Origin: Wenzhouxiangella limi
Lineage (GTDB): Bacteria; Pseudomonadota; Gammaproteobacteria; Xanthomonadales; Wenzhouxiangellaceae
Assembly (NCBI RefSeq): GCF_010499265.1
Contig: NZ_JAAGSC010000031.1
Span: 310,001 to 374,000, forward strand
Length of the DNA stretch: 64,000 nucleotides
Direction of reading: 5' to 3'
The notes below the pieces were generated by a model. It did not search any database, was not told the origin of the DNA, and worked only from the letters and a program-made list of their open reading frames with translations. Each line of letters begins with the position of its first letter. The stretch's first letter is position 1. Shown here one piece after another: positions 1 through 64,000 of this stretch. A program made the translations under genes and the position numbers.

Positions 1-1674
1 GAAACCCAGGTCACCATTGGCCCGGTCATCGAAAACGGGTTTTACTACGATTTCGCGCGCGAAGAACCGTTTCGACCGGAGGATCTTGAGGCCATCGAGG
101 CGGAGATGCAGCGCATCGTCGCCGATGATCTGCCCGTCTCGCGCGAGATTATGGACCGCGACGAAGCGGTCGAATTCTTTCGCGACCAGGGTGAGGAATA
201 CAAGGCTCGGATCATTGCCGATATTCCGGCCGGCGAGACGATCTCGCTCTACCGGCAGGGCGATTTCATCGACCTGTGCCGGGGGCCGCACATCCCCTCC
301 ACCGGCAAGCTCGGCGCGTTCAAGCTGACCAAGCTGGCCGGGGCCTACTGGCGCGGCGATGCCGGCAACGAAATGCTGCAGCGCATTTACGGCACCGCCT
401 GGGCCGACAAGAAACAGCTCAAGGCATTCCTCAAGCGCCTGGAAGAGGCCGAGAAACGCGATCACCGGCGCCTGGGCAAACAGCTTGACCTGTTTCGCTT
501 CCAGGACGATGCCCCGGGGGCGGTGTTCTGGCTGCCGCGCGGCTGGGCCTTGTTCCGGCAGCTGATCGACTACATGCGCCAGCGCCAGGAGGCGGCCGGA
601 TACGTCGAGGTCAACACCCCCGACGTCATGGACCGCTCGCTGTGGGAAACCTCCGGCCACTGGCAGAATTATCACCAGCACATGTTCACGACCAAGACCG
701 AGGACGATCGCGTTTTCGCCCTGAAACCAATGAACTGTCCCGGCTCGGTCAGTCTCTATAAGCACGGCCTCAAGAGCTATCGCGACCTGCCCATCCGCAT
801 GGCCGAATTCGGCAAGGTGCATCGCTACGAACCCTCGGGCGCGCTGCACGGCCTGATGCGGGTGCGTCATTTCACCCAGGACGACGCCCACATCTACTGC
901 ACCGAAGAGCAGATGGAAGAAGAGTGCCGAAAGGTGATCGAGCTCAACCTGTCGGTCTACAAGGATTTCGGATTTGACGACGTCCGGCTGAAGTTCGCCG
1001 ACCGGCCGGAAAACCGGATCGGGGACGATGCTACCTGGGACAAGCTTGAAGGCGCGCTCAAGGGCGCCATCGACGCCATGGGGCTGGACTACACCTATAA
1101 CCCGGGCGAAGGCGCTTTCTACGGGCCCAAGATCGAGTTCGTGCTGCGCGACGCGATCGGCCGCGATTGGCAGTGCGGCACCCTGCAGGTCGATCTCAAC
1201 CTGCCCGAGCGCTTTGATGCCACTTACCGCACCGCCGACGGTGGGGAAGCGCGCCCGGTGATGCTGCATCGGGCCTTGTTTGGCTCGCTGGAACGTTTTA
1301 CCGGCATCCTGATCGAGCATTATTCGGGCAATCTGCCGCTTTGGCTGGCGCCCGTGCAGGCGGTGGTGATGAACATCACCGACGCCCAGGCCGATTACGC
1401 CCAGGACGTCTGCGAGCGGCTAAGGGAAAGCGGCCTGCGGGTCGAATCCGACTTGAGAAACGAAAAGGTGGGCTATAAAATCCGCGGCCGCACGCTGGAG
1501 AAAATTCCCTATCTGCTGATCGTCGGCGACCGCGAGGTCGAGCGCGGTCAGGTGGCCGTGCGGCTGCGCGATGGCACCGACCTGGGGTCCATGAGCGTCG
1601 AGGCGCTGGTCGAGCGACTGCACGCGGAAGTGGCACAGCGTGGTGTAATCGGAGATAATTCCCCTTCAGCCTGA
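1..1674 (+). CDS. thrS: Threonyl-tRNA synthetase, 5'-truncated by the window edge
   Basis: Charges tRNA-Thr with threonine in the cytoplasm. The reading frame is open from base 1 ([17 protein letters not shown] is typical ThrS), so the gene begins upstream of the window and 557 residues are visible. The editing domain comes first. The class II catalytic core follows, with the zinc-site cysteine in KPMNCPG, then motif 3 in FGSLERFTG and [12 protein letters not shown], and the C-terminal anticodon-binding domain. An internal ATG at 106 is not the true start. infC follows after 46 bases, the usual thrS-infC-rpmI-rplT order. Nothing in the visible part looks damaged. Confidence 0.97.
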
Positions 1675-1720
1675 GCTGAAGTGCAGGTCATAAAGCTCAA
1701 TCAACCAAGGAGCAGCACAC

Positions 1721-2239
1721 ATCGCAAGCGAAAAACAGACTCGGCGCAACGAGGACATCACGTCTCCGAAAGTGCGCGTGGTGGGTCCAGAGGGAGATCA
1801 GATCGGCGTGATGAGCAGCCGCGACGCGCTGGCCAGAGCCGAAGAATTTGGCCTCGACCTGGTGGAAATCGCGCCGCAGGCCGACCCTCCGGTCTGTCGC
1901 ATCATGGACTGGGGCAAGTACAAATTCGAGACCTCCAAGAAGGCGCAGGCTGCACGCAAGAAGCAGAAGCAGATTCAGGTCAAGGAGATCAAGTTTCGCC
2001 CGGGCACAGACGATCATGACTATGACGTCAAGATGCGAAACTTGAAGAAATTCATAGAAGAAGGCAACAAAGTTAAAGTCACTTTGCGTTTTCGGGGCCG
2101 AGAAATGGCCCATCAGGAACTGGGGCGTGATCTGCTCAAGCGTGTCGAGCATGAAATGTCCGAGGAGACCACGGTCGAGCAGTTCCCGCGCATGGAAGGG
2201 CGCCAGATGGTCATGATGCTGGCGCCGAAGAAACACTAG
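1721..2239 (+). CDS. infC: Translation initiation factor IF-3 with a probable AUC start codon
   Basis: IF-3 binds the 30S subunit, keeps the subunits apart and checks start-codon and initiator tRNA pairing. The first conventional start (GTG at 1772) would cut off the conserved N-terminus. The frame extends upstream to ATC at 1721, giving [20 protein letters not shown], and AAGGAG lies about 9 bases before it. The product is then 172 residues, close to the family norm. A non-AUG start is a known feature of infC, because IF-3 discriminates against such starts and so limits its own synthesis. AUC rather than AUU is read from the sequence; autoregulation is inferred from the family. Confidence 0.93.
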
Positions 2240-2334
2240 CCCGTAGCGGGCGTATAACTCGCCGGACTGCAGCTCGAATCAAGTTCCGTCGCGTCGGCAT
2301 CGCGACAGACGCTGCAGGAAGGTATTAAAAAACC

Positions 2335-2353
2335 GCTCCCTTTTTGCGGGAGC
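2335..2353 (+). promoter_or_regulatory. Hairpin in the infC-rpmI spacer
   Basis: GCTCCC and GGGAGC pair around a T-rich loop just before the rpmI ribosome binding site. Ribosomal protein L20 represses rpmI-rplT translation through leader RNA structures in several bacteria, so a regulatory role is possible but not shown here. It could also act as a weak attenuator. Confidence 0.35.
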
Positions 2354-2371
2354 CGCAACAGGAGATCACAA

Positions 2372-2569
2372 ATGCCGAAGATGAAGAGCAACCGGGGTGC
2401 TGCCAAGCGCTTCCGGGCTACGGGCAGCGGGCGCATCAAGCGCAAGCGCGCCTTCCACAGCCATATCCTCACCAAGAAGGACACCAAGCGCAAGCGGCGC
2501 CTGCGGTCCACGACGTTGATATCGAAGTCCGACGAGAAAGCCGTCCGCCAGATGTTGCCCAAGCTGTAA
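2372..2569 (+). CDS. rpmI: 50S ribosomal protein L35
   Basis: Small basic protein of the large ribosomal subunit, 65 residues, the normal length. It begins [20 protein letters not shown] and has the lysine- and arginine-rich centre expected of L35. An AGGAG precedes the ATG by 8 bases. It lies between infC and rplT as in most bacteria and is probably co-transcribed and co-regulated with rplT. Confidence 0.97.
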
Positions 2570-2587
2570 GGTCCGAGGAGAAATCAC

Positions 2588-3953
<1,366 letters not shown>

Positions 3954-3964
3954 AGGGGCCTTGC

Positions 3965-6340
3965 GTGAAGATCAATTACCAGTGGCTCAAATCCTGGGTC
4001 GACACCGACCTGGACGCAGCCGGTGTTGCCGAGCGTTTCACCCTGGCCGGCCTGGAAGTCGACGATTGCAGCCCGGTGGCCCCGGCGCTGAACGGTGTGG
4101 TGGTCGGTTCAATCGTCGATGTTCAACCGCACCCGGACGCCGATCGTCTGCGCGTCTGCCGCGTGGTCGGCGATGATCAGGAGCGCACCATCGTCTGCGG
4201 CGCGCCGAATGCGAGGGTGGGGCTGAAGGCGCCGCTGGCCACGGTCGGTTCCGTGTTGCCGGGCGGGCTGAAGATCAAACCGGCCCGCCTGCGCGGCGTT
4301 GCCTCGGAGGGCATGCTGTGTTCGGAACCGGAGCTGGGTCTGGGCGATGACGCGGCCGGCCTGATGGAACTCCCCGACGACGCGCCGGTGGGGAAAAGCC
4401 TCACGGCCTACCTGGGGCTGGACGATCACGTCCTGGACATCGATCTGACACCGAACCGGTCCGACTGCCTGTCGGCACGGGGACTGGCGCGGGAGTTGTC
4501 GGCATTGACCGGCGTGCCGGTGACCGGCCCCACGTTTGCCCCGGTGCCAGCGGTCGACGATTTCGCGCTTGACATCGAGCTGCAGTCGCCCGCCGATTGC
4601 CCCTGCTACCTGGGCCGGATTGTCCGCGGGGTGGACGTGGGCGCGCAAACCCCGCTGTGGATGGTCGAAACCCTGCGCCGCTGCGGGATTCGCAGCCTCG
4701 GCCCGATTGTCGATGTCACCAATTATGTGTTGCTGGAACTCGGGCAGCCCATGCACGCCTTCGATTTTGACAAGCTGTCGGGTGGCATCCGGGTTCGACG
4801 AGCTCAGGCTGGTGAGCGCATGGTTCTACTCGACGAGCGCGAGGTTGAGCTGGATCCCGATATGCTGCTGATCTGCGACCGCGAAGGCCCGCTGGCCATT
4901 GGTGGCATCATCGGCGGGCTGGACTCGGCCGTCAGCGACGCCACGACCGATATCCTGCTGGAATCGGCCTGGTTCAACCCGGCGACCATCGTGGGTCGCG
5001 GCCGCCGCCTGGGCCTGGCCACGGAGTCGGCGCATCGCTTCGAGCGCGGCGTCGACCCCGAACTTCAGCGTCAGGCCATTGAGCGGGCCACTGAGCTCGT
5101 CATGGCCATTGCCGGCGGCCGTCCCGGTCCCGTGCTGGAAGCTTTCGATCGGGCGCATCTGCCGGGCCCGCGCGAGGTGAAAGTGCGACCGGAGCGCGTC
5201 AATCGCTTGCTCGGCACGGATCTGTCGGATACCGAAATCGGTTCTACGCTGGTTCGTCTGGGCATGTCGGTGCAACCCGCAGGCAGCGCGTTCCGAGTCA
5301 TTCCGCCGTCGGCCCGGCGGGATATCGAGATCGAGGTCGACCTGATCGAGGAAGTCGCCAGGCTGCAGGGCTACGATCAGTTGCCGAGCCGGTCGCCGGG
5401 CGGGCGCCTGAGGCTGGCACCGAGCGCCGAGGCGGAGGTGCCGCTCCGTACCCTGCGCCGGCAGCTGGCCGCCCGGGGCTTCCAGGAGATCATCACTTGG
5501 AGCTTCATAGGCGAGGAGGATCTGGCGCGGCTCGGAATGGCTGAAGGCGCGCAACGACTGGCGAATCCGCTCAACCGCGATATGGCGGTTCTGCGCACCA
5601 GCCTGCTGCCCGGCTTGCTCAAGACGGCGGGCGCCAACTTCCGTCGCCAGCAGGACGACTTTCGTCTCTTCGAGCTAGGAACCTGTTTTGTCAATGACTG
5701 CGACGGCTTTCATGAGCCGAACCGCCTGGCTTTGTTCATGACCGGCCGACTCAGCAACGAGCACGCGCTTGGTGCCGGCCGCCCGATCGATTTTTTCGAT
5801 CTCAAGGGCGAGGTCGAACAATTGCTGGCGCTCAACCGGATTCAAGGGGAACTTCGTTTCGAGCGCTCCGAGCAAGCCTGGCTGCACCCCGGCCAGGCTG
5901 CCGAACTGTATCTCGATGATCAGCCGATCGGATCCCTGGGGCAGGTGCATCCGGCGCTGGCACGGGCGCTGGACTGGGCCGGTACGGCGTTCGTCGCCGA
6001 ACTGGACGCTGATCGAATTCGTGCGTCGGTTCTGCCCAGCCACCGTCGCGGGTCACGCTATCCCTCCTTGCGTCGGGATATCGCCGTTGTGGTGCCGGAG
6101 CAGACGCCGGCTTCTGACCTGATGGCGGAAATCCGACGAACGGGCGGCAAAATTGTCGAAAAATGCGTCATTTTTGATGAATATCGCGGAGAAGGTATCG
6201 AAAGTGGGCATAAAAGTCTGGCTATAGGGTTGATTCTTCGCGATGTTTCGCGCACCCTAACGGATGAAGAAGTGGATCGGGTTGTGGGTCGTGTCGTTGA
6301 CGGTCTGGGCCAGAGCTTTGGGGCGAAACTGAGAGGATAA
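3965..6340 (+). CDS. pheT: Phenylalanyl-tRNA synthetase beta subunit
   Basis: Structural and editing subunit partner of PheS, 791 residues (family ~790-800). It starts with GTG at 3965 ([14 protein letters not shown]), the usual PheT N-terminus. Domains in order are the tRNA-binding OB fold (~40-150), the B3/B4 editing domain (~200-400), B5, the catalytic-like core and a C-terminal ferredoxin-fold anticodon-binding domain ([15 protein letters not shown]). ihfA begins 4 bases after the stop, as in enterobacteria. Confidence 0.97.
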
Positions 6341-6344
6341 GCGT

Positions 6345-6644
6345 ATGGCGTTGACCAAGGCCGACCTGGCAGCCACCTTGTTCGACGAAGTCGGGCTGAA
6401 CAAGCGGGAAGCGAAAGAATTTGTGGATGCCTGGTTTGAATCGATCAGAACGGCGCTGGAGACAGGCGATCACGTCAAGTTGTCCGGCTTCGGCAATTTC
6501 CAGCTTCGTGACAAGGGCCAGCGCCCGGGTCGAAACCCCAAGACGGGAGAAGAAATTCCCATTTCCGCCCGGCGGGTGGTGACATTCCGTCCGGGTCAGA
6601 AACTGCGAGCAAGAGTGGAAGGCTATGCTGGATCCCGGAAGTAA
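6345..6644 (+). CDS. ihfA: Integration host factor alpha subunit
   Basis: Forms a heterodimer with IhfB that bends DNA sharply at specific sites, affecting transcription, replication and recombination. The protein has 99 residues. It shows the N-terminal helices, FGNFQLRDK and the DNA-contacting beta arm around [12 protein letters not shown], all diagnostic for the HU/IHF family. The position directly after pheT identifies it as the alpha rather than the beta subunit. The following MerR-type gene overlaps its 3' end by 20 bases, indicating coupled expression. Confidence 0.95.
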
Positions 6645-6981
6645 TCAGGAGCTACCGCCGATCCCGGCCAAACGCTACTTCACCATCGGTGAGGTCAGCG
6701 ACCTTTGCCTGGTCAAGCCGCACGTTCTGCGCTACTGGGAGCAGGAGTTTCCTCAGCTCAAACCGGTCAAGCGGCGCGGCAACCGGCGTTATTATCAGCG
6801 CCACGATGTGCTCATGATTCGCCAGATTCGCAGCCTGCTGCATGAACAGGGGTTTACGATTCTCGGGGCCCGGCAGCAGCTGGAAGGCGATGATGCGCAG
6901 GACGACGTGACGCGCAGCCAGCAACTCGTGCGTCAGATGCGCATGGAACTCGAGGACGTACTGCAGGTTCTTCGGCGCTGA
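6625..6981 (+). CDS. MerR-family transcriptional regulator next to ihfA
   Basis: A 118-residue protein with an N-terminal MerR winged helix-turn-helix ([24 protein letters not shown], read across ~18-42) and a C-terminal helical stretch suited to dimerisation. No metal-binding cysteines are seen in the C-terminal part, so it is not a classical metal sensor. A gene of this type follows ihfA in many gammaproteobacteria; its target is not known to me. It overlaps ihfA, and tRNA-Pro lies 48 bases downstream. Confidence 0.85.
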
Positions 6982-7029
6982 AGCGAACCGCGCAGTTTGC
7001 GGTTAAAATAAGCGCGCAAGTTTGTCGGT

Positions 7030-7106
7030 CGGAGCGTAGCGCAGCCTGGTAGCGCACCACAATGGGGTTGTGGGGGTCGAGAGTTCGAATCTCTCCGCTC
7101 CGACCA
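7030..7106 (+). tRNA. tRNA-Pro (anticodon GGG)
   Basis: A 77-nucleotide cloverleaf can be drawn. The acceptor stem is CGGAGCG/CGCTCCG, and the D arm contains AGCGCAGCCTGGTAGCGC. The anticodon stem CCACA/TGTGG holds a loop reading ATGGGGT, giving anticodon GGG. The T arm contains GTTCGAATC. The CCA end is encoded in the DNA. It reads CCC and CCU proline codons. A run of T follows directly. Confidence 0.96.
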
Positions 7107-7224
7107 TTTTTCTTTCACTCGCCGTTTCTTTCCCGCTCACAGTTCCTTTATTGTCACTGGCGTGTAATCGCGCATCGAAAAGCAATGCCGCGTCGCGGCC
7201 ACTGGAACTGGAGACCACTGGATC

Positions 7225-8196
7225 ATGACCGAAAAAACCAAGCTAGCCCGCATGCCCGATATCGCCAGTCACGCCGAGGTTCAGGTGGCCGGCAAACTTG
7301 ACTGGGTCGGGATGAACGAGATCGAACTGCCGATCCTGCTCGATGGTCCCGACGGACGGCAAGTCCAGACCAACGCTCGCATCAGCGCCTTCGTGAACCT
7401 GGCCGAACCGGAAAAGCGCGGGATCCACATGTCCCGACTATACCTGCACCTGGACCGGGCTTTGGCGGAGCACTCGATCACGCCGGCGGCTTTGAGACAT
7501 TTGCTGCGCGACTTTCTCGAGTCGCACGAAGATCTCAGCACCCAGGCGATGGTGCGTCTGGATTTCGAGTACCTGATTCGGCGAAAAGCGCTGGTCAGCG
7601 ACAACAGCGGCTGGAAGCAGTACCCGATCAGCCTTATTGCCAGCCTCAACGGTCGCGATTTTGCGATGGAGATGGCTTTCCAGGTGATCTACTCCAGCAC
7701 CTGTCCGTGCTCCGCGGCTCTCGCGCGCCAGCTCATCCAGGAGCAGTTCCGCAAGGACTTTGGCGATGCCAATATGCTGGATGCAGGCACGGTCCACGAA
7801 TGGCTGGGCAGTGAGCAGGGCATTCTGGCCACACCGCACTCGCAGCGTTCGGCGGCCGATATCCGTCTGCAGTTGGCGCCGACCTTCGAGGCCTTCCCCT
7901 TCGTGGAAATGATCGACGTGATCGAGGATGCGCTCAAAACCCCGGTCCAGGCCGCCGTCAAGCGCGAAGACGAACAGGCGTTCGCCCTTCTGAACGGACA
8001 GAACCTGATGTTTTGCGAAGACGCCGCGCGGCGGGTTCAGACAGCCTTGAGCGAACAGGAGCGGGTCGGTGATTTCTGGGCCCGGATCAGCCACTTCGAG
8101 AGTCTGCATCCCCACAACGCGGTCGCCATCGTGACCAAGGGGCTTGAAGAGGGCTATCAGCCGATCGACGGCCATCCGACCGGTTGGAAGGTCTGA
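7225..8196 (+). CDS. folE2: GTP cyclohydrolase I, FolE2 type
   Basis: Converts GTP to 7,8-dihydroneopterin triphosphate, the first step of tetrahydrofolate (and queuosine precursor) synthesis. FolE2 is the type with relaxed metal use. The 323-residue protein has the family features: FVNLAEPEKRGIHMSRLY, the active-site cysteine segment SSTCPCSAALARQL and the late ISHFESLHPHNA segment. It stands alone after tRNA-Pro with its own 118-base upstream spacer. FolE2 is under Zur control in some bacteria; I did not recognise a clear Zur box. Confidence 0.93.
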   Translation: MTEKTKLARMPDIASHAEVQVAGKLDWVGMNEIELPILLDGPDGRQVQTNARISAFVNLAEPEKRGIHMSRLYLHLDRALAEHSITPAALRHLLRDFLESHEDLSTQAMVRLDFEYLIRRKALVSDNSGWKQYPISLIASLNGRDFAMEMAFQVIYSSTCPCSAALARQLIQEQFRKDFGDANMLDAGTVHEWLGSEQGILATPHSQRSAADIRLQLAPTFEAFPFVEMIDVIEDALKTPVQAAVKREDEQAFALLNGQNLMFCEDAARRVQTALSEQERVGDFWARISHFESLHPHNAVAIVTKGLEEGYQPIDGHPTGWKV

Positions 8197-8206
8197 TCTT
8201 CTGCCC

Positions 8207-9094
8207 TCAGCGCCGGGGCGGGCGTCTTTCCAGGTCGACCTGAACCCGCTCCAGCGCCAGGCCGATTCGTGCAGCCTGGGGTTCGCCCCAGGACTGTCCG
8301 AGAACCTGGCCGGTTCGCGCTTCGGTCACCTGGAGGTAGAGCAGCGGTTCCCCCGGCTGCTGTCCGGCGATCAGGTCCAACCCGACCAGGATGCCCAGGC
8401 TCATGCCGGCCGCATCCACGGGTTCGAACCGGCGTCCACCGACATCGACCGCCATTCGCTCCGCAGTCCGCCAGCCGGACCCGTCCCGATCGCGAACCCG
8501 AACCTGACCCCGGAACTCACCCAGGCGATGAAGCCTCAGGATATCGGGCTCTGCGTCGGCGTCGCCGCCCGGGGTGGATAACTGATCCGCGATCACGATC
8601 TGGCTGCCATCCAGCGCGATTTCCTTGAGCAGCCCGACGGCCTGCTCTCCGGTACCAAAGCGACATTGCGCCGGGTCGGTTTCGCCGGAAATGACATCCC
8701 CCCGCAGACGGAAGCGCATCCGGCAGCCCCGGGCAGAAGCTGTGCCATCGGACTGAAGGGGAATGAATCTCCCGGGGATGAAAGGCGAGGGGCCGACCCG
8801 CTCCAGTGCCAGGATAAAGCCGCGCTGGCGGGACTCGCGCTCTTCGCGCAGTTCCAGCAGCAGATCTGAATTTTCCCCGAAGCGCGCGCTGAGGGTCATT
8901 TGCACGCCTGGGCTTTCCTCGTCCAGTCGGCGCGCTGCGCCGTAGCGCCCGGGCATCCGCGCGGCGAGTGCTTCCAGCTTTCCGATCGCGCCCGTTTCCG
9001 ACCCGGCTGTCGCCTCGTCATTTCTGGAGGGGATTGTTGCGCAGGCGCTCAGGATCAGCGCGCCCGTGACCAGCACGATGGCTTTTGGGCTCAT
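8207..9094 (-). CDS. Putative outer-membrane or periplasmic lipoprotein
   Basis: A 295-residue protein with a lipoprotein signal: a hydrophobic stretch ending LILSACAT, with the lipidated cysteine near residue 18. The middle region (RMPGRYGAARR, later GCRMRFRLRGD and a CRFG cysteine) is faintly like CpcT/CpeT-type beta-barrel proteins, a tentative resemblance seen by eye. The start overlaps the upstream M23 peptidase gene by 4 bases, so it is the last gene of a cell-wall operon. A cell-envelope role is inferred only from the signal and the neighbours. Confidence 0.7.
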   Translation of the reverse strand: MSPKAIVLVTGALILSACATIPSRNDEATAGSETGAIGKLEALAARMPGRYGAARRLDEESPGVQMTLSARFGENSDLLLELREERESRQRGFILALERVGPSPFIPGRFIPLQSDGTASARGCRMRFRLRGDVISGETDPAQCRFGTGEQAVGLLKEIALDGSQIVIADQLSTPGGDADAEPDILRLHRLGEFRGQVRVRDRDGSGWRTAERMAVDVGGRRFEPVDAAGMSLGILVGLDLIAGQQPGEPLLYLQVTEARTGQVLGQSWGEPQAARIGLALERVQVDLERRPPRR

Positions 9095-9909
9095 TCTTCG
9101 TCGCCGGCAAGCAGCAACTCGGGATCAATACGGACATCGCCCAGGCTGATGCGCCAGTCCAGGTGCGGACCGGTGGCGCGTCCGCTGGCGCCAACCCGGG
9201 CGATCACATCGCCCTGTTCCACCCGCTGTCCGGACTCGACCAGGATTTCGCTCAAGTGAAGAAAAGCGGAGACCAGACCGTGACCGTGATCGATGAACAG
9301 AGTGCCGCCGGAGAAATACATGTCCGAGTGCACCAGGCTGACGATACCGCCGGCTGGTGCCTGCACCGGCGTGCCGGTCGGCGCGGCAATGTCGAGGCCC
9401 CAGTGCGGAGCCCGGGGCTCGCCATTGAGGATGCGCTGCGAGCCGTACACGCCGGTGACACGACCCGCCAGCGGTCGGACAAAGCCGGCCTCCCAGTCGA
9501 CGCGTTCATCGCGGCGCGTGCGGGCCTCGCGCGCCAGCGCCGCTTCATCGCGAATTCGCGCCAGGACTTCCGGGCGCGGTGTGACCTTTTCAGGGGGCAG
9601 CCCGTCAATGCGCTGGATGTCGAACTCGCGTGGCTCGGGGATCAGCGCTTTCTCCCAGCTGCGGTCGTCGGGCAGGCGCACGACCAGGCGCTGCGCGTCC
9701 TCTGCGTCCCGGCCGAAACCCACCAGAAAGCGGCCATCGTCGGTCACCATAATGGGCTGGTCGTCCAGCATGACCCTGCTGCCCGGCGGCGCTGAGCCGA
9801 TCAGGAGGCCGCCCTGGGTCAGATTGCCCGAAAGATCGACTTCGGCGTGTCCCGGGGCGACGATCAGCAACGCGATAAAAAGCAGATTCCGCAGCTCAGG
9901 CACGATCAC
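9091..9909 (-). CDS. M23-family metallopeptidase, probable murein endopeptidase
   Basis: Probably cleaves peptide cross-links of peptidoglycan in the periplasm, or activates an amidase if degenerate. The 272-residue protein has an N-terminal signal peptide (LLFIALLIVAPGHA), then a beta-rich region and a C-terminal LytM domain. Zinc-ligand motifs are present: HWGLDI, FIDHGHG with FLHL, and GPHLDWR. It overlaps the upstream MltD-like gene by 14 bases and the downstream lipoprotein gene by 4 bases. The complete ligand set suggests an active enzyme. Confidence 0.9.
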   Translation of the reverse strand: MIVPELRNLLFIALLIVAPGHAEVDLSGNLTQGGLLIGSAPPGSRVMLDDQPIMVTDDGRFLVGFGRDAEDAQRLVVRLPDDRSWEKALIPEPREFDIQRIDGLPPEKVTPRPEVLARIRDEAALAREARTRRDERVDWEAGFVRPLAGRVTGVYGSQRILNGEPRAPHWGLDIAAPTGTPVQAPAGGIVSLVHSDMYFSGGTLFIDHGHGLVSAFLHLSEILVESGQRVEQGDVIARVGASGRATGPHLDWRISLGDVRIDPELLLAGDEE

Positions 9910-11521
9910 CTCCGCGCACGGTCAGCACCTGTCCCGGCCGCAGTACGCTGTCCTCGTCGAGGCCGTTCCAGCGCAGCAGGTCGGCCAGGCGAACGTCCAG
10001 GCGGCGCGAGATCAGCCACAGCGAATCGCCGCTGCGCACGGTGTAGCGCACGGGTTCAGGCGCCGCCCCGCGACCGGCAGGGCCTTCCATGTGAATCACC
10101 AGGCGCTGCCCGGGCTGAATCAGGCTGCCCGATCCCAGCCCGTTCCAGCGCTGGACATCCGCGACGCTGACCGAGTAGCGGCGCGCGATGATCCAGAGGC
10201 TTTCGCCCGGCCGCACCTGGTGCTGGAAACGCCGGGTCGGCAGCAGGCGCTCCTGCAGTCGCGCCAGTTCCGGATAGCCGTCTGACCAGGGCAAATCGGT
10301 CTGGACTGTGGCCTGAGTGGACGGCAGCCGGAGACGCTGGCCGATGCTGAGGTGATCGTCGCGAAGCCCGTTGACCTCGCGCAGCGCCGAGAGACTGGTC
10401 TGGTGGCGAAGGGCCAGGCTCGAGAGCGTATCGCCGCGGCGGACGACGATTTCCTCGAAATCTACACGCTGGCGGCTATGGGCCTGCGGGAGCACGTTCA
10501 TCACGTCTTCGGCCTTTGCGACCGGCACGATCAGGTGATGCGGACCGTCCGGCGGGGTGAGGTGCCGGTTCAGGCCGGGGTTGAGCGCCACCAGTTCGGC
10601 GATGTCGAGATCGGCCAGCGCAGAGACGGCCACGACATCGGTCGGACCGGGCAGTTCGATCCGAGCGATCAGCGACTCGTCGCGCCAGACCGGCCGGCGC
10701 CAGCCGAAGCGTTCCGGCTCGCGAAACAAACAGGCCAGCCCGTGCAGCTTGGGTACGTAGGCCAGGGTTTCCCGGGGCAGGGGCAGGGCGTCCCACCGGG
10801 TGGAACGATTGCGTGAGCGATTGCTGCGAATCGCGCGTCCCACGCGGCCCTGGCCGCCGTTATAGGCCGCCAGCGCCAGGTTCCAGTCACCCTCGAAGAG
10901 ATCATTGAGGTAGGCGAGGTAGTCCAGGGCCGCCCGGGTGGCGGCGTAGACGTCGCGTCGGCCGTCATACCAGTCGTTGATCTCCAGGCCGTGATCGCGC
11001 GCGGTCGGGCTCAGGAACTGCCACGTGCCGGAAGCCTGGCCGTGCGAATAGGCAAACGGATCGTATGCGCTTTCCACGATCGGTAAAAGGGCCAGCTCGC
11101 CGGGCATCTGGCGGCGTTCGAGCTCGCTGGTGATGTCGTGCATCCAGGGATGGGCGCGGTCCAGAACGCGGGCCATGTAGTCGGGCCGGTCCCCGAACCA
11201 CTGCGCCCATTCCAGCGCTCGACTGTCTTGAGGGCATGCGGCAAATTCAAAGCGATCCACCAGCCGGGTGAACAGATCGGTTTCCCGGGGCTCGCCGGCA
11301 TCCGCGGCCCGGACCGGTTCTGGTCCCCTGCCGACGCGGCGCAGCGCGCGGTCAACCACATCGAAGGGCTCATCCAGGCTTGCGCGCAGGTAGAACGGTA
11401 CGGCAGGCAATGGCGCGCTGGTTGTCGTATCTTCCGGTCGGGGCGTTACCGTCGCGCAGGCGCTTAGAAAGATGAACGACGCGAGTGCGGCCAGACGAAG
11501 TATATGGGCATGGAAAGACAG
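9896..11521 (-). CDS. mltD: MltD-like membrane-bound lytic transglycosylase with three LysM repeats
   Basis: Cleaves the glycan strands of peptidoglycan, forming anhydro-MurNAc. The SLT domain carries LLPIVESAYDPFAYSHGQ (catalytic glutamate in VES) and NLALAAYNGGQGRVGRAI. Three LysM repeats follow, each containing a WNGL- or NGL-type segment. The first conventional start (TTG at 11410) would lack an export signal. The frame extends to CTG at 11521, six bases after GGAGG, and adds a lipoprotein signal ending FLSACAT. I therefore place the start at 11521, giving 541 residues. No ATG, GTG or TTG lies in frame before the lipobox. Confidence 0.88.
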   Translation of the reverse strand: MSFHAHILRLAALASFIFLSACATVTPRPEDTTTSAPLPAVPFYLRASLDEPFDVVDRALRRVGRGPEPVRAADAGEPRETDLFTRLVDRFEFAACPQDSRALEWAQWFGDRPDYMARVLDRAHPWMHDITSELERRQMPGELALLPIVESAYDPFAYSHGQASGTWQFLSPTARDHGLEINDWYDGRRDVYAATRAALDYLAYLNDLFEGDWNLALAAYNGGQGRVGRAIRSNRSRNRSTRWDALPLPRETLAYVPKLHGLACLFREPERFGWRRPVWRDESLIARIELPGPTDVVAVSALADLDIAELVALNPGLNRHLTPPDGPHHLIVPVAKAEDVMNVLPQAHSRQRVDFEEIVVRRGDTLSSLALRHQTSLSALREVNGLRDDHLSIGQRLRLPSTQATVQTDLPWSDGYPELARLQERLLPTRRFQHQVRPGESLWIIARRYSVSVADVQRWNGLGSGSLIQPGQRLVIHMEGPAGRGAAPEPVRYTVRSGDSLWLISRRLDVRLADLLRWNGLDEDSVLRPGQVLTVRGGDRA

Positions 11522-11717
11522 ACGACACCTCCGGAGAACGAAAGCAACTGGTCATTATCGCTCAAGCGGAGGCACGGTCAAGCCGAAAGAAAAATCCAAC
11601 TCATCAGGCCTTGATTTCAACGGTATTCTGTTGCTAGCGTATGGCGGCTTTTTGGCTGCCGAACAGACAAATGAGACAAAAGGCGCCAATGATCAAGGCT
11701 GGAGGGATACAACGAGG
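11522..11717. promoter_or_regulatory. Divergent intergenic region between mltD and nqrA
   Basis: About 200 bases separate the two divergent operons and must hold both promoters. A possible -35 (TTGATT near 11611) is seen on the plus strand, but no convincing -10 pairs with it. GGAGGG at 11701 precedes nqrA. Confidence 0.4.
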
Positions 11718-13061
11718 ATGATCCGGATTCGGAAAGGTCTGGAACTGCCGCTGTCCGGGCCGCCGGAACAGCGGATCGAGCCCGGGTCGGCGGTCCGCTC
11801 CGTGGCGGTTCTGGGCGGCGATTACCCGGGCATGCGCCCGACGCTGCACGTCGCCGAGGGCGACCGCGTGCGTCGCGGTCAGCTGCTGTTCGAGGACAAG
11901 AAAAACCCGGGCGTGCGCTACACGGCGCCGGCAGCCGGTCGTATCCAGGCCATCCACCGCGGCGAGAAACGCTTCATGCAGTCCGTGGTCATCGAGCCGG
12001 GCGACGGCGGCGATGAGGATTTCAGTGCTTTTCGCCCCGGGTCGGCCGCCCGCCTGGCACCCGAGGCGGTGCGGGCCCTGCTGATCGAGTCCGGCGAGTG
12101 GACGGCGCTGCGGACCCGGCCTTTCGGCCAGGTCCCGGCGATTGATTCTGTGCCCGCGGCGATCTTCGTTCGGGTGATCGATACCCACCCGCTCGCGCCT
12201 GACCCGGCGGTCATCGTCGAGTCCGAGCTTCAGGCCTTCGAGAAGGGCCTGAAGGTACTGCAGGCGCTGACCGATGGCCCGGTCTGGGTCTGTCGGCCAC
12301 CGCACTCCGGCCTGCCCAGCTTCAGCGGCGAGCGCGTGCGCGAGGAAGTTTTCGCCGGACCGCATCCGGCCGGTAACCCGGGCACGCACATCCACTACCT
12401 GTGCCCGGTCGGCCGGGGCCGGGTGGTCTGGAGTATCGATTACCAGGACGTCATAGCCTTCGGCCACCTGTTTGCGACCGGCAAGCGCTACACGCGGCGA
12501 GTCATCGCGCTGGCCGGGCCGCGCGTCAAGCGCCCGCGGCTGGTTGAAACCCGGCTTGGTGCAAGCGTCGAAGACCTGTGTCGGGATGAACTGGTCGAGG
12601 GGAGCAACCGGATTATTTCGGGTTCGGTTTTCAACGGCCACCACGCGCGCGGACCGCTGGCCTGGCTCAGCCGCTGGTCGAACCAGATCACGGTGGTGCG
12701 CGAAGATCGGGATCGTCGCCTTTTCGGCTACCTTTCGCCGGGCCTGGAGCGCCATTCGGCGCTGAATATCTACTTGTCCAGGCTGCGCCCGGGCCGGCGT
12801 CTGGATCTGACCACCACCACCAACGGCAGCGAGCGGGCGATGGTCCCGCTGGGCCAGTACGAGACGGTCATGCCGCTTGATATCCTGCCCACGCAACTGC
12901 TGCGCTCGCTGGTGGTCGGCGATCTGGAAATGGCCGAGGCGCTGGGCGCACTTGAGCTGGTAGAGGAAGACCTTGCGCTGTGCGCCTACGTTTGCGTGGG
13001 CAAGTATGAATACGGGCCGATCCTGCGCGACGTGCTCGAGCAGATTCAGAAGGAGGGTTGA
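11718..13061 (+). CDS. nqrA: Na+-translocating NADH:quinone reductase subunit A
   Basis: Peripheral cytoplasmic subunit of the sodium-pumping NQR complex that links NADH oxidation to ubiquinone reduction. The ATG at 11718 (MIRIRKGLELPLSGPP) matches the usual NqrA start and gives 447 residues; the longer open frame upstream is not conserved-looking. Family segments include GDYPGMRPTLHV, GAHPAGNPG-like AGPHPAGNPGTHIHYL and the C-terminal CAYVCVGKYEYGP. It is the first gene of nqrABCDEF; nqrB begins on the next base after its stop. Confidence 0.96.
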   Translation: MIRIRKGLELPLSGPPEQRIEPGSAVRSVAVLGGDYPGMRPTLHVAEGDRVRRGQLLFEDKKNPGVRYTAPAAGRIQAIHRGEKRFMQSVVIEPGDGGDEDFSAFRPGSAARLAPEAVRALLIESGEWTALRTRPFGQVPAIDSVPAAIFVRVIDTHPLAPDPAVIVESELQAFEKGLKVLQALTDGPVWVCRPPHSGLPSFSGERVREEVFAGPHPAGNPGTHIHYLCPVGRGRVVWSIDYQDVIAFGHLFATGKRYTRRVIALAGPRVKRPRLVETRLGASVEDLCRDELVEGSNRIISGSVFNGHHARGPLAWLSRWSNQITVVREDRDRRLFGYLSPGLERHSALNIYLSRLRPGRRLDLTTTTNGSERAMVPLGQYETVMPLDILPTQLLRSLVVGDLEMAEALGALELVEEDLALCAYVCVGKYEYGPILRDVLEQIQKEG

Positions 13062-14318
13062 GTGGGACTGAGAGCTTTCGTGGACCGGCGTGTCGCCCCG
13101 CACTTCGAGCGCGGCGGCAAGTATCACCGGTTTTACGTCTTCTACGAGATGTTCGACACCATGCTCTACAGCCCGCCGAGCACCACGCGGGCGACCGCCC
13201 ACGTGCGCGACGGCCTGGATCTGAAGCGGGTGATGATGACGGTCTGGTTTGCGGCGCTGCCGGCGCTGTTTTTCGGCATGATCAACGTCGGCTACCAGGC
13301 CAACCTGCAGATCAGCGAGTTCGGCTACGACCCGATTCCGGGATGGCGGACCGACCTGGTGGCCCTGCTGGCCGGCTTTGATCACACCAGCTGGGTCGCG
13401 AACCTGCTGCACGGGGCGGTCTACTACGTGCCGATCTTCATCGTCACCTACGTCGGCGGATTCATCTGGGAAGGGCTGTTTGCCTGGAAGCGCGGCCACG
13501 AGGTCAACGAGGGTTTTTTCGTTACCGGGATCCTGTTTACCCTGATCCTGCCACCGACCATCCCGCTGTGGATGGTGTTTCTCGGCATCAGCTTCGGCGT
13601 GGTGCTGGGCAAGGAAGTCTTCGGCGGCACGGGGAAGAATTTTCTCAATCCCGCCCTGACCGGCCGCGCTTTTTTGTTTTTCGCCTATCCGGCCAGCCTG
13701 ACGGGCGATTCGATCTGGACGGCGGTGGACGGGTTTTCCGGCGCCACGCCGCTGTCCATGGCCGCCCAGGGCGGTCTCGACTACAGCGCTGGGCTGACCG
13801 CCAATGCGTCGTTGTCACCCGAGGTGGACCTGACCTGGATGCAGACCGCGCTGGGCGGAATCCAGGGCTCGATCGGCGAAACATCCACCCTGGTGATCGC
13901 CATTGGCGCGCTGATCCTGCTTACCACCAGGATTGCCTCGTGGCGCATCATGCTGAGCATGCTGCTGGGGATGGTTGGCATGGCGACGCTGCTGAACTGG
14001 TCCGGCAGCGAAACCAATCCGATGTTCGCGATGCCCTGGTACTGGCACCTGACCCTGGGCGGCTTCGCGTTTGGCCTGGTCTACATGGCCACCGACCCGG
14101 TCTCGGCATCCATGACCAACGCCGGCAAGTGGGTATTCGGTATCCTGATCGGCGTCATGGTCGTGCTGATCCGGGTCATCAACCCGGCATTCCCCGAAGG
14201 TGTCATGCTGGCGATCCTGTTCGGCAACCTGTGTGCGCCGCTGATCGATTACGTGGTCATCAAGGCCAATGTTGCCCGACGCAGACGACGATTGCAGGAG
14301 GTGGCCGGTGAGGGATAA
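13062..14318 (+). CDS. nqrB: Na+-translocating NADH:quinone reductase subunit B
   Basis: Membrane subunit carrying riboflavin and a covalently bound FMN; part of the sodium and electron pathway. GTG start directly after nqrA; 418 residues with about ten membrane segments. The FMN attachment motif is seen in GFSGATPLS (the threonine is the flavinylation site). Family segments FGGTGKNFLNPALTGRAFL and MATDPVSA are present. ApbE, encoded downstream, is the enzyme expected to attach the FMN. Confidence 0.97.
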   Translation: MGLRAFVDRRVAPHFERGGKYHRFYVFYEMFDTMLYSPPSTTRATAHVRDGLDLKRVMMTVWFAALPALFFGMINVGYQANLQISEFGYDPIPGWRTDLVALLAGFDHTSWVANLLHGAVYYVPIFIVTYVGGFIWEGLFAWKRGHEVNEGFFVTGILFTLILPPTIPLWMVFLGISFGVVLGKEVFGGTGKNFLNPALTGRAFLFFAYPASLTGDSIWTAVDGFSGATPLSMAAQGGLDYSAGLTANASLSPEVDLTWMQTALGGIQGSIGETSTLVIAIGALILLTTRIASWRIMLSMLLGMVGMATLLNWSGSETNPMFAMPWYWHLTLGGFAFGLVYMATDPVSASMTNAGKWVFGILIGVMVVLIRVINPAFPEGVMLAILFGNLCAPLIDYVVIKANVARRRRRLQEVAGEG

Positions 14319-15087
14319 GAACAGCGCAGCCAACGTCCTGCGGATCGCAACCGTCGTTTGCCTGGTCTGCGCCGTCATCGTATCGACCGCGGCGGTCACG
14401 CTGCGCCCTTTCCAGGCCGAAAATCGCGAGACTTTCCGGCAGCTCAACGTGCTCAAGGCCGCCGGCCTGTACATGGAGGACATGGACGTTGAGCGCGCTT
14501 TCCAGCGGGTCGAGCGCCGGGTGGTCGATTTCGACAGCGGTGAATACGTCGATCCGCCGGGTGGGTTTGACCCGGTCCGAGCGGTCCGCGATCCAGCCCA
14601 GTCGAACGCGCTGAGCGGCGACCCGGCCGGAATCGGTCGCCGGACCCACTATGGCGAGGTCTTTCTGGCCCGGTCCGAAGACGGTACCCTTGAAAGCGTG
14701 ATCCTGCCGGTCCACGCCTATGGCCTTTGGTCAACCATGTACGCGTTTCTGGCCCTGGAGGCGGATCTGAAAACCGTCTCGGGTATCAGCTTTTTCGAGC
14801 ACGGCGAGACCCCGGGGCTGGGCGGCGAAATCGAAAACCCGCGCTGGCAGCAAGACTGGGTAGGCAAGCAAGTCCGCGACCCCGACGGCGATGTCCGGTT
14901 CCGGGTTGATCGTGGTGCCACCCCCGAAGGCGTAGTCGATGCCGAGCACCGCATCGACGGCCTGTCGGGCGCGACGATTACCTCGCGCGGGGTGGAGAAC
15001 ATGGTTCATTTCTGGCTGGGGGAGCAGGGCTATGGTCCCTACCTGGCCCGGCTTGAAACTCGAATGCAAACCGGAGAGGTGTTGTAG
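14308..15087 (+). CDS. nqrC: Na+-translocating NADH:quinone reductase subunit C
   Basis: Periplasm-facing subunit with one N-terminal membrane helix ([15 protein letters not shown]) and a covalent FMN domain. The FMN motif is [16 protein letters not shown] chose GTG at 14308, inside the end of nqrB and 6 bases after AGGAGG, giving 259 residues, the usual length; the frame opens further upstream but only within nqrB. nqrD starts 2 bases after its stop. Confidence 0.95.
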
Positions 15088-15089
15088 AC

Positions 15090-15758
15090 ATGGCGCAACT
15101 GAAAACACGCGACGTGCTGCTGGGGCCGGTGTTCGCCAACAATCCGATCGCCCTGCAGATTCTCGGGATCTGCTCGGCGCTGGCGATCACGACCCAGCTG
15201 AGCACGACGGTGACGATGTGTCTGGCGGTGATGTTTGTGCTGACGCTGTCGAATTTCTTCGTCTCGCTGATCAGAAACATCATCCCCTCGAATATCCGCA
15301 TCATCGTCCAGATGACGATCATCACCACGCTGGTGATCGTGGTCGATCAGTTTCTGCAGGCCTTCGCCTTCCAGCTCAGCCGCGAGCTGTCGGTGTTCGT
15401 CGGCCTGATCATCACCAACTGCATCGTCATGGGAAGGGCCGAGGCCTTTGCGATGCAGAATCCGCCGCTGATTTCGGCCATCGACGGGCTGGGCAACGCG
15501 CTGGGCTACTCGGTGGTGCTGCTGATTGTGGGCTTTTCGCGCGAGTTGTTCGGCTCGGGCAGCATCTTCGGCGTCCAGGTGCTGCCGCTGGTCAGCGAGG
15601 GCGGCTGGTACCAGCCCAACGGCCTGATGCTGCTGCCGCCGAGCGCGTTCTTCCTGATCGGCGGGTTCATCTGGATCTTGCGCAGCGTGCGCGTCGAGCA
15701 GGTCGAAAAAGAACCCTTCGAGATCGTGCCCAATACCCGGACCTCTCCGGCGTTCTGA
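15090..15758 (+). CDS. nqrD: Na+-translocating NADH:quinone reductase subunit D
   Basis: Membrane subunit of the NQR complex, 222 residues with about six transmembrane helices. It has the family [20 protein letters not shown] start and the [12 protein letters not shown] segment containing a conserved cysteine; NqrD and NqrE together hold an iron centre within the membrane. The gene sits 2 bases after nqrC and 19 bases before nqrE. Confidence 0.97.
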
Positions 15759-15777
15759 TGCGATAGGAGCGCGCCTG

Positions 15778-16398
15778 ATGTTCGAACATTACCTCAGCCT
15801 TTTCCTGCGCGCGGTGTTCGTCGAGAACATGGCGCTGGCCTTCTTTCTGGGCATGTGTACCTTCCTGGCGATCTCGAAAAAGGTCGAAACCGCGCTCGGG
15901 CTGGGCATTGCCGTGGTCGTGGTCCTGACCCTGACGGTGCCGGTCAACAACTTCATCCTGCACAATTTTCTCGACGAGGGTTCGCTGGCCTGGACCGGCA
16001 TCGCGGCGCTCGAGCAGGTCGACCTGCGCTTTCTGGGCCTGATGTGCTACATCGGCCTGATCGCCGCCATCGTCCAGATCCTGGAGATGTTTCTCGATCG
16101 CTACGTCCCGGCGCTGTACAACGCGCTGGGCATCTTTCTGCCGCTGATCACGGTCAACTGCGCCATTCTCGGCGCCAGCCTGTTCATGGTCGAGCGCAAC
16201 TACCAGTTCGGCGAGTCGGTGGTGTTCGGCTTCGGCGCCGGGGTGGGCTGGGCGCTGGCGATCGTGCTGCTGGCCGCGATTCGCGAAAAGCTCAAGTACA
16301 GCGACGTGCCCGAAGGCCTGCGCGGTCTGGGGATCGTGTTCATCATCACCGGCCTGATGTCGCTGGGCTTCATGTCGTTTGCGGGAGTACAGCTGTGA
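15778..16398 (+). CDS. nqrE: Na+-translocating NADH:quinone reductase subunit E
   Basis: Membrane subunit paired with NqrD, 206 residues and six predicted helices. Recognisable by [20 protein letters not shown] and [12 protein letters not shown], where the cysteine belongs to the intramembrane iron site shared with NqrD. nqrF overlaps its stop codon by four bases (GTGA), indicating translational coupling. Confidence 0.97.
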
Positions 16399-17630
16399 TC
16401 TGGACCGAAATCATCGCCGGGGTGGTCATGTTCACGGGCAGCGTGCTGGTGATGGTGGCGCTGATCCTGGTCGCGCGCTCGCGCCTGGTCAGCACCGGTG
16501 AGGTCAATATCGAAATCAATGGCGATCCCGACAAGGCGGTGACCACCAGTGCCGGCGGCAAACTGCTGGGCACGCTGGCCGAGCAGGGGATTTTCCTGTC
16601 GTCGGCCTGCGGCGGCGGCGGGACCTGCGGTCAGTGCGTGTGCAAGGTCATCGAAGGCGGTGGCGACGCGCTGCCGACCGAGCGCGAGAAACTTTCGCGC
16701 GGCGAGATTCGCGCCGGCAAGCGCCTGTCGTGCCAGGTCGCGGTCAAGCGCGACATGAAAATCGAGGTGCCCGAAGAGTTTTTCGGCGTCAAGAAGATCG
16801 AGTGCGAGGTCATCTCCAACGACAACGTCGCGACCTTCATCAAGGAACTGGTGCTCAAACTCCCCGAGGGGCTGGACGTCAAGTTCCGCGCCGGCGGTTT
16901 CATGCAGTTTGCCATCCCCAGCTTCGAGGCCCGCTTCGGCGACTTCCAGGTGCTCGAGGAATACCGCGAGGACTGGGACCGGTTCGACCTTTTCAAGCTC
17001 AGCCTCAACAACCGCGAGGAAGAAACCGTCCGCGCCTATTCCATGGCCAACTACCCGGAAGAAAAAGGCGTGCTCAAGTTCAATATTCGTATTGCCACGC
17101 CGCCGCCGCGCCAGGCCGATGCGCCACCGGGCATTGCCTCGACCTACCTGTTCAATCTCAAGCCCGGCGACAAGGTGACCGTGTTCGGCCCGTTCGGGGA
17201 GTTCTTTGCCAAGGACACCGACGCCGAGATGGTGTTCATCGGGGGTGGTGCCGGCATGGCGCCGCTGCGGGCCCATATCTTCGACCAGCTCAACCGCCTG
17301 AAAACCGACCGCAAGATCACGTTCTGGTATGGTGCGCGTTCCCTGCGCGAGGCTTTCTACGTCGAAGAATTCGATCAGCTGGCCGCCGAGCATCCCAACT
17401 TCGAATGGCATCTGGCCCTGTCCGACCCGCTGCCCGAAGATAACTGGGAAGGCTACACCGGCTTCATCCACCAGGTGGCACTGGACAATTACCTCAACGA
17501 TCACCCGGCACCCGAAGACTGCGAATACTATCTGTGCGGGCCGCCGATGATGAATTCCGCCGTCTTGAGCATGCTCGACGACCTGGGCGTGGAGCCAGAA
17601 AACATTCTGCTTGACGACTTTGGTGGCTGA
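16395..17630 (+). CDS. nqrF: Na+-translocating NADH:quinone reductase subunit F
   Basis: Entry point for electrons: oxidises NADH and passes electrons through FAD and a 2Fe-2S centre into the complex. The 411-residue protein has one N-terminal membrane helix. A ferredoxin-like domain follows with the cluster ligands in [12 protein letters not shown] and a later cysteine in KRLSCQ. The FAD domain has RAYSMANYP, and the NADH domain has [17 protein letters not shown] start at 16395. A longer open frame upstream belongs to another frame of nqrE. Confidence 0.97.
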
Positions 17631-18669
17631 ACGCGCTCGACAGACCGCCGGCCGCACGCGTTTGCTGCTGCTGGCGCTGCTGGTGCTATGCCTGTCCGGC
17701 TGCAGTCGGCCGCCCGAAGCGCTGACCCTCGAGGGCCAGACCATGGGGACCTACTGGATGGTGCGCCTCGGCAGCGTACCGGACGGGTTCGCCAGCGACG
17801 AACTTCGGGCTCAGATCGAGGCGGTGCTGGAGCAGGTCAACGACGAGATGAGCACCTACCGGCCTGACTCGGCGATCAGCCGCTTCAACCGCGCCGAGCC
17901 CGGCACCGCCTTCGACCTGCCGTCCGGATTTGCCCGCGTGCTCGGCGAGGCCCTGTACTGGGCCGAGCAGACCGATGGCGCCTTCGATCCCACCGCCGGT
18001 CCGCTGGTCAACCTCTGGGGCTTTGGTCCCGGCGACTCGGAACGCACCATCCCGCCGCCCGAGCGCATCGACCAGGTCAAGGCCGGTGTCGGCTGGCAGC
18101 GCCTGGTCTACGACGCCGACCGCGCCCGCCTGACCCAGCCTGGTGAGCTCTACCTCGATCTATCGGGTATCGCCAAGGGCTGGGGCGTGGACGTGGTGGC
18201 CGAGCACCTGCTCTCGGTCGGGATCGAGGATTTTCTGGTCGATATCGGCGGCGAGTTGCGCGTCAGCGGCACCCGGCCCGACGGGACGCTCTGGCGGGTC
18301 GGTATCGAGCGACCGGCCGCCGATCGGCGCGAAGCCGTCACGATCGTGGAGGTCAGCGATCTGGCCATCGCCACCAGCGGCAACTACCGCAACTTCTTCG
18401 AAGCCGAGGGTGAGCACTTTTCCCACCTGATCGACCCGCGCAGCGGCCGCCCGATCAGCCATTCGACCGTCTCGGTGACGGTGGCCGCCGACACCGCCGC
18501 CGCTGCTGATGCCCTGGCGACCGCGCTCAGCGTAATGGCCATCGACGAGGCCTGGCGGTTTGCCAGCGAGCGTGGACTGGCGGTATTCTGGCTTGTGGCC
18601 GACGAGCAGGCGCTCAGCGAGCGCATGACGCCGGCCTTCGAGCAACTGCTGAACACCGGAGAGACCTAG
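17623..18669 (+). CDS. apbE: FAD:protein FMN transferase (lipoprotein)
   Basis: Transfers FMN from FAD onto the threonines of NqrB and NqrC on the periplasmic side. The likely start is GTG at 17623, overlapping the end of nqrF; TTG at 17611 is possible. The signal sequence ends VLCLSGCS (lipobox). Family motifs are [12 protein letters not shown], the [14 protein letters not shown] segment and [10 protein letters not shown]. About 348 residues. Placement after nqrF fits its role in maturing this complex; nqrM begins at its stop codon. Confidence 0.94.
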
Positions 18670-18885
18670 ATGCTGACCACCGTGATCGTAAGCGCCGTCG
18701 TAATGCTGGTTCTGTTTTTGGCCATGATGGTCGGCGTGCTGATGGGCAGAGAGCCGATCAAGGGTTCGTGCGGGGGCATTGGCGGAACAGGCGAATGCCC
18801 GTGCGGGCGCACCCCCGGCAGTTGCAGCACCGATCCAGCCGTTGCCGCCGAGCGGGATCGGCGCGCCCTCAGCGCTTCAGAATGA
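18670..18885 (+). CDS. nqrM: NqrM, Na+-NQR maturation protein
   Basis: Small membrane protein (71 residues) required in Vibrio for assembly of the NQR complex, probably for iron delivery to NqrD/NqrE. One N-terminal membrane helix is followed by a cysteine-rich tail with the family signature IKGSCGGI and further cysteines in ECPCGR and GSCS. The gene begins directly after apbE. Its last 17 bases overlap the convergent CBS-domain gene on the other strand. Confidence 0.92.
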   Translation: MLTTVIVSAVVMLVLFLAMMVGVLMGREPIKGSCGGIGGTGECPCGRTPGSCSTDPAVAAERDRRALSASE

Positions 18886-19372
18886 AGCGGTGGTTGATGA
18901 TTTCGGCCAGGTTGGGCGGAAACTTCTTCGATTTCCTTTCCTTGAAGGCTTCCTGGTAGAAGCCGTTGAGCGCGTGCAGGATGTCGCTGCGGCTGACGAT
19001 GCCCAGCAGGCGTCCCTCGGCGGCGACCGGCAGGTGCCGGTAGCGGTGGTTGACGAAGATCGAGGCCAGGGTAAAGATATCCATCTCCGGCTCCACGCAT
19101 ACCGGATGTCGCTTCATCATTGTTTTTACCGTCTGGCGCGGCGCCGGCGAGCCGAAAAAAACCTCGTTGGAGAGGTGTTCCAGGCAGTCGCCTTCCGACA
19201 GAAATCCGACCAGGAGGCGGTGACCTTCGGCGTCGTCTTCGACCACGGGTGCGTTGGAGACCTTGTGGCGCTTGAGAAACCGGATGGCCTCGGCCAGCGA
19301 CATGTCGGGCGTCACGGTATGCACCTTGCGCGTCATGAAGTCCTGGGCCTGCGGGGTGGTGGGCTGATTCAC
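18869..19372 (-). CDS. CBS-domain pair protein
   Basis: A 167-residue cytoplasmic protein made almost wholly of two CBS domains (~10-65 and ~85-140). Such pairs bind adenine nucleotides and act as energy sensors. Segments seen are FMTRKVHTVTPDMSLAEA and RYRHLPVAAEGRLLGIVSRSDIL. No fused enzyme or transporter domain is present, so the partner is unknown. It is transcribed divergently from a second CBS protein and converges with nqrM. Confidence 0.85.
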   Translation of the reverse strand: MNQPTTPQAQDFMTRKVHTVTPDMSLAEAIRFLKRHKVSNAPVVEDDAEGHRLLVGFLSEGDCLEHLSNEVFFGSPAPRQTVKTMMKRHPVCVEPEMDIFTLASIFVNHRYRHLPVAAEGRLLGIVSRSDILHALNGFYQEAFKERKSKKFPPNLAEIINHRFILKR

Positions 19373-19522
19373 TCTTCTGAAGACTCCCTGGAAACCACGT
19401 CAGCTGAGGACTTGAGTATAAACACTGTCAGTCCTCGTTCGGGCCGAGCGGGACGGTTTTTCGCGGCCCGGGCCTGAGGCTATACTGCACTTCATAACAA
19501 ACAGACTCAAAAGGAGCAGAGG

Positions 19523-19951
19523 GTGCATAACATTCGTCAGATTCTGGCAGGGAAAGGAGACGAAATCTGGTCGGTCAGGCCGGATGATTTCGTTATTGAC
19601 GCGGTCCGGGAAATGGCGCGCTATCGCGTCGGCGCCATGCTGGTCATGCAGGACGGCGAAATGAAAGGGATGTTCTCTGAACGCGACTATGCCCGCAAAG
19701 TCATCCTCGCCGGGAAATCCTCGCGTGAGACGACGGTGGAAGAGGTCATGAACGCGCCCGTGGTCACTATAGACCCGCGTGCGACTGCTGAAGAAGGCCT
19801 TGCCTTGATGACCGGAAAACGCATTCGCCACCTGCCGGTGGTCGAAAACGGCAAGCTCCTCGGCCTGGTCTCGATCGGGGATCTCGTCAATGCCGTTCTC
19901 GGGGATCAAAAGCGCCTGATCGAGCAGCTCGAAAGCTACGTCCGCGGCTGA
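19523..19951 (+). CDS. Second CBS-domain pair protein
   Basis: A 142-residue stand-alone CBS pair, GTG start at 19523 with AAAGGAG 8 bases upstream. Segments include RYRVGAMLVMQDGEMKGMFS and RIRHLPVVENGKLLGLVS. It differs clearly from the divergent neighbour, so the two are not a recent duplication. A TATACT near 19481 is a possible -10 box. The function is probably nucleotide sensing, with no partner visible. Confidence 0.86.
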   Translation: MHNIRQILAGKGDEIWSVRPDDFVIDAVREMARYRVGAMLVMQDGEMKGMFSERDYARKVILAGKSSRETTVEEVMNAPVVTIDPRATAEEGLALMTGKRIRHLPVVENGKLLGLVSIGDLVNAVLGDQKRLIEQLESYVRG

Positions 19952-20007
19952 TTCCGTTTGACCGCCGGCCCCTTTTCGGGCCCGAAGAACAGCGTTGGCG
20001 GAGTATC

Positions 20008-22149
20008 ATGACCGCCATGAATGAACCCAAACCGATCACGCTGGACGATCTCCGGCGTACCTTGGCCGAGGCGGACCGTCCGCTCACGCGGCGCCGGCTG
20101 TCGGCGATATTTGACCTGGACAAGGCCGCCTCGGACCGTCTGCTCAAACCCTTGCTGGTTGATCTCGTCAACCGCGGCGAGGTGGTCCGCAACCGCCGCG
20201 CCGCCTACGGCCTGGCGCGCGAGATGGACCTGGTCGCCGGGCGCATCAGCGCGCACGCCGACGGTTTCGGTTTCGTTATCCCGGATGCTGGCGGCGACGA
20301 TCTGTACCTCTCGCCGCGCCAGATGCGCCAGGTTTTCAACGGCGATCGGGTGCTGGCCGCCGTCACCGGTGTGGACCGGCGCGGACGCAAGGAAGGCGGT
20401 ATCGTCGAGGTCGTCGAGCGCGCCCACGCCCAGGTCGTCGGCCGGCTGATGATCGAAAGCGGGGTCGCTACCGTTGTGCCGGACGACCCGCGCCTGACCC
20501 AGGACATCCTGATTCCGCTGGAGCGGGTCGGTGATGCCAGCCCCGGCCAGATCGTGGTCGCGCGCATCGAGCGACCGCCCAGCGCGCATCGGGGACCGGT
20601 TGGAGAGCTGATCGCGGTGCTTGGACAGGCCGACGAGCCGGGCATTGCCACCGACATGGCCGTGTTTTCCTACCAGCTGCCGGCCGAGTTTCCCGACGAG
20701 GTGGCTGACCAGGCCAAGGCCTTCGGCGACGAAATCGATCCCGACATCGCCGCTAATCGCGTCGATTTGAGGCAGTTGCCGCTGGTCACGATCGACGGTG
20801 CCGACGCGCGCGATTTCGATGACGCGGTCTATGCCGAGCCGCGCGGCGACGGCTATCGGCTGATCGTGGCCATCGCCGACGTGGCCGAATACGTCCAGCC
20901 CGAAAGTTCACTTGATACCGAAGCCTGCCAGCGCGGCACCTCGGTCTATTTCCCCGATCGCGTGATCCCCATGCTGCCCGAGGCGCTGTCGAACGGGCTG
21001 TGTTCGCTCAACCCGGAGGTCGACCGCCTCTGCCTGGTCTGCGACATGAAACTCGACGATCGCGGCAAGGTGCTGGGTAGCCGCTTCTACGAGGCCGTCC
21101 TGCGCTCGCATGCGCGCATGACCTACGACCAGGTCGAGCGCATCGTCAACGGCGGTGACGCTGATCTGCGCGAGCGTTTTGCCCACGTGCTCGAACCCCT
21201 GGAACAGCTCTACGCGGTCTACCTCGGCCTGGCGCGGCGGCGGCAGCGGCGCGGGGCGCTGGATTTCGACTCGCAGGCGGTCTATTTTCAGTTCGACGCC
21301 GAGGGGCGCGTGGCCGATATTCGCCTGAGCACCCGCCACGACGCCCATCGGCTGATCGAAGAATGCATGATTGCCGCCAACGTCGAGGCGGCGCGCTTTG
21401 TCGGCGATCAGCTGCCGATGCTTTACCGGGTCCACGAGCCGCCGCAGTCGGACAAGCTCGAAGCGCTGGAGGAATTTCTCCGGGCCCAGGGCTTGAGCGT
21501 GCGCTGGAAAGACGAGCCCGAACCGGCCCAGTTCGCCGCCATCCAGAACCAGGTGGCCGACTCGCCGCTGCGGCCGCTGGTCAACGCCGTGCTTCTCCGG
21601 TCGCTGTCTCTGGCGGTCTATCAGCCCGAAAACCGGGGACACTTCGGCCTTGCGTTGGCCAGCTATGCGCACTTCACCTCGCCGATTCGACGCTATCCGG
21701 ACCTGCTGCTGCATCGCGCCATCAAGCACCTGGTGCGAAAACGCGATCGGGGCAGTTTCCCCTATGGAGAGGAACGGATGGCAGAGTTGGGCCGGCACTG
21801 TTCGTGGACCGAGCGCCGGGCCGAGGAGGCCGCGCGTGACGTGGACGAACGCCTGAAAGCGCAGTTCATGCAGCGCCACCTCGGCGATACCTTTGACGGC
21901 ATCGTCACCGGCGTGACCAGTTTCGGTCTGTTCGTGGAGCTGCCCGACTACGGCGTCAGCGGGCTGGTCCACGTGACGGCCTTGCCGAATGACTATTACC
22001 ACTTCGATCCGGTTGGTCACAGCCTGACGGGCAAGCGTCGCGGCATCCGTCTGCGGCTGGCCGATCGCGTTCGCGTCGAACTGGCGGCGGTCAATGTCGA
22101 GGAACGCAAGATCGATCTGCGCCTGGTCGAGGATTCGCCAGAGCCATGA
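20008..22149 (+). CDS. rnr: Ribonuclease R
   Basis: Processive 3'-5' exoribonuclease that can degrade structured RNA; also involved in rRNA quality control. The 713-residue protein has an N-terminal winged helix, two cold-shock domains, the RNB catalytic domain with the acidic cluster IDGADARDFDDAVY, and a C-terminal S1 domain (GIVTGVTSFGLFVELPDYG). The family HFTSPIRRYPDLLLHR segment is present. rlmB overlaps its end by 4 bases, as in many gammaproteobacteria. Confidence 0.97.
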   Translation: MTAMNEPKPITLDDLRRTLAEADRPLTRRRLSAIFDLDKAASDRLLKPLLVDLVNRGEVVRNRRAAYGLAREMDLVAGRISAHADGFGFVIPDAGGDDLYLSPRQMRQVFNGDRVLAAVTGVDRRGRKEGGIVEVVERAHAQVVGRLMIESGVATVVPDDPRLTQDILIPLERVGDASPGQIVVARIERPPSAHRGPVGELIAVLGQADEPGIATDMAVFSYQLPAEFPDEVADQAKAFGDEIDPDIAANRVDLRQLPLVTIDGADARDFDDAVYAEPRGDGYRLIVAIADVAEYVQPESSLDTEACQRGTSVYFPDRVIPMLPEALSNGLCSLNPEVDRLCLVCDMKLDDRGKVLGSRFYEAVLRSHARMTYDQVERIVNGGDADLRERFAHVLEPLEQLYAVYLGLARRRQRRGALDFDSQAVYFQFDAEGRVADIRLSTRHDAHRLIEECMIAANVEAARFVGDQLPMLYRVHEPPQSDKLEALEEFLRAQGLSVRWKDEPEPAQFAAIQNQVADSPLRPLVNAVLLRSLSLAVYQPENRGHFGLALASYAHFTSPIRRYPDLLLHRAIKHLVRKRDRGSFPYGEERMAELGRHCSWTERRAEEAARDVDERLKAQFMQRHLGDTFDGIVTGVTSFGLFVELPDYGVSGLVHVTALPNDYYHFDPVGHSLTGKRRGIRLRLADRVRVELAAVNVEERKIDLRLVEDSPEP

Positions 22150-22880
22150 GGCGTGAGATGGCGATGGGGGTTAATGCGGTCTCGGGCCTGCTTGATGTCG
22201 CCCCCGAGCGCATCGTCCGGGTCTGGCTGAACCCATCTTCTGATCGGTTGACGCGTCTTGGCCAGGATTTGAGTGCCGCCGGCATCTCGATCGAACACTG
22301 CGACACCCGCGCGCTGGACCGCCGCTCGGACGGTATTCGCCACCAGGGGGTGATCGTCGAATTCCGGCCCCGCGAACCGCTGACAGAAAGCGGGCTGGAG
22401 CAGCTGCTCGAACGGCAAGAGCGACCGTTGCTGCTGGTCCTCGATGGCGTCAGCGATCCGCATAACCTGGGTGCCTGCATCCGCTCGGCGGCGGCTGCCG
22501 GTGCCAGCGCGGTCGTCGTTCCCAAGAATCGGGCCGCCGGATTGACGGCCGCGAGCCGTCGCGCGGCAGCCGGAGCTACGGAACGAATTCCGTTCGCGAT
22601 CGTCACCAATCTGGCGCGCAGTCTGCGCATGATTGGCGATTACGGGCTGTGGCGGGTCGGCCTGGCCGGCGACGCGGAATCCACCCTGTACGAGGCCGAT
22701 CTGGACGGGGCGGCCGCCCTGGTCATGGGCAGCGAAGAGCGCGGCATGCGCCGTTTGACCCGCGAGCAGTGCGACCAGCTTGTCCGTATCCCCATGCCCG
22801 GCGCGATCGAGAGCCTCAATGTTTCCGTGGCCGCCGGCGTGGCGCTGTTCGAAGCGCTGCGCGCGCGCGGGGGTGCCTGA
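22146..22880 (+). CDS. rlmB: 23S rRNA (guanosine-2'-O)-methyltransferase RlmB
   Basis: SpoU/TrmH-type enzyme that methylates the ribose of G2251 in the peptidyl-transferase region of 23S rRNA. The 244-residue protein has a substrate-binding N-terminal part (VIVEFRPREPL) and the knotted methyltransferase domain with LDGVSDPHNLGACIRSA, VMGSEERGMRRLTRE and IPMPGAIESLNVSVAAGVAL. It overlaps rnr and the following deaminase, forming a three-gene unit. Confidence 0.95.
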   Translation: MRREMAMGVNAVSGLLDVAPERIVRVWLNPSSDRLTRLGQDLSAAGISIEHCDTRALDRRSDGIRHQGVIVEFRPREPLTESGLEQLLERQERPLLLVLDGVSDPHNLGACIRSAAAAGASAVVVPKNRAAGLTAASRRAAAGATERIPFAIVTNLARSLRMIGDYGLWRVGLAGDAESTLYEADLDGAAALVMGSEERGMRRLTREQCDQLVRIPMPGAIESLNVSVAAGVALFEALRARGGA

Positions 22881-23446
22881 TGCGGGCGCCCTGTATTCAG
22901 ATCCACTTGCCGGCCTGGGTCAACGACTTCCTGGCCAGTTTACCGCCGGTGCTGGAAAGTCCGGAAGAGAGAATGCGGGTGGCCATCAGCCTGGCGGAGC
23001 AAAACGTTGCCAACGACAGCGGCGGGCCGTTCGGGGCCCTGGTGGTCGCAGCCGAGTCCGGCCGGGTGCTGGCGGTCGGGGTCAATCGGGTCGAGCCGGG
23101 CAACTGCTCATCCGCCCACGCCGAAATTCTGGCCTTGAGCCTGGCCCAGCAACGTCTGGGGCTGTCGAGCCTGGCCGAGACGGGCCTGGGTCCGGTGGAG
23201 CTGGTGAGTTCGTGCGAGCCGTGTGCGATGTGCCTTGGTGCCGTTCCCTGGTCGGGGGTCAGTACCCTTGTGTGCGGCGCCAGCAAGGTTGATGCAGAGG
23301 CGGCCGGATTCGATGAGGGCGACCGTTCTGATCAGTGGATCTCACAGCTGGCCGCGCGCGGGATTGCAGTGCGCACGGGAATTCTTCGCTCGGCCGCGGC
23401 TGAAGTGATCCGCCGCTACGCGCGCAGCGGTCGGCGAATCTATTAA
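22880..23446 (+). CDS. Nucleoside/guanine deaminase-like protein
   Basis: Member of the cytidine/deoxycytidylate deaminase fold. The zinc and catalytic motifs are SSAHAEILAL and SCEPCAMCLG, with the proton-shuttling glutamate in HAE. I place the start at ATG 22880, which overlaps the rlmB stop (ATGA), giving 188 residues; the longer open frame is out of rlmB. By length and motif it is closer to guanine deaminase-type enzymes than to TadA, but the substrate cannot be fixed by eye. A strong terminator follows. Confidence 0.85.
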   Translation: MRAPCIQIHLPAWVNDFLASLPPVLESPEERMRVAISLAEQNVANDSGGPFGALVVAAESGRVLAVGVNRVEPGNCSSAHAEILALSLAQQRLGLSSLAETGLGPVELVSSCEPCAMCLGAVPWSGVSTLVCGASKVDAEAAGFDEGDRSDQWISQLAARGIAVRTGILRSAAAEVIRRYARSGRRIY

Positions 23447-23459
23447 GACGAAAAGCGAA

Positions 23460-23495
23460 AAAAAGGCCGAACCCCGAGCGGGATCCGGCCTTTTT
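23460..23495 (+). terminator. Rho-independent terminator after rnr-rlmB-deaminase
   Basis: AAAAAGGCCG and CGGCCTTTTT form a 10-bp stem around an inner CCCCGAGCGGG hairpin. With A and T runs on both sides it can work in both directions, serving the deaminase gene and the convergent DUF4168-type gene. Confidence 0.92.
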
Positions 23496-23514
23496 CGCTG
23501 CCTGGTGTTGCCGT

Positions 23515-23883
23515 TTACTGCGTGTTCTGCAGCATCTCGGTCAGGCGCTGCTGCAGTTCAGGATCGTTCTGGATCGCCATGGCGATGGCGTTGAAAGACT
23601 CCACGTCCAGTCCGGCAGCATCGACGGCGCTGGTCATTTCCTCGTTGGCCTGCACCTGCAGCTCCTGTGCCCGCTCGGGGTCTTCCACGCCCTGCAGACG
23701 CTCCGAAAAGTCCTGCTGAATCTCGATGATCGAGGTCTGCGCTTCGGCAAACTGCTCGAGCTGCTGATCGGAAACATCGATATCGGCCGGCGGCTGCTGC
23801 ATTTGACCTTCCTGGGCCACTGCGGCGGTCAGGCCGAAGCTCAGGGCGATGACGAGGGACATCAAGCTATTGCGAATCTTCAT
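23515..23883 (-). CDS. DUF4168-type secreted protein
   Basis: A 122-residue protein with a signal peptide (LMSLVIALSFGLTAAVAQ) followed by a glutamine- and glutamate-rich helical region. It resembles the DUF4168 family (VSDQQLEQFAEAQ near the start, FNAIAMAIQNDPELQQRL near the end). ATG at 23883 has AGGAG 8 bases before it; the open frame extends further but without a start context. Function unknown; a periplasmic helical protein is what the sequence shows. Confidence 0.8.
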   Translation of the reverse strand: MKIRNSLMSLVIALSFGLTAAVAQEGQMQQPPADIDVSDQQLEQFAEAQTSIIEIQQDFSERLQGVEDPERAQELQVQANEEMTSAVDAAGLDVESFNAIAMAIQNDPELQQRLTEMLQNTQ

Positions 23884-24016
23884 TACGCTACTCCTGTTTG
23901 CGGTTTGGGTGAATCGCAGTAATGTATATGCATGCATCATGCCAAAATATCGAGTGCTTGTTTTTCAATGGTTTGTATTCTCGGTTTCCGAACAGAAGAC
24001 GAGCTGATGTGTCATC

Positions 24017-25489
24017 ATGACGCATGTGTCTCGTAATCAACGTCATATGCACAGTCTCAGAACCCGCCTGATTCTTCAGATCCTGCTGCCGCTGACGCTG
24101 CTGGCCGCGTTTGTCGTCTGGACCACGTTCCAGGCGGTCGAGGGGCTGGTCGAGCGGCGGCTGGAAAAGGAAATCGAGCTGGTGGCCCGGGCCATCCGCA
24201 TGCCGGTTCAGCAGGCCTACGCGGAAGGTGATCTGGACCGTGTTTCGCAGTCTCTGGACGCGGTCTTCGAAATCGGCCGCGTCTATGGTGCCTACGTCTA
24301 TGACGATGACGGCAGGCGCGTTGTTGTCGCCGGCGAGGCCCGCCCGGGTACCCGCGCCCAGATCCAGGCCGCCGAGCTGGTCGAACTGGGTCAGGAGCTG
24401 GGCGAATACGCCGAGCTGGCCGGCGAGGAGGTTTATTCGTACTTCGTTCCGCTGACCGGGGCGACGGGGCGCATTATCGGGCTGCTCCAGGTCGTGCGCC
24501 AGGAAAGCGACATCGCCGGCCAGCTGGCCCGGATTCGCGAGCGCGGATGGTGGGTTTGGGCGGCCGTGGTCGCGTTGATGGTGCTGGTGGTGCTGTTCGG
24601 GCACCGCCAGGCGGTCAGTCGCCACGTGCGCACGCTGCTGGGGAGCATGAGCCGAGTCGAGGCCGGTGATCGTGATCATCGCGCCCCGGTCAGCGGCCCC
24701 AGCGAACTGGTTGCGCTGGGCCGCGGCCTCAATCGCATGCTCGACGCGATCGCCGAGATGGAAGCGCGGATCGAACAACAGCGGCGCGAGCATCTGCGCA
24801 TGACCGAGCGCCTTCGCGAGCAGGAGAATCTGGCCGCACTGGGCCGGTTTTCCTCCGGCGTGGCGCATGAGCTTGGAGCGCCGCTGACGGTGATCGACGG
24901 CGATGCCCGGCGCCTGCTGCAACACGGCGATCCCGACGAGGAGGCGCAGCGCCGACTGGCGAGAATGCGCAGCCAGATTCAACGCACCCGGCAGCTGATC
25001 CGGCAGCTGATGGACTTCGTCCGCAGTGATCATCAGGCCCCGGTCACGATCCCGGTCGAGCGTTTGCTGGACGCGGTCAGTGGCAGCGTTGGGCCGGAAC
25101 GCGAGACCCTCGGCATTGACGTCGAGGTCGTCAGGACAGCGCCCGAACTGGCCATTACCGGACATGAAATCAGACTTGAGCACGCGCTGCTCAATCTGGT
25201 GCGAAATGCGCTGCAGGCAGCCACCACGCGGGTGCGGGTTTCCGCCGAGCGCTGCGGCGACGAAGGCGTCAAGATCCAGGTCGAGGACGATGGCAGCGGC
25301 GTTGAAGAGGGGCTGGTCACGCAGATTTTCGAGCCGTTCCAGACCCGCCGCGAAAACGGGCAGGGCACCGGCCTGGGGCTGGCCATTGTTCGATCCGTTG
25401 CCGAAGAGCACGACGCGGTCGTGACGGTTGATCGATCGCCGGTGCTGGGGGGCGCGCGCTTCACGCTCACTTTCGGGGAGGCGACGTGA
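24017..25489 (+). CDS. Membrane sensor histidine kinase
   Basis: Two membrane helices (~17-35 and ~175-195) enclose a periplasmic sensing region. A HAMP segment, a dimerisation domain with the phospho-accepting H284 in GVAHELGAPL and an ATPase domain follow (NLVRNALQAA, EDDGSGVE, GTGLGLAIVRSVAEEH). 490 residues from the first ATG; ATG at 24047 is an alternative. The HELGAP form is typical of NtrB-class kinases. The partner regulator overlaps its end by 4 bases. Confidence 0.9.
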   Translation: MTHVSRNQRHMHSLRTRLILQILLPLTLLAAFVVWTTFQAVEGLVERRLEKEIELVARAIRMPVQQAYAEGDLDRVSQSLDAVFEIGRVYGAYVYDDDGRRVVVAGEARPGTRAQIQAAELVELGQELGEYAELAGEEVYSYFVPLTGATGRIIGLLQVVRQESDIAGQLARIRERGWWVWAAVVALMVLVVLFGHRQAVSRHVRTLLGSMSRVEAGDRDHRAPVSGPSELVALGRGLNRMLDAIAEMEARIEQQRREHLRMTERLREQENLAALGRFSSGVAHELGAPLTVIDGDARRLLQHGDPDEEAQRRLARMRSQIQRTRQLIRQLMDFVRSDHQAPVTIPVERLLDAVSGSVGPERETLGIDVEVVRTAPELAITGHEIRLEHALLNLVRNALQAATTRVRVSAERCGDEGVKIQVEDDGSGVEEGLVTQIFEPFQTRRENGQGTGLGLAIVRSVAEEHDAVVTVDRSPVLGGARFTLTFGEAT

Positions 25490-26868
25490 GCGCGGCGGAC
25501 AGCACCATCCTGGTCGTGGAAGACGACCAGGCCCTGGCGGAGCTGCTGATCGAGGAGCTCGAGGCAGAAGGTTATATTGCCCAGGCCTTCGGCAGCGCCG
25601 AGGAGGCCCTGGAGTGGATAGAGCGCCGCAGACCGGACCTGGTGGTCAGCGACCTGCAGCTGCCGGGCAAAGACGGGCTGGCGCTGATTGAAGATCTCAA
25701 GGCGCTGGATTTTCAGCCCGCGGTCCTGATGATCAGCGCCTACGGCACCGTGGACCGTGCCGTTGCCGCCCTCAAGGCCGGCGCCGACAACTTCCTGACC
25801 AAGCCGCTGGACATGGATCATTTTCTGCTGAGCGTGGAACGTCTGCTGGCCAACCGCCGGCTGCAAGACCAGGTTCGTCGTTATCGCGGGCTGCTTGACG
25901 CGCCGGACTTTCACGGCCTGGAAGGCAACAGCCCGGCCATGCAGTCGCTGATCGATCGAATTCAGCGTATTGCCCTGGCCGACGGACCGGTCCTGATCAG
26001 CGGTGAGTCCGGAACGGGGAAGGACCTGGTGGCACGGGCGATCCATGCCGAAAGCGGACGCGCGGCCAGGCCCTTTTTGGCCGTCAACTGCGCTGGGGTT
26101 CCGGCCGAGCTGCTGGAAAGCGAGTTCTTCGGCCATGCCGCCGGAGCCTTTTCCGGTGCCGAACAGGCCCGACCCGGGCTGTTTCGCGAGGCCGAGGGAG
26201 GGACTTTGTTTCTCGATGAGATCGGTGAGATGCCCCTCGCGCTTCAGGCCAAGCTGCTGCGAGCCCTGCAGGACGGGCGAGTCCGCCCCGTGGGTGCCGA
26301 CCGCGAACACCAGGTCGACGTGCGCGTGATCGCGGCCACCAACGTCGACCTGGCCAGCAAGGCCGCCTCCGGCGAGTTTCGGGAAGATCTCTACTATCGT
26401 CTCGAGGCCTTTCAGCTTCTGCTGCCGCCGCTGCGCGAGCGCGGCGATGATCTCGAATTGCTGGCGATGCGGTTTTTAGGCCGTTTTGCCGCGGCCCGGC
26501 AACGCCCGGCGCGCCGGCTTTCCGAGCGCGCGCTGGCGGCGATGAAACGCTATTCCTGGCCGGGCAACGTGCGCGAGCTTCGCAACGCCATGGAGCGGGC
26601 GGTGGCTTTTTGCGACGACGACGAGGTCCGTCCCGAACATCTGCCCGAACGGGTTCGAAAGCCATCTGCGCCCGCGGTCTCGGTTGCCGCGGACATTCCC
26701 GCAGCTGTGCTGGAGGGCGACATGCTGCCCAGCCTTGCGCAGCTGCGGCAGCGCTACGTCCAATACGTACTTGAACGGGTCGATGGCAACAAGCGTCGCG
26801 CCGCCGCGCTTCTCGGGGTCGGTCGCAGGACCCTGTATCGCTGGCTGGAGGAGACAGGCGTAGAATGA
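25486..26868 (+). CDS. NtrC-family sigma-54-dependent response regulator
   Basis: Partner of the upstream kinase. The 460 residues comprise a receiver domain (phospho-acceptor D56 in VVSDLQLPG), an AAA+ domain with GESGTGKD, the sigma-54 contact loop GAFSGA (a conservative GAFTGA variant), the Walker B FLDEIGE, and a Fis-type helix-turn-helix ([18 protein letters not shown]). GTG start at 25486. It should activate sigma-54 promoters; the target genes are not identifiable here, though the OmpA-type lipoprotein gene begins immediately downstream. Confidence 0.92.
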
Positions 26869-26909
26869 AAGCTCAATGCACCTCGTTTTCGACCATCAGG
26901 AGTATTCGC

Positions 26910-27578
26910 TTGAACCCAACCCGCCGATCCAGATCCATTCTCCTGGTCATGGTGATTGTCACCCTGGCTGCCTGTGCCACCACCACCGATCCGTGGACCG
27001 GAGAGCCGCGTCCGACGCGCACCGGGCAGGGGGCGGCGATCGGGGCGGGCATCGGCGCGGTGATCGGCGCCATCTCCGGCGGTGACCGCCTCAAGCGCGT
27101 GGCCATCGGGGCAGGCGTGGGCGCCCTGACCGGGGCGGCCGTTGGTTCGTACATGGACCGCAACGAAGAAGCGCTGCGCCGCCAGCTGGCCGGCTCTGGC
27201 GTCAGCGTGACCCGGCGCGGGGACGAGATCATCCTCAATATGCCGGCGCAGGTGACCTTCGATTTCGATTCGGCTGCGCTGAATCCGGAGTTTTTCGAGG
27301 TCCTGGACTCGGTGGCACTGGTGCTGGAGGAATTTGAAAGTACCGTGCTGGTGATCGACGGGCATACCGATTCAACCGGGTCGCGCAGCTACAACCTGCG
27401 CCTGTCCGAGCAGCGAGCCGATACTGTCGGGCGTTACCTGATTTCGCAAGGCGTCAGTCCGGCGCGGGTCGCGACCTATGGCTACGGTCCGGACTATCCG
27501 GTGGCCGACAACGATACGCCGGCGGGACGGGCGATGAACCGACGGGTCGAACTGACCCTGATGCCGATTACCGACTGA
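26910..27578 (+). CDS. OmpA-family lipoprotein with glycine zipper
   Basis: Outer-membrane lipoprotein that probably anchors to peptidoglycan. The chosen start is TTG at 26910, seven bases after AGGAG (222 residues). ATG at 26865 overlaps the upstream gene and would put extra residues before the signal. The lipobox is TLAACATT. A glycine-rich hydrophobic zipper follows (GAAIGAGIGAVIGAISGG and GAGVGALTGAAVGS), then an OmpA domain with FDFDSAALNPE, DGHTDSTGS and NRRVELTL. It ends 6 bases before the convergent rluB. Confidence 0.9.
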   Translation: MNPTRRSRSILLVMVIVTLAACATTTDPWTGEPRPTRTGQGAAIGAGIGAVIGAISGGDRLKRVAIGAGVGALTGAAVGSYMDRNEEALRRQLAGSGVSVTRRGDEIILNMPAQVTFDFDSAALNPEFFEVLDSVALVLEEFESTVLVIDGHTDSTGSRSYNLRLSEQRADTVGRYLISQGVSPARVATYGYGPDYPVADNDTPAGRAMNRRVELTLMPITD

Positions 27579-27584
27579 GCGCGC

Positions 27585-28538
27585 TCAGCCCTTGCCGCGG
27601 CGCTGCGGCGGCGCTTTGCCCGCGGCCCGTATCGACATGGGCTGGAGAAGCAGTTCGATCGGCTGCGGGGGCAGTCCCGCGTCCTCGCGCAGCACGCGGT
27701 GATCTTCCGGCGAAAGCTCCTGATAGCGTCCCGGTCGAACGGCGGGTGGCAGAAACACCGGTCCGAAGCGTACGCGCTTGAGCCGGGCTACCTGGGCGCC
27801 GACCGCTTCCCATAATCGCCGCACCTCCCGGTTGCGGCCTTCCAGGATGACCACCGTGTACCACGAATGGCCGCCGGTGACCTCGCCAGGAACGATGTCG
27901 GAAAAACGGGCCGGCCCGTCGTCGAGTTCGACACCCGTGAGCAGCTGCTGGATCTGCTCCTCGGAGACCGCGCCCCGAATGCGGCACAGGTACTCGCGAT
28001 CGACCCCGCCCGATGGATGCATCATGCGATTGGCCAATTCACCGTCGGTGGTCAGCAGCAACAGTCCGGCGGTATTGAGGTCGAGCCGGCCGACCGAGAT
28101 CCAGCGTCCTTCCTTGAGTCGGGGCAGGCGGTCGAACACGGTTCGCCGGCCTTCCGGGTCGCTGTTGGTGGTCACCTCGCCCTCGGGCTTGTGATAGATC
28201 AGCGTTCGATGGCCCGGCGAGGCCGCCTGGACCCGGAATTCGCGCTGATCCAGCTCGATCAGGTCGCCGCTGCCCACCGAGGAGCCGAGTCGGGCAGGGA
28301 CCTTGTTGACCAGCACTTCGCCTTGTTCGATCCGACTCTCCAGTCCACGGCGCGAGCCCAGACCGGCCCGGGCCAGGACTTTTTGCAGCCGTTCGGTGCC
28401 GGCCTGGACGGTCTCAGGCGGAACCGTCGCGCTGCGCGTTCGGCGGCGGGGTTTGCCGGTCGTCTTGCGGTTCGTCTGAGAGGGAGTTCGGCTCGCGCTC
28501 TTGTGACGGCTCTTTTTCCGGGTCGGTGGAGGGTTCAT
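27585..28538 (-). CDS. rluB: 23S rRNA pseudouridine synthase RluB type
   Basis: Forms pseudouridine at position 2605 of 23S rRNA (RluB class). The 317-residue protein has a basic N-terminal extension, an S4 RNA-binding domain (ERLQKVLARAGLGSRRG) and the catalytic domain with the aspartate in VGRLDLNTAGLLLLT, plus NREVRRLWEAVG. The basic C-terminal tail ends PPQRRGKG. Its first 125 bases overlap the end of scpB in another frame; a later start would remove the overlap but leave little before the S4 domain. Confidence 0.9.
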   Translation of the reverse strand: MNPPPTRKKSRHKSASRTPSQTNRKTTGKPRRRTRSATVPPETVQAGTERLQKVLARAGLGSRRGLESRIEQGEVLVNKVPARLGSSVGSGDLIELDQREFRVQAASPGHRTLIYHKPEGEVTTNSDPEGRRTVFDRLPRLKEGRWISVGRLDLNTAGLLLLTTDGELANRMMHPSGGVDREYLCRIRGAVSEEQIQQLLTGVELDDGPARFSDIVPGEVTGGHSWYTVVILEGRNREVRRLWEAVGAQVARLKRVRFGPVFLPPAVRPGRYQELSPEDHRVLREDAGLPPQPIELLLQPMSIRAAGKAPPQRRGKG

Positions 28539-29130
28539 CTTGAATGGCTTCGGCTGGCTCGGCTGCGGCTGGATGGATCAGCTCCAGTTCGGGCTCGAGG
28601 TTGTCGATGTCCTTGATTTCCGCCAGGGTCGGCAGCTGATCAAGCGAAGTAAGGTTGAAGTAGTCGAGGAATGCGCGCGTTGTCCCCAGCAGTTCGGGCC
28701 GGCCCGGCACGTCGCGATGTCCGACGACCTTGATCCATTCTCGCTCCTGCAGCGTACGAAGAATGTTGGCGCTCAGGGAAACGCCCCGGATCTGCTCGAT
28801 TTCGCCGCGGGTGATCGGCTGACGATAGGCGATGATGGCCAGGGTTTCCAGCAGCGCGCGCGAATAGCGCGGCGGTTTTTCGCTCCACAGGGCCGAAATA
28901 ACCGGCATCAGGCTGGCCCGGACCTGGATGCGGTAGCCGCTGCCCACTTCCGTCAGTTCCACGGCTCGATTCTCTAGATCCGCATCCAGCGACGCCAGGG
29001 CCTGCTTGAGCGGTCCGTGACCGGGTTTTTCCTCGTCGGGGAACAGGGCATTGAGCTGGTTCAGGCTCAAGGGGCCGCCGGCGGCCAGCAGGGCGCCTTC
29101 GACAACGGTTTTCAGGTAAGCGATATCCAT
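28414..29130 (-). CDS. scpB: Segregation and condensation protein B
   Basis: Partner of ScpA in the SMC-kleisin complex; winged-helix protein that dimerises and bridges the kleisin. I chose ATG at 29130 (MDIAYLKTVVEGALLAAG), giving 238 residues, because the longer frame runs into scpA. Family segments are RYSRALLETLAIIAYRQPIT and IRGVSLSANILRTLQ. The C-terminal tail is acidic and low in complexity and overlaps the start of rluB. Order scpA-scpB-rluB is common. Confidence 0.93.
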   Translation of the reverse strand: MDIAYLKTVVEGALLAAGGPLSLNQLNALFPDEEKPGHGPLKQALASLDADLENRAVELTEVGSGYRIQVRASLMPVISALWSEKPPRYSRALLETLAIIAYRQPITRGEIEQIRGVSLSANILRTLQEREWIKVVGHRDVPGRPELLGTTRAFLDYFNLTSLDQLPTLAEIKDIDNLEPELELIHPAAAEPAEAIQDEPSTDPEKEPSQEREPNSLSDEPQDDRQTPPPNAQRDGSA

Positions 29131-29146
29131 GCCATGCTCGTGTTTG

Positions 29147-29953
29147 TCAGTCCGCCGGTACGCGTACGTAAATGGTGGCAAACAGATCCTGCTGGACCAG
29201 ATCGATCAAATGTTCGCGCAAAAGCTCCAGCAGCGCCAGGAAGGTCACGACTGCGCCAATGCGTCCCTCTTCGAGATCGAAACACTGGCCGAACTCGACG
29301 AAACGGTTCGTCGACAGCAGGTCAACGATGCGGCTCATGCGCTCGCGCACGCTCAGCGGCTCGCTTTGAACCTGGTGATGGGCCAGCATGTCGGCTCGCG
29401 CCATCACGTCGCGCAGGGCCAGCAGCAGTTCGCGCAGGTCCACTTCGGGCGGCACGCGCACCTGGCCATGATCTTCGACGCCGGCCGTTGCGACCACCAG
29501 GTCGCGTTCCAGGCGGGGCAGTTCATCGATGTCTTCGGCCGCCTGCTTGAAGCGCTCGTATTCCTGCAGCCGCCGGATCAGCTCGGCGCGTGGATCACCC
29601 TCGTCTTCTTCTTCCGGCTGCGGCCGCGGCAGGAGCATGCGCGACTTGATCTCGGCCAGTATCGCAGCCATGACCAGGTACTCGGCCGCCAGTTCCAGGC
29701 GCATGCCGGCCATCATCTCGATGTACCCGGTGTACTGCCGGGTAATCTCGGCCATCGGAATATCCAGAATGTCGAGGTTCTGGCGCCGGATCAGGTAAAG
29801 CAGCAGATCCAGCGGTCCCTCGAAGGCCTCGAGGAAAACCTCCAGCGCATCCGGCGGAATATACAGATCATCCGGTAGCTGCAGCAACGGCTGGCCCTGC
29901 ACCACGGCAAAGGGCATCTCCTGCTGACCAATCACTGGGGTGACGTCGCTCAT
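29147..29953 (-). CDS. scpA: Segregation and condensation protein A (kleisin)
   Basis: Kleisin subunit that closes the SMC ring in chromosome compaction and segregation. 268 residues, with the N-terminal FEGPLDLLLYLIRRQNLDI signature, a central acidic linker and a C-terminal winged helix (VTFLALLELLREHLIDLVQ). It is divergent from the bolA region and lies 1.8 kb from smc, so all parts of the complex are encoded close together. Confidence 0.94.
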   Translation of the reverse strand: MSDVTPVIGQQEMPFAVVQGQPLLQLPDDLYIPPDALEVFLEAFEGPLDLLLYLIRRQNLDILDIPMAEITRQYTGYIEMMAGMRLELAAEYLVMAAILAEIKSRMLLPRPQPEEEDEGDPRAELIRRLQEYERFKQAAEDIDELPRLERDLVVATAGVEDHGQVRVPPEVDLRELLLALRDVMARADMLAHHQVQSEPLSVRERMSRIVDLLSTNRFVEFGQCFDLEEGRIGAVVTFLALLELLREHLIDLVQQDLFATIYVRVPAD

Positions 29954-30074
29954 GGCGCCAGTGTATCCGCTAACGCAGACGACCGTGCCGTCACCGCGGG
30001 ATCGGTCGAGCGATCGGCGCTGCGGGCGTTACAATGCCGCCCAGGATGGACTGAACACAAGGACGGCAAGCGCC

Positions 30075-30146
30075 ATGCGGTACGCGATCATTGAACCTGA
30101 CAGCAAAAACGGACCCAACCGTCGGGCCTCGGCGGTGCTGCAATGA
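30075..30146 (+). CDS. 23-codon mini-ORF coupled to bolA, possibly a YciI remnant
   Basis: ATG at 30075 opens MRYAIIEPDSKNGPNRRASA and stops with TGA at 30144, overlapping the bolA ATG (ATGA). The first residues are like the start of YciI-family proteins, which sit in similar surroundings in related bacteria. It may be a decayed YciI gene or a leader peptide that couples translation into bolA. Too short to be certain it is translated. Confidence 0.4.
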   Translation: MRYAIIEPDSKNGPNRRASAVLQ

Positions 30147-30415
30147 GCGCAGAACGCGTCGCCATGATCCGGCAGCGTCTGGAATCGGTGCTGAGTCTCG
30201 ACAGCCTGGAAGTCATCGACGAGTCCCACCTCCATATCGGCCACGCCGGCGCACGCGACGGGCGCGGCCACTTCCGGGTTCGGGTGGTCAGCAATGATTT
30301 CCTGGGGCTGCCAAGACTGGCTCGCCATCGCAAGGTCTATGCCGCCATGGGCGAGTTGATGACCACCGATATCCATGCACTCAACATTGAGGCGCTGACT
30401 GCCGATGAATCGTAA
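30143..30415 (+). CDS. BolA-family protein
   Basis: A 90-residue protein of the BolA/IbaG fold. These proteins bind 2Fe-2S clusters together with monothiol glutaredoxins and affect morphology and stress responses. The family segments SHLHIGHAG and FLGLPRLARHRKVYAAMGELM are present. The following lipoprotein gene overlaps the end by 11 bases. Confidence 0.9.
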   Translation: MSAERVAMIRQRLESVLSLDSLEVIDESHLHIGHAGARDGRGHFRVRVVSNDFLGLPRLARHRKVYAAMGELMTTDIHALNIEALTADES

Positions 30416-31229
30416 TCTGGGTTTTTTGCTGATCGCAGTGGCCGTGGTCCTGGCCGGCTGTCAGCAGCAAAACGACCGGCTGATCAGCCCCGATGACGTC
30501 ATTTTGGTGGAGGTCGATGGTCAGCCGGTTTCACTGCCCATGCTGGAGTTCATGATGGCCCAGCGCGGGATCGACGAGGACGATCACGACGCCATGCGCG
30601 AGCTGCTCGATGAGTTGATTCGCCTGCGCGCGGTGGCCAATGCCGCCGAGCGCGAAGGCCTGGCCGCTGAGCCCGAAGTGCGCGCTCAGCGGGCCTTGCG
30701 CGACATGGAAACCCTGCAGCTGCGGTATTTCTCGCGCGTGCACGAAGAGTTTCCGGTCACCGAACAGGCCATTCGCGAAACCTACAACAACCAGATCGAG
30801 CGCTCCGGCGAGCGACAGTTCCGGCTCGAGACCATTGCCTATCCCAGGCAGGCCGACGCCCTGCTGCGGCTGGCAGAACTGCAGGATGGTGAGGCCAGTT
30901 TCGATGACCTGCTCGAGGCCGCTGCCGGCGAAGGCTGGCTGGTTGAGCCGACCGGCTGGGTCGACCGCAGTCAGCTGGGTCCTGAACTCGGGCCGATGCT
31001 GGAGGGCGCCGCCGAGGGCGATGTCTTGTCAGCACCACTGCAAACGCCGCAGGGTTGGCGGCTGCTGCGCGTTCAGGCGAGTCGGGACCTGGAAGCGCCT
31101 GCGCTGGATCAGGTGCGCGAAGGCATCGAGCGCCAGCTGGTGCGCCAGCGCCTGGAAGCGCTGGTCGAAGATCTGTATCAGGCCGCCGAGATCACACCAA
31201 TGCTGCCGGTCGAGGAGGTCGGCGACTGA
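30405..31229 (+). CDS. Parvulin-type peptidyl-prolyl isomerase lipoprotein
   Basis: Lipid-anchored folding factor of the SurA/PrsA type. The signal ends VVLAGCQQ. A helical chaperone-like region follows (EVDGQPVSLPMLEFMM, LLDELIRLRAVANAAEREGL), then a rotamase-like domain (QFRLETIAYPRQADALL, GWVDRSQLGPELGPML, TPQGWRLLRV). 274 residues. The isomerase domain is divergent, so it may act mainly as a chaperone. It converges with queF. Confidence 0.82.
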   Translation: MNRNLGFLLIAVAVVLAGCQQQNDRLISPDDVILVEVDGQPVSLPMLEFMMAQRGIDEDDHDAMRELLDELIRLRAVANAAEREGLAAEPEVRAQRALRDMETLQLRYFSRVHEEFPVTEQAIRETYNNQIERSGERQFRLETIAYPRQADALLRLAELQDGEASFDDLLEAAAGEGWLVEPTGWVDRSQLGPELGPMLEGAAEGDVLSAPLQTPQGWRLLRVQASRDLEAPALDQVREGIERQLVRQRLEALVEDLYQAAEITPMLPVEEVGD

Positions 31230-31244
31230 ACGTCGGCACGACCC

Positions 31245-31634
31245 TCAGGGCAGGTGGACCGGGGTTGGCGCCTGCCAGTCCGGGTTACGGTGTTCGGCAA
31301 CCACCGCGGTGTAGATGCCGCCGCGCACGTTGAAGTCCGCGCTCAGACGCATGAAACGCGGCCGCGTTGCGGCGACCAGATCGCCCAGTATTCGGTTAGT
31401 GACCGCTTCGTGGAAGGCGCCCTCGTCGCGGAAACTCCAGACGTAGTTCTTCAGCGCCTTGAGTTCGACACAGAACTGGTCCGGCACGTATTCGACCAGC
31501 AGTTCGGCGAAGTCCGGCTGCCCCGTTTTGGGGCAGAGACAGGTAAACTCGGGGATCCGGATGCGAATGGTATAATCCCGCGCCGGCTGCGGATTGGGAA
31601 AGACTTCAAGCTCTTTACTGGGCTGACTGGGCAC
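31245..31634 (-). CDS. queF: NADPH-dependent 7-cyano-7-deazaguanine reductase
   Basis: Reduces preQ0 to preQ1 in queuosine synthesis. The short type: 129 residues from GTG at 31634 ([15 protein letters not shown]), chosen because sequence upstream in the open frame is not QueF-like. The catalytic region is [14 protein letters not shown], where the nucleophilic cysteine is the one before [21 protein letters not shown] holds the substrate-binding glutamate and FHE. It is divergent from smc, with 92 bases between the start codons. Confidence 0.93.
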
Positions 31635-31726
31635 GCGGCGGGTTCTCCCTGGTCGAGTGATGGTTTCTTGGTCGGGCACGGGCCCGGCCGGCGGTATTAG
31701 AACAAAAACCTCTGGCTGATGCGTCA

Positions 31727-35215
<3,489 letters not shown>

Positions 35216-35285
35216 AGGCAGACCCCGCGATCGTGGAGTGATGCGGTAAACTCGTCGCTGTTCTCTCCGGACTCGGTCAATCGTC

Positions 35286-38083
<2,798 letters not shown>

Positions 38084-38194
38084 AGCGAACGTTGCGCCCC
38101 TGAAACGGTCCAAACAGGTAGCAGCAGGCGCGGGCTGCTACCATGAGGGTGCAGCGCTTGCTGCAATCCTGCAACAGGATGCGAGGAGCACATC

Positions 38195-38635
38195 ATGAGC
38201 GAACACATCAGGGAGATTCTGGTACCGGTCGACGGTTCGGAAAACTCAATCAGGGCCGCTACCTTTGCCATGGAAATGGCCGAAGCCATGAACATCGGCG
38301 TTCGTCTGTTCTACGTTTTTCCGGCCGCCTCGGTCGAAGTCATCGGTATTGCCGGGATGTCTCGTACCGATATCGACCAGGCCGCCCAGGCCGCCGCCCA
38401 GCGCGCCTTCGACAAGACCCGCAAAGGCGTGGGTGAGGCCATGATCGACAAGGTCGAGCAGGAAACCTCGGTCGGCGATCCCGCCGAAGAGATCATCCGC
38501 TTTACCGAAGACGATCATTCGGTGCTCGTCATTATCGGGCGCCGCGGCCTGTCGCGCATGCGCTCGCTGATGCTTGGCAGCGTCAGCGACAAGGTGCTGC
38601 GCCACGCCGAGAGCCCGGTGACGGTGATTACCTGA
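38195..38635 (+). CDS. Universal stress protein, UspA type
   Basis: A 146-residue single-domain Usp. It begins IREILVPVDGSENSIRAA and ends with the ATP-binding signature IIGRRGLSRMRSLMLGSVSD followed by SPVTVIT. The G-x2-G-x9-G-S pattern suggests nucleotide binding. ATG 38195 has GAGGAG upstream. It stands alone with 110 bases of leader. Confidence 0.9.
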   Translation: MSEHIREILVPVDGSENSIRAATFAMEMAEAMNIGVRLFYVFPAASVEVIGIAGMSRTDIDQAAQAAAQRAFDKTRKGVGEAMIDKVEQETSVGDPAEEIIRFTEDDHSVLVIIGRRGLSRMRSLMLGSVSDKVLRHAESPVTVIT

Positions 38636-38662
38636 TTAGCGATCGGGTCATCGATTGGGTCA

Positions 38663-39013
38663 TCAATCGTCCAGCTCAATGTCGACGTAACCGCATTCGA
38701 TGGCCCGCTCCAGGGCGGTAAAGGCATCGCGTAGCTCTTCGAACCGCCGCCGGGCCTCGCGCAGTTCCAGAATCCGGTCATCGTCCGGCAGCCGGTCAGC
38801 GCTGCTCTGACCCAGCTTAAGAGCAAGATTGAGGTAGGTCGCCCGACTGCGGGCGACCACCGTGGCCAATTCCAGACAGTGCGCCCGCGTCAGCCGGGGC
38901 ATGTCTTCGTGCACCAGTTGCCGGTTGATCGGGCCGATTTCGCGCTCCAGCTCCAGCACGAACTGCCGATGGCGGCGCAGGCGATACTCGTCGTCAAATT
39001 GCCTGTCGTTCAT
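38663..39013 (-). CDS. Conserved hypothetical charged helical protein
   Basis: A 116-residue protein with no signal or membrane segment, rich in arginine and glutamate (EYRLRRHRQFVLELEREIGP, RILELREARRRFEELRDAF). The sequence suggests a helical bundle or coiled coil. I do not recognise the family. Its ATG overlaps the stop of the upstream alcohol dehydrogenase gene by 4 bases, so the two are probably co-translated. Confidence 0.65.
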   Translation of the reverse strand: MNDRQFDDEYRLRRHRQFVLELEREIGPINRQLVHEDMPRLTRAHCLELATVVARSRATYLNLALKLGQSSADRLPDDDRILELREARRRFEELRDAFTALERAIECGYVDIELDD

Positions 39014-40074
39014 GCATTGGCTCCCGCGCGCAGCGTGTCCATGTCGATGACGAAGCGATAGCGCACGTCGGAGCGCAGCATCCGCTCGTAGGCCTCGTTG
39101 ATGTTGCCGATGTCGAGCATTTCGATATCGCAGACAATGTCGTGCTCGGCGCAGAAATCCAGCATTTCCTGGGTCTCGGGCAGGCCGCCGATCAGGGATC
39201 CGGCCACCTGCTTGCGCCGAAAGACCACGGCGCCGGCATCCAGCGGCGGCTCCACCGTCTCAAGCAGCCCGACCAGGATCAGCGTCCCGTCGCGCTTGAG
39301 GGCGTTGACGTAGGGGTTGAGATCGTGCGCAACCGGGACCGTGTCGAGAATGTAGTCAAAGGTATTGGCGACTGAGTCCATCTGGTCGTCGTCGGTCGAG
39401 ATCACGACCTTGTGCGCGCCCTGCCGGAACGCTTCTTCGCGCTTGGATTCCGAACGCGTAAACAGCGTGACCTCAGCACCCAGGGCGCGCGCGAACTTGA
39501 CCCCCATATGCCCCAGCCCGCCCATGCCGACCACCGCGACCCGGTCGCCCGGGCCGACGCCGAAGTGCTTGAGCGGGGAATAAGTGGTGATGCCGGCGCA
39601 CAGCAGCGGGGCAGAAGCGGCCGCGTCCAGCTTTTCCGGCATGCGCAGGACGAAGCGCTCGCTGACCACGATCGCTTCCGAATATCCGCCGAACGTGACC
39701 GAGCCGTCATGACGGTCTTCGCCGTTGTAGGTTGCGGTAAAGCCGGCATCGCAATACTGCTCCAGCCCTTCCTCGCAGGCTGAGCACTCGCGGCAGGAAT
39801 CGACCAGGCAGCCCACGCCGACGCGATCACCGGGCTTGAAGCCGGTCACCTCGCCGCCGACCGCGGTCACGGTGCCGACGATCTCGTGGCCCGGCACGAC
39901 CGGGTAGACCGTCCGGCCCCAGTCGTTGCGGGCAAAGTGGATGTCGGTATGACAGATCCCGCAGTAGTCGATGCGGATGGCCACATCGTCGGGGCGCGGG
40001 GCGCGGCGATCGATCGATAGCGGCTCGATGGCCGAGGTTTCGGACTGGGCGCCGTAGGCCTGGATGGTGGGCAT
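39010..40074 (-). CDS. Zinc-dependent NADP(H) alcohol dehydrogenase, YahK/cinnamyl type
   Basis: Medium-chain dehydrogenase that reduces aldehydes. ATG at 40074 (MPTIQAYGAQSE) gives 354 residues, the normal length; the longer open frame is not conserved-looking. Catalytic zinc ligands are in YCGICHTDIH and PGHEIVG. The structural zinc cysteines lie in GCLVDSCRECSACEEGLEQYC, read across that region. The coenzyme-binding fold has VGMGGLGHMGVK. Co-translated with the small helical protein downstream. Confidence 0.92.
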   Translation of the reverse strand: MPTIQAYGAQSETSAIEPLSIDRRAPRPDDVAIRIDYCGICHTDIHFARNDWGRTVYPVVPGHEIVGTVTAVGGEVTGFKPGDRVGVGCLVDSCRECSACEEGLEQYCDAGFTATYNGEDRHDGSVTFGGYSEAIVVSERFVLRMPEKLDAAASAPLLCAGITTYSPLKHFGVGPGDRVAVVGMGGLGHMGVKFARALGAEVTLFTRSESKREEAFRQGAHKVVISTDDDQMDSVANTFDYILDTVPVAHDLNPYVNALKRDGTLILVGLLETVEPPLDAGAVVFRRKQVAGSLIGGLPETQEMLDFCAEHDIVCDIEMLDIGNINEAYERMLRSDVRYRFVIDMDTLRAGANA

Positions 40075-40264
40075 GAGCAGGTTCCGCTGTGGGTTTGACC
40101 CCATTATGCAGCGAAAACCAGCCGGTTTTTCCAGCAACGACGCCGACATGGCGACCGGGCTGGACGCCGCCCGGCAGCTGGTCTTATAGTCGTGGCCGCT
40201 CGATTGTGCGCTGACCGGGCCTTGCCTTACCCCTCGCAACCACGCTTAAAGAGTGCCAGTATCC

Positions 40265-41335
40265 ATGACCGCCTGTATCGTCCGTCATCCACCGGAGTCC
40301 ATGGCCAGCACGCTGCAAAGACTCGCCGCGCGAGCAGAAGGAGAGAAGGCTCCCGACGTCTACGGTACGGGTGCGCTGGTGGAGGATTTCGAAGACCGCA
40401 TCGCTGCGATGCTGGGCAAGCCGGCGGCGGTGTTTCTGCCCAGCGGCACCCTGGCGCAACCGCTGGCGCTCAAGATTCATGCCGACCGGCGCGACAAGAC
40501 CGGCATTGGCCTGCATCCGACATCGCACCTGGTCTTGCACGAACAGGACGGCTACCAGGCGCTCTGGGGGCTGACGGGGCAGCTGCTCGGTCATCCTCGA
40601 CAAGTTCTGACGCTTGCTGACCTTCACGTGTCGGCGCCGGAAGAGCTGGCCGCGCTGGTGCTCGAGCTGCCGATGCGCGAGATCGGCGGCCAGCTTCCCG
40701 AGTGGGACGATCTTCGGGCCCAGGTCGACTGGGCGCACCGTCACGACGTTGCCGTTCATATCGATGGCGCTCGCCTCTGGCATTGTCCGGCGTACTACGG
40801 TCGAAGCCTGGCCGAGATCAGCGCCCAGGCCGACTCGGTCTATGTCAGCCTGTACAAGGACATCGGCGGGATCGCCGGCGCGGTGCTGGCGGGCGAAACC
40901 GACTTCATTGCCGAGGCGAAAGTCTGGGCCCGACGCGCCGGCGGCAATCTGCCCGCTTTTTATCCCTACATCCTGGCGGCGGAGCAGGGCATCGAGGACA
41001 ACCTGGCCAGCATTTCAGATGCAGTGACCTATGCCCGGACCCTGGGCCCGTTGCTGGCGAGCCTTCCCGGTGTGCAGGCGAATCCGCCTGTGCCGCAGGC
41101 GGCCATGTTTCATCTGCATATCGGGCTTGCGCCGGAGGCTTTGATGCAGGCGACCGCCGAATACAGCGCGCAGCACGACGTGATCGTGCTGCCGAAACCG
41201 CGCGCTGTTGACGATCACGGCAACAGCATCTGCGAGATCAGCGTGGGGCGAAGCACCATGCAACATGCCCCCGAGTTCTGGTTGGCCCACCTCGGCGCAG
41301 CCCTGGCCAGCAGCGAGTTGCTGGCGCGGGCCTGA
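40265..41335 (+). CDS. PLP-dependent threonine aldolase-like enzyme
   Basis: Fold-type I PLP enzyme of the beta-eliminating lyase/threonine aldolase family (356 residues from ATG 40265; a GTG at 40253 is also possible). The substrate segment is VYGTGALVEDFEDRIA. The PLP aspartate is in VAVHIDGARLWH, and the Schiff-base lysine is in SLYKDIGGIAGAVL. Typical LtaE has a shorter N-terminus and an SKGL-like lysine motif, so this may be a related lyase. The substrate is not determinable by eye. Confidence 0.82.
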   Translation: MTACIVRHPPESMASTLQRLAARAEGEKAPDVYGTGALVEDFEDRIAAMLGKPAAVFLPSGTLAQPLALKIHADRRDKTGIGLHPTSHLVLHEQDGYQALWGLTGQLLGHPRQVLTLADLHVSAPEELAALVLELPMREIGGQLPEWDDLRAQVDWAHRHDVAVHIDGARLWHCPAYYGRSLAEISAQADSVYVSLYKDIGGIAGAVLAGETDFIAEAKVWARRAGGNLPAFYPYILAAEQGIEDNLASISDAVTYARTLGPLLASLPGVQANPPVPQAAMFHLHIGLAPEALMQATAEYSAQHDVIVLPKPRAVDDHGNSICEISVGRSTMQHAPEFWLAHLGAALASSELLARA

Positions 41336-41452
41336 AGCATCCGATCGGCATTCAAACGCGACCCATGCGCGTGATTGCATTGCGGGTCTTTCCTGTATGC
41401 CGACGCCGTATTCGTTAAGGTGGTGGTCTGATTCAACAACGAAAGGCCACCC

Positions 41453-42595
41453 ATGAACCGACGATCCGCACCGCTGGCGCTGCTCGCAATCCTGCTTGCC
41501 TTCACCGCCCAGGCTCAGGACGAGGCGCCGTTCTCGATCGAACCGATCACCTCATTCGACGAACCGTGGGCCATCACTTTCCTGCCCGACGGTCGCATGC
41601 TGGTCACCGAGAAGAAGGGCAACCTGCGCGTGGTGTCGCAGGCGGGTGAGCAGTCGCGGCCGGTTGAAGGCCTGCCGGACGTGGACTATGGCGGCCAGGG
41701 CGGGCTGGGCGACGTGATCCTGCACCCTGATTACGCAGATAATGGCATCATCTACTTAAGCTACGCCGAAAGCGGAATCGGCGATACCCGCGGGGCTGCG
41801 GTCATGCGCGCCGTCCTCGAGCTTGGCGATCGCGGCGGCCGGCTCGCCGATGCCGAGGTCATCTGGCGCCAGTATCCGAAGGTGCTCGACGACGGCCACT
41901 ACGGCCATCGGCTGGCCTTCGACGACGAGGGCTACCTGTGGATCTCCTCCGGCGACCGCCAGAAATTCACGCCGGCGCAGGACATGCAGAGCAACATGGG
42001 CAAGATCCTGCGCCTCGAGGAGGACGGTTCGATCCCGTCGGACAATCCCTTCGTGAACTACCGCGAAGACGAACCCCTGGTTGACGGGGTCGGCCCCTAC
42101 GACGAGATCTGGACCCTGGGCCACCGCAACCCCCTGGGCATGGCCTTCGATGCCGACGGCCAGCTCTGGGTGATCGAGATGGGGCCGGCCGGCGGCGATG
42201 AGCTGAACCGCATCGTGCGTGGCGCCAACTATGGTTATCCGGTGGTCTCCAACGGCGATCACTACGACGGGCGCGAGATGCCCGATCACGACACCCGCCC
42301 AGAGTTCACCGAGCCGGTGATCACCTGGACCCCGGTAATCTCTCCGGGCGACTTCATGATTTACGAAGGCGAGTTGTTCAATGACTGGCGCGGGGACGCA
42401 TTCGCCGCCGGACTGTCTTCCCAGGCCATCGTGCGCATCCGCTTTGACGGCATGGATGCCACCGAACTCGAGCGCTACGACATGGGCGCGCGCATACGGG
42501 CCATCGAGCAGGCGCCGGACGGCAGCGTCTGGGCGCTTGAGGACGAGCGCGGCGAAAGCCAGGGGCGGCTGCTGAAGCTAACGCCGCGGGACTGA
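41453..42595 (+). CDS. PQQ-dependent aldose sugar dehydrogenase, YliI type
   Basis: Periplasmic beta-propeller enzyme of the glucose/sorbosone dehydrogenase family. 380 residues with a signal peptide (PLALLAILLAFTAQAQ). Family segments are SFDEPWAITFLPDGRMLVTE, GGQGGLGDVILHPDY, HYGHRLAFDDEGYLWISSGD, LGHRNPLGMAFD and EMGPAGGDELN. It would need PQQ, and no pqq genes lie in this window. Confidence 0.92.
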   Translation: MNRRSAPLALLAILLAFTAQAQDEAPFSIEPITSFDEPWAITFLPDGRMLVTEKKGNLRVVSQAGEQSRPVEGLPDVDYGGQGGLGDVILHPDYADNGIIYLSYAESGIGDTRGAAVMRAVLELGDRGGRLADAEVIWRQYPKVLDDGHYGHRLAFDDEGYLWISSGDRQKFTPAQDMQSNMGKILRLEEDGSIPSDNPFVNYREDEPLVDGVGPYDEIWTLGHRNPLGMAFDADGQLWVIEMGPAGGDELNRIVRGANYGYPVVSNGDHYDGREMPDHDTRPEFTEPVITWTPVISPGDFMIYEGELFNDWRGDAFAAGLSSQAIVRIRFDGMDATELERYDMGARIRAIEQAPDGSVWALEDERGESQGRLLKLTPRD

Positions 42596-42704
42596 GGCAT
42601 GTTACAGCGCCAGCGCCGCATGCTTGGCCCCAGGTTTTGGGCCGCGGCGCAGGTGCGGCGATGAACCCAGGGATACATGGCAAACCTGCGAAAGCGGTTC
42701 CCAA

Positions 42705-42737
42705 AGAAAAAAGGGCTAGGGAGAACTCCCTAACCCC
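42705..42737 (-). terminator. Rho-independent terminator after tRNA-Asn
   Basis: On the minus strand GGGTTAGGGAG pairs with CTCCCTAGCCC around a two-base loop and is followed by six T. It lies 10-40 bases beyond the tRNA 3' end. Confidence 0.88.
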
Positions 42738-42747
42738 CTGATTTTCT

Positions 42748-42824
42748 TGGCTCCCCGGGTCGGACTCGAACCAACGACCTAGTGATTAACAGTCACCCGC
42801 TCTAACCAACTGAGCTACCGGGGA
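42748..42824 (-). tRNA. tRNA-Asn (anticodon GTT)
   Basis: On the minus strand the acceptor stem TCCCCGG pairs with CCGGGGA, followed by the discriminator G and an encoded CCA. The anticodon arm reads GGTGACTGTTAATCACT, with GTT in a seven-base loop, and the T arm contains GGTTCGAGTCC. The gene is 77 nucleotides long and a terminator follows. Confidence 0.96.
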
Positions 42825-42885
42825 ACGGTAAAGGCGGAATTATCCCGAAATCGCGCCCATTGGTCAACCGCTATTCGTCTCCCGG

Positions 42886-43500
42886 TCAGTCGCCGAACTC
42901 GTCGATGTAGTCCTCGATCGAGGCCTTGACGACTTTGCTGGCGTGCTCGTGGCCGTAGATCTGGTCGATGTGGGTGGTGGTGGCTTCGCCCGGAAGCAGT
43001 TTGTAGGTCAAAAAGTAATGACGAAGGCGCTCTGCCAGGCTGTCGGGCAACTCGCTGATATCCCGAGCATCACCCCACAGCGGGTCGTTTTCGAGCACGG
43101 CGACAATCTTGTCGTCGGCTTCCTCGTCGTCGATCATCTGCAGTCCGCCAATTACGCGGACGTTGAGCAAAACCTCCGAACGGGTAATCGGGCGCTCGGA
43201 AAACACGCAGATATCGAGCGGATCGCCGTCGCCGCGCTTGGCCGCCGGGATCAGGTCGCCGACGCGCTGACCGCAAAAGGTCCGGGGAATAAAGCCATAC
43301 AGGGTAGGGGGCTGGGACGAGGTTCGCTGGGGCCGATCGACGCGCAGGTAACCGGTTTTCTTGTCGATTTCGTACTTGACGGTGTCGAAGGGTGTGATTT
43401 CGATGTAGGCGTGCAACAGATAAGGTGGTTCTCTGCCGACCTCCAGGCCGTGCCAGGGGTGCGGACGCCAGCGATAAAAAGGCTGCGGAAATGAAGGCAT
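42886..43500 (-). CDS. ppa: Soluble inorganic pyrophosphatase, family I
   Basis: Hydrolyses pyrophosphate released by biosynthetic reactions. ATG at 43500 ([18 protein letters not shown]) gives 204 residues. The metal-binding signature is [13 protein letters not shown]. Other family features are [18 protein letters not shown] and [12 protein letters not shown]. The sequence belongs to the longer family-I variants rather than the ~176-residue E. coli type. tpmT lies just upstream on the same strand. Confidence 0.93.
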
Positions 43501-43544
43501 GGGGCTATGTGTCTCCGAACGGTGCGAGTTTGAGTATAAACGGG

Positions 43545-44195
43545 TCAAACAGCGGTGAGGCGGTAAACGGTCTCGTGCAGGCTCGTGATGCCATGAGCGC
43601 GAAACTTCGAGCTTTCGTCCAGAACGTCGCGCCGCTCCAGCGGCACTGAATCGAATCCAGTCATCTCCGCAACTTCCTCGAATGAAACTGAGAAAGGTGG
43701 TCCACCCTTCAGATTTTGATCATATTCCAGAGTGACAAGAAGCCCGATGGAACCCTTGGCCAGGCACTTTCGAAGCTGTTCTACGTAACTCTTGCGCATG
43801 GCTGGCGGCAGCGCGATCAATGCGGCCCGATCGTAAAATGCGCGGTAGGCTGTGGCGGGTTTGAAGGCAAAGAAATCCCCTTGCCACAACGAAACGCCGT
43901 CGGCTTCCAGGCCGCTTAAGGCCTGATCGGCTTGTTCGATGGGCGTGGGTCGACGCTTCCATTCCGCGAAAAAATCATGAACGGCAATCGGGTTCAGCTC
44001 GATCCCGGTGACTGGGTGGCCTCGTTCGCACAGCCAGCGCATGTCCAGTGTCTTGCCGCACAGCGGCACCAAAACCGGCTCGTCGATCTGGTGTACGAGC
44101 TCAGGCCAGTACGCAAGCAACGCCCAGTGCGCCTCGGGGGTATGAAAACCGATCTGTCCAGCCTGCCAGCGCTGATGCCAGAATTCCTTGTCCAT
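43545..44195 (-). CDS. tpm: Thiopurine S-methyltransferase
   Basis: SAM-dependent methyltransferase that in Pseudomonas also methylates selenium and tellurium compounds. 216 residues starting [18 protein letters not shown]. The SAM-binding segment is [15 protein letters not shown] followed by [11 protein letters not shown]. The acidic [13 protein letters not shown] segment is characteristic. The gene is intact, but its upstream sequence changes abruptly to AT-rich DNA within 35 bases, marking the left edge of the island. Confidence 0.93.
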
Positions 44196-44245
44196 GCGCT
44201 CATTGTACCGCTCGCCAGCTGCAGCTCGGATCTTCTATTATTTTA

Positions 44246-44261
44246 CATAATATACATTATG
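44246..44261. repeat. Dyad A at the island's left edge
   Basis: A perfect inverted repeat, CATAAT-ATAC-ATTATG. The same central ten bases (AATATACATT) occur in dyad B at 45558. A CTTCTAT lies 10 bases to the left here and 5 bases to the left of dyad B. It lies 51 bases upstream of tpm. It may be a recombinase core site or an operator. Confidence 0.6.
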
Positions 44262-44316
44262 CGAACTCTAGGCCGACACGAATCTTAACCCTTTAGCCGT
44301 GGCTACACGAACAAGT

Positions 44317-44409
44317 AATTCCGGAAACTTTTCCCAAGCAACCCCGGCAACAATCAAATTAACCATGGAAACAATTCGTTACCTCCAACAAACCCCGGAA
44401 ACAATTCGT
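44317..44409 (+). repeat. Four spaced 19-bp repeats, probable transposase binding sites at a transposon end
   Basis: Four copies of a unit close to AACCCCGGAAACAATTCGT lie at 44317, 44340, 44361 and 44391, spaced 23, 21 and 30 bases. The last two differ at only two positions over 19; the first two are weaker. Tn7-family ends carry several TnsB sites of about this size and spacing, so this could be the end next to tnsA. They might instead be arm sites for the tyrosine recombinase. The exact terminus was not recognised. Confidence 0.55.
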
Positions 44410-44462
44410 GCACAACGATCCGCACTAACGCCCCGCAGCGGGATTCTGGTCTGTGATGAGGA

Positions 44463-45503
44463 TCAAGCGCCTAGTTCGGCGCTTTTCTCGCTAAGTTTCT
44501 CCATCGCCAATCTGTCTGCGATCTCAGCCCGGCGGTCATAAATAGCCGTTGTGTCGGTGCTTGAATGGCCGGCAAGTCGCCTCGCGGCATTTAAGTCCAA
44601 GCTCGCTGCTAGCAAATTCGAAACAAAGGTGCGACGAAGATCGTGCGGAGAGACTTGATGCAAGGGGCTCCTGGCGCGTACAACGTCGTAGATGGTTTGG
44701 TCTGTGATGCCGCCGTCGAGAATTCGGTCCTTCCAGCTGATTCGCCGAAACAAACTCCCTGGGCCAATCCCCCGAACTTGCATCCACGTCTCTAGGAGCC
44801 TGGTCGCCAGCGCGATCATAGGAATCATTCGTGACACGCGACCCTTTCCGCGACGGACTCGGATCTCTTGTCCCAACTGAATGTCGTCGATTTCGAGCGC
44901 GGCGGCTTCCGACCTTCTTAAGCCCGCAAAAGCCAGGCACCCAACAATGGCGGAATCACGACGGCCGCGATTGGTATCGTCATTACAGTTTGAAAGCAGC
45001 AGCTCGAGCTCGCCAGAGCTCAAATATCGCCCAGCAGGCTCTTTGTCTCGAGGAACGCGCTCGCCCTTGATCGATTGCACGCGAAGAAAGACCTCGTGCC
45101 CAATGTGGTTTAACATGAATGCCTGATGGAAAACGCCGCGGAGCGCGGCCCGCGCGCCGTTGAACGCCGCAGCGGTTGGCTCGTCGGCGGCCAGTCTGGC
45201 CAGGACTGCGTTGGCGCCCGAATACCCCAATCCAGCCCAATCGATTTGGTGCCAATCGGTTGCGCCCAGAAATCGAGCGAGCTTTCTCAGATGAGCCGCT
45301 TGGGTCCGACGGCTCGCTGCTGACCGAAGCGACAACAGATAATGCGCGGCAGGATCCAGCCGAAGCTGAGCCGGAAAGTCCCAGCTATCTGGGTCGAGTT
45401 TGCGAACAACGTTTTGGTCTAGCTGAATGATGGACGGCGGTAGCAACTGGTCCGGCTCCGGTTGTACCAGGAGCGTTCTCAGATTTTCGATTTCGCCTTC
45501 CAT
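44463..45503 (-). CDS. Tyrosine recombinase of the island
   Basis: XerC/D-like site-specific recombinase of 346 residues. An N-terminal SAM-like DNA-binding domain (~45-150) precedes the catalytic domain. Catalytic residues are R196 in GLRRSE, K220 in the beta hairpin, H287 and R290 in SPHDLRRTF, H313 in AGHSSTD, and Y322 in IYDRR, so it should be active. It is transcribed away from the tns operon and is flanked by two matching dyads. Possible roles are resolving transposition cointegrates or integrating the island; the sequence does not decide between them. Confidence 0.9.
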   Translation of the reverse strand: MEGEIENLRTLLVQPEPDQLLPPSIIQLDQNVVRKLDPDSWDFPAQLRLDPAAHYLLSLRSAASRRTQAAHLRKLARFLGATDWHQIDWAGLGYSGANAVLARLAADEPTAAAFNGARAALRGVFHQAFMLNHIGHEVFLRVQSIKGERVPRDKEPAGRYLSSGELELLLSNCNDDTNRGRRDSAIVGCLAFAGLRRSEAAALEIDDIQLGQEIRVRRGKGRVSRMIPMIALATRLLETWMQVRGIGPGSLFRRISWKDRILDGGITDQTIYDVVRARSPLHQVSPHDLRRTFVSNLLAASLDLNAARRLAGHSSTDTTAIYDRRAEIADRLAMEKLSEKSAELGA

Positions 45504-45557
45504 TATTAGGCCGTGAAATTCCCTGCAATTATTGCCCTATTTCGGCCTTCTATCTTT

Positions 45558-45573
45558 GTTAATATACATTAAC
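45558..45573. repeat. Dyad B upstream of the tyrosine recombinase
   Basis: A perfect inverted repeat, GTTAAT-ATAC-ATTAAC, sharing TAATATACATTA with dyad A. It lies 55 bases before the recombinase start codon, between that gene and the MerR-like gene. Confidence 0.6.
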
Positions 45574-45595
45574 ATAAGTTCGTGGAAACAGACTT

Positions 45596-46072
45596 TCAGG
45601 CCGCAGGTTTGAGCTTTTCAGTCTCGGGTGAACTGGCGACCGAATGGCTTTTCTCCTCGTCGCCGAGTTCCGTAGAAAACAAACAGTCGAAAATCTGCCG
45701 AACGATTTCGCCCAGCGGGCTAACCACCCAATCCCCCGAAGCCAGCTTCTCATAAACGTTCTCTTCAACCGAGACAATCTCAAACAACCCTTGATTCGGA
45801 TTGAAGAGCAACCGCTGATCGAACAAGTCTATCGGATGATATCCACACAGAAGATTGACCAGCGTCTCGAAGCATCCCGCGAAGACAGCTGTCTCTAATC
45901 TTGCCTGTTCGCTAAAACGTGCAATAACCGCGAGGCTCAAAAGCTCCGGCCACACTAACCTCTGGTCTTCCCGACGATCCCATGCCCCCGGTATGTTTTG
46001 ACGCCAGTAGCGGAGCTTGCTTGCGGGAACCTCCAGGATTTCCGCGACATTGGTGATTTTATAACGAAACAT
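45596..46072 (-). CDS. Small MerR-like regulator of the island
   Basis: A 158-residue protein. Residues 1-45 resemble the MerR helix-turn-helix (YKITNVAEILEVPASKLRYW), with an unusual RQNIPGAWDRRED following. The rest (DLFDQRLLFNPNQGLFEIVS and an acidic, serine-rich tail) is not familiar to me. Placed between the recombinase and the divergent tns operon, it is a good candidate for controlling both. The start at 46072 is followed upstream by AT-rich DNA that should hold the promoters. Confidence 0.7.
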   Translation of the reverse strand: MFRYKITNVAEILEVPASKLRYWRQNIPGAWDRREDQRLVWPELLSLAVIARFSEQARLETAVFAGCFETLVNLLCGYHPIDLFDQRLLFNPNQGLFEIVSVEENVYEKLASGDWVVSPLGEIVRQIFDCLFSTELGDEEKSHSVASSPETEKLKPAA

Positions 46073-46457
46073 GCTTTTTTATACCAGATGCTTTATTTTT
46101 TGTCAAACATTTTTAACATACGGACAAATTCAGAATATTTTTGACTAGATCAGCATTTCTATATGTGATAAAAAATGTATTCTTAATTAGACAAAATAAA
46201 ACTCTGCTAAGAGAAGTGATAGTCGACGTATTTTTATTTTTCACGAAACTATTCTCAAAAAATAAGCGTATCACGATTTTATAAACACAGCAAATAAAAA
46301 AGCCCGGGCAATTGGAGCTGCCCGGGCTTTGGGGCGGGATATTAGAATCACCGCGACGTTGCCCTTTGATTCTCTACCCTCCCCTAACCGAAGTCAACCC
46401 TTTTCAACGGGGGTTGCGAGAGCGTTTTGTCTCACGACAGCCTAGTGGAGGAAACGA
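46073..46457. promoter_or_regulatory. AT-rich divergent control region of the transposition module
   Basis: No gene in 385 bases. The left 225 bases are very AT-rich (several A/T runs, GGACAAAT at 46122 and AGACAAAA at 46189). A terminator lies in the middle. On the tnsA side, AGAATCA (46344) and TGATTCT (46367) form a perfect 7-bp dyad, and CAACCC/GGGTTG pair near 46395. GTGGAGGAAAC just before the tnsA GTG serves as the ribosome binding site. Confidence 0.6.
46299..46330. terminator. Bidirectional rho-independent terminator between regulator and tnsA
   Basis: AAAGCCCGGGCA and TGCCCGGGCTTT form a 12-bp stem around an 8-base loop, flanked by an A run on the left. It would keep transcription from the regulator side out of the tns operon. 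Confidence 0.9.
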
Positions 46458-47111
46458 GTGATCGTACCGAATCAACGACCGATAAGCCGCAAAAAGAAGA
46501 TCAGCCTGAACCTGCATCACCGCTGGATGCCCGGTCACACCGCGCAGATCAGCCGATTCGAAAGCCGCGCCGAATTCTATTTTGCCGCGCTTCTAGAAGC
46601 TGATCGAGAAGTCAAACGATATGTACCCCAACCGTTTGACCTCCGACTGGATCCCCCTATTGGAAAAAGAAAGTCTTATCGACCGGATTTCTATGTCCAA
46701 AGAACGGACAACAGTGAGCACGTCTACGAGGTAACTACAGCGGAGAAAGCACAAGGTCGACCCGTTCAGCAGGCGACAGCGACCTTGAAGAAGCTAGGGA
46801 TGACCTATGCGCTCGTACTCACAGATTCTATCTATGCGCGATCTATTGAGGCTGAGAATTGGCTGCTGATCTGCCAGTATGTTTCGCTTTTTCATGATGA
46901 CCCATCAACCGAACAGACTGTAGATCTGATCAGGTCTCAATTTCTCTCGTGGAAAACGCTTTCCATTGACGATCTGAGTGCCCAGTTCCGGCATATACCG
47001 CGGGCAGCTTTCATTGGTGCTTTCTGTGTCTTAGCCCACTGCCATCGTCTTGAATTTCCGGACATCAAAATTGAGCCTCTCAACGCCAGAATGAAGGCCC
47101 GTATATTATGA
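46458..47111 (+). CDS. TnsA-like transposon endonuclease
   Basis: In Tn7, TnsA cuts the 5' ends of the element, allowing cut-and-paste movement together with TnsB. This 217-residue protein has the TnsA N-terminal nuclease fold: ESRAEFYFAALLEADREV, then VPQPF, RPDF (D77) and VYEV (E91). The usual lysine two residues after the last acidic position is T93 here; K97 is the nearest. A C-terminal helical domain follows. GTG start at 46458. tnsB overlaps its end by 4 bases. Confidence 0.82.
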   Translation: MIVPNQRPISRKKKISLNLHHRWMPGHTAQISRFESRAEFYFAALLEADREVKRYVPQPFDLRLDPPIGKRKSYRPDFYVQRTDNSEHVYEVTTAEKAQGRPVQQATATLKKLGMTYALVLTDSIYARSIEAENWLLICQYVSLFHDDPSTEQTVDLIRSQFLSWKTLSIDDLSAQFRHIPRAAFIGAFCVLAHCHRLEFPDIKIEPLNARMKARIL

Positions 47112-48970
47112 GCTGGCGGCAAGTATTGGCGATGAATCCAGAGCTTAGTAACATCTCGCATTGGTCAGCCGTGAATCTTGAGAATTTGACGCCGTCAGAG
47201 ATAAAGATCTTCAAGAAAAGAAAGCGAGCTGTTGCTTTGGTTTTGGGTGGGCAGACCATCTATTCAGCTGGCAAAGCAACTGGCTTGGCGCCGTCAACAG
47301 TCAGCAAACTCCTTAAGCGGGCGCTTGAAACCTCTGAAACTCAGCCACTGCCTGCACTGACAGCTGCCCTTGTTCCTTATACGCGAATCGCTACCTCCAA
47401 GCCGCTGCCGGCCAGTGGCTCCGCGCTCGGCTTTCGCGGCCAATTTGGTCGCCTTTTGCAGGATAACCCCGAGATTGAGGTGCACATCCGCAAGTCGATT
47501 TCAAACGCAGATCGACATGCACCCCACCAGCGACATCTAACAATGGCAGGTCTCCATGAGGAGATTTTGGCCATGCTGAGGAAAAAAGGGTATGGGCTGG
47601 ATGACTACCCGTTTTGCACCGCGAGCCAGGGGCTCGAGTCTTTAAGAAAGTGCTATCACCGTTGTAAATCAGAGATTCTTGATAGCCGGTTCAATCGAAT
47701 TTCTAGGGCTGGTCCGAAAAAAGATGAGGTCAATTTTGGCTTTTTGCTGCCTGGGATAGTTGAGTTTGATCATCATAAAATCGATGTAGAAAGCTCAGAT
47801 GTGATGCCCGACCGTGCCCGAAGAGTGATGAGAGCGATTCGAATCCCGCGCTTCTGGCTTGGACTGGCAATAGAAAAGTCGAGTACGGCGATTTTAGGAT
47901 ACGCATACGATTACTTGCGAAATCCCTCACAAGAGAGCGTTTTGCATTGTCTACACATGATCTTTCGAGGTAGCGACGCTCTTGATCAGGGTCTCCTAAG
48001 AACCGAAGAGCCAATGATCCCGGCTGTTCCAGCCGACTTTGATCCCAGACTAAGAATTATCCCCCGGGAAATTCGTGTTGATAACGCGATGGCTCACTAC
48101 GCCCATACCGTGAGCAATCTGATTGTGAACCGTTTCGGTGCCGCAATCGTCCATGGTCTTCCCGCTCATCCACTTGCACGACAGCTTGTCGAATCGACAT
48201 TCAGAGAGCTTGAGGCCCACATACACACGCTTCCGTCAACGGCCGGAACTGGGATCAATGATCACCGTCGCGAGCCTTCCAAGCGTAGAAAACGAGTCCC
48301 ACACCTTACCAACCTGACTCTTTTGAGAATCGTTCATAAGTTGATCGCGCACCATAACAACCTTCCACGAGACTATTTGCAGAATTTATCTCCAGTCGAA
48401 TATCTGAAGCGATCGATCGAAGAAGGCGCCTTACCTGTGCAAGCTAACAAGTCATGGTTTGATCAATCATCTCCATTCATCAAAACCGTCAGATGCAAGG
48501 TGCACCTTTACAACGGCCTTACTCCGCATGTGAATCTGCTCTACAACCGATATATGGGGCCGAGTCTTGCTCCCTCATTTTCCGGACGTCAGATCTACGT
48601 CAAATACAATCTTCTCGACATACGGTCTGCAGACGCATACGAGTTAGATGGAACGTTCATTGGTCGCCTACATGCCCCACGTCGACTCCTTTCAGAACCA
48701 CTAAGCGAGAGAACGTTAAAGAAGATAAAAAAACTTGGACTGCTTGATAGATTCTCAGTCGGCGACCCCATTGCCGAATACACTGAGCACCTAGAAAAAG
48801 GAATTGATAATCCAGAAGCGATCCGGGAATACATGCGAATTCGGAACATCAAACCGCTTTTTGACAGCAACGGGACGAATAGAAACCCGTCCGAAGATCA
48901 GAAATACTTGGCGGACCAATCGGAATATTCTATCAGCGCCATTGAATGGAGACCTGGACAATGTCAGTGA
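47108..48970 (+). CDS. TnsB-like DDE transposase
   Basis: Recognises the transposon ends and joins their 3' ends to target DNA. The 620-residue protein has an N-terminal helix-turn-helix (~45-70, GKATGLAPSTVSKLL), a second DNA-binding region, and an RNase H-like core with D221 (EFDHHKID), D325 (IRVDNAMAH) and E362 (LVESTF). The D-to-E spacing of 37 fits the family. A Mu-type C-terminal barrel (GRQIYVKYNLLDI, DGTFIGRLHAP) and an acidic tail follow. All catalytic residues are present. Confidence 0.93.
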   Translation: MSWRQVLAMNPELSNISHWSAVNLENLTPSEIKIFKKRKRAVALVLGGQTIYSAGKATGLAPSTVSKLLKRALETSETQPLPALTAALVPYTRIATSKPLPASGSALGFRGQFGRLLQDNPEIEVHIRKSISNADRHAPHQRHLTMAGLHEEILAMLRKKGYGLDDYPFCTASQGLESLRKCYHRCKSEILDSRFNRISRAGPKKDEVNFGFLLPGIVEFDHHKIDVESSDVMPDRARRVMRAIRIPRFWLGLAIEKSSTAILGYAYDYLRNPSQESVLHCLHMIFRGSDALDQGLLRTEEPMIPAVPADFDPRLRIIPREIRVDNAMAHYAHTVSNLIVNRFGAAIVHGLPAHPLARQLVESTFRELEAHIHTLPSTAGTGINDHRREPSKRRKRVPHLTNLTLLRIVHKLIAHHNNLPRDYLQNLSPVEYLKRSIEEGALPVQANKSWFDQSSPFIKTVRCKVHLYNGLTPHVNLLYNRYMGPSLAPSFSGRQIYVKYNLLDIRSADAYELDGTFIGRLHAPRRLLSEPLSERTLKKIKKLGLLDRFSVGDPIAEYTEHLEKGIDNPEAIREYMRIRNIKPLFDSNGTNRNPSEDQKYLADQSEYSISAIEWRPGQCQ

Positions 48971-49878
48971 GCGGTGGAAACCAAGGTTGTTCCTTAGAAG
49001 CAAAAATTATGCTCAAAACTCCTCAGGTTGAAGATCTTATGCTTGCTGTTCAGCAGTGGCTCTGGGTAGGAACTCCAGGTGGATTTGTTTACGGGAATCC
49101 AAGGGTCGGAAAAACGACTGGTATCAAATATGCATCAGAGAGCATCTCGACTCGGTCAGGAGGATCTGTTCCTTTCATTTATTATTCAGTGCAGAGAGAC
49201 CAAAGGAAAACTGACAAAAAGTTCTGGTCAGCGATACTCTTGGCTTTGCGAAAAGACATAACGCATACTCGAACAGCAATTGCTCTATATGAACAGCTGA
49301 TGGGCCAAATTGACATCATTTCTAGGCAAAATATGGAACGACAGGTAATTCTATGTATTGATGAGGCTCAGGATCTGAGCTTACAGGAGCTGCGATGGCT
49401 CATTTGTCTACACAACGATCTTTTGCATCAAGGCACTAACCTGCTTGTTACACAAGTAGGAACGCTTGAACTCAAAGATCGTCAGAAAAAACTTTTTGGT
49501 CCAGAGACAGATCACATTAAGGGTCGATTTTTCAACTCCGAGTATCGATTCCATGGGGTCAGAACCCGCAATGAATTGCAACAAATCCTTTTAATATTTG
49601 ACGATCCAACAGCCTGGCTCGGTTCTCAGACGCCTTCATCATTCTATCTACTGGAGTCTTGTTTACAAGGCGCCAAGCTTTGTGATCTGCTGCCTTTTTT
49701 TTGGCGCATCTGGACCGACAAAATCAAGCCAAGCGGGTACAGTGAGTGGCCAACATTTTACTTGATTGGTGCAATTCGCACATTTTTCCTCGATTTCGTA
49801 CATCGTATCCCTCATTCTGAAGACGTCGAGAGCTACATCTATGGAGCAGTGAAGGCGTCTGGAATCCTTCCAGAATAG
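48961..49878 (+). CDS. TnsC/TniB-like AAA+ ATPase
   Basis: ATP-dependent target-selection regulator that bridges the transposase and the target-recognition protein. 305 residues from ATG 48961, which overlaps the tnsB stop and has GGAG 9 bases upstream; ATG 48946 lacks such a site. Walker A is GNPRVGKTT (K51) and Walker B is ILCIDEAQD (D134, E135). A downstream arginine-rich segment (GRFFNSEYRFHGVRTRNEL) may hold sensor residues. Short, like the TniB/TnsC forms that work with TniQ. Confidence 0.9.
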   Translation: MSVSGGNQGCSLEAKIMLKTPQVEDLMLAVQQWLWVGTPGGFVYGNPRVGKTTGIKYASESISTRSGGSVPFIYYSVQRDQRKTDKKFWSAILLALRKDITHTRTAIALYEQLMGQIDIISRQNMERQVILCIDEAQDLSLQELRWLICLHNDLLHQGTNLLVTQVGTLELKDRQKKLFGPETDHIKGRFFNSEYRFHGVRTRNELQQILLIFDDPTAWLGSQTPSSFYLLESCLQGAKLCDLLPFFWRIWTDKIKPSGYSEWPTFYLIGAIRTFFLDFVHRIPHSEDVESYIYGAVKASGILPE

Positions 49879-49892
49879 CGGAGGTGGTTGAT

Positions 49893-51173
49893 ATGGTTGA
49901 CGTTGCGCATGGAGGAATGTGGGACCACCATAGCTCAAGTTCTTTAGAAGTCACATGGAATATCCTGCGAGCAAACGGGGTAAGTGAAGAGGCTTTTGCT
50001 AAACTTGACTTAGCCGACTGCCCTGAATGTTATTTAAAAGATGATTTTATTCATCCCAAGGTTTTACGCCGCAGAGCTCTTCGGAAAGCGTACTATCAAA
50101 GAATAATCTCAGAGATCCCACAGCCGATGTTTCTCAGCGAAATCAGGAAACTTAACATTCTCAGCCCCCGCAGGGATTCAAAGATTTGTGAGGAGTGTGC
50201 GGAAAGTGGCGTCCACTCCGTCATGTTCGAATTACCGTGGGTACATGAATGCCCTATCCACTCTACCAGTCTTTATTTGAACAATGCAGATTATAATTTG
50301 CGGAAAGTAGCATCTAATCGCGTTAAGAGGCGCCGATTGGTCCAAGAATTCAATAAATTGTCCCTCGATGCTATCGCCACGTTGAAGGAGATGAAAAATA
50401 ACTATAAGCCGTTCCATCCTATGAATCAGAGACAAACTGGAGTCCGCAAATTTTATTTTGATTTTTTCAATAAGATTACCAACAATTGCATGACATATGC
50501 TAGTGCATATAGTGCTGTAACACATGGATCAAAGTCAAAGATCTATTGTGTCTCTGACACCAGAAGGCGATCTTCAGAGGCTAGCGAAGCGCTTATCAGG
50601 AAAGCATATGAAGCTGCGTGTAAAAAAATTGATGCGGAGGTTTTATTTGAGCAAAAAGCACTCAAAAAGAGGAGGAGAGACTTAGCGTCTCTTTATGAAC
50701 GAGAGTCACTTAAGATCGGTCTTTATGAGTTCCTCGATAGGGATCGAGAAACGATCTCAGCTTTTTGGGCCGGATCAATGCGAGAGCTGGGTTTATACAG
50801 AAAAAAAGGATCCAGAGCGCGTCTATATTTTTGGACTTCACTTGATCAGCGGGTCTCTGAAGATGTATGCGCTTGCTATATCAGCAGGTCTGCGATCGAA
50901 CATGTAGTCAATCTTAAAGTTTATGAGACCCTTTATATTTTTCTTCTGAGATGCCAGATACACAGGCATTATACCATGCCTTGCGATGCTCGAGACTTAG
51001 AGTTTGCCTATGATTCCGATTCAGTGGCATTTCATGGGTTTTACTTTGGGGACACTCGCAATATGTTGCTTCCCGTACACACTACTCAATCGGTGATTTA
51101 TTTGGCGAATTCTGTGATCCCGCTGCACTTTCGAACAGCGCACGAACGAAAACTCGCAGAATCAGTAACCTAG
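49893..51173 (+). CDS. Divergent TniQ-like target-selection protein
   Basis: Likely fourth gene of the transposition operon, 426 residues. ATG 49893 has GGAGG 9 bases before it; GTG 49884 is the longer alternative. Zinc-finger motifs typical of TniQ/TnsD are seen: CPEC (C43, C46), then CEEC (C99, C102) with HECPIH (C120, H123). The rest is lysine- and arginine-rich and unlike the TniQ proteins I know. TniQ proteins direct insertion to particular sites or work with CRISPR effectors; none are present here. Family assignment rests on position and zinc motifs. Confidence 0.72.
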   Translation: MVDVAHGGMWDHHSSSSLEVTWNILRANGVSEEAFAKLDLADCPECYLKDDFIHPKVLRRRALRKAYYQRIISEIPQPMFLSEIRKLNILSPRRDSKICEECAESGVHSVMFELPWVHECPIHSTSLYLNNADYNLRKVASNRVKRRRLVQEFNKLSLDAIATLKEMKNNYKPFHPMNQRQTGVRKFYFDFFNKITNNCMTYASAYSAVTHGSKSKIYCVSDTRRRSSEASEALIRKAYEAACKKIDAEVLFEQKALKKRRRDLASLYERESLKIGLYEFLDRDRETISAFWAGSMRELGLYRKKGSRARLYFWTSLDQRVSEDVCACYISRSAIEHVVNLKVYETLYIFLLRCQIHRHYTMPCDARDLEFAYDSDSVAFHGFYFGDTRNMLLPVHTTQSVIYLANSVIPLHFRTAHERKLAESVT

Positions 51174-51221
51174 TACAAAGAGGAGCCCCCAGCTCTGCTG
51201 GCGGTGGTTGTCAAGCTAGAT

Positions 51222-53107
51222 GTGTGTGCCGCAGCAATGCGGTTTCGGTTAGCGGGAGCTAACCGGGCAGCATGAGAAGCTGCCGAAGTGATGGCGGAAC
51301 CGACCCGCCGGAGTCTGTCTGCAGGGACCGGCTCCAAACCACCCTCGAGCGGCATTGGCTGAAGACCGTTGTCGTGAGCGTCGAGGGAGAAGGCGCATCC
51401 ATGTGGTGTGTCAGGTATGGATCGAGAAGACGAGTGCAGACGAATCACTGTTGACGTGTCGAAATTGTACAGCCGACATCAAAACCGGGGGCGACAACTA
51501 TCCCCGGGACGAACCTACCGGAAGCCTGCTGACTGGGTGGGTGGTGTCCGGCATAGAAGTGGCGTGATCTCGATCCAGGCGCTTCGGCGGAACTGCGGGA
51601 ACTCAAGTCATGATGCCAAGGGAGCGTGCCAAGTGACACAAAGCAAGGCACTGAGTACCGATGCATGGCTTGAGGACGGACCGGCCCGTATGAGCGATGA
51701 TGCGGCTGTAATGGCTGCGGAGCAAAGGGGCCGGGTTGTTCCAGTCGACCCGATGGCCAACTCCCTCGGGAGGATGAACCCTTGACGTCGACAAAACCGT
51801 TTGTAATTCCAAAGCGGCTGATATGGGAAGCCTATCGCCGCGTGAAGGCCAACCGCGGTGCAGCGGGGGTCGATGCGGTTTCCATCGAGCAGTTTGATGA
51901 AAACCGGAATGGCAACCTCTACCGGATCTGGAACCGGCTTTCTTCAGGCAGCTACTTTCCGCCTGCGGTCAAAGCGGTTCCGATACCCAAGAAGTCCGGT
52001 GGAGAGCGGATGCTGGGTGTGCCGACCGTCAGCGATCGGATCGCCCAGACCGCCGTCGTCCTGGCTCTGGAGCCTGATCTGGAGCGGGTGTTTCACCCGG
52101 ACTCCTACGGGTACCGGCCGGGACGTTCGGCCCACGACGCACTCGCAGTGACTCGCCAGCGCTGCTGGCGCCGTAACTGGGTGCTGGAGTACGACATCCG
52201 CGGGCTGTTTGACAACATCGATCATGCGTTGCTGCTGCGGGCCCTTCGTCATCATTGTCAGGAGCGATGGATTCTTCTCCATGTGGAGCGTTGGCTGACT
52301 GCGCCGATGCAGCGCGCTGACGGAACAGTGATTGAGAGAACGGTCGGCACACCGCAGGGTGGACCCCTTTCGCCGTTGCTCGCCAACCTGTTCCTGCACT
52401 ATGCGCTGGATCACTGGTTAGCCACGCATCATCCGAAGATCGAGTTTTGTCGTTATGCCGATGATGGCATCTTGCATTGTCGCAGCGAGGCCGAGGCGCT
52501 GCAGATGCGCGAGCATCTGTCGTCTCGGCTGCAAAGCTGCGGGCTTGAACTCCACCCGGACAAAACCCGGGTGGTCTATTGCAAGGACAGCGAGCGTCCG
52601 GGCAAGTATCCGGTCATTCAGTTTGACTTCCTTGGCTATACGTTCAGGCCCCGGCGGATCAGGCGACGCGACGGCACATTGAAGACGGGCTTTACCCCGG
52701 CCGTTAGCCGGACGGCCCTGAAAGCAATGCGCCAACGATTGCGTGACAGCGGGGTGTTCCGGTACAGCCACCATGATCTTCAAGCACTGGCTGACTGGAC
52801 GGCACCCCGCCTGCGTGGCTGGATGCGGTATTACTGCCGTTTTCGGGGTTCGGAGTTCCAGACCCTGGCCAACTACGTTGACGCCCTGATCGTTCGCTGG
52901 GCAATGCGGAAATACAAGCGCCTGAGAGGGCACAAGACTCGCGCCTATGCATGGCTGGATCGACAGAAGCGTCGGTCCCCCTCGTTGTTTGCTCACTGGA
53001 GCGGCCGCGGCGAGTTTGTGGTTGGAGCAACAAGAGCCCGGTGAGTCGAGAGGCTCACGCCGGGTTCTGTGAGCGGCCGAGGGGGCAGTTCCCTCGGCCG
53101 ACTCGAC
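51222..53107 (+). mobile_element. Group II intron
   Basis: Retroelement whose RNA self-splices with help of its reverse transcriptase. The 5' end fits GUGYG at 51222 (51224 is possible). Structured ribozyme sequence with paired GC arms precedes the RT gene. Domain V is a 34-base hairpin at 53034-53067 (GAGCCCG pairing with CGGGTTC), and domain VI is the GGCCGAGGG/CCCTCGGCC hairpin at 53074-53100. The intron lies 48 bases after the tniQ stop, behind a small CCAGC/GCTGG hairpin. The ends are estimates. Confidence 0.85.
51782..53044 (+). CDS. ltrA: Group II intron reverse transcriptase/maturase
   Basis: Multifunctional intron protein for splicing and target-primed reverse transcription. TTG start at 51782 with GGGAGG upstream; 420 residues beginning MTSTKPFVIPKRLIWEAYRR. 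RT motifs include GAAGVDAVSIEQF, IPKKSGGERMLGVPTVSDR, GYRPGRSAHDAL, YDIRGLFDNIDH, GTPQGGPLSPLLANLF and the active-site YADD (225-228). A maturase X domain follows (LRGWMRYYCRF). No HNH endonuclease domain is seen. The stop codon at 53042 lies within the 5' strand of domain V. Confidence 0.93.
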   Translation: MTSTKPFVIPKRLIWEAYRRVKANRGAAGVDAVSIEQFDENRNGNLYRIWNRLSSGSYFPPAVKAVPIPKKSGGERMLGVPTVSDRIAQTAVVLALEPDLERVFHPDSYGYRPGRSAHDALAVTRQRCWRRNWVLEYDIRGLFDNIDHALLLRALRHHCQERWILLHVERWLTAPMQRADGTVIERTVGTPQGGPLSPLLANLFLHYALDHWLATHHPKIEFCRYADDGILHCRSEAEALQMREHLSSRLQSCGLELHPDKTRVVYCKDSERPGKYPVIQFDFLGYTFRPRRIRRRDGTLKTGFTPAVSRTALKAMRQRLRDSGVFRYSHHDLQALADWTAPRLRGWMRYYCRFRGSEFQTLANYVDALIVRWAMRKYKRLRGHKTRAYAWLDRQKRRSPSLFAHWSGRGEFVVGATRAR

Positions 53108-53118
53108 CGCCTTTTTCA

Positions 53119-53300
53119 TGCTCAAGCAGCCTGATTCATCGGCCGGTTTTCCTTTTCCGGGTTCAACCATACGGCGCCGGTCGATGATCAGTTTCTTGTG
53201 GCGCCACTCCAGCGCTGCGGATGTCGATCGCGGGCTTGGCTGTACACCTCGTGCCGCCGCGCCAGGATGGTCCGGAGCCCTTCATGGTCTGACAGTTCCG
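53119..53300 (-). pseudogene. 3' remnant of an IS3-type transposase
   Basis: On the minus strand a frame reads ARRHEVYSQARDRHPQRW, SGATRN, stop, then SSTGAVWLNPEKENRPMNQAA. This is the C-terminus of IS3-family OrfB proteins, with the expected tryptophan after TRN changed to TGA. The rest of the transposase is missing. It abuts the 3' side of the group II intron. Confidence 0.65.
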
Positions 53301-53308
53301 GAAGTCCC

Positions 53309-53401
53309 ATGAAGACTCCGAAGCGCAAGCTCGCCCGAGTGGCCTTCGCGCTAGTACAGAAAAACGTCGACTTCGACCCGAAACTGCATACGGTGGGTTG
53401 A
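53309..53401 (+). pseudogene. Possible C-terminal fragment of an IS110-type transposase
   Basis: A 30-codon open frame (KLARVAFALVQKNVDFDPKL) resembles the last residues of IS110-family transposases. No upstream part is present. Low certainty because of its length. Confidence 0.35.
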
Positions 53402-53822
53402 CCGGTGACATAGAATCTCACGGTGGCCACTTTATGCTTCTCAAAACATACCGGCTCAAAGAAAATCGCAAAGCCGGGCTGCTCGGAAAAAGCAAGACCG
53501 TTTGCGAAGAGACTGGACGCTTTATCACACAACAGGTTGGACCGGTACAGCACAAGGCCGATAACAAGTTCGGCATAGCCAATGCCGCTTTGAGCGAATG
53601 GCCCGCGGTGCGCGGAACTCATGATGGCCCGACCGCTGCTCGCAGCCTGTCAACAAGAGGCCGAATATACGCTTGCATCGAATCCAACCTCATGAAGTTC
53701 ACCGTCTCGGGTTGCGGGAGGAATCCGTATACGACTTGTTATGTAGGCCAAACTCATGGCTCCACGGCCATTTTCCGATAAAACCAGGCCGTTCAGTTAC
53801 GTTAGCGTGAGGAATGAACAGA
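53402..53822. other. Stretch without a recognisable gene
   Basis: Short open frames in several directions, none with a good start context or a familiar product. ATAACAAGT (53561) and ACTTGTTAT (53734) form a 9-bp inverted repeat 182 bases across. Probably decayed mobile or cassette DNA. Confidence 0.5.
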
Positions 53823-54020
53823 CTAATCTCGGTCACACCTAACAGCGCGGTTCCGCGTCTGAACACCCGCAAATACGGCCGCTGCTATAGCAGCGTACAC
53901 AGCTACGGTTGCTCCGTAAATGAGCGGGGTGCTGGGTATGGACGAAGACATTGCCATTCCCAGAAATAGACCTAGTCCGCCAAAGGCAAGACCGGCAAGA
54001 GGTAAGGTTTGGTTCTTCAT
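53823..54020 (-). CDS. Small two-helix membrane protein
   Basis: A 65-residue protein with AAGGAG 6-7 bases before its ATG. Two hydrophobic helices are evident (LPLAGLAFGGLGLFLGMAM and PLIYGATVAVYAAIAAAVF), separated by a short SSSIPST loop, with a basic tail. I do not recognise a family. On its own strand it is preceded by GAGCGTTATG, a cassette-like junction, so it may be a mobile gene-cassette product. Confidence 0.6.
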   Translation of the reverse strand: MKNQTLPLAGLAFGGLGLFLGMAMSSSIPSTPLIYGATVAVYAAIAAAVFAGVQTRNRAVRCDRD

Positions 54021-54059
54021 TTCAATCTCCTTCTACGGCAAAGATCCGAGACAATCTGA

Positions 54060-54106
54060 TTTACTCGACATAACGCTCAGCTTAACCGGCCGGCTTTTTA
54101 GCGTCA
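54060..54106 (-). repeat. Hairpin-forming junction between two small genes, possible attC-like site
   Basis: On the minus strand TGACGCT follows the stop of the upstream small gene and can pair (one G-T) with AGCGTTA 22 bases later. GCCGGCCGG lies between them and GTTATG at the right edge. The layout recalls integron attC sites but is short and imperfect, and no integron integrase is present. Confidence 0.3.
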
Positions 54107-54484
54107 ACAGCCGGTTTTCATAATTTGATTAAGTTCTGTGCTGCCAATATGAAATTCAAAATGAAACGAACCGTGGTCACCAATCACCAAGTACTTAACT
54201 TCTGCGCCATAGCTCTCGGCGGGGTTAGACAAGTGGTGCTCGACAAGTTTGTTAGCAATATTGGTCAAACGTTTAGATGCCAACTCATCCTTGCTCGCTG
54301 TTCCCTCACTCTGGCTATCGGCCTCATTAAAAACCCATTCATAGACTCCACACCTGTCAGTTTTCATTTCAACATCAGGCTTCCCGCCGAGCCAGTCCGG
54401 AAAGCCACTATCTTCTGCTTGGGCAGATAGAGCCCATGCTATGCCAACAAGCACAAATGACATTCGCAAAAATCGGGAAACCAT
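54104..54484 (-). CDS. Secreted protein of unknown function in a cassette-like position
   Basis: A 126-residue protein from ATG 54484 (or 119 residues from ATG 54463). The signal peptide is MSFVLVGIAWALSAQAEDSG, followed by DWLGGKPDVEMK, two cysteines (RCGVYEW and the C-terminal KTGC) and a FHFEFHIGSTEL segment. I do not recognise the family. The open frame continues upstream into the remnant of a different gene. The change of content at GTTATGG near 54481 suggests the reading frames were joined by insertion. Confidence 0.55.
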   Translation of the reverse strand: MVSRFLRMSFVLVGIAWALSAQAEDSGFPDWLGGKPDVEMKTDRCGVYEWVFNEADSQSEGTASKDELASKRLTNIANKLVEHHLSNPAESYGAEVKYLVIGDHGSFHFEFHIGSTELNQIMKTGC

Positions 54485-54730
54485 AACTTGCACCGGACCG
54501 GTCAGCGGCTTGCTGTCGTCGCGCTTGCGCATGGTCTGCTTGAGCTCGGCCCATTCCCTTCCCGAAAGGAAAGCGGGGTTGGGTATGGCGGCCTCAGCCG
54601 TGGCAATCGCACGCTCGACCAGTTCTACACGGGCGCGGGCCGATCCTCGGCCTGGGCCGGGATAGCACCGGGCATCGACAGGGCCAAGATGAGGAGAACG
54701 GTGTGGACTCGAAAAAGGGCTTGAATCATG
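54485..54730 (-). pseudogene. 5' remnant of a host exported-protein gene, frameshifted and truncated
   Basis: On the minus strand ATG 54730 opens a signal peptide (VHTVLLILALSMPGAIPAQA), then reaches a stop at GTGTAG. In the next frame the sequence continues sensibly (VELVERAIATAEAAIPNPAF, SGREWAELKQTM) until 54485, where foreign sequence begins. A GT duplication would explain the frameshift. The intact protein cannot be identified from this piece. It marks the right border of the island. Confidence 0.6.
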
Positions 54731-54801
54731 ACTTGGCATTACCTTGACCATGCTCCGATATTTGATCATGGCGCAATGAAGAAGACATAGCATATCAGGC
54801 G

Positions 54802-56183
54802 CTATTGAGGCGGCGATGTGGTGACGGTCGCGGCCGAGCTTGACTCGCTGCCGAGCTGGCCGGGCCTCTCGCTGATGCCGCAGCCCAGCCACAGGCGCGC
54901 CACGGCGCCGCCGTCGATATCGTCGCGCCCCAGCAGTTCCAGCCCGCCGCCGTGGAGTTCGGCAATGCGTCGCACCAGTGCCAGTCCGATCCCGCTGCCG
55001 CCGGGCTTGGTGGTGAAGAACGGCACGAACAGGTTGGCGCTGTCTGGGGGGCCAGGGCCGTTGTCGATGACGTGAAGCTCGAGCTCGTCGGCACGTACGC
55101 CCCAGGTGACCGTTACTTCCGGCTGGTCCTGGTCCAGACAGGCCTCAACCGCGTTGCGGACCAGGTTGATCAGCGCCTGCTCCAGTTGATCGCCATCGGC
55201 GTGGAACCGGCAGGGCGGGCCATCGAGCTTGACCGCCAGCCGGGTTTCCAGCGCGGCGACCTTGGTGGCCAGTTGTCTGATGTCGATCGGTGCACGACTC
55301 GGCGGGGGCAGCTTGGCCAGACCGGCATACAGGCCGACGAAACGGCTCAGTGAGGCCGCGCGCCGCGCGATAAGCTCGAGACTGTCGCCCAGCGCGGTGA
55401 TATCGAGATCACCCCCGCTGCGCGCGATCCGGGCTCGCCAGGTCTCGGCCATCGACTTGATCGGACTCAGGCTGTTGTTGATTTCATGGCTCATGACCCG
55501 GACCAGTCCCTGCCAGGCTTCGTTGCGTTCGCTCGACAGCACGCTGCCGACTTCGGCCAGTACCAGCAGGCGGTGCGGTACCCCGCCGAGCCGGAAGTGA
55601 CGCCGACGCACCATGAAACGGCCGCTGCCGCCCGGCATCACGAGACGCACGCTGGCGCCAAGTTCGTCGTCGAGCAGGTAGGCAAGGCCCAGGGTTTCGG
55701 CATCGATGCCGTCATGCAGCCGAAGACCGATCAGTCGGCGCGCGGCCGGATTGCTCAGGGTCAGAACCCCGTCGTCGCGAAACGCCAGCACCGGCAACTC
55801 GATCTCGTCGAGAATCTTGCCCAGCAGCAGGCCGGACTCGCGCTTGTTCAATGCCGTCGCTCTCAGCGAATCGGCCAGCAGGTTGATCGAGTGGGCCAGC
55901 TCATCGAGACCGAGCAGCTGGGTTTCGCGCAGACGCAGGCTGTAATCGCCGTCCCGTAACGCCTCGACCACGGTCGACGCCCCGGCCAGCGGGCGCAGCG
56001 CCCAGTGGGTCAGGCGCGCCGCCAGGCCGATGAGAAGCGCCAGCACCAGCAGCGTTCCCGCCAGCAGCCAGCCCGGATGCAGGTCCAGCCAGGACCAGGC
56101 CGAGGCGACCCCGACGAGCAGGGCAACGGTCCACAGCACACCGCCCACCAGCGCCGCCCAGACGCGCTGTCGCAGCGACAGCC

Positions 56184-56187
<4 letters not shown>
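54802..56187 (-). CDS. Membrane sensor histidine kinase
   Basis: Two membrane helices near the N-terminus (VWAALVGGVLWTVALLVGVA and WLLAGTLLVLALLIGLAA) precede a HAMP-like segment, a PAS-like region (EIELPVLAFRDDGVLTLSN), the histidine motif VMSHEINNSLSP and the ATPase domain (NLVRNAVEACL, DNGPGPPD, GGSGIGLALVRRIAELHGG). ATG at 56187 overlaps the stop of the regulator gene; the longer open frame lies inside that gene. 461 residues. It pairs with the upstream NtrC-type regulator. Confidence 0.9.
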
Positions 56188-57566
<1,379 letters not shown>

Positions 57567-57655
57567 GGGTCAGGTTTCGAGAGGGTCGCTAAAACCGAAC
57601 TGGATCAATGTTTAGAGTACGTCATGCGGCGAAGGTATAGGGCAACCGACGCTGG

Positions 57656-60166
57656 TCATTCATATCGCAGCGCCTGGACAGGCTGTACGGATGCGGCCTT
57701 TCTGGCCGGCAGCCAGCCGGCGACCAGTACCACCGCCAGCAGGATCACTGCGGCGCTCACCGAGATCAGCGGCTCAAACGGCGAGATGCCGTACAGCAAG
57801 CCGGCCGATACGCGACCCAGTAGCAGCGCCAGCGCGGTGCCGACCACGATGCCGGTCACGGCAAGCACCAGGGCGTGGCGCAGCATCATTCGTTTGAGGG
57901 CGGTCGGACTGGCGCCCAGCGCGGCACGCAGGCCGAGCTCGTTCGAACGCTGCGCCATCGAGAAATTCAGTACGCCGAAAAGGCCGGCGGCGGCCAGCAG
58001 CGTGGCCAGGGCAGCGAACAGCGTGGCCAGCGTGCCCATCAGGCGTTCGATGATGATGGTCTCACGCGAAACGCGCTTGAGTGTTGTCAGATTTTCCACT
58101 GGCAGGTTCGGGTCGAATTCGGCGACCAGCGGCGGAATGGCGCGCATCAGCGCTTCGGGATCACCCGGCGTGCGCGCATAGAACACCGCGCCGCCCAGGC
58201 CGCGTGTCTGCCCGCTGGGCACAAAGAACTGCGGCGGCGGGTCGTCCTTGATCGTCGAATAACGCGCATCGGCGACCAGCCCGACGATCTCGATGTCGAG
58301 CTCGACCCCGCTGCCGGTGGCGCGCGCCATGCGCTTGCCGATCACGGCGTCGCCCATGTCGAACTTCTCGGCAAACGCGCGGTTGACGATCGCGACCTTT
58401 GATCTTCCCTCGGTGTCTTGTTCGGTGAAGCTCCGCCCGGCCATCAGCGGAATCGACAGCGTCTGGAAAAAGCGCGGCCCGACAACGTTGAGGTTGGATC
58501 GGGTATCGGTATCCGACGACGCCTCGAAGCCCTCGACCGAAACGTTGTTGCCCCAGTTGTTGTAAGTCAGCAGCGGCACCGAAGAGATCGTCGCCGATTC
58601 GACCCCGGGCAGTTCGTCAAGGCGCTGTTCGAGCTCGGCGAACAACATCGCGGAGCGCTCGGCCGGATAGCCGTTCCGGGCCGGCGAGATCGAGAACGTC
58701 ACGACCTGATCGATGTTCATGCCCAGGTCGACGCGGGCGACGTTGAACAGGCTCTGGATGAACAGCCCCGAGATGACCAGCAAGGTCAGCGCGAGCGCGA
58801 TCTGGCCGGTGACCAGCGTCGAGCGCAGACGACTGGAAAAACGGCTGCCGCCGGAGCGGCCGGCCTGCTCGCGAATCGCCGCGACCGGACGGCTGCCGAG
58901 CGCCTGCAGCAGCGGCGCGGCCCCGGCCAGCAGCATCGCCCCGAGCGACACGCCGATCCCGGTCGCCAGCACCCGCCAGTCCAGCGACGCGCTTAACGGT
59001 GAACTGACCGAATCGGGAATCAGGCTGAGCACGACATGCAGGGTTGCCATCGCGACCGGCACGCAAGCCAGCGCGCCCAGCAGCGCCAGGAAACCGAGCT
59101 GCAGCAGCTGGCGAAGCATGATCTTGCGGCGACCGGCGCCCAGCGCCATGCGCACGGCCGTCTCTCCGCGATCGCTGATCGCCATGGCCAGCAGCAGATT
59201 GGCAATATTGACGCACGCGACCAGCAATACCAGGCCGGTGACGGTCAGCAGCAAGGTCAGCGGCGTGCGTCCGACGTCGCCGACGTTCGACATGCCGACG
59301 CCGATCGGATGAAGCTCCAGGCCGCGGGCCAGAAAACGCGCCCGCCACGAATCGCTGACTTCGTTGAGTAGCGGCGCATCGCGTTCGCGCAGGATGGTGC
59401 GATAGCGCGGCTCCAGGATCGCCGCGATTTGCTCCGGCGCGACCTCCGGCGACAGCCGCATGATCAGATAGATCCAGTAATTATCGCGTGGCTCGATCCG
59501 CCAGCTCATATTCGCCAGTTCGCTGACCATCGTGATGGGCACGAAAATGTCGGTTGGGTCGAAGCGATTGACCCCGACGAACTCGCGCGGCGCGACCCCG
59601 ATGATCTCCATGGCCCGGCCGTTGACGATGAGAGTCCGGCCGACAACGTCCGGGTCGGCACCGAATTCGCGCCGCCAGTGGTCGTAGGCCAGCACCACCG
59701 TAGCGCCCTCGCCGGCCTCGGTGTACTCGCCGGGCCGGAACAGCCGCCCCAGCGCTGGAGCCAGATCCATGACTTCAAAGTAATTGGGTGTCACAAAGCT
59801 GCCCGAAACACTCGTGGTCTGGCCGTCAAAGCCGACATTCGCGCCGAAATTGCGAAAACCCGCCAATCCCTGGTGCGGCGCGTCGATGGCCTTGAGGTCC
59901 TGCCACATCGAGTAGCTGAACACGAACAGATCGTCGCCGGTGCCGTCGGCGCTGTTCGCCCCCTGCCTTGGCCCGGGCGAGGCCAGCGCGTGGAGCTGCT
60001 CGGCCTGGGCGATCGGCAGTTTCTCCAGCAACACCTGGTGAAAGATCGAGAAGATGCCGGTATTGACGCCGACGCCGAGGGCCAGCATGACCACGATCAG
60101 GCCGCTCACGACCTTGCGTCTCAGCAGCGGGCGCAGCGCGTCGCGGATCAGTGGCGGTACATTCAT
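57656..60166 (-). CDS. FtsX/MacB-like ABC transporter permease, ADOP type
   Basis: Large permease of 836 residues from ATG 60166 (MNVPPLIRDALRPLLRRKVV); the longer open frame overlaps the ATPase gene. The N-terminal helix (VVSGLIVVMLALGVGVNTGIF) is followed by a MacB-type periplasmic domain, an FtsX domain (LTVTGLVLLVACVNIANLLL), a second periplasmic domain and a second FtsX domain near the C-terminus. The two-fold repeat is typical of ADOP permeases. With the ATPase and adaptor it should form a MacAB-like export or stress system. Substrate unknown. Confidence 0.9.
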   Translation of the reverse strand: MNVPPLIRDALRPLLRRKVVSGLIVVMLALGVGVNTGIFSIFHQVLLEKLPIAQAEQLHALASPGPRQGANSADGTGDDLFVFSYSMWQDLKAIDAPHQGLAGFRNFGANVGFDGQTTSVSGSFVTPNYFEVMDLAPALGRLFRPGEYTEAGEGATVVLAYDHWRREFGADPDVVGRTLIVNGRAMEIIGVAPREFVGVNRFDPTDIFVPITMVSELANMSWRIEPRDNYWIYLIMRLSPEVAPEQIAAILEPRYRTILRERDAPLLNEVSDSWRARFLARGLELHPIGVGMSNVGDVGRTPLTLLLTVTGLVLLVACVNIANLLLAMAISDRGETAVRMALGAGRRKIMLRQLLQLGFLALLGALACVPVAMATLHVVLSLIPDSVSSPLSASLDWRVLATGIGVSLGAMLLAGAAPLLQALGSRPVAAIREQAGRSGGSRFSSRLRSTLVTGQIALALTLLVISGLFIQSLFNVARVDLGMNIDQVVTFSISPARNGYPAERSAMLFAELEQRLDELPGVESATISSVPLLTYNNWGNNVSVEGFEASSDTDTRSNLNVVGPRFFQTLSIPLMAGRSFTEQDTEGRSKVAIVNRAFAEKFDMGDAVIGKRMARATGSGVELDIEIVGLVADARYSTIKDDPPPQFFVPSGQTRGLGGAVFYARTPGDPEALMRAIPPLVAEFDPNLPVENLTTLKRVSRETIIIERLMGTLATLFAALATLLAAAGLFGVLNFSMAQRSNELGLRAALGASPTALKRMMLRHALVLAVTGIVVGTALALLLGRVSAGLLYGISPFEPLISVSAAVILLAVVLVAGWLPARKAASVQPVQALRYE

Positions 60167-60200
60167 TGGATCGGTTCTCCCTGTCGGCGGGCGTTTTGAA

Positions 60201-60974
60201 TCAGGCGTGATCGACGATCGTGTCGCGTCGCGCTCGTGCCTGGCCAATCTGCTCTTCCAGGCGCTGCTCTTCTTCTTGCCGCAGCTTGTGGAGGGTTTCT
60301 TCGTCAACGATCTGGCCGTCGAAGACGAACACCTGGCGGTCGGCGAAATCGGCGTAGCGCGGGTCATGCGTGACCATGCAAATGGTTACCCCGCCGGCAT
60401 GCAGCTCGGCCAGAAGCGCCATCACCGCTTCGCCGTTTTTCGAATCCAGATTGCCGGTCGGTTCGTCGGCAAGCAGCACCGACGGCTCGCCGACGAGCGC
60501 GCGCGCGACCGCGACGCGCTGTTGCTGACCACCGGATAGCTGCGACGGGAAGTGGCGAATGCGATGGGCCATGCCGACCCGCTTGAGTGCTTCCATCGCT
60601 CGCTCACGGCGTTCGCTCTTGCTCACGCCGTCGCGATAGGTCAGCGGCAGCTCAACGTTTTCGAGGACGTTGAGATCACCGATCAGATTGAAGGCCTGGA
60701 AGATGAAGCCGATTTCCTTGTTGCGGATCCTGGCCCGCTGGCTGGCATTGATGTCCTCGACGCTCACGCCGTTGAGTCGATACCGGCCATCGGTCGGTGC
60801 ATCGAGCAAGCCGATCAGCGACAGCAGGGTGGACTTGCCGCAGCCGGATGGGCCGGAGATGGCCACGTACTCGCCCGCATCGATCGACAAGTGGATTCCG
60901 GCCAGGGCATGGGTTTCCACTTCGTCGGCGTAAAAGACCTTGCGGATATCGGTCATTTCAATCAGTTGGGTCAT
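60201..60974 (-). CDS. MacB/LolD-type ABC transporter ATPase
   Basis: Energises the adjacent permease. The 257-residue protein carries Walker A GPSGCGKST, a Q-loop in FIFQAFNLI, the signature LSGGQQQRVAVARAL, Walker B VLLADEPTGNLDS and the switch histidine in MVTHDPRYA. A charged C-terminal extension (KLRQEEEQRLEEQIGQARAR) is longer than usual. It lies 34 bases upstream of the permease on the same strand. Confidence 0.94.
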   Translation of the reverse strand: MTQLIEMTDIRKVFYADEVETHALAGIHLSIDAGEYVAISGPSGCGKSTLLSLIGLLDAPTDGRYRLNGVSVEDINASQRARIRNKEIGFIFQAFNLIGDLNVLENVELPLTYRDGVSKSERRERAMEALKRVGMAHRIRHFPSQLSGGQQQRVAVARALVGEPSVLLADEPTGNLDSKNGEAVMALLAELHAGGVTICMVTHDPRYADFADRQVFVFDGQIVDEETLHKLRQEEEQRLEEQIGQARARRDTIVDHA

Positions 60975-61073
60975 GGCTGGATCCAGGGTTGGGGCTTGGA
61001 GTTTGCAAAAGTCGAGGTCCCGGGTCGAGCCGGTGATGACACCTCGCGTCGGTTTCAGGGCTTCGGTTGGGGT

Positions 61074-62324
61074 TCATTTCAGAGCGATCCGGTCGTGTTC
61101 CGACCACTGCGACATGTCGGACAGGATGACCCGATCGCCTTCGGCCAGCCCGGCGCGGATTTCGATTCGTCCGACCGATGCGCGGCCGAGCTCGACTACG
61201 ACGCGTTCGGCCACCCGGTCATCGACCAGCCGATAAAGCGAGGTACGCCCGTCGGGCTGGCCGGCGGTCGGGCGACCGACGTGCAAGACGTCGGCCAGGC
61301 GCTCAAGCTCGATCGTGCCGTCGACGGACAGGTCCGGCCGCGCGCCGGCCGGCAGTTCACCGGTCAGTTCCACATCGACCTGGACGGTTCCGCTCTGCAC
61401 GGCCGGATCGATGCGCATGACCCGTCCCCGGACGATGCCATTGCGCGTATCAACGCGCACCGGCTGACCGAGTTGGATTTCCCGCGCCTGGGTTTCGCCG
61501 ATGCGCAGTTCAGCGATCAATTCATCAGGTTGGGCCACCCGCGCCACATTGCCGCCCAGACCGACCTGCTGGCCCGGTTCGACCGCGATTTCCTGCAGCA
61601 CGCCCGACATGCCGGCGGTGATGCGCAGTCCATCGACCTGTTCCTCCCGCCGCCGAATGAGTCTGCGGGCCTGCTCGACGCGCGCATCCTCGGCGGCCAG
61701 ACGGGCGCGGTTTGAAGCGCCCAGACGTTCGATGCGCTCGTGTTCCAGGCGCAGGCGGGTCTGGAGCTGCGCCACCCGAAGCTGGGACTGGCGATACTGG
61801 ATCGCCGAGACGATGCCCTTTTCGGACAGCTCTTTTTCGGCTTCGGCCTGAAGCTGCGCGGATTGCGCATCCGAGCTCAGGGTGGCCAGGCTGGCTTGGG
61901 CTTCGAGTACTGAACGGTCGAGTTCCGCGGCCAGGGCGTCGCGGTCGGCTTGCGCGGCCTCGGCCGCCCAGCGCGCTTCCTCGAGCTGCTCGCCGAGTTC
62001 GGGATTCGACAGCTCAACGAGCACTGTATCGGATGCTACGCTGACCCCGGGCTTGGCAATGATGCGCTCCACCCGCCCGCCGCTGTCGGCGGGAATCCAG
62101 CGAATGACTTTGGGCACCAGGCTGCCTGGCCCACGCACCTCACGCGTGAAGCTGCCGCGCTCGACCGTGTCGACCCAGGTCGACGATCGGGACGCGGTCG
62201 GCAAGGCTGCTTCGATGTTCATGACGACCAGAACCAGCGCGGCGACCAACACCATGCCGCCGCCTATCCAGGCGATCTGGCGGCGTTTGCGATGGGTCTT
62301 GAGTTCAGGGCGAATGATGTCCAT
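61074..62324 (-). CDS. Periplasmic adaptor (HlyD/MacA type)
   Basis: Membrane-fusion protein connecting the inner-membrane transporter to the outer membrane or periplasm. 416 residues: one N-terminal helix (IAWIGGGMVLVAALVLVVMN), a barrel-sandwich domain (GGRVERIIAKPGVSVASDTV), a long alpha-helical hairpin (ARWAAEAAQADRDALAAEL onward), the second lipoyl half (AGMSGVLQEIAVEPGQQVG) and beta-barrel domains. First gene of the adaptor-ATPase-permease unit. Confidence 0.91.
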   Translation of the reverse strand: MDIIRPELKTHRKRRQIAWIGGGMVLVAALVLVVMNIEAALPTASRSSTWVDTVERGSFTREVRGPGSLVPKVIRWIPADSGGRVERIIAKPGVSVASDTVLVELSNPELGEQLEEARWAAEAAQADRDALAAELDRSVLEAQASLATLSSDAQSAQLQAEAEKELSEKGIVSAIQYRQSQLRVAQLQTRLRLEHERIERLGASNRARLAAEDARVEQARRLIRRREEQVDGLRITAGMSGVLQEIAVEPGQQVGLGGNVARVAQPDELIAELRIGETQAREIQLGQPVRVDTRNGIVRGRVMRIDPAVQSGTVQVDVELTGELPAGARPDLSVDGTIELERLADVLHVGRPTAGQPDGRTSLYRLVDDRVAERVVVELGRASVGRIEIRAGLAEGDRVILSDMSQWSEHDRIALK

Positions 62325-62335
62325 GCCGTCTTTCT

Positions 62336-62351
62336 AGCATGAAGCATGCCA
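62336..62351 (-). promoter_or_regulatory. Possible sigma-54-like promoter before the adaptor gene
   Basis: On the minus strand TGGCATGCTTCATGCT has GG and GC 12 bases apart, as in -24/-12 promoters. The match outside these dinucleotides is modest. It lies only about 12 bases before the ATG, which would give almost no leader. Weak evidence. Confidence 0.25.
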
Positions 62352-62608
62352 AAGTTGTAACTGATTGAAATACCAGCTTTCTAATAACTGGCAGATGGGG
62401 GATCCCGGCGTTGCTTTCCCGAAATCGGAATGCCCGTGTCCGCTCCCGAAGCGCGCCAGCGGCCAATCAATTCATCCGTATGGTCTCTACAACGTCGAAC
62501 GCACACTCAAGCGGGTCACCATCAAGGATCTGGCGCTGCCGTGCGTGGACGGGAGGTTCTGAGTCGCGACGTGGATCCGGAAGTCCTGGACGATCCCGCC
62601 GCCGGCCC
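62352..62608. other. Intergenic stretch between the adaptor and the SIMPL fragment
   Basis: No supported gene. A plus-strand frame ends HPYGLYNVERTLKRVTIKDL and stops at 62562; it could be a remnant of a lost gene, but I cannot name it. Confidence 0.35.
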
Positions 62609-63205
62609 TCAGGGGCTGATCAGCGCCCGGGCGGATACCGACACGGTCACCGTTGTTCTGCCCGGCGCGGCCACCGGGGTGGCCATTTCGGCCGAATCTG
62701 CGCTTGTTCGGGCCATGGACATGGCGCGCAAGCCTGGGTTCGGACCGTCATTGAGCGAAAGTTCGATGATTTCGGCCTGCTGCTTGTCGAGCAGCTGCGC
62801 GGTTTGCTGTGCTTTTCGCTGCAGACTGGCGATGGCGGCTTCGAGCAGGGATTCCGAGGCCTGGCGATAGGCGGCCGGCGATAGTGAATAGCCCAGATGC
62901 TGCACCTGAAGTCCCTGGGCCTGTAGTTCAGCCACGGCCGCCAGAACGGCGGGGCTGTCGAGGCTGCTCAGGCGCAAGCTTTGCTGGGCCTGCCAGATGG
63001 GCTGCTCCAGCGTCTCGGGATCATCGCGGCGACTGTAGACCGGGTGCACGTTGTACTGCTGGGTCTGGTAATCGACACCGTCTGTTTCGCCAAGGATTTC
63101 CAGGGCCTGGGTCATGGCCTGATTCACCTGATGCTGCAGTGCGGTGCTGTCCGGTCCTCTGACCATAAACTGAAGGACGGCGCTCAGCAGGTACTTGCGT
63201 TCGAA
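62609..63205 (-). pseudogene. SIMPL-domain (DUF541) gene, 5'-truncated
   Basis: The minus-strand frame carries most of a SIMPL domain: FMVRGPDSTALQHQVNQAM, YQTQQYNVHPVYSRRD, the middle LQHLGYSLSPAAYRQAS and the ending ATPVAAPGRTTVTVSVSARA. These are secreted proteins of uncertain function. The signal peptide and first strand are missing. The open frame instead continues into antisense cmoA sequence at about 63205, so the 5' end was lost in a rearrangement. Confidence 0.7.
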
Positions 63206-63214
63206 CCTGCGAAT

Positions 63215-63427
63215 GCACAGACCTGGATGGACGAACACCATCTCGACTTCAAGCGTGCCCAGGGCTGCTCCGATCTCGAAATCACGCGCAAGCGCCAGGC
63301 CCTGGAAAACGTGCTCATCCCCGAAACCCGCGAAGCGCACCACCGGCGCCTAAAGCAGGCCGGCTTCGCCGAAGTGCACGACTGGTTCCAGGCGTTCAAC
63401 TTCTGCTGCATCGCTGCGGTGCAGTAG
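63215..63427 (+). pseudogene. cmoA: 3' remnant of cmoA
   Basis: CmoA makes carboxy-SAM for wobble uridine modification. Here only about the last 70 codons remain: HHLDFKRAQGCSDLEITRKR, QALENVLIPETREAHHRRL and the C-terminal WFQAFNFCCIAAVQ, all typical of the CmoA end. The SAM-binding part is absent; the preceding sequence is the antisense strand of the SIMPL gene. A functional cmoA would have to lie elsewhere. Confidence 0.75.
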
Positions 63428-63580
63428 AAAACCGATCTCGCGCAGAGGCGCAGGGAGAAAAGGCGCCTGAAAAGAGCAAGGGATCAAAGGGCAAGGCGAA
63501 AGGAAAAACTTACGAAGTACGAATAACGGCTCAATGGGTCAACGGGTTAACGAACCAGCGAACCAGCGAACGGAAAGCGA

Positions 63581-64000
63581 ATGGCGGCGAACCTCGACCT
63601 GACAACCTACTTCGATCGAACGACTGCCGCCCGCCTCGAAGCAACGATCGTGCAACGAACCCACCACGGCGATCTGTCGAAATGGCAAGTGGCGCCTGAT
63701 GCATTACCCGAAGTCGAAACCGGCTGGCGCATCGACGACAGCGTGTTGGTCGCCGGTGCACCGTTCGACGGTCCAGGAGCGCTGACCAAAACCCTGAAGA
63801 CCCTGATCCCGTGGCGCAAGGGGCCGCTGAACCTCGGCGGTGTCGTCATGGACACCGAATGGCGTTCGGACTGGAAGTGGAACCGGATCGCGCCGCATCT
63901 GGAACTCGAGGGCAAGCGCGTGCTCGACATCGGCGCCGGCAACGGTTACTTCGGCTGGCGCATGCTCGATGCCGGCGCGCGAGGTCGTCGCCTGCGACCC
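63581..64000 (+). CDS. cmoB: CmoB, tRNA U34 carboxymethyltransferase, cut by the window edge and apparently frameshifted
   Basis: Transfers the carboxymethyl group from carboxy-SAM to 5-hydroxyuridine at tRNA position 34. From ATG 63581 the product shows the CmoB features [40 protein letters not shown] and the SAM motif [16 protein letters not shown]. After DAGAR the frame reads GRRLRP; removing one base near 63977 restores EVVACDP, the expected continuation. The gene runs past the window end. It may be a real frameshift or a sequence error. Confidence 0.8.

Follow-up and report, generated by a model that had tools for sequence, protein, structure and literature searches.

Transposons of the Tn5053/Tn402 type, whose site-specific recombinase is a serine resolvase, and the IS1202 insertion sequences are the closest described systems to the locus analyzed here; no report of a TnsABC/TniQ element at dif was found in the literature searched. 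According to a 2024 review (PMC11406308), the Tn5053/Tn402 elements are "res site hunters", namely Tn7-like transposons with a single TniQ that home to a site of site-specific recombination, in their case the res sites of plasmid resolvases; they are described as lacking TnsA and as having a separate site-specific recombinase. Table 1 of the same review (PMC11406308) gives as attachment sites of Tn7-like elements either genes (glmS, comM, yhiN, parE, and tRNA genes) or plasmid resolution sites. As for the IS1202 family, its ISAjo2-type members encode a TnsB-like transposase, have additional binding sites inside their TGT-type ends, and produce 5-bp duplications, and they target both chromosomal dif and pdif; they are described as elements of 1.5 kb with a single gene, devoid of TnsA, TnsC, TniQ, or cargo, that insert in a single orientation at 5 bp from the XerC site (PMC10132070).

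Tyrosine recombinases have also been reported in Tn7-like elements: clades 2 and 3 combine a Tn7-like module with such an enzyme, and the authors link these tyrosine resolvases to branches without TnsA (Benler 2021, PMC8649781); "dif" has no whole-word match in the main text of that paper. Tn6022 is tied to a tyrosine-recombinase protein as well, TnsF, which has a dead catalytic domain and N-terminal zinc fingers, and its target is comM (PMC10293859). The same source (PMC10293859) describes Tsy, in which a tyrosine recombinase (YR) is paired with a small HTH protein, without Tn7 components.

The tns Operon

The window, a stretch of 64,000 nucleotides of Wenzhouxiangella limi (contig NZ_JAAGSC010000031.1, positions 310,001 to 374,000), encodes on its forward strand tnsA (46458-47111), tnsB (47108-48970), tnsC (48946-49878), and tniQ (49884-51173), all where the initial annotation had placed them; tnsA overlaps tnsB, tnsB overlaps tnsC, and tniQ starts 5 bp past the end of tnsC. 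In an alignment of ten rows, D221, D325, and E362 of the DDE transposase TnsB are invariant, and TnsC is an AAA+ ATPase (AAA_22, 1.6e-11). TnsA matched its NCBIfam and Pfam models at 3.1e-9 and 3.1e-5, both under the curated cut-offs, and where four relatives have an E-x-K motif, the window copy has E-V-T, its lysine being replaced. Regarding TniQ, the 429-aa TniQ-like protein had no Pfam match as a single sequence; the profile from its seven-row alignment matched solved TniQ and TnsD chains, with a best value of 4.5e-6. With a TnsB DDE transposase and TnsC, and with TnsA and TniQ, the earlier proposal of a Tn7-like module is supported; this four-gene module distinguishes the locus from IS1202, and the presence of TnsA, a chromosomal Xer/dif site, and a tyrosine recombinase distinguishes it from Tn5053/Tn402, some relatives being without the recombinase.

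Upstream of tnsA, a GC-rich hairpin read from the sequence (GCCCGGGC...GCCCGGGC, 46302-46327, no strand assigned) is a possible terminator. Directly after tniQ there is a group II intron that had been overlooked (51293-53107, forward strand); it comprises D1-D4 (51293-51416), a reverse transcriptase (51782-53044), and D5/D6 (53032-53107), the 5' boundary being approximate. No Cas protein, of the kind that directs the insertion of CRISPR-associated transposons, was detected among the island ORFs scanned for protein families. Single-protein searches with the window TnsB found nothing in genome contigs and viral contigs, and no match among Acinetobacter plasmid records at E 1e-5.

The Chromosomal dif Site and the Predicted Transposon End

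In bacteria, dif is the site where fused chromosomes are untangled; it is non-genic, and most circular bacterial chromosomes have a single copy. The window contains such a site at 44240-44267 on the reverse strand, with the XerC arm AGTTCGCATAA, the center TGTATA, and the XerD arm TTATGTAAAAT; its core has 0 mismatches and is the sole match in a pattern search of the whole genome allowing up to 2 mismatches. The GC-skew maximum adjoins it, and the KOPS switch coincides with it; from its sequence, uniqueness, skew, and KOPS, 44240-44267 is the dif of the chromosome. The initial annotation began the module at 44246, a coordinate that falls inside this site, which was not recognized as dif. In 3 of 16 dif loci of the same genus, tpm directly adjoins dif, therefore the island entered on the other side of dif.

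This dif is the probable target of the window transposon. One end of the element is predicted at 44300-44412 (forward strand), which would begin with TGG at 44300 and comprise four repeats, of the GGMAACAATTCGT type, that resemble transposase sites; the predicted duplicated target is 44295-44299. None of 1065 background windows was as repetitive as the cluster at 44320-44412, which had also escaped the initial annotation, and the predicted end lies ∼32 bp from dif, an offset that resembles those of the proven ends of the elements in genomes G155 and G143. Because the distal end and the duplication were not found, the terminus is placed at 44300 by analogy and by the repeat cluster and is to be taken as a prediction. 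Searches for the distal end, by site PWMs as well as by matching of terminus and duplication, brought no convincing candidate (best score 12, control maximum 23); hence the window has one predicted end only, whereas paired inverted ends with a 5-bp duplication were seen in four relatives. The undetectable distal end, together with the altered TnsA, may indicate that the window copy is inactive.

Relatives Inserted Beside dif

Both ends were found in five relatives, two proteobacterial (G155 and G143) and three from Bacillaceae, at 36-58 bp from dif and on its XerD side in four out of five; exact 5-bp duplications were present in four. The G155 element measures 27.7 kb (duplication CTCAT, 37 bp from dif), that of G143 41.4 kb (AAAAA, 36 bp), that of Lysinibacillus cavernae 24.4 kb (ATAAT, 58 bp), and that of Virgibacillus 7.1 kb (CGGCT, 45 bp); the L. 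fusiformis element (21.1 kb, 48 bp from dif) has no matching duplication, and its ends were found only after relaxing the duplication requirement, without a control. These gaps, like the 32 bp predicted for the window, are not of the IS1202 kind. For the four elements with duplications, in the order given, the end search scored 25, 31, 36, and 29 at dif, with control maxima of 22, 20, 21, and 19 over 57, 52, 54, and 52 pseudo-dif positions. The sequences of these relatives directly show what genes the elements carry, where they end, which duplications flank them, and how far from dif they lie. In repeat content, neither proteobacterial dif-side end stands out: for G155, 48 of 580 windows did equally well, and in G143 not one pair was present; both ends are defined by terminus and duplication only. 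Besides TnsA, a frame-shifted TnsB, TnsC, and TniQ, the Virgibacillus element has just two ORFs of 80 aa or more, and no YR. No ends came out of the strict search in Fictibacillus, Pandoraea, or G181. For Methylophilus, Massilia, and G310, the distance to dif is 48-88 kb, and no end was proven in Methylophilus, the one of the three in which ends were sought.

Of 23 genomes with TnsB, 12 have it on the same contig as dif and 2 on a different one, and in 9 no dif matching the patterns used was found; the tally leaves out G121, with a weak TnsB match (2.6e-4) and a best dif-like sequence that has 2 mismatches and is on another contig. In the TnsB tree, rooted at the midpoint, members bounded by dif are found on either side of the root, and the window TnsB belongs to a clade with support 100/98 and long branches. 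Six plasmid relatives had no E. coli-type dif within ∼8 kb. The pNY3A element has its ends at 9143-24865 of L113, with the duplication AGATA; a dif-like sequence of the Bacillus type lies 476 bp away (23/28, next best 19), and the element was not counted as dif-linked because this spacing is unusual. For the other plasmid elements, five in one end search and four in another, no convincing end pair was obtained.

The Tyrosine Recombinase and Its Probable Site

Inside the predicted end, and divergent from the operon, a XerC/XerD-like YR is encoded on the reverse strand (44463-45503; Pfam Phage_integrase, 4e-21). It has 346 aa and no long N-terminal region, and its catalytic residues are complete as judged by eye; in these traits, and in its position beside dif, it differs from TnsF. 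Upstream of it, in the same direction, is a gene for a small protein of 158 aa (45596-46072, reverse strand) with a weak MerR-type HTH (MerR_1, 0.0029, under the Pfam cut-off), a pairing that recalls Tsy. Both genes, and the location of the YR between operon and predicted transposon end, agree with the initial annotation.

Between the stop of the MerR-like gene and the start of the YR lies a dif-like 11-6-11 site (45552-45579, reverse strand) that, to judge from its sequence, is probably the cognate site of the YR. It agrees at 23 of 28 positions with the one that precedes a related YR gene in G129, the best match elsewhere in that G129 locus being 14; as an inverted repeat alone it lacks significance, 53 of 300 shuffles scoring equally well. 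The central TGTATA that it has in common with dif may be a coincidence, with 6 of 200 island shuffles giving an equally good core. XerC-like recombinases of enterobacterial plasmids have ∼34-40% identity to the window YR among the matches listed (30 of 2069), and in three stretches examined the gene is preceded by 28 bp that roughly resemble the window site, and no Tns genes are annotated. These three sites match the window site at 18, 16, and 18 of 28 positions and the G129 site at 22, 19, and 22; because the best unrelated matches to the window site in the same stretches reach 18, 18, and 18, the plasmid sites count only through their likeness to the G129 site. The YR and its upstream dif-like site are probably a resolution cassette, and the earlier idea of cointegrate resolution gains from the location of this site directly upstream of the gene.

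A YR is present near the tns genes or dif in six of the seven proteobacterial cases examined, the window included. Four Bacillota elements have none inside the element or between TnsB and dif (a partial YR match is located 3.7 kb outside the L. cavernae element), therefore targeting of dif does not need a YR. The initial annotation had regarded the YR and MerR-like pair as the defining novelty, to be doubted if related elements lacked the recombinase and regulator; these four relatives have no YR, and tyrosine resolvases were already on record in the Tn7-like elements cited above. Both other members of the window TnsB clade also have a YR near the tns genes or dif. The MerR-like gene is not conserved: in nine other element regions, no ORF of 100 aa or more encodes a homologue of its product. 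The main novelty is instead the insertion at dif, which had gone unnoticed.

Favored and Alternative Explanations

It is highly probable that the island is a member of a Tn7-like transposon family with dif as chromosomal landing site, in a copy now without a recognizable distal end. A different view would have the YR, and not TniQ, select the target: as a Xer homologue like TnsF of Tn6022, it would bind dif and recruit TniQ and the transposase. Apart from the TnsF precedent (PMC10293859), this view is favored by the Xer-like nature of the window YR, by the frequency of YRs in the proteobacterial cases, and by their position, just inside the dif-side end in the window and in G143 and ∼2 kb from dif in Methylophilus. 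However, the window YR has complete catalytic residues and a separate site of its own, and YRs of different types are found in different members; for the Bacillota members, which have no YR, its role as a necessary selector was rejected, and the view as a whole is unlikely. It is quite improbable that the YR and the MerR-like gene reached dif earlier, in an insertion of their own, with the Tn7-like element starting upstream of tnsA. The tnsA-side end of Tn7 is just upstream of tnsA, the L. cavernae element ends 183 bp upstream of its tnsA, and an AT-rich intergenic region precedes that of the window; against this, the significant repeat cluster lies between dif and the YR, with an offset like that of proven ends, and a YR homologous to that of the window is within the proven ends of G143.

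Insertion could also be unspecific, either because the terminus region tolerates insertions or owing to a preference of the Tn7 type for terminating replication, Tn7 itself reportedly inserting where replication terminates; yet five elements from two phyla have their ends at 36-58 bp from dif, and sliding controls fail to reproduce the result for the four elements with duplications, and this option is very improbable. Finally, there are several phages and elements that rely on XerCD and dif, and the position of the element at dif would fit entry by XerCD recombination (IMEX), with the Tns genes as passengers. Such integration would leave a copy of dif on both flanks, but G000, G155, G181, G143, and the other dif-matched genomes have one dif each, and the inverted termini and 5-bp duplications are located away from dif by the distances given; the idea is largely refuted and was rejected.

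Proposed Mechanism and Significance

For a Tn7-like family that lands beside dif, TnsA and TnsB would bind the end sites and carry out the insertion, duplicating 5 bp of the target, and TnsC with the single TniQ would choose the target, ∼30-60 bp from dif and more often on the XerD side. The insertion leaves dif intact. We infer that TniQ probably recognizes dif itself or XerC/XerD bound to it, and that the YR often carried in addition by proteobacterial elements, and accompanied in the window type by a dif-like site of its own, most likely resolves cointegrates or multimers. A broader model can be offered only tentatively: the family would use the dimer-resolution site as attachment site in Proteobacteria and Bacillota, reading Xer/dif via TniQ, and some proteobacterial members would own a Xer-type recombinase and a dif-like site reserved for it; this cassette, parked by dif in the FtsK zone, could resolve cointegrates and be a second, transposon-owned system of chromosome dimer resolution.

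Being single, widespread, and non-genic, dif would be a widely available safe harbor. If true, the choice of target by a transposon would be linked to the cell-division proteins XerCD and FtsK, and these elements would offer a natural set of insertions for testing how TniQ reads a protein-DNA complex. In conclusion, the occurrence of several distant relatives at the same place beside dif points to a family of transposons for which the end-of-replication site of the chromosome serves as landing spot.

Gene content of the island

The Tn7-like module of Wenzhouxiangella limi (44246–51173) lies within a low-GC island at about 44.2–54.1 kb of the window (GC 0.43–0.59, versus 0.59–0.68 in the rest, in 2-kb bins), flanked by tpm (43545–44195) on one side and by a histidine-kinase gene (54802–56463) on the other. 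As for its genes, all those reported by the initial annotation are there: the leftmost encodes a XerC/XerD-like tyrosine recombinase (YR) on the minus strand; to its right, on the same strand, is the gene of a 158-aa protein in which a MerR-type helix-turn-helix is weakly recognizable, followed on the plus strand, in this order, by those of TnsA, TnsB, TnsC and a TniQ-like protein. The three catalytic acids are present in TnsB; TnsA keeps E and PD, with EVT in place of the EIK/EVK of the proteins from genomes G155, G143 and G181 and from plasmid pNY3A. In the same alignment, the E-x-K motif is absent from four Burkholderiales plasmid TnsAs (L007, L008, L009 and L011), a sequence trait that suggests replicative transposition of these plasmid elements. 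The TniQ-like protein alone had zero Pfam matches, and the profile of a seven-row alignment of such proteins matched TniQ and TnsD chains of known structure (4.5e-6 for the best).

Directly behind tniQ there is a group II intron (51174–53107), recognized by Rfam D1D4-2 and D5/D6 and by its maturase-type reverse transcriptase. Between 53110 and 54100, short broken ORFs resemble, by eye, IS110-type transposase remnants; no transposon end was found there. The intron and this apparently decayed insertion-sequence DNA (53.1–54.1 kb) suggest decay on the distal side of the island, and the window copy of the transposon is probably decayed.

The dif site

What was overlooked at first is that the annotated module begins within a chromosome dimer-resolution site, dif, on the minus strand (44240–44267; AGTTCGCATAA TGTATA TTATGTAAAAT). 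Its core is the exact E. coli dif core, and no second site of this kind occurs in the 3.35-Mb genome when up to 2 mismatches are allowed. Regarding its position, dif is at 354.2 kb of the contig; the cumulative GC skew, computed in 10-kb bins over the first 450 of the contig's 492 kb, peaks in the 340–350 kb bin and is almost flat to ∼370 kb. KOPS-type GGGNAGGG motifs change strand at dif: 21 forward motifs against 1 reverse precede it within 100 kb, and 2 forward against 19 reverse follow it within 96 kb. Within the genus, 25 of 30 genomes have the site, this one being among the 25. Of 16 dif loci from the genus, three have tpm and ppa directly next to dif, as in the window, which indicates a native tpm-dif order there and insertion of the island on the XerC side; no tpm match occurred near dif in the other 13.

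Relatives and their distance to dif

The window TnsB lacks a close relative in the collections tried, and scans with the single protein found none. In a sample of 274 class genomes, five had a match, its own included, with three long matches at 26–29% identity, and 53 plasmid records matched, the 20 listed at 24–28% identity. A TnsB profile search of 369 class genomes gave six with a match, again counting its own, and scanning a species-genome collection with a three-row TnsB alignment gave 17 loci. Within the resulting 23 genomes, TnsB and dif share a contig in 12, at distances of 2.8 kb in the window, 1.3 kb in G181, 16 kb in G155 and 36 kb in G143; 21 kb in Lysinibacillus cavernae, 18 kb in L. 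fusiformis, 2.9 kb in Fictibacillus and 4.2 kb in Virgibacillus, all Bacillota; and 4.8 kb in Pandoraea, 48 kb in Methylophilus, 70 kb in Massilia and 88 kb in genome G310. The two Lysinibacillus species and Virgibacillus are Bacillaceae, and Fictibacillus belongs to Fictibacillaceae; G155, G143 and G181 are presumably Proteobacteria, given their membership of the window's class and dif sites of the E. coli type. In two further genomes (Bacillus timonensis and Cytobacillus) dif is on a different contig, the TnsB contigs being merely 27 and 18 kb; the remaining nine had no match to the dif patterns, which is uninformative, since dif may deviate from them or be absent from the assembly.

A maximum-likelihood tree built from 29 TnsB rows places the window protein with those of G155 and G143 (support 100/98); all three belong to elements that terminate next to dif (in the window, by prediction) and that have a YR. 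Dif-bounded members also occur among the remaining 26 rows. The deep order of the tree is unsure because it is midpoint rooted and has several long branches, the window's among the longest.

A plasmid labelled as from Klebsiella grimontii (pNY3A, CP079755.1, 239526–281283) has a Tn7-like element with CBASS-type genes; its TnsB clusters with those of Virgibacillus and Robertmurraya, and the record may be mislabelled or misassembled. In the Burkholderiales plasmid loci L114, L115 and L117, the tns operons (tnsA not annotated in L115) adjoin, and are divergent from, YR genes, with par/rep genes within several kb; this suggests that the plasmid relatives may target plasmid resolution loci.

Element ends

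In the window, four related repeats occur at 44320–44412, and none of 1065 window stretches of 120 bp is equally repetitive; the predicted terminus, TGG at 44300, would put the element 32 bp from dif. The distal end was not found within ∼69 kb beyond tniQ. As for G143, its end was guessed first from the layout (TGG ∼35 bp from dif), and the far side was then searched for a matching terminus and a duplication; the element (C2:56473–97871) has termini TGGACATGCGACTAAATAACTAAACACTAA and TGGACGTGCAACTAAATCACTAAACAAAAG, duplication AAAAA, and lies 36 bp from dif. The G155 element (C5:144133–171792) is flanked by CTCAT, 37 bp from dif; that of L. cavernae (569320–593741), with 28/30 identical terminal bases, by ATAAT at 58 bp; and that of Virgibacillus (168–7245), with 23/30, by CGGCT at 45 bp. 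These four, with exact duplications, scored 25, 31, 36 and 29 in a strict end test, above every control position (maxima 22, 20, 21 and 19 over 57, 52, 54 and 52 pseudo-dif positions). The L. fusiformis element (356914–378012; 28/30 terminal bases identical, duplication 3/5, 48 bp from dif) came from relaxed, uncontrolled rules; the strict test failed for it and for the window, G181, Fictibacillus, Pandoraea and Methylophilus.

The gap to dif is 36–37 bp in two proteobacterial elements (32 bp predicted in the window) and 45–58 bp in three Bacillaceae. Elements on the XerD side are those of G143, both Lysinibacillus and Virgibacillus; on the XerC side are G155 (proven) and the window (predicted). 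Dif-side repeat clusters like the window's occur in G181, L. cavernae, Virgibacillus, Fictibacillus and Pandoraea (at most one background window as good); clustering at this end was not unusual in G155 (48 of 580 windows as good) or G143 (no pair).

The tyrosine recombinase and its presumed site

A Pfam Phage_integrase scan of ten genomes placed a YR inside the proven ends of G143 and G155 and inside the predicted end of the window; in elements without proven bounds, the YR of Pandoraea adjoins tnsA, that of Massilia is 2.8 kb away from TnsB and that of Methylophilus is ∼2 kb away from dif. It is present in six of the seven proteobacterial cases examined, the seventh being G181, whose contig is cut at tnsA. 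In none of the four Bacillota cases (L. cavernae, L. fusiformis, Virgibacillus and Fictibacillus) did the scan place a YR within the element or in the stretch from TnsB to dif; L. cavernae has one partial match 3.7 kb outside its element. The window YR is homologous to that of G143 (phmmer 1e-6), and each of these two genes sits immediately within the dif-side end of its element and is read in the direction of that end; the G155 YR is of a shorter, different type and adjoins tnsA.

Upstream of the YR, the window, G143 and Methylophilus have an inverted repeat built like dif, with an 11-6-11 layout. The repeats of G143 and Methylophilus, 22 and 45 bp from the start codon respectively, are perfect, with 0/300 shuffles equalling each; in the window the arms match at 8/11, 48 bp from the start codon, as in 53/300 shuffles. 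No such site was found upstream of the YR of G155 (best 7/11, equalled by 275/300 shuffles) or Pandoraea. The window site has no second copy in its genome when up to 3 mismatches are allowed, and it matches 23 of 28 bases of the site upstream of a related YR in genome G129 (best elsewhere in that locus, 14). Sequences upstream of three enterobacterial plasmid YRs, one beside mcr-10, are near the G129 site (22, 19 and 22 of 28), and their similarity to the window site does not exceed the chance level of those stretches. XerC-like recombinases of loci L165, L166, L167 and L025, including one beside mcr-10, share an upstream sequence of the ACTTAT...TGTA... type.

The simplest reading is that the YR and its upstream site form a Xer-type resolution cassette. 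Benler et al. propose that resolvases go with TnsA loss in Tn7-like elements (PMC8649781); the altered TnsA of the window fits this, whereas the motif-bearing TnsAs of G143 and G155 do not. The presumed YR site (45559–45572) shares its central TGTATA with the host dif (44247–44260), which lies 1.3 kb away and points the same way; recombination between the two would remove the recombinase gene together with the transposon end.

Proposed selection of dif as target

Profiles detected TnsA, TnsB and TniQ in each of the five elements whose two ends were located, and TnsC was seen in those of G155, G143 and Virgibacillus; the last, the smallest, holds the four tns genes (tnsB frame-shifted) and two more ORFs of at least 80 aa. 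Given this gene content, and by analogy with Tn5053, whose single TniQ is described as homing to resolvase sites (PMC11406308), TniQ is the best candidate for the selector of dif, which it may read either bare or with Xer bound. In G181 (C24:1–3832), where the contig is cut at tnsA, tnsABC directly adjoins dif and the interval from tnsC to dif has no tniQ.

Regarding the literature on Tn7-like elements, Tns or TniQ together with dif or Xer, the IS1202 paper was the sole report of a TnsB-like transposase at dif among the matches listed; subscription papers were mostly outside this scope, so that an earlier report is possible. Co-occurrences of "Tn7-like" and "dif site" in PMC11472951 and PMC8987985 concerned other matters, as did the passages of the Pseudomonas genome paper PMC3056050; Faure 2023, Benler 2021 and the 2024 review never use "dif" as a whole word in their main texts. 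The initial annotation had placed the novelty in the recombinase and MerR-like regulator beside the tnsA-side end, and this emphasis was wrong: what stands out is a Tn7-like family for which the chromosome's dimer-resolution site probably serves as attachment site.
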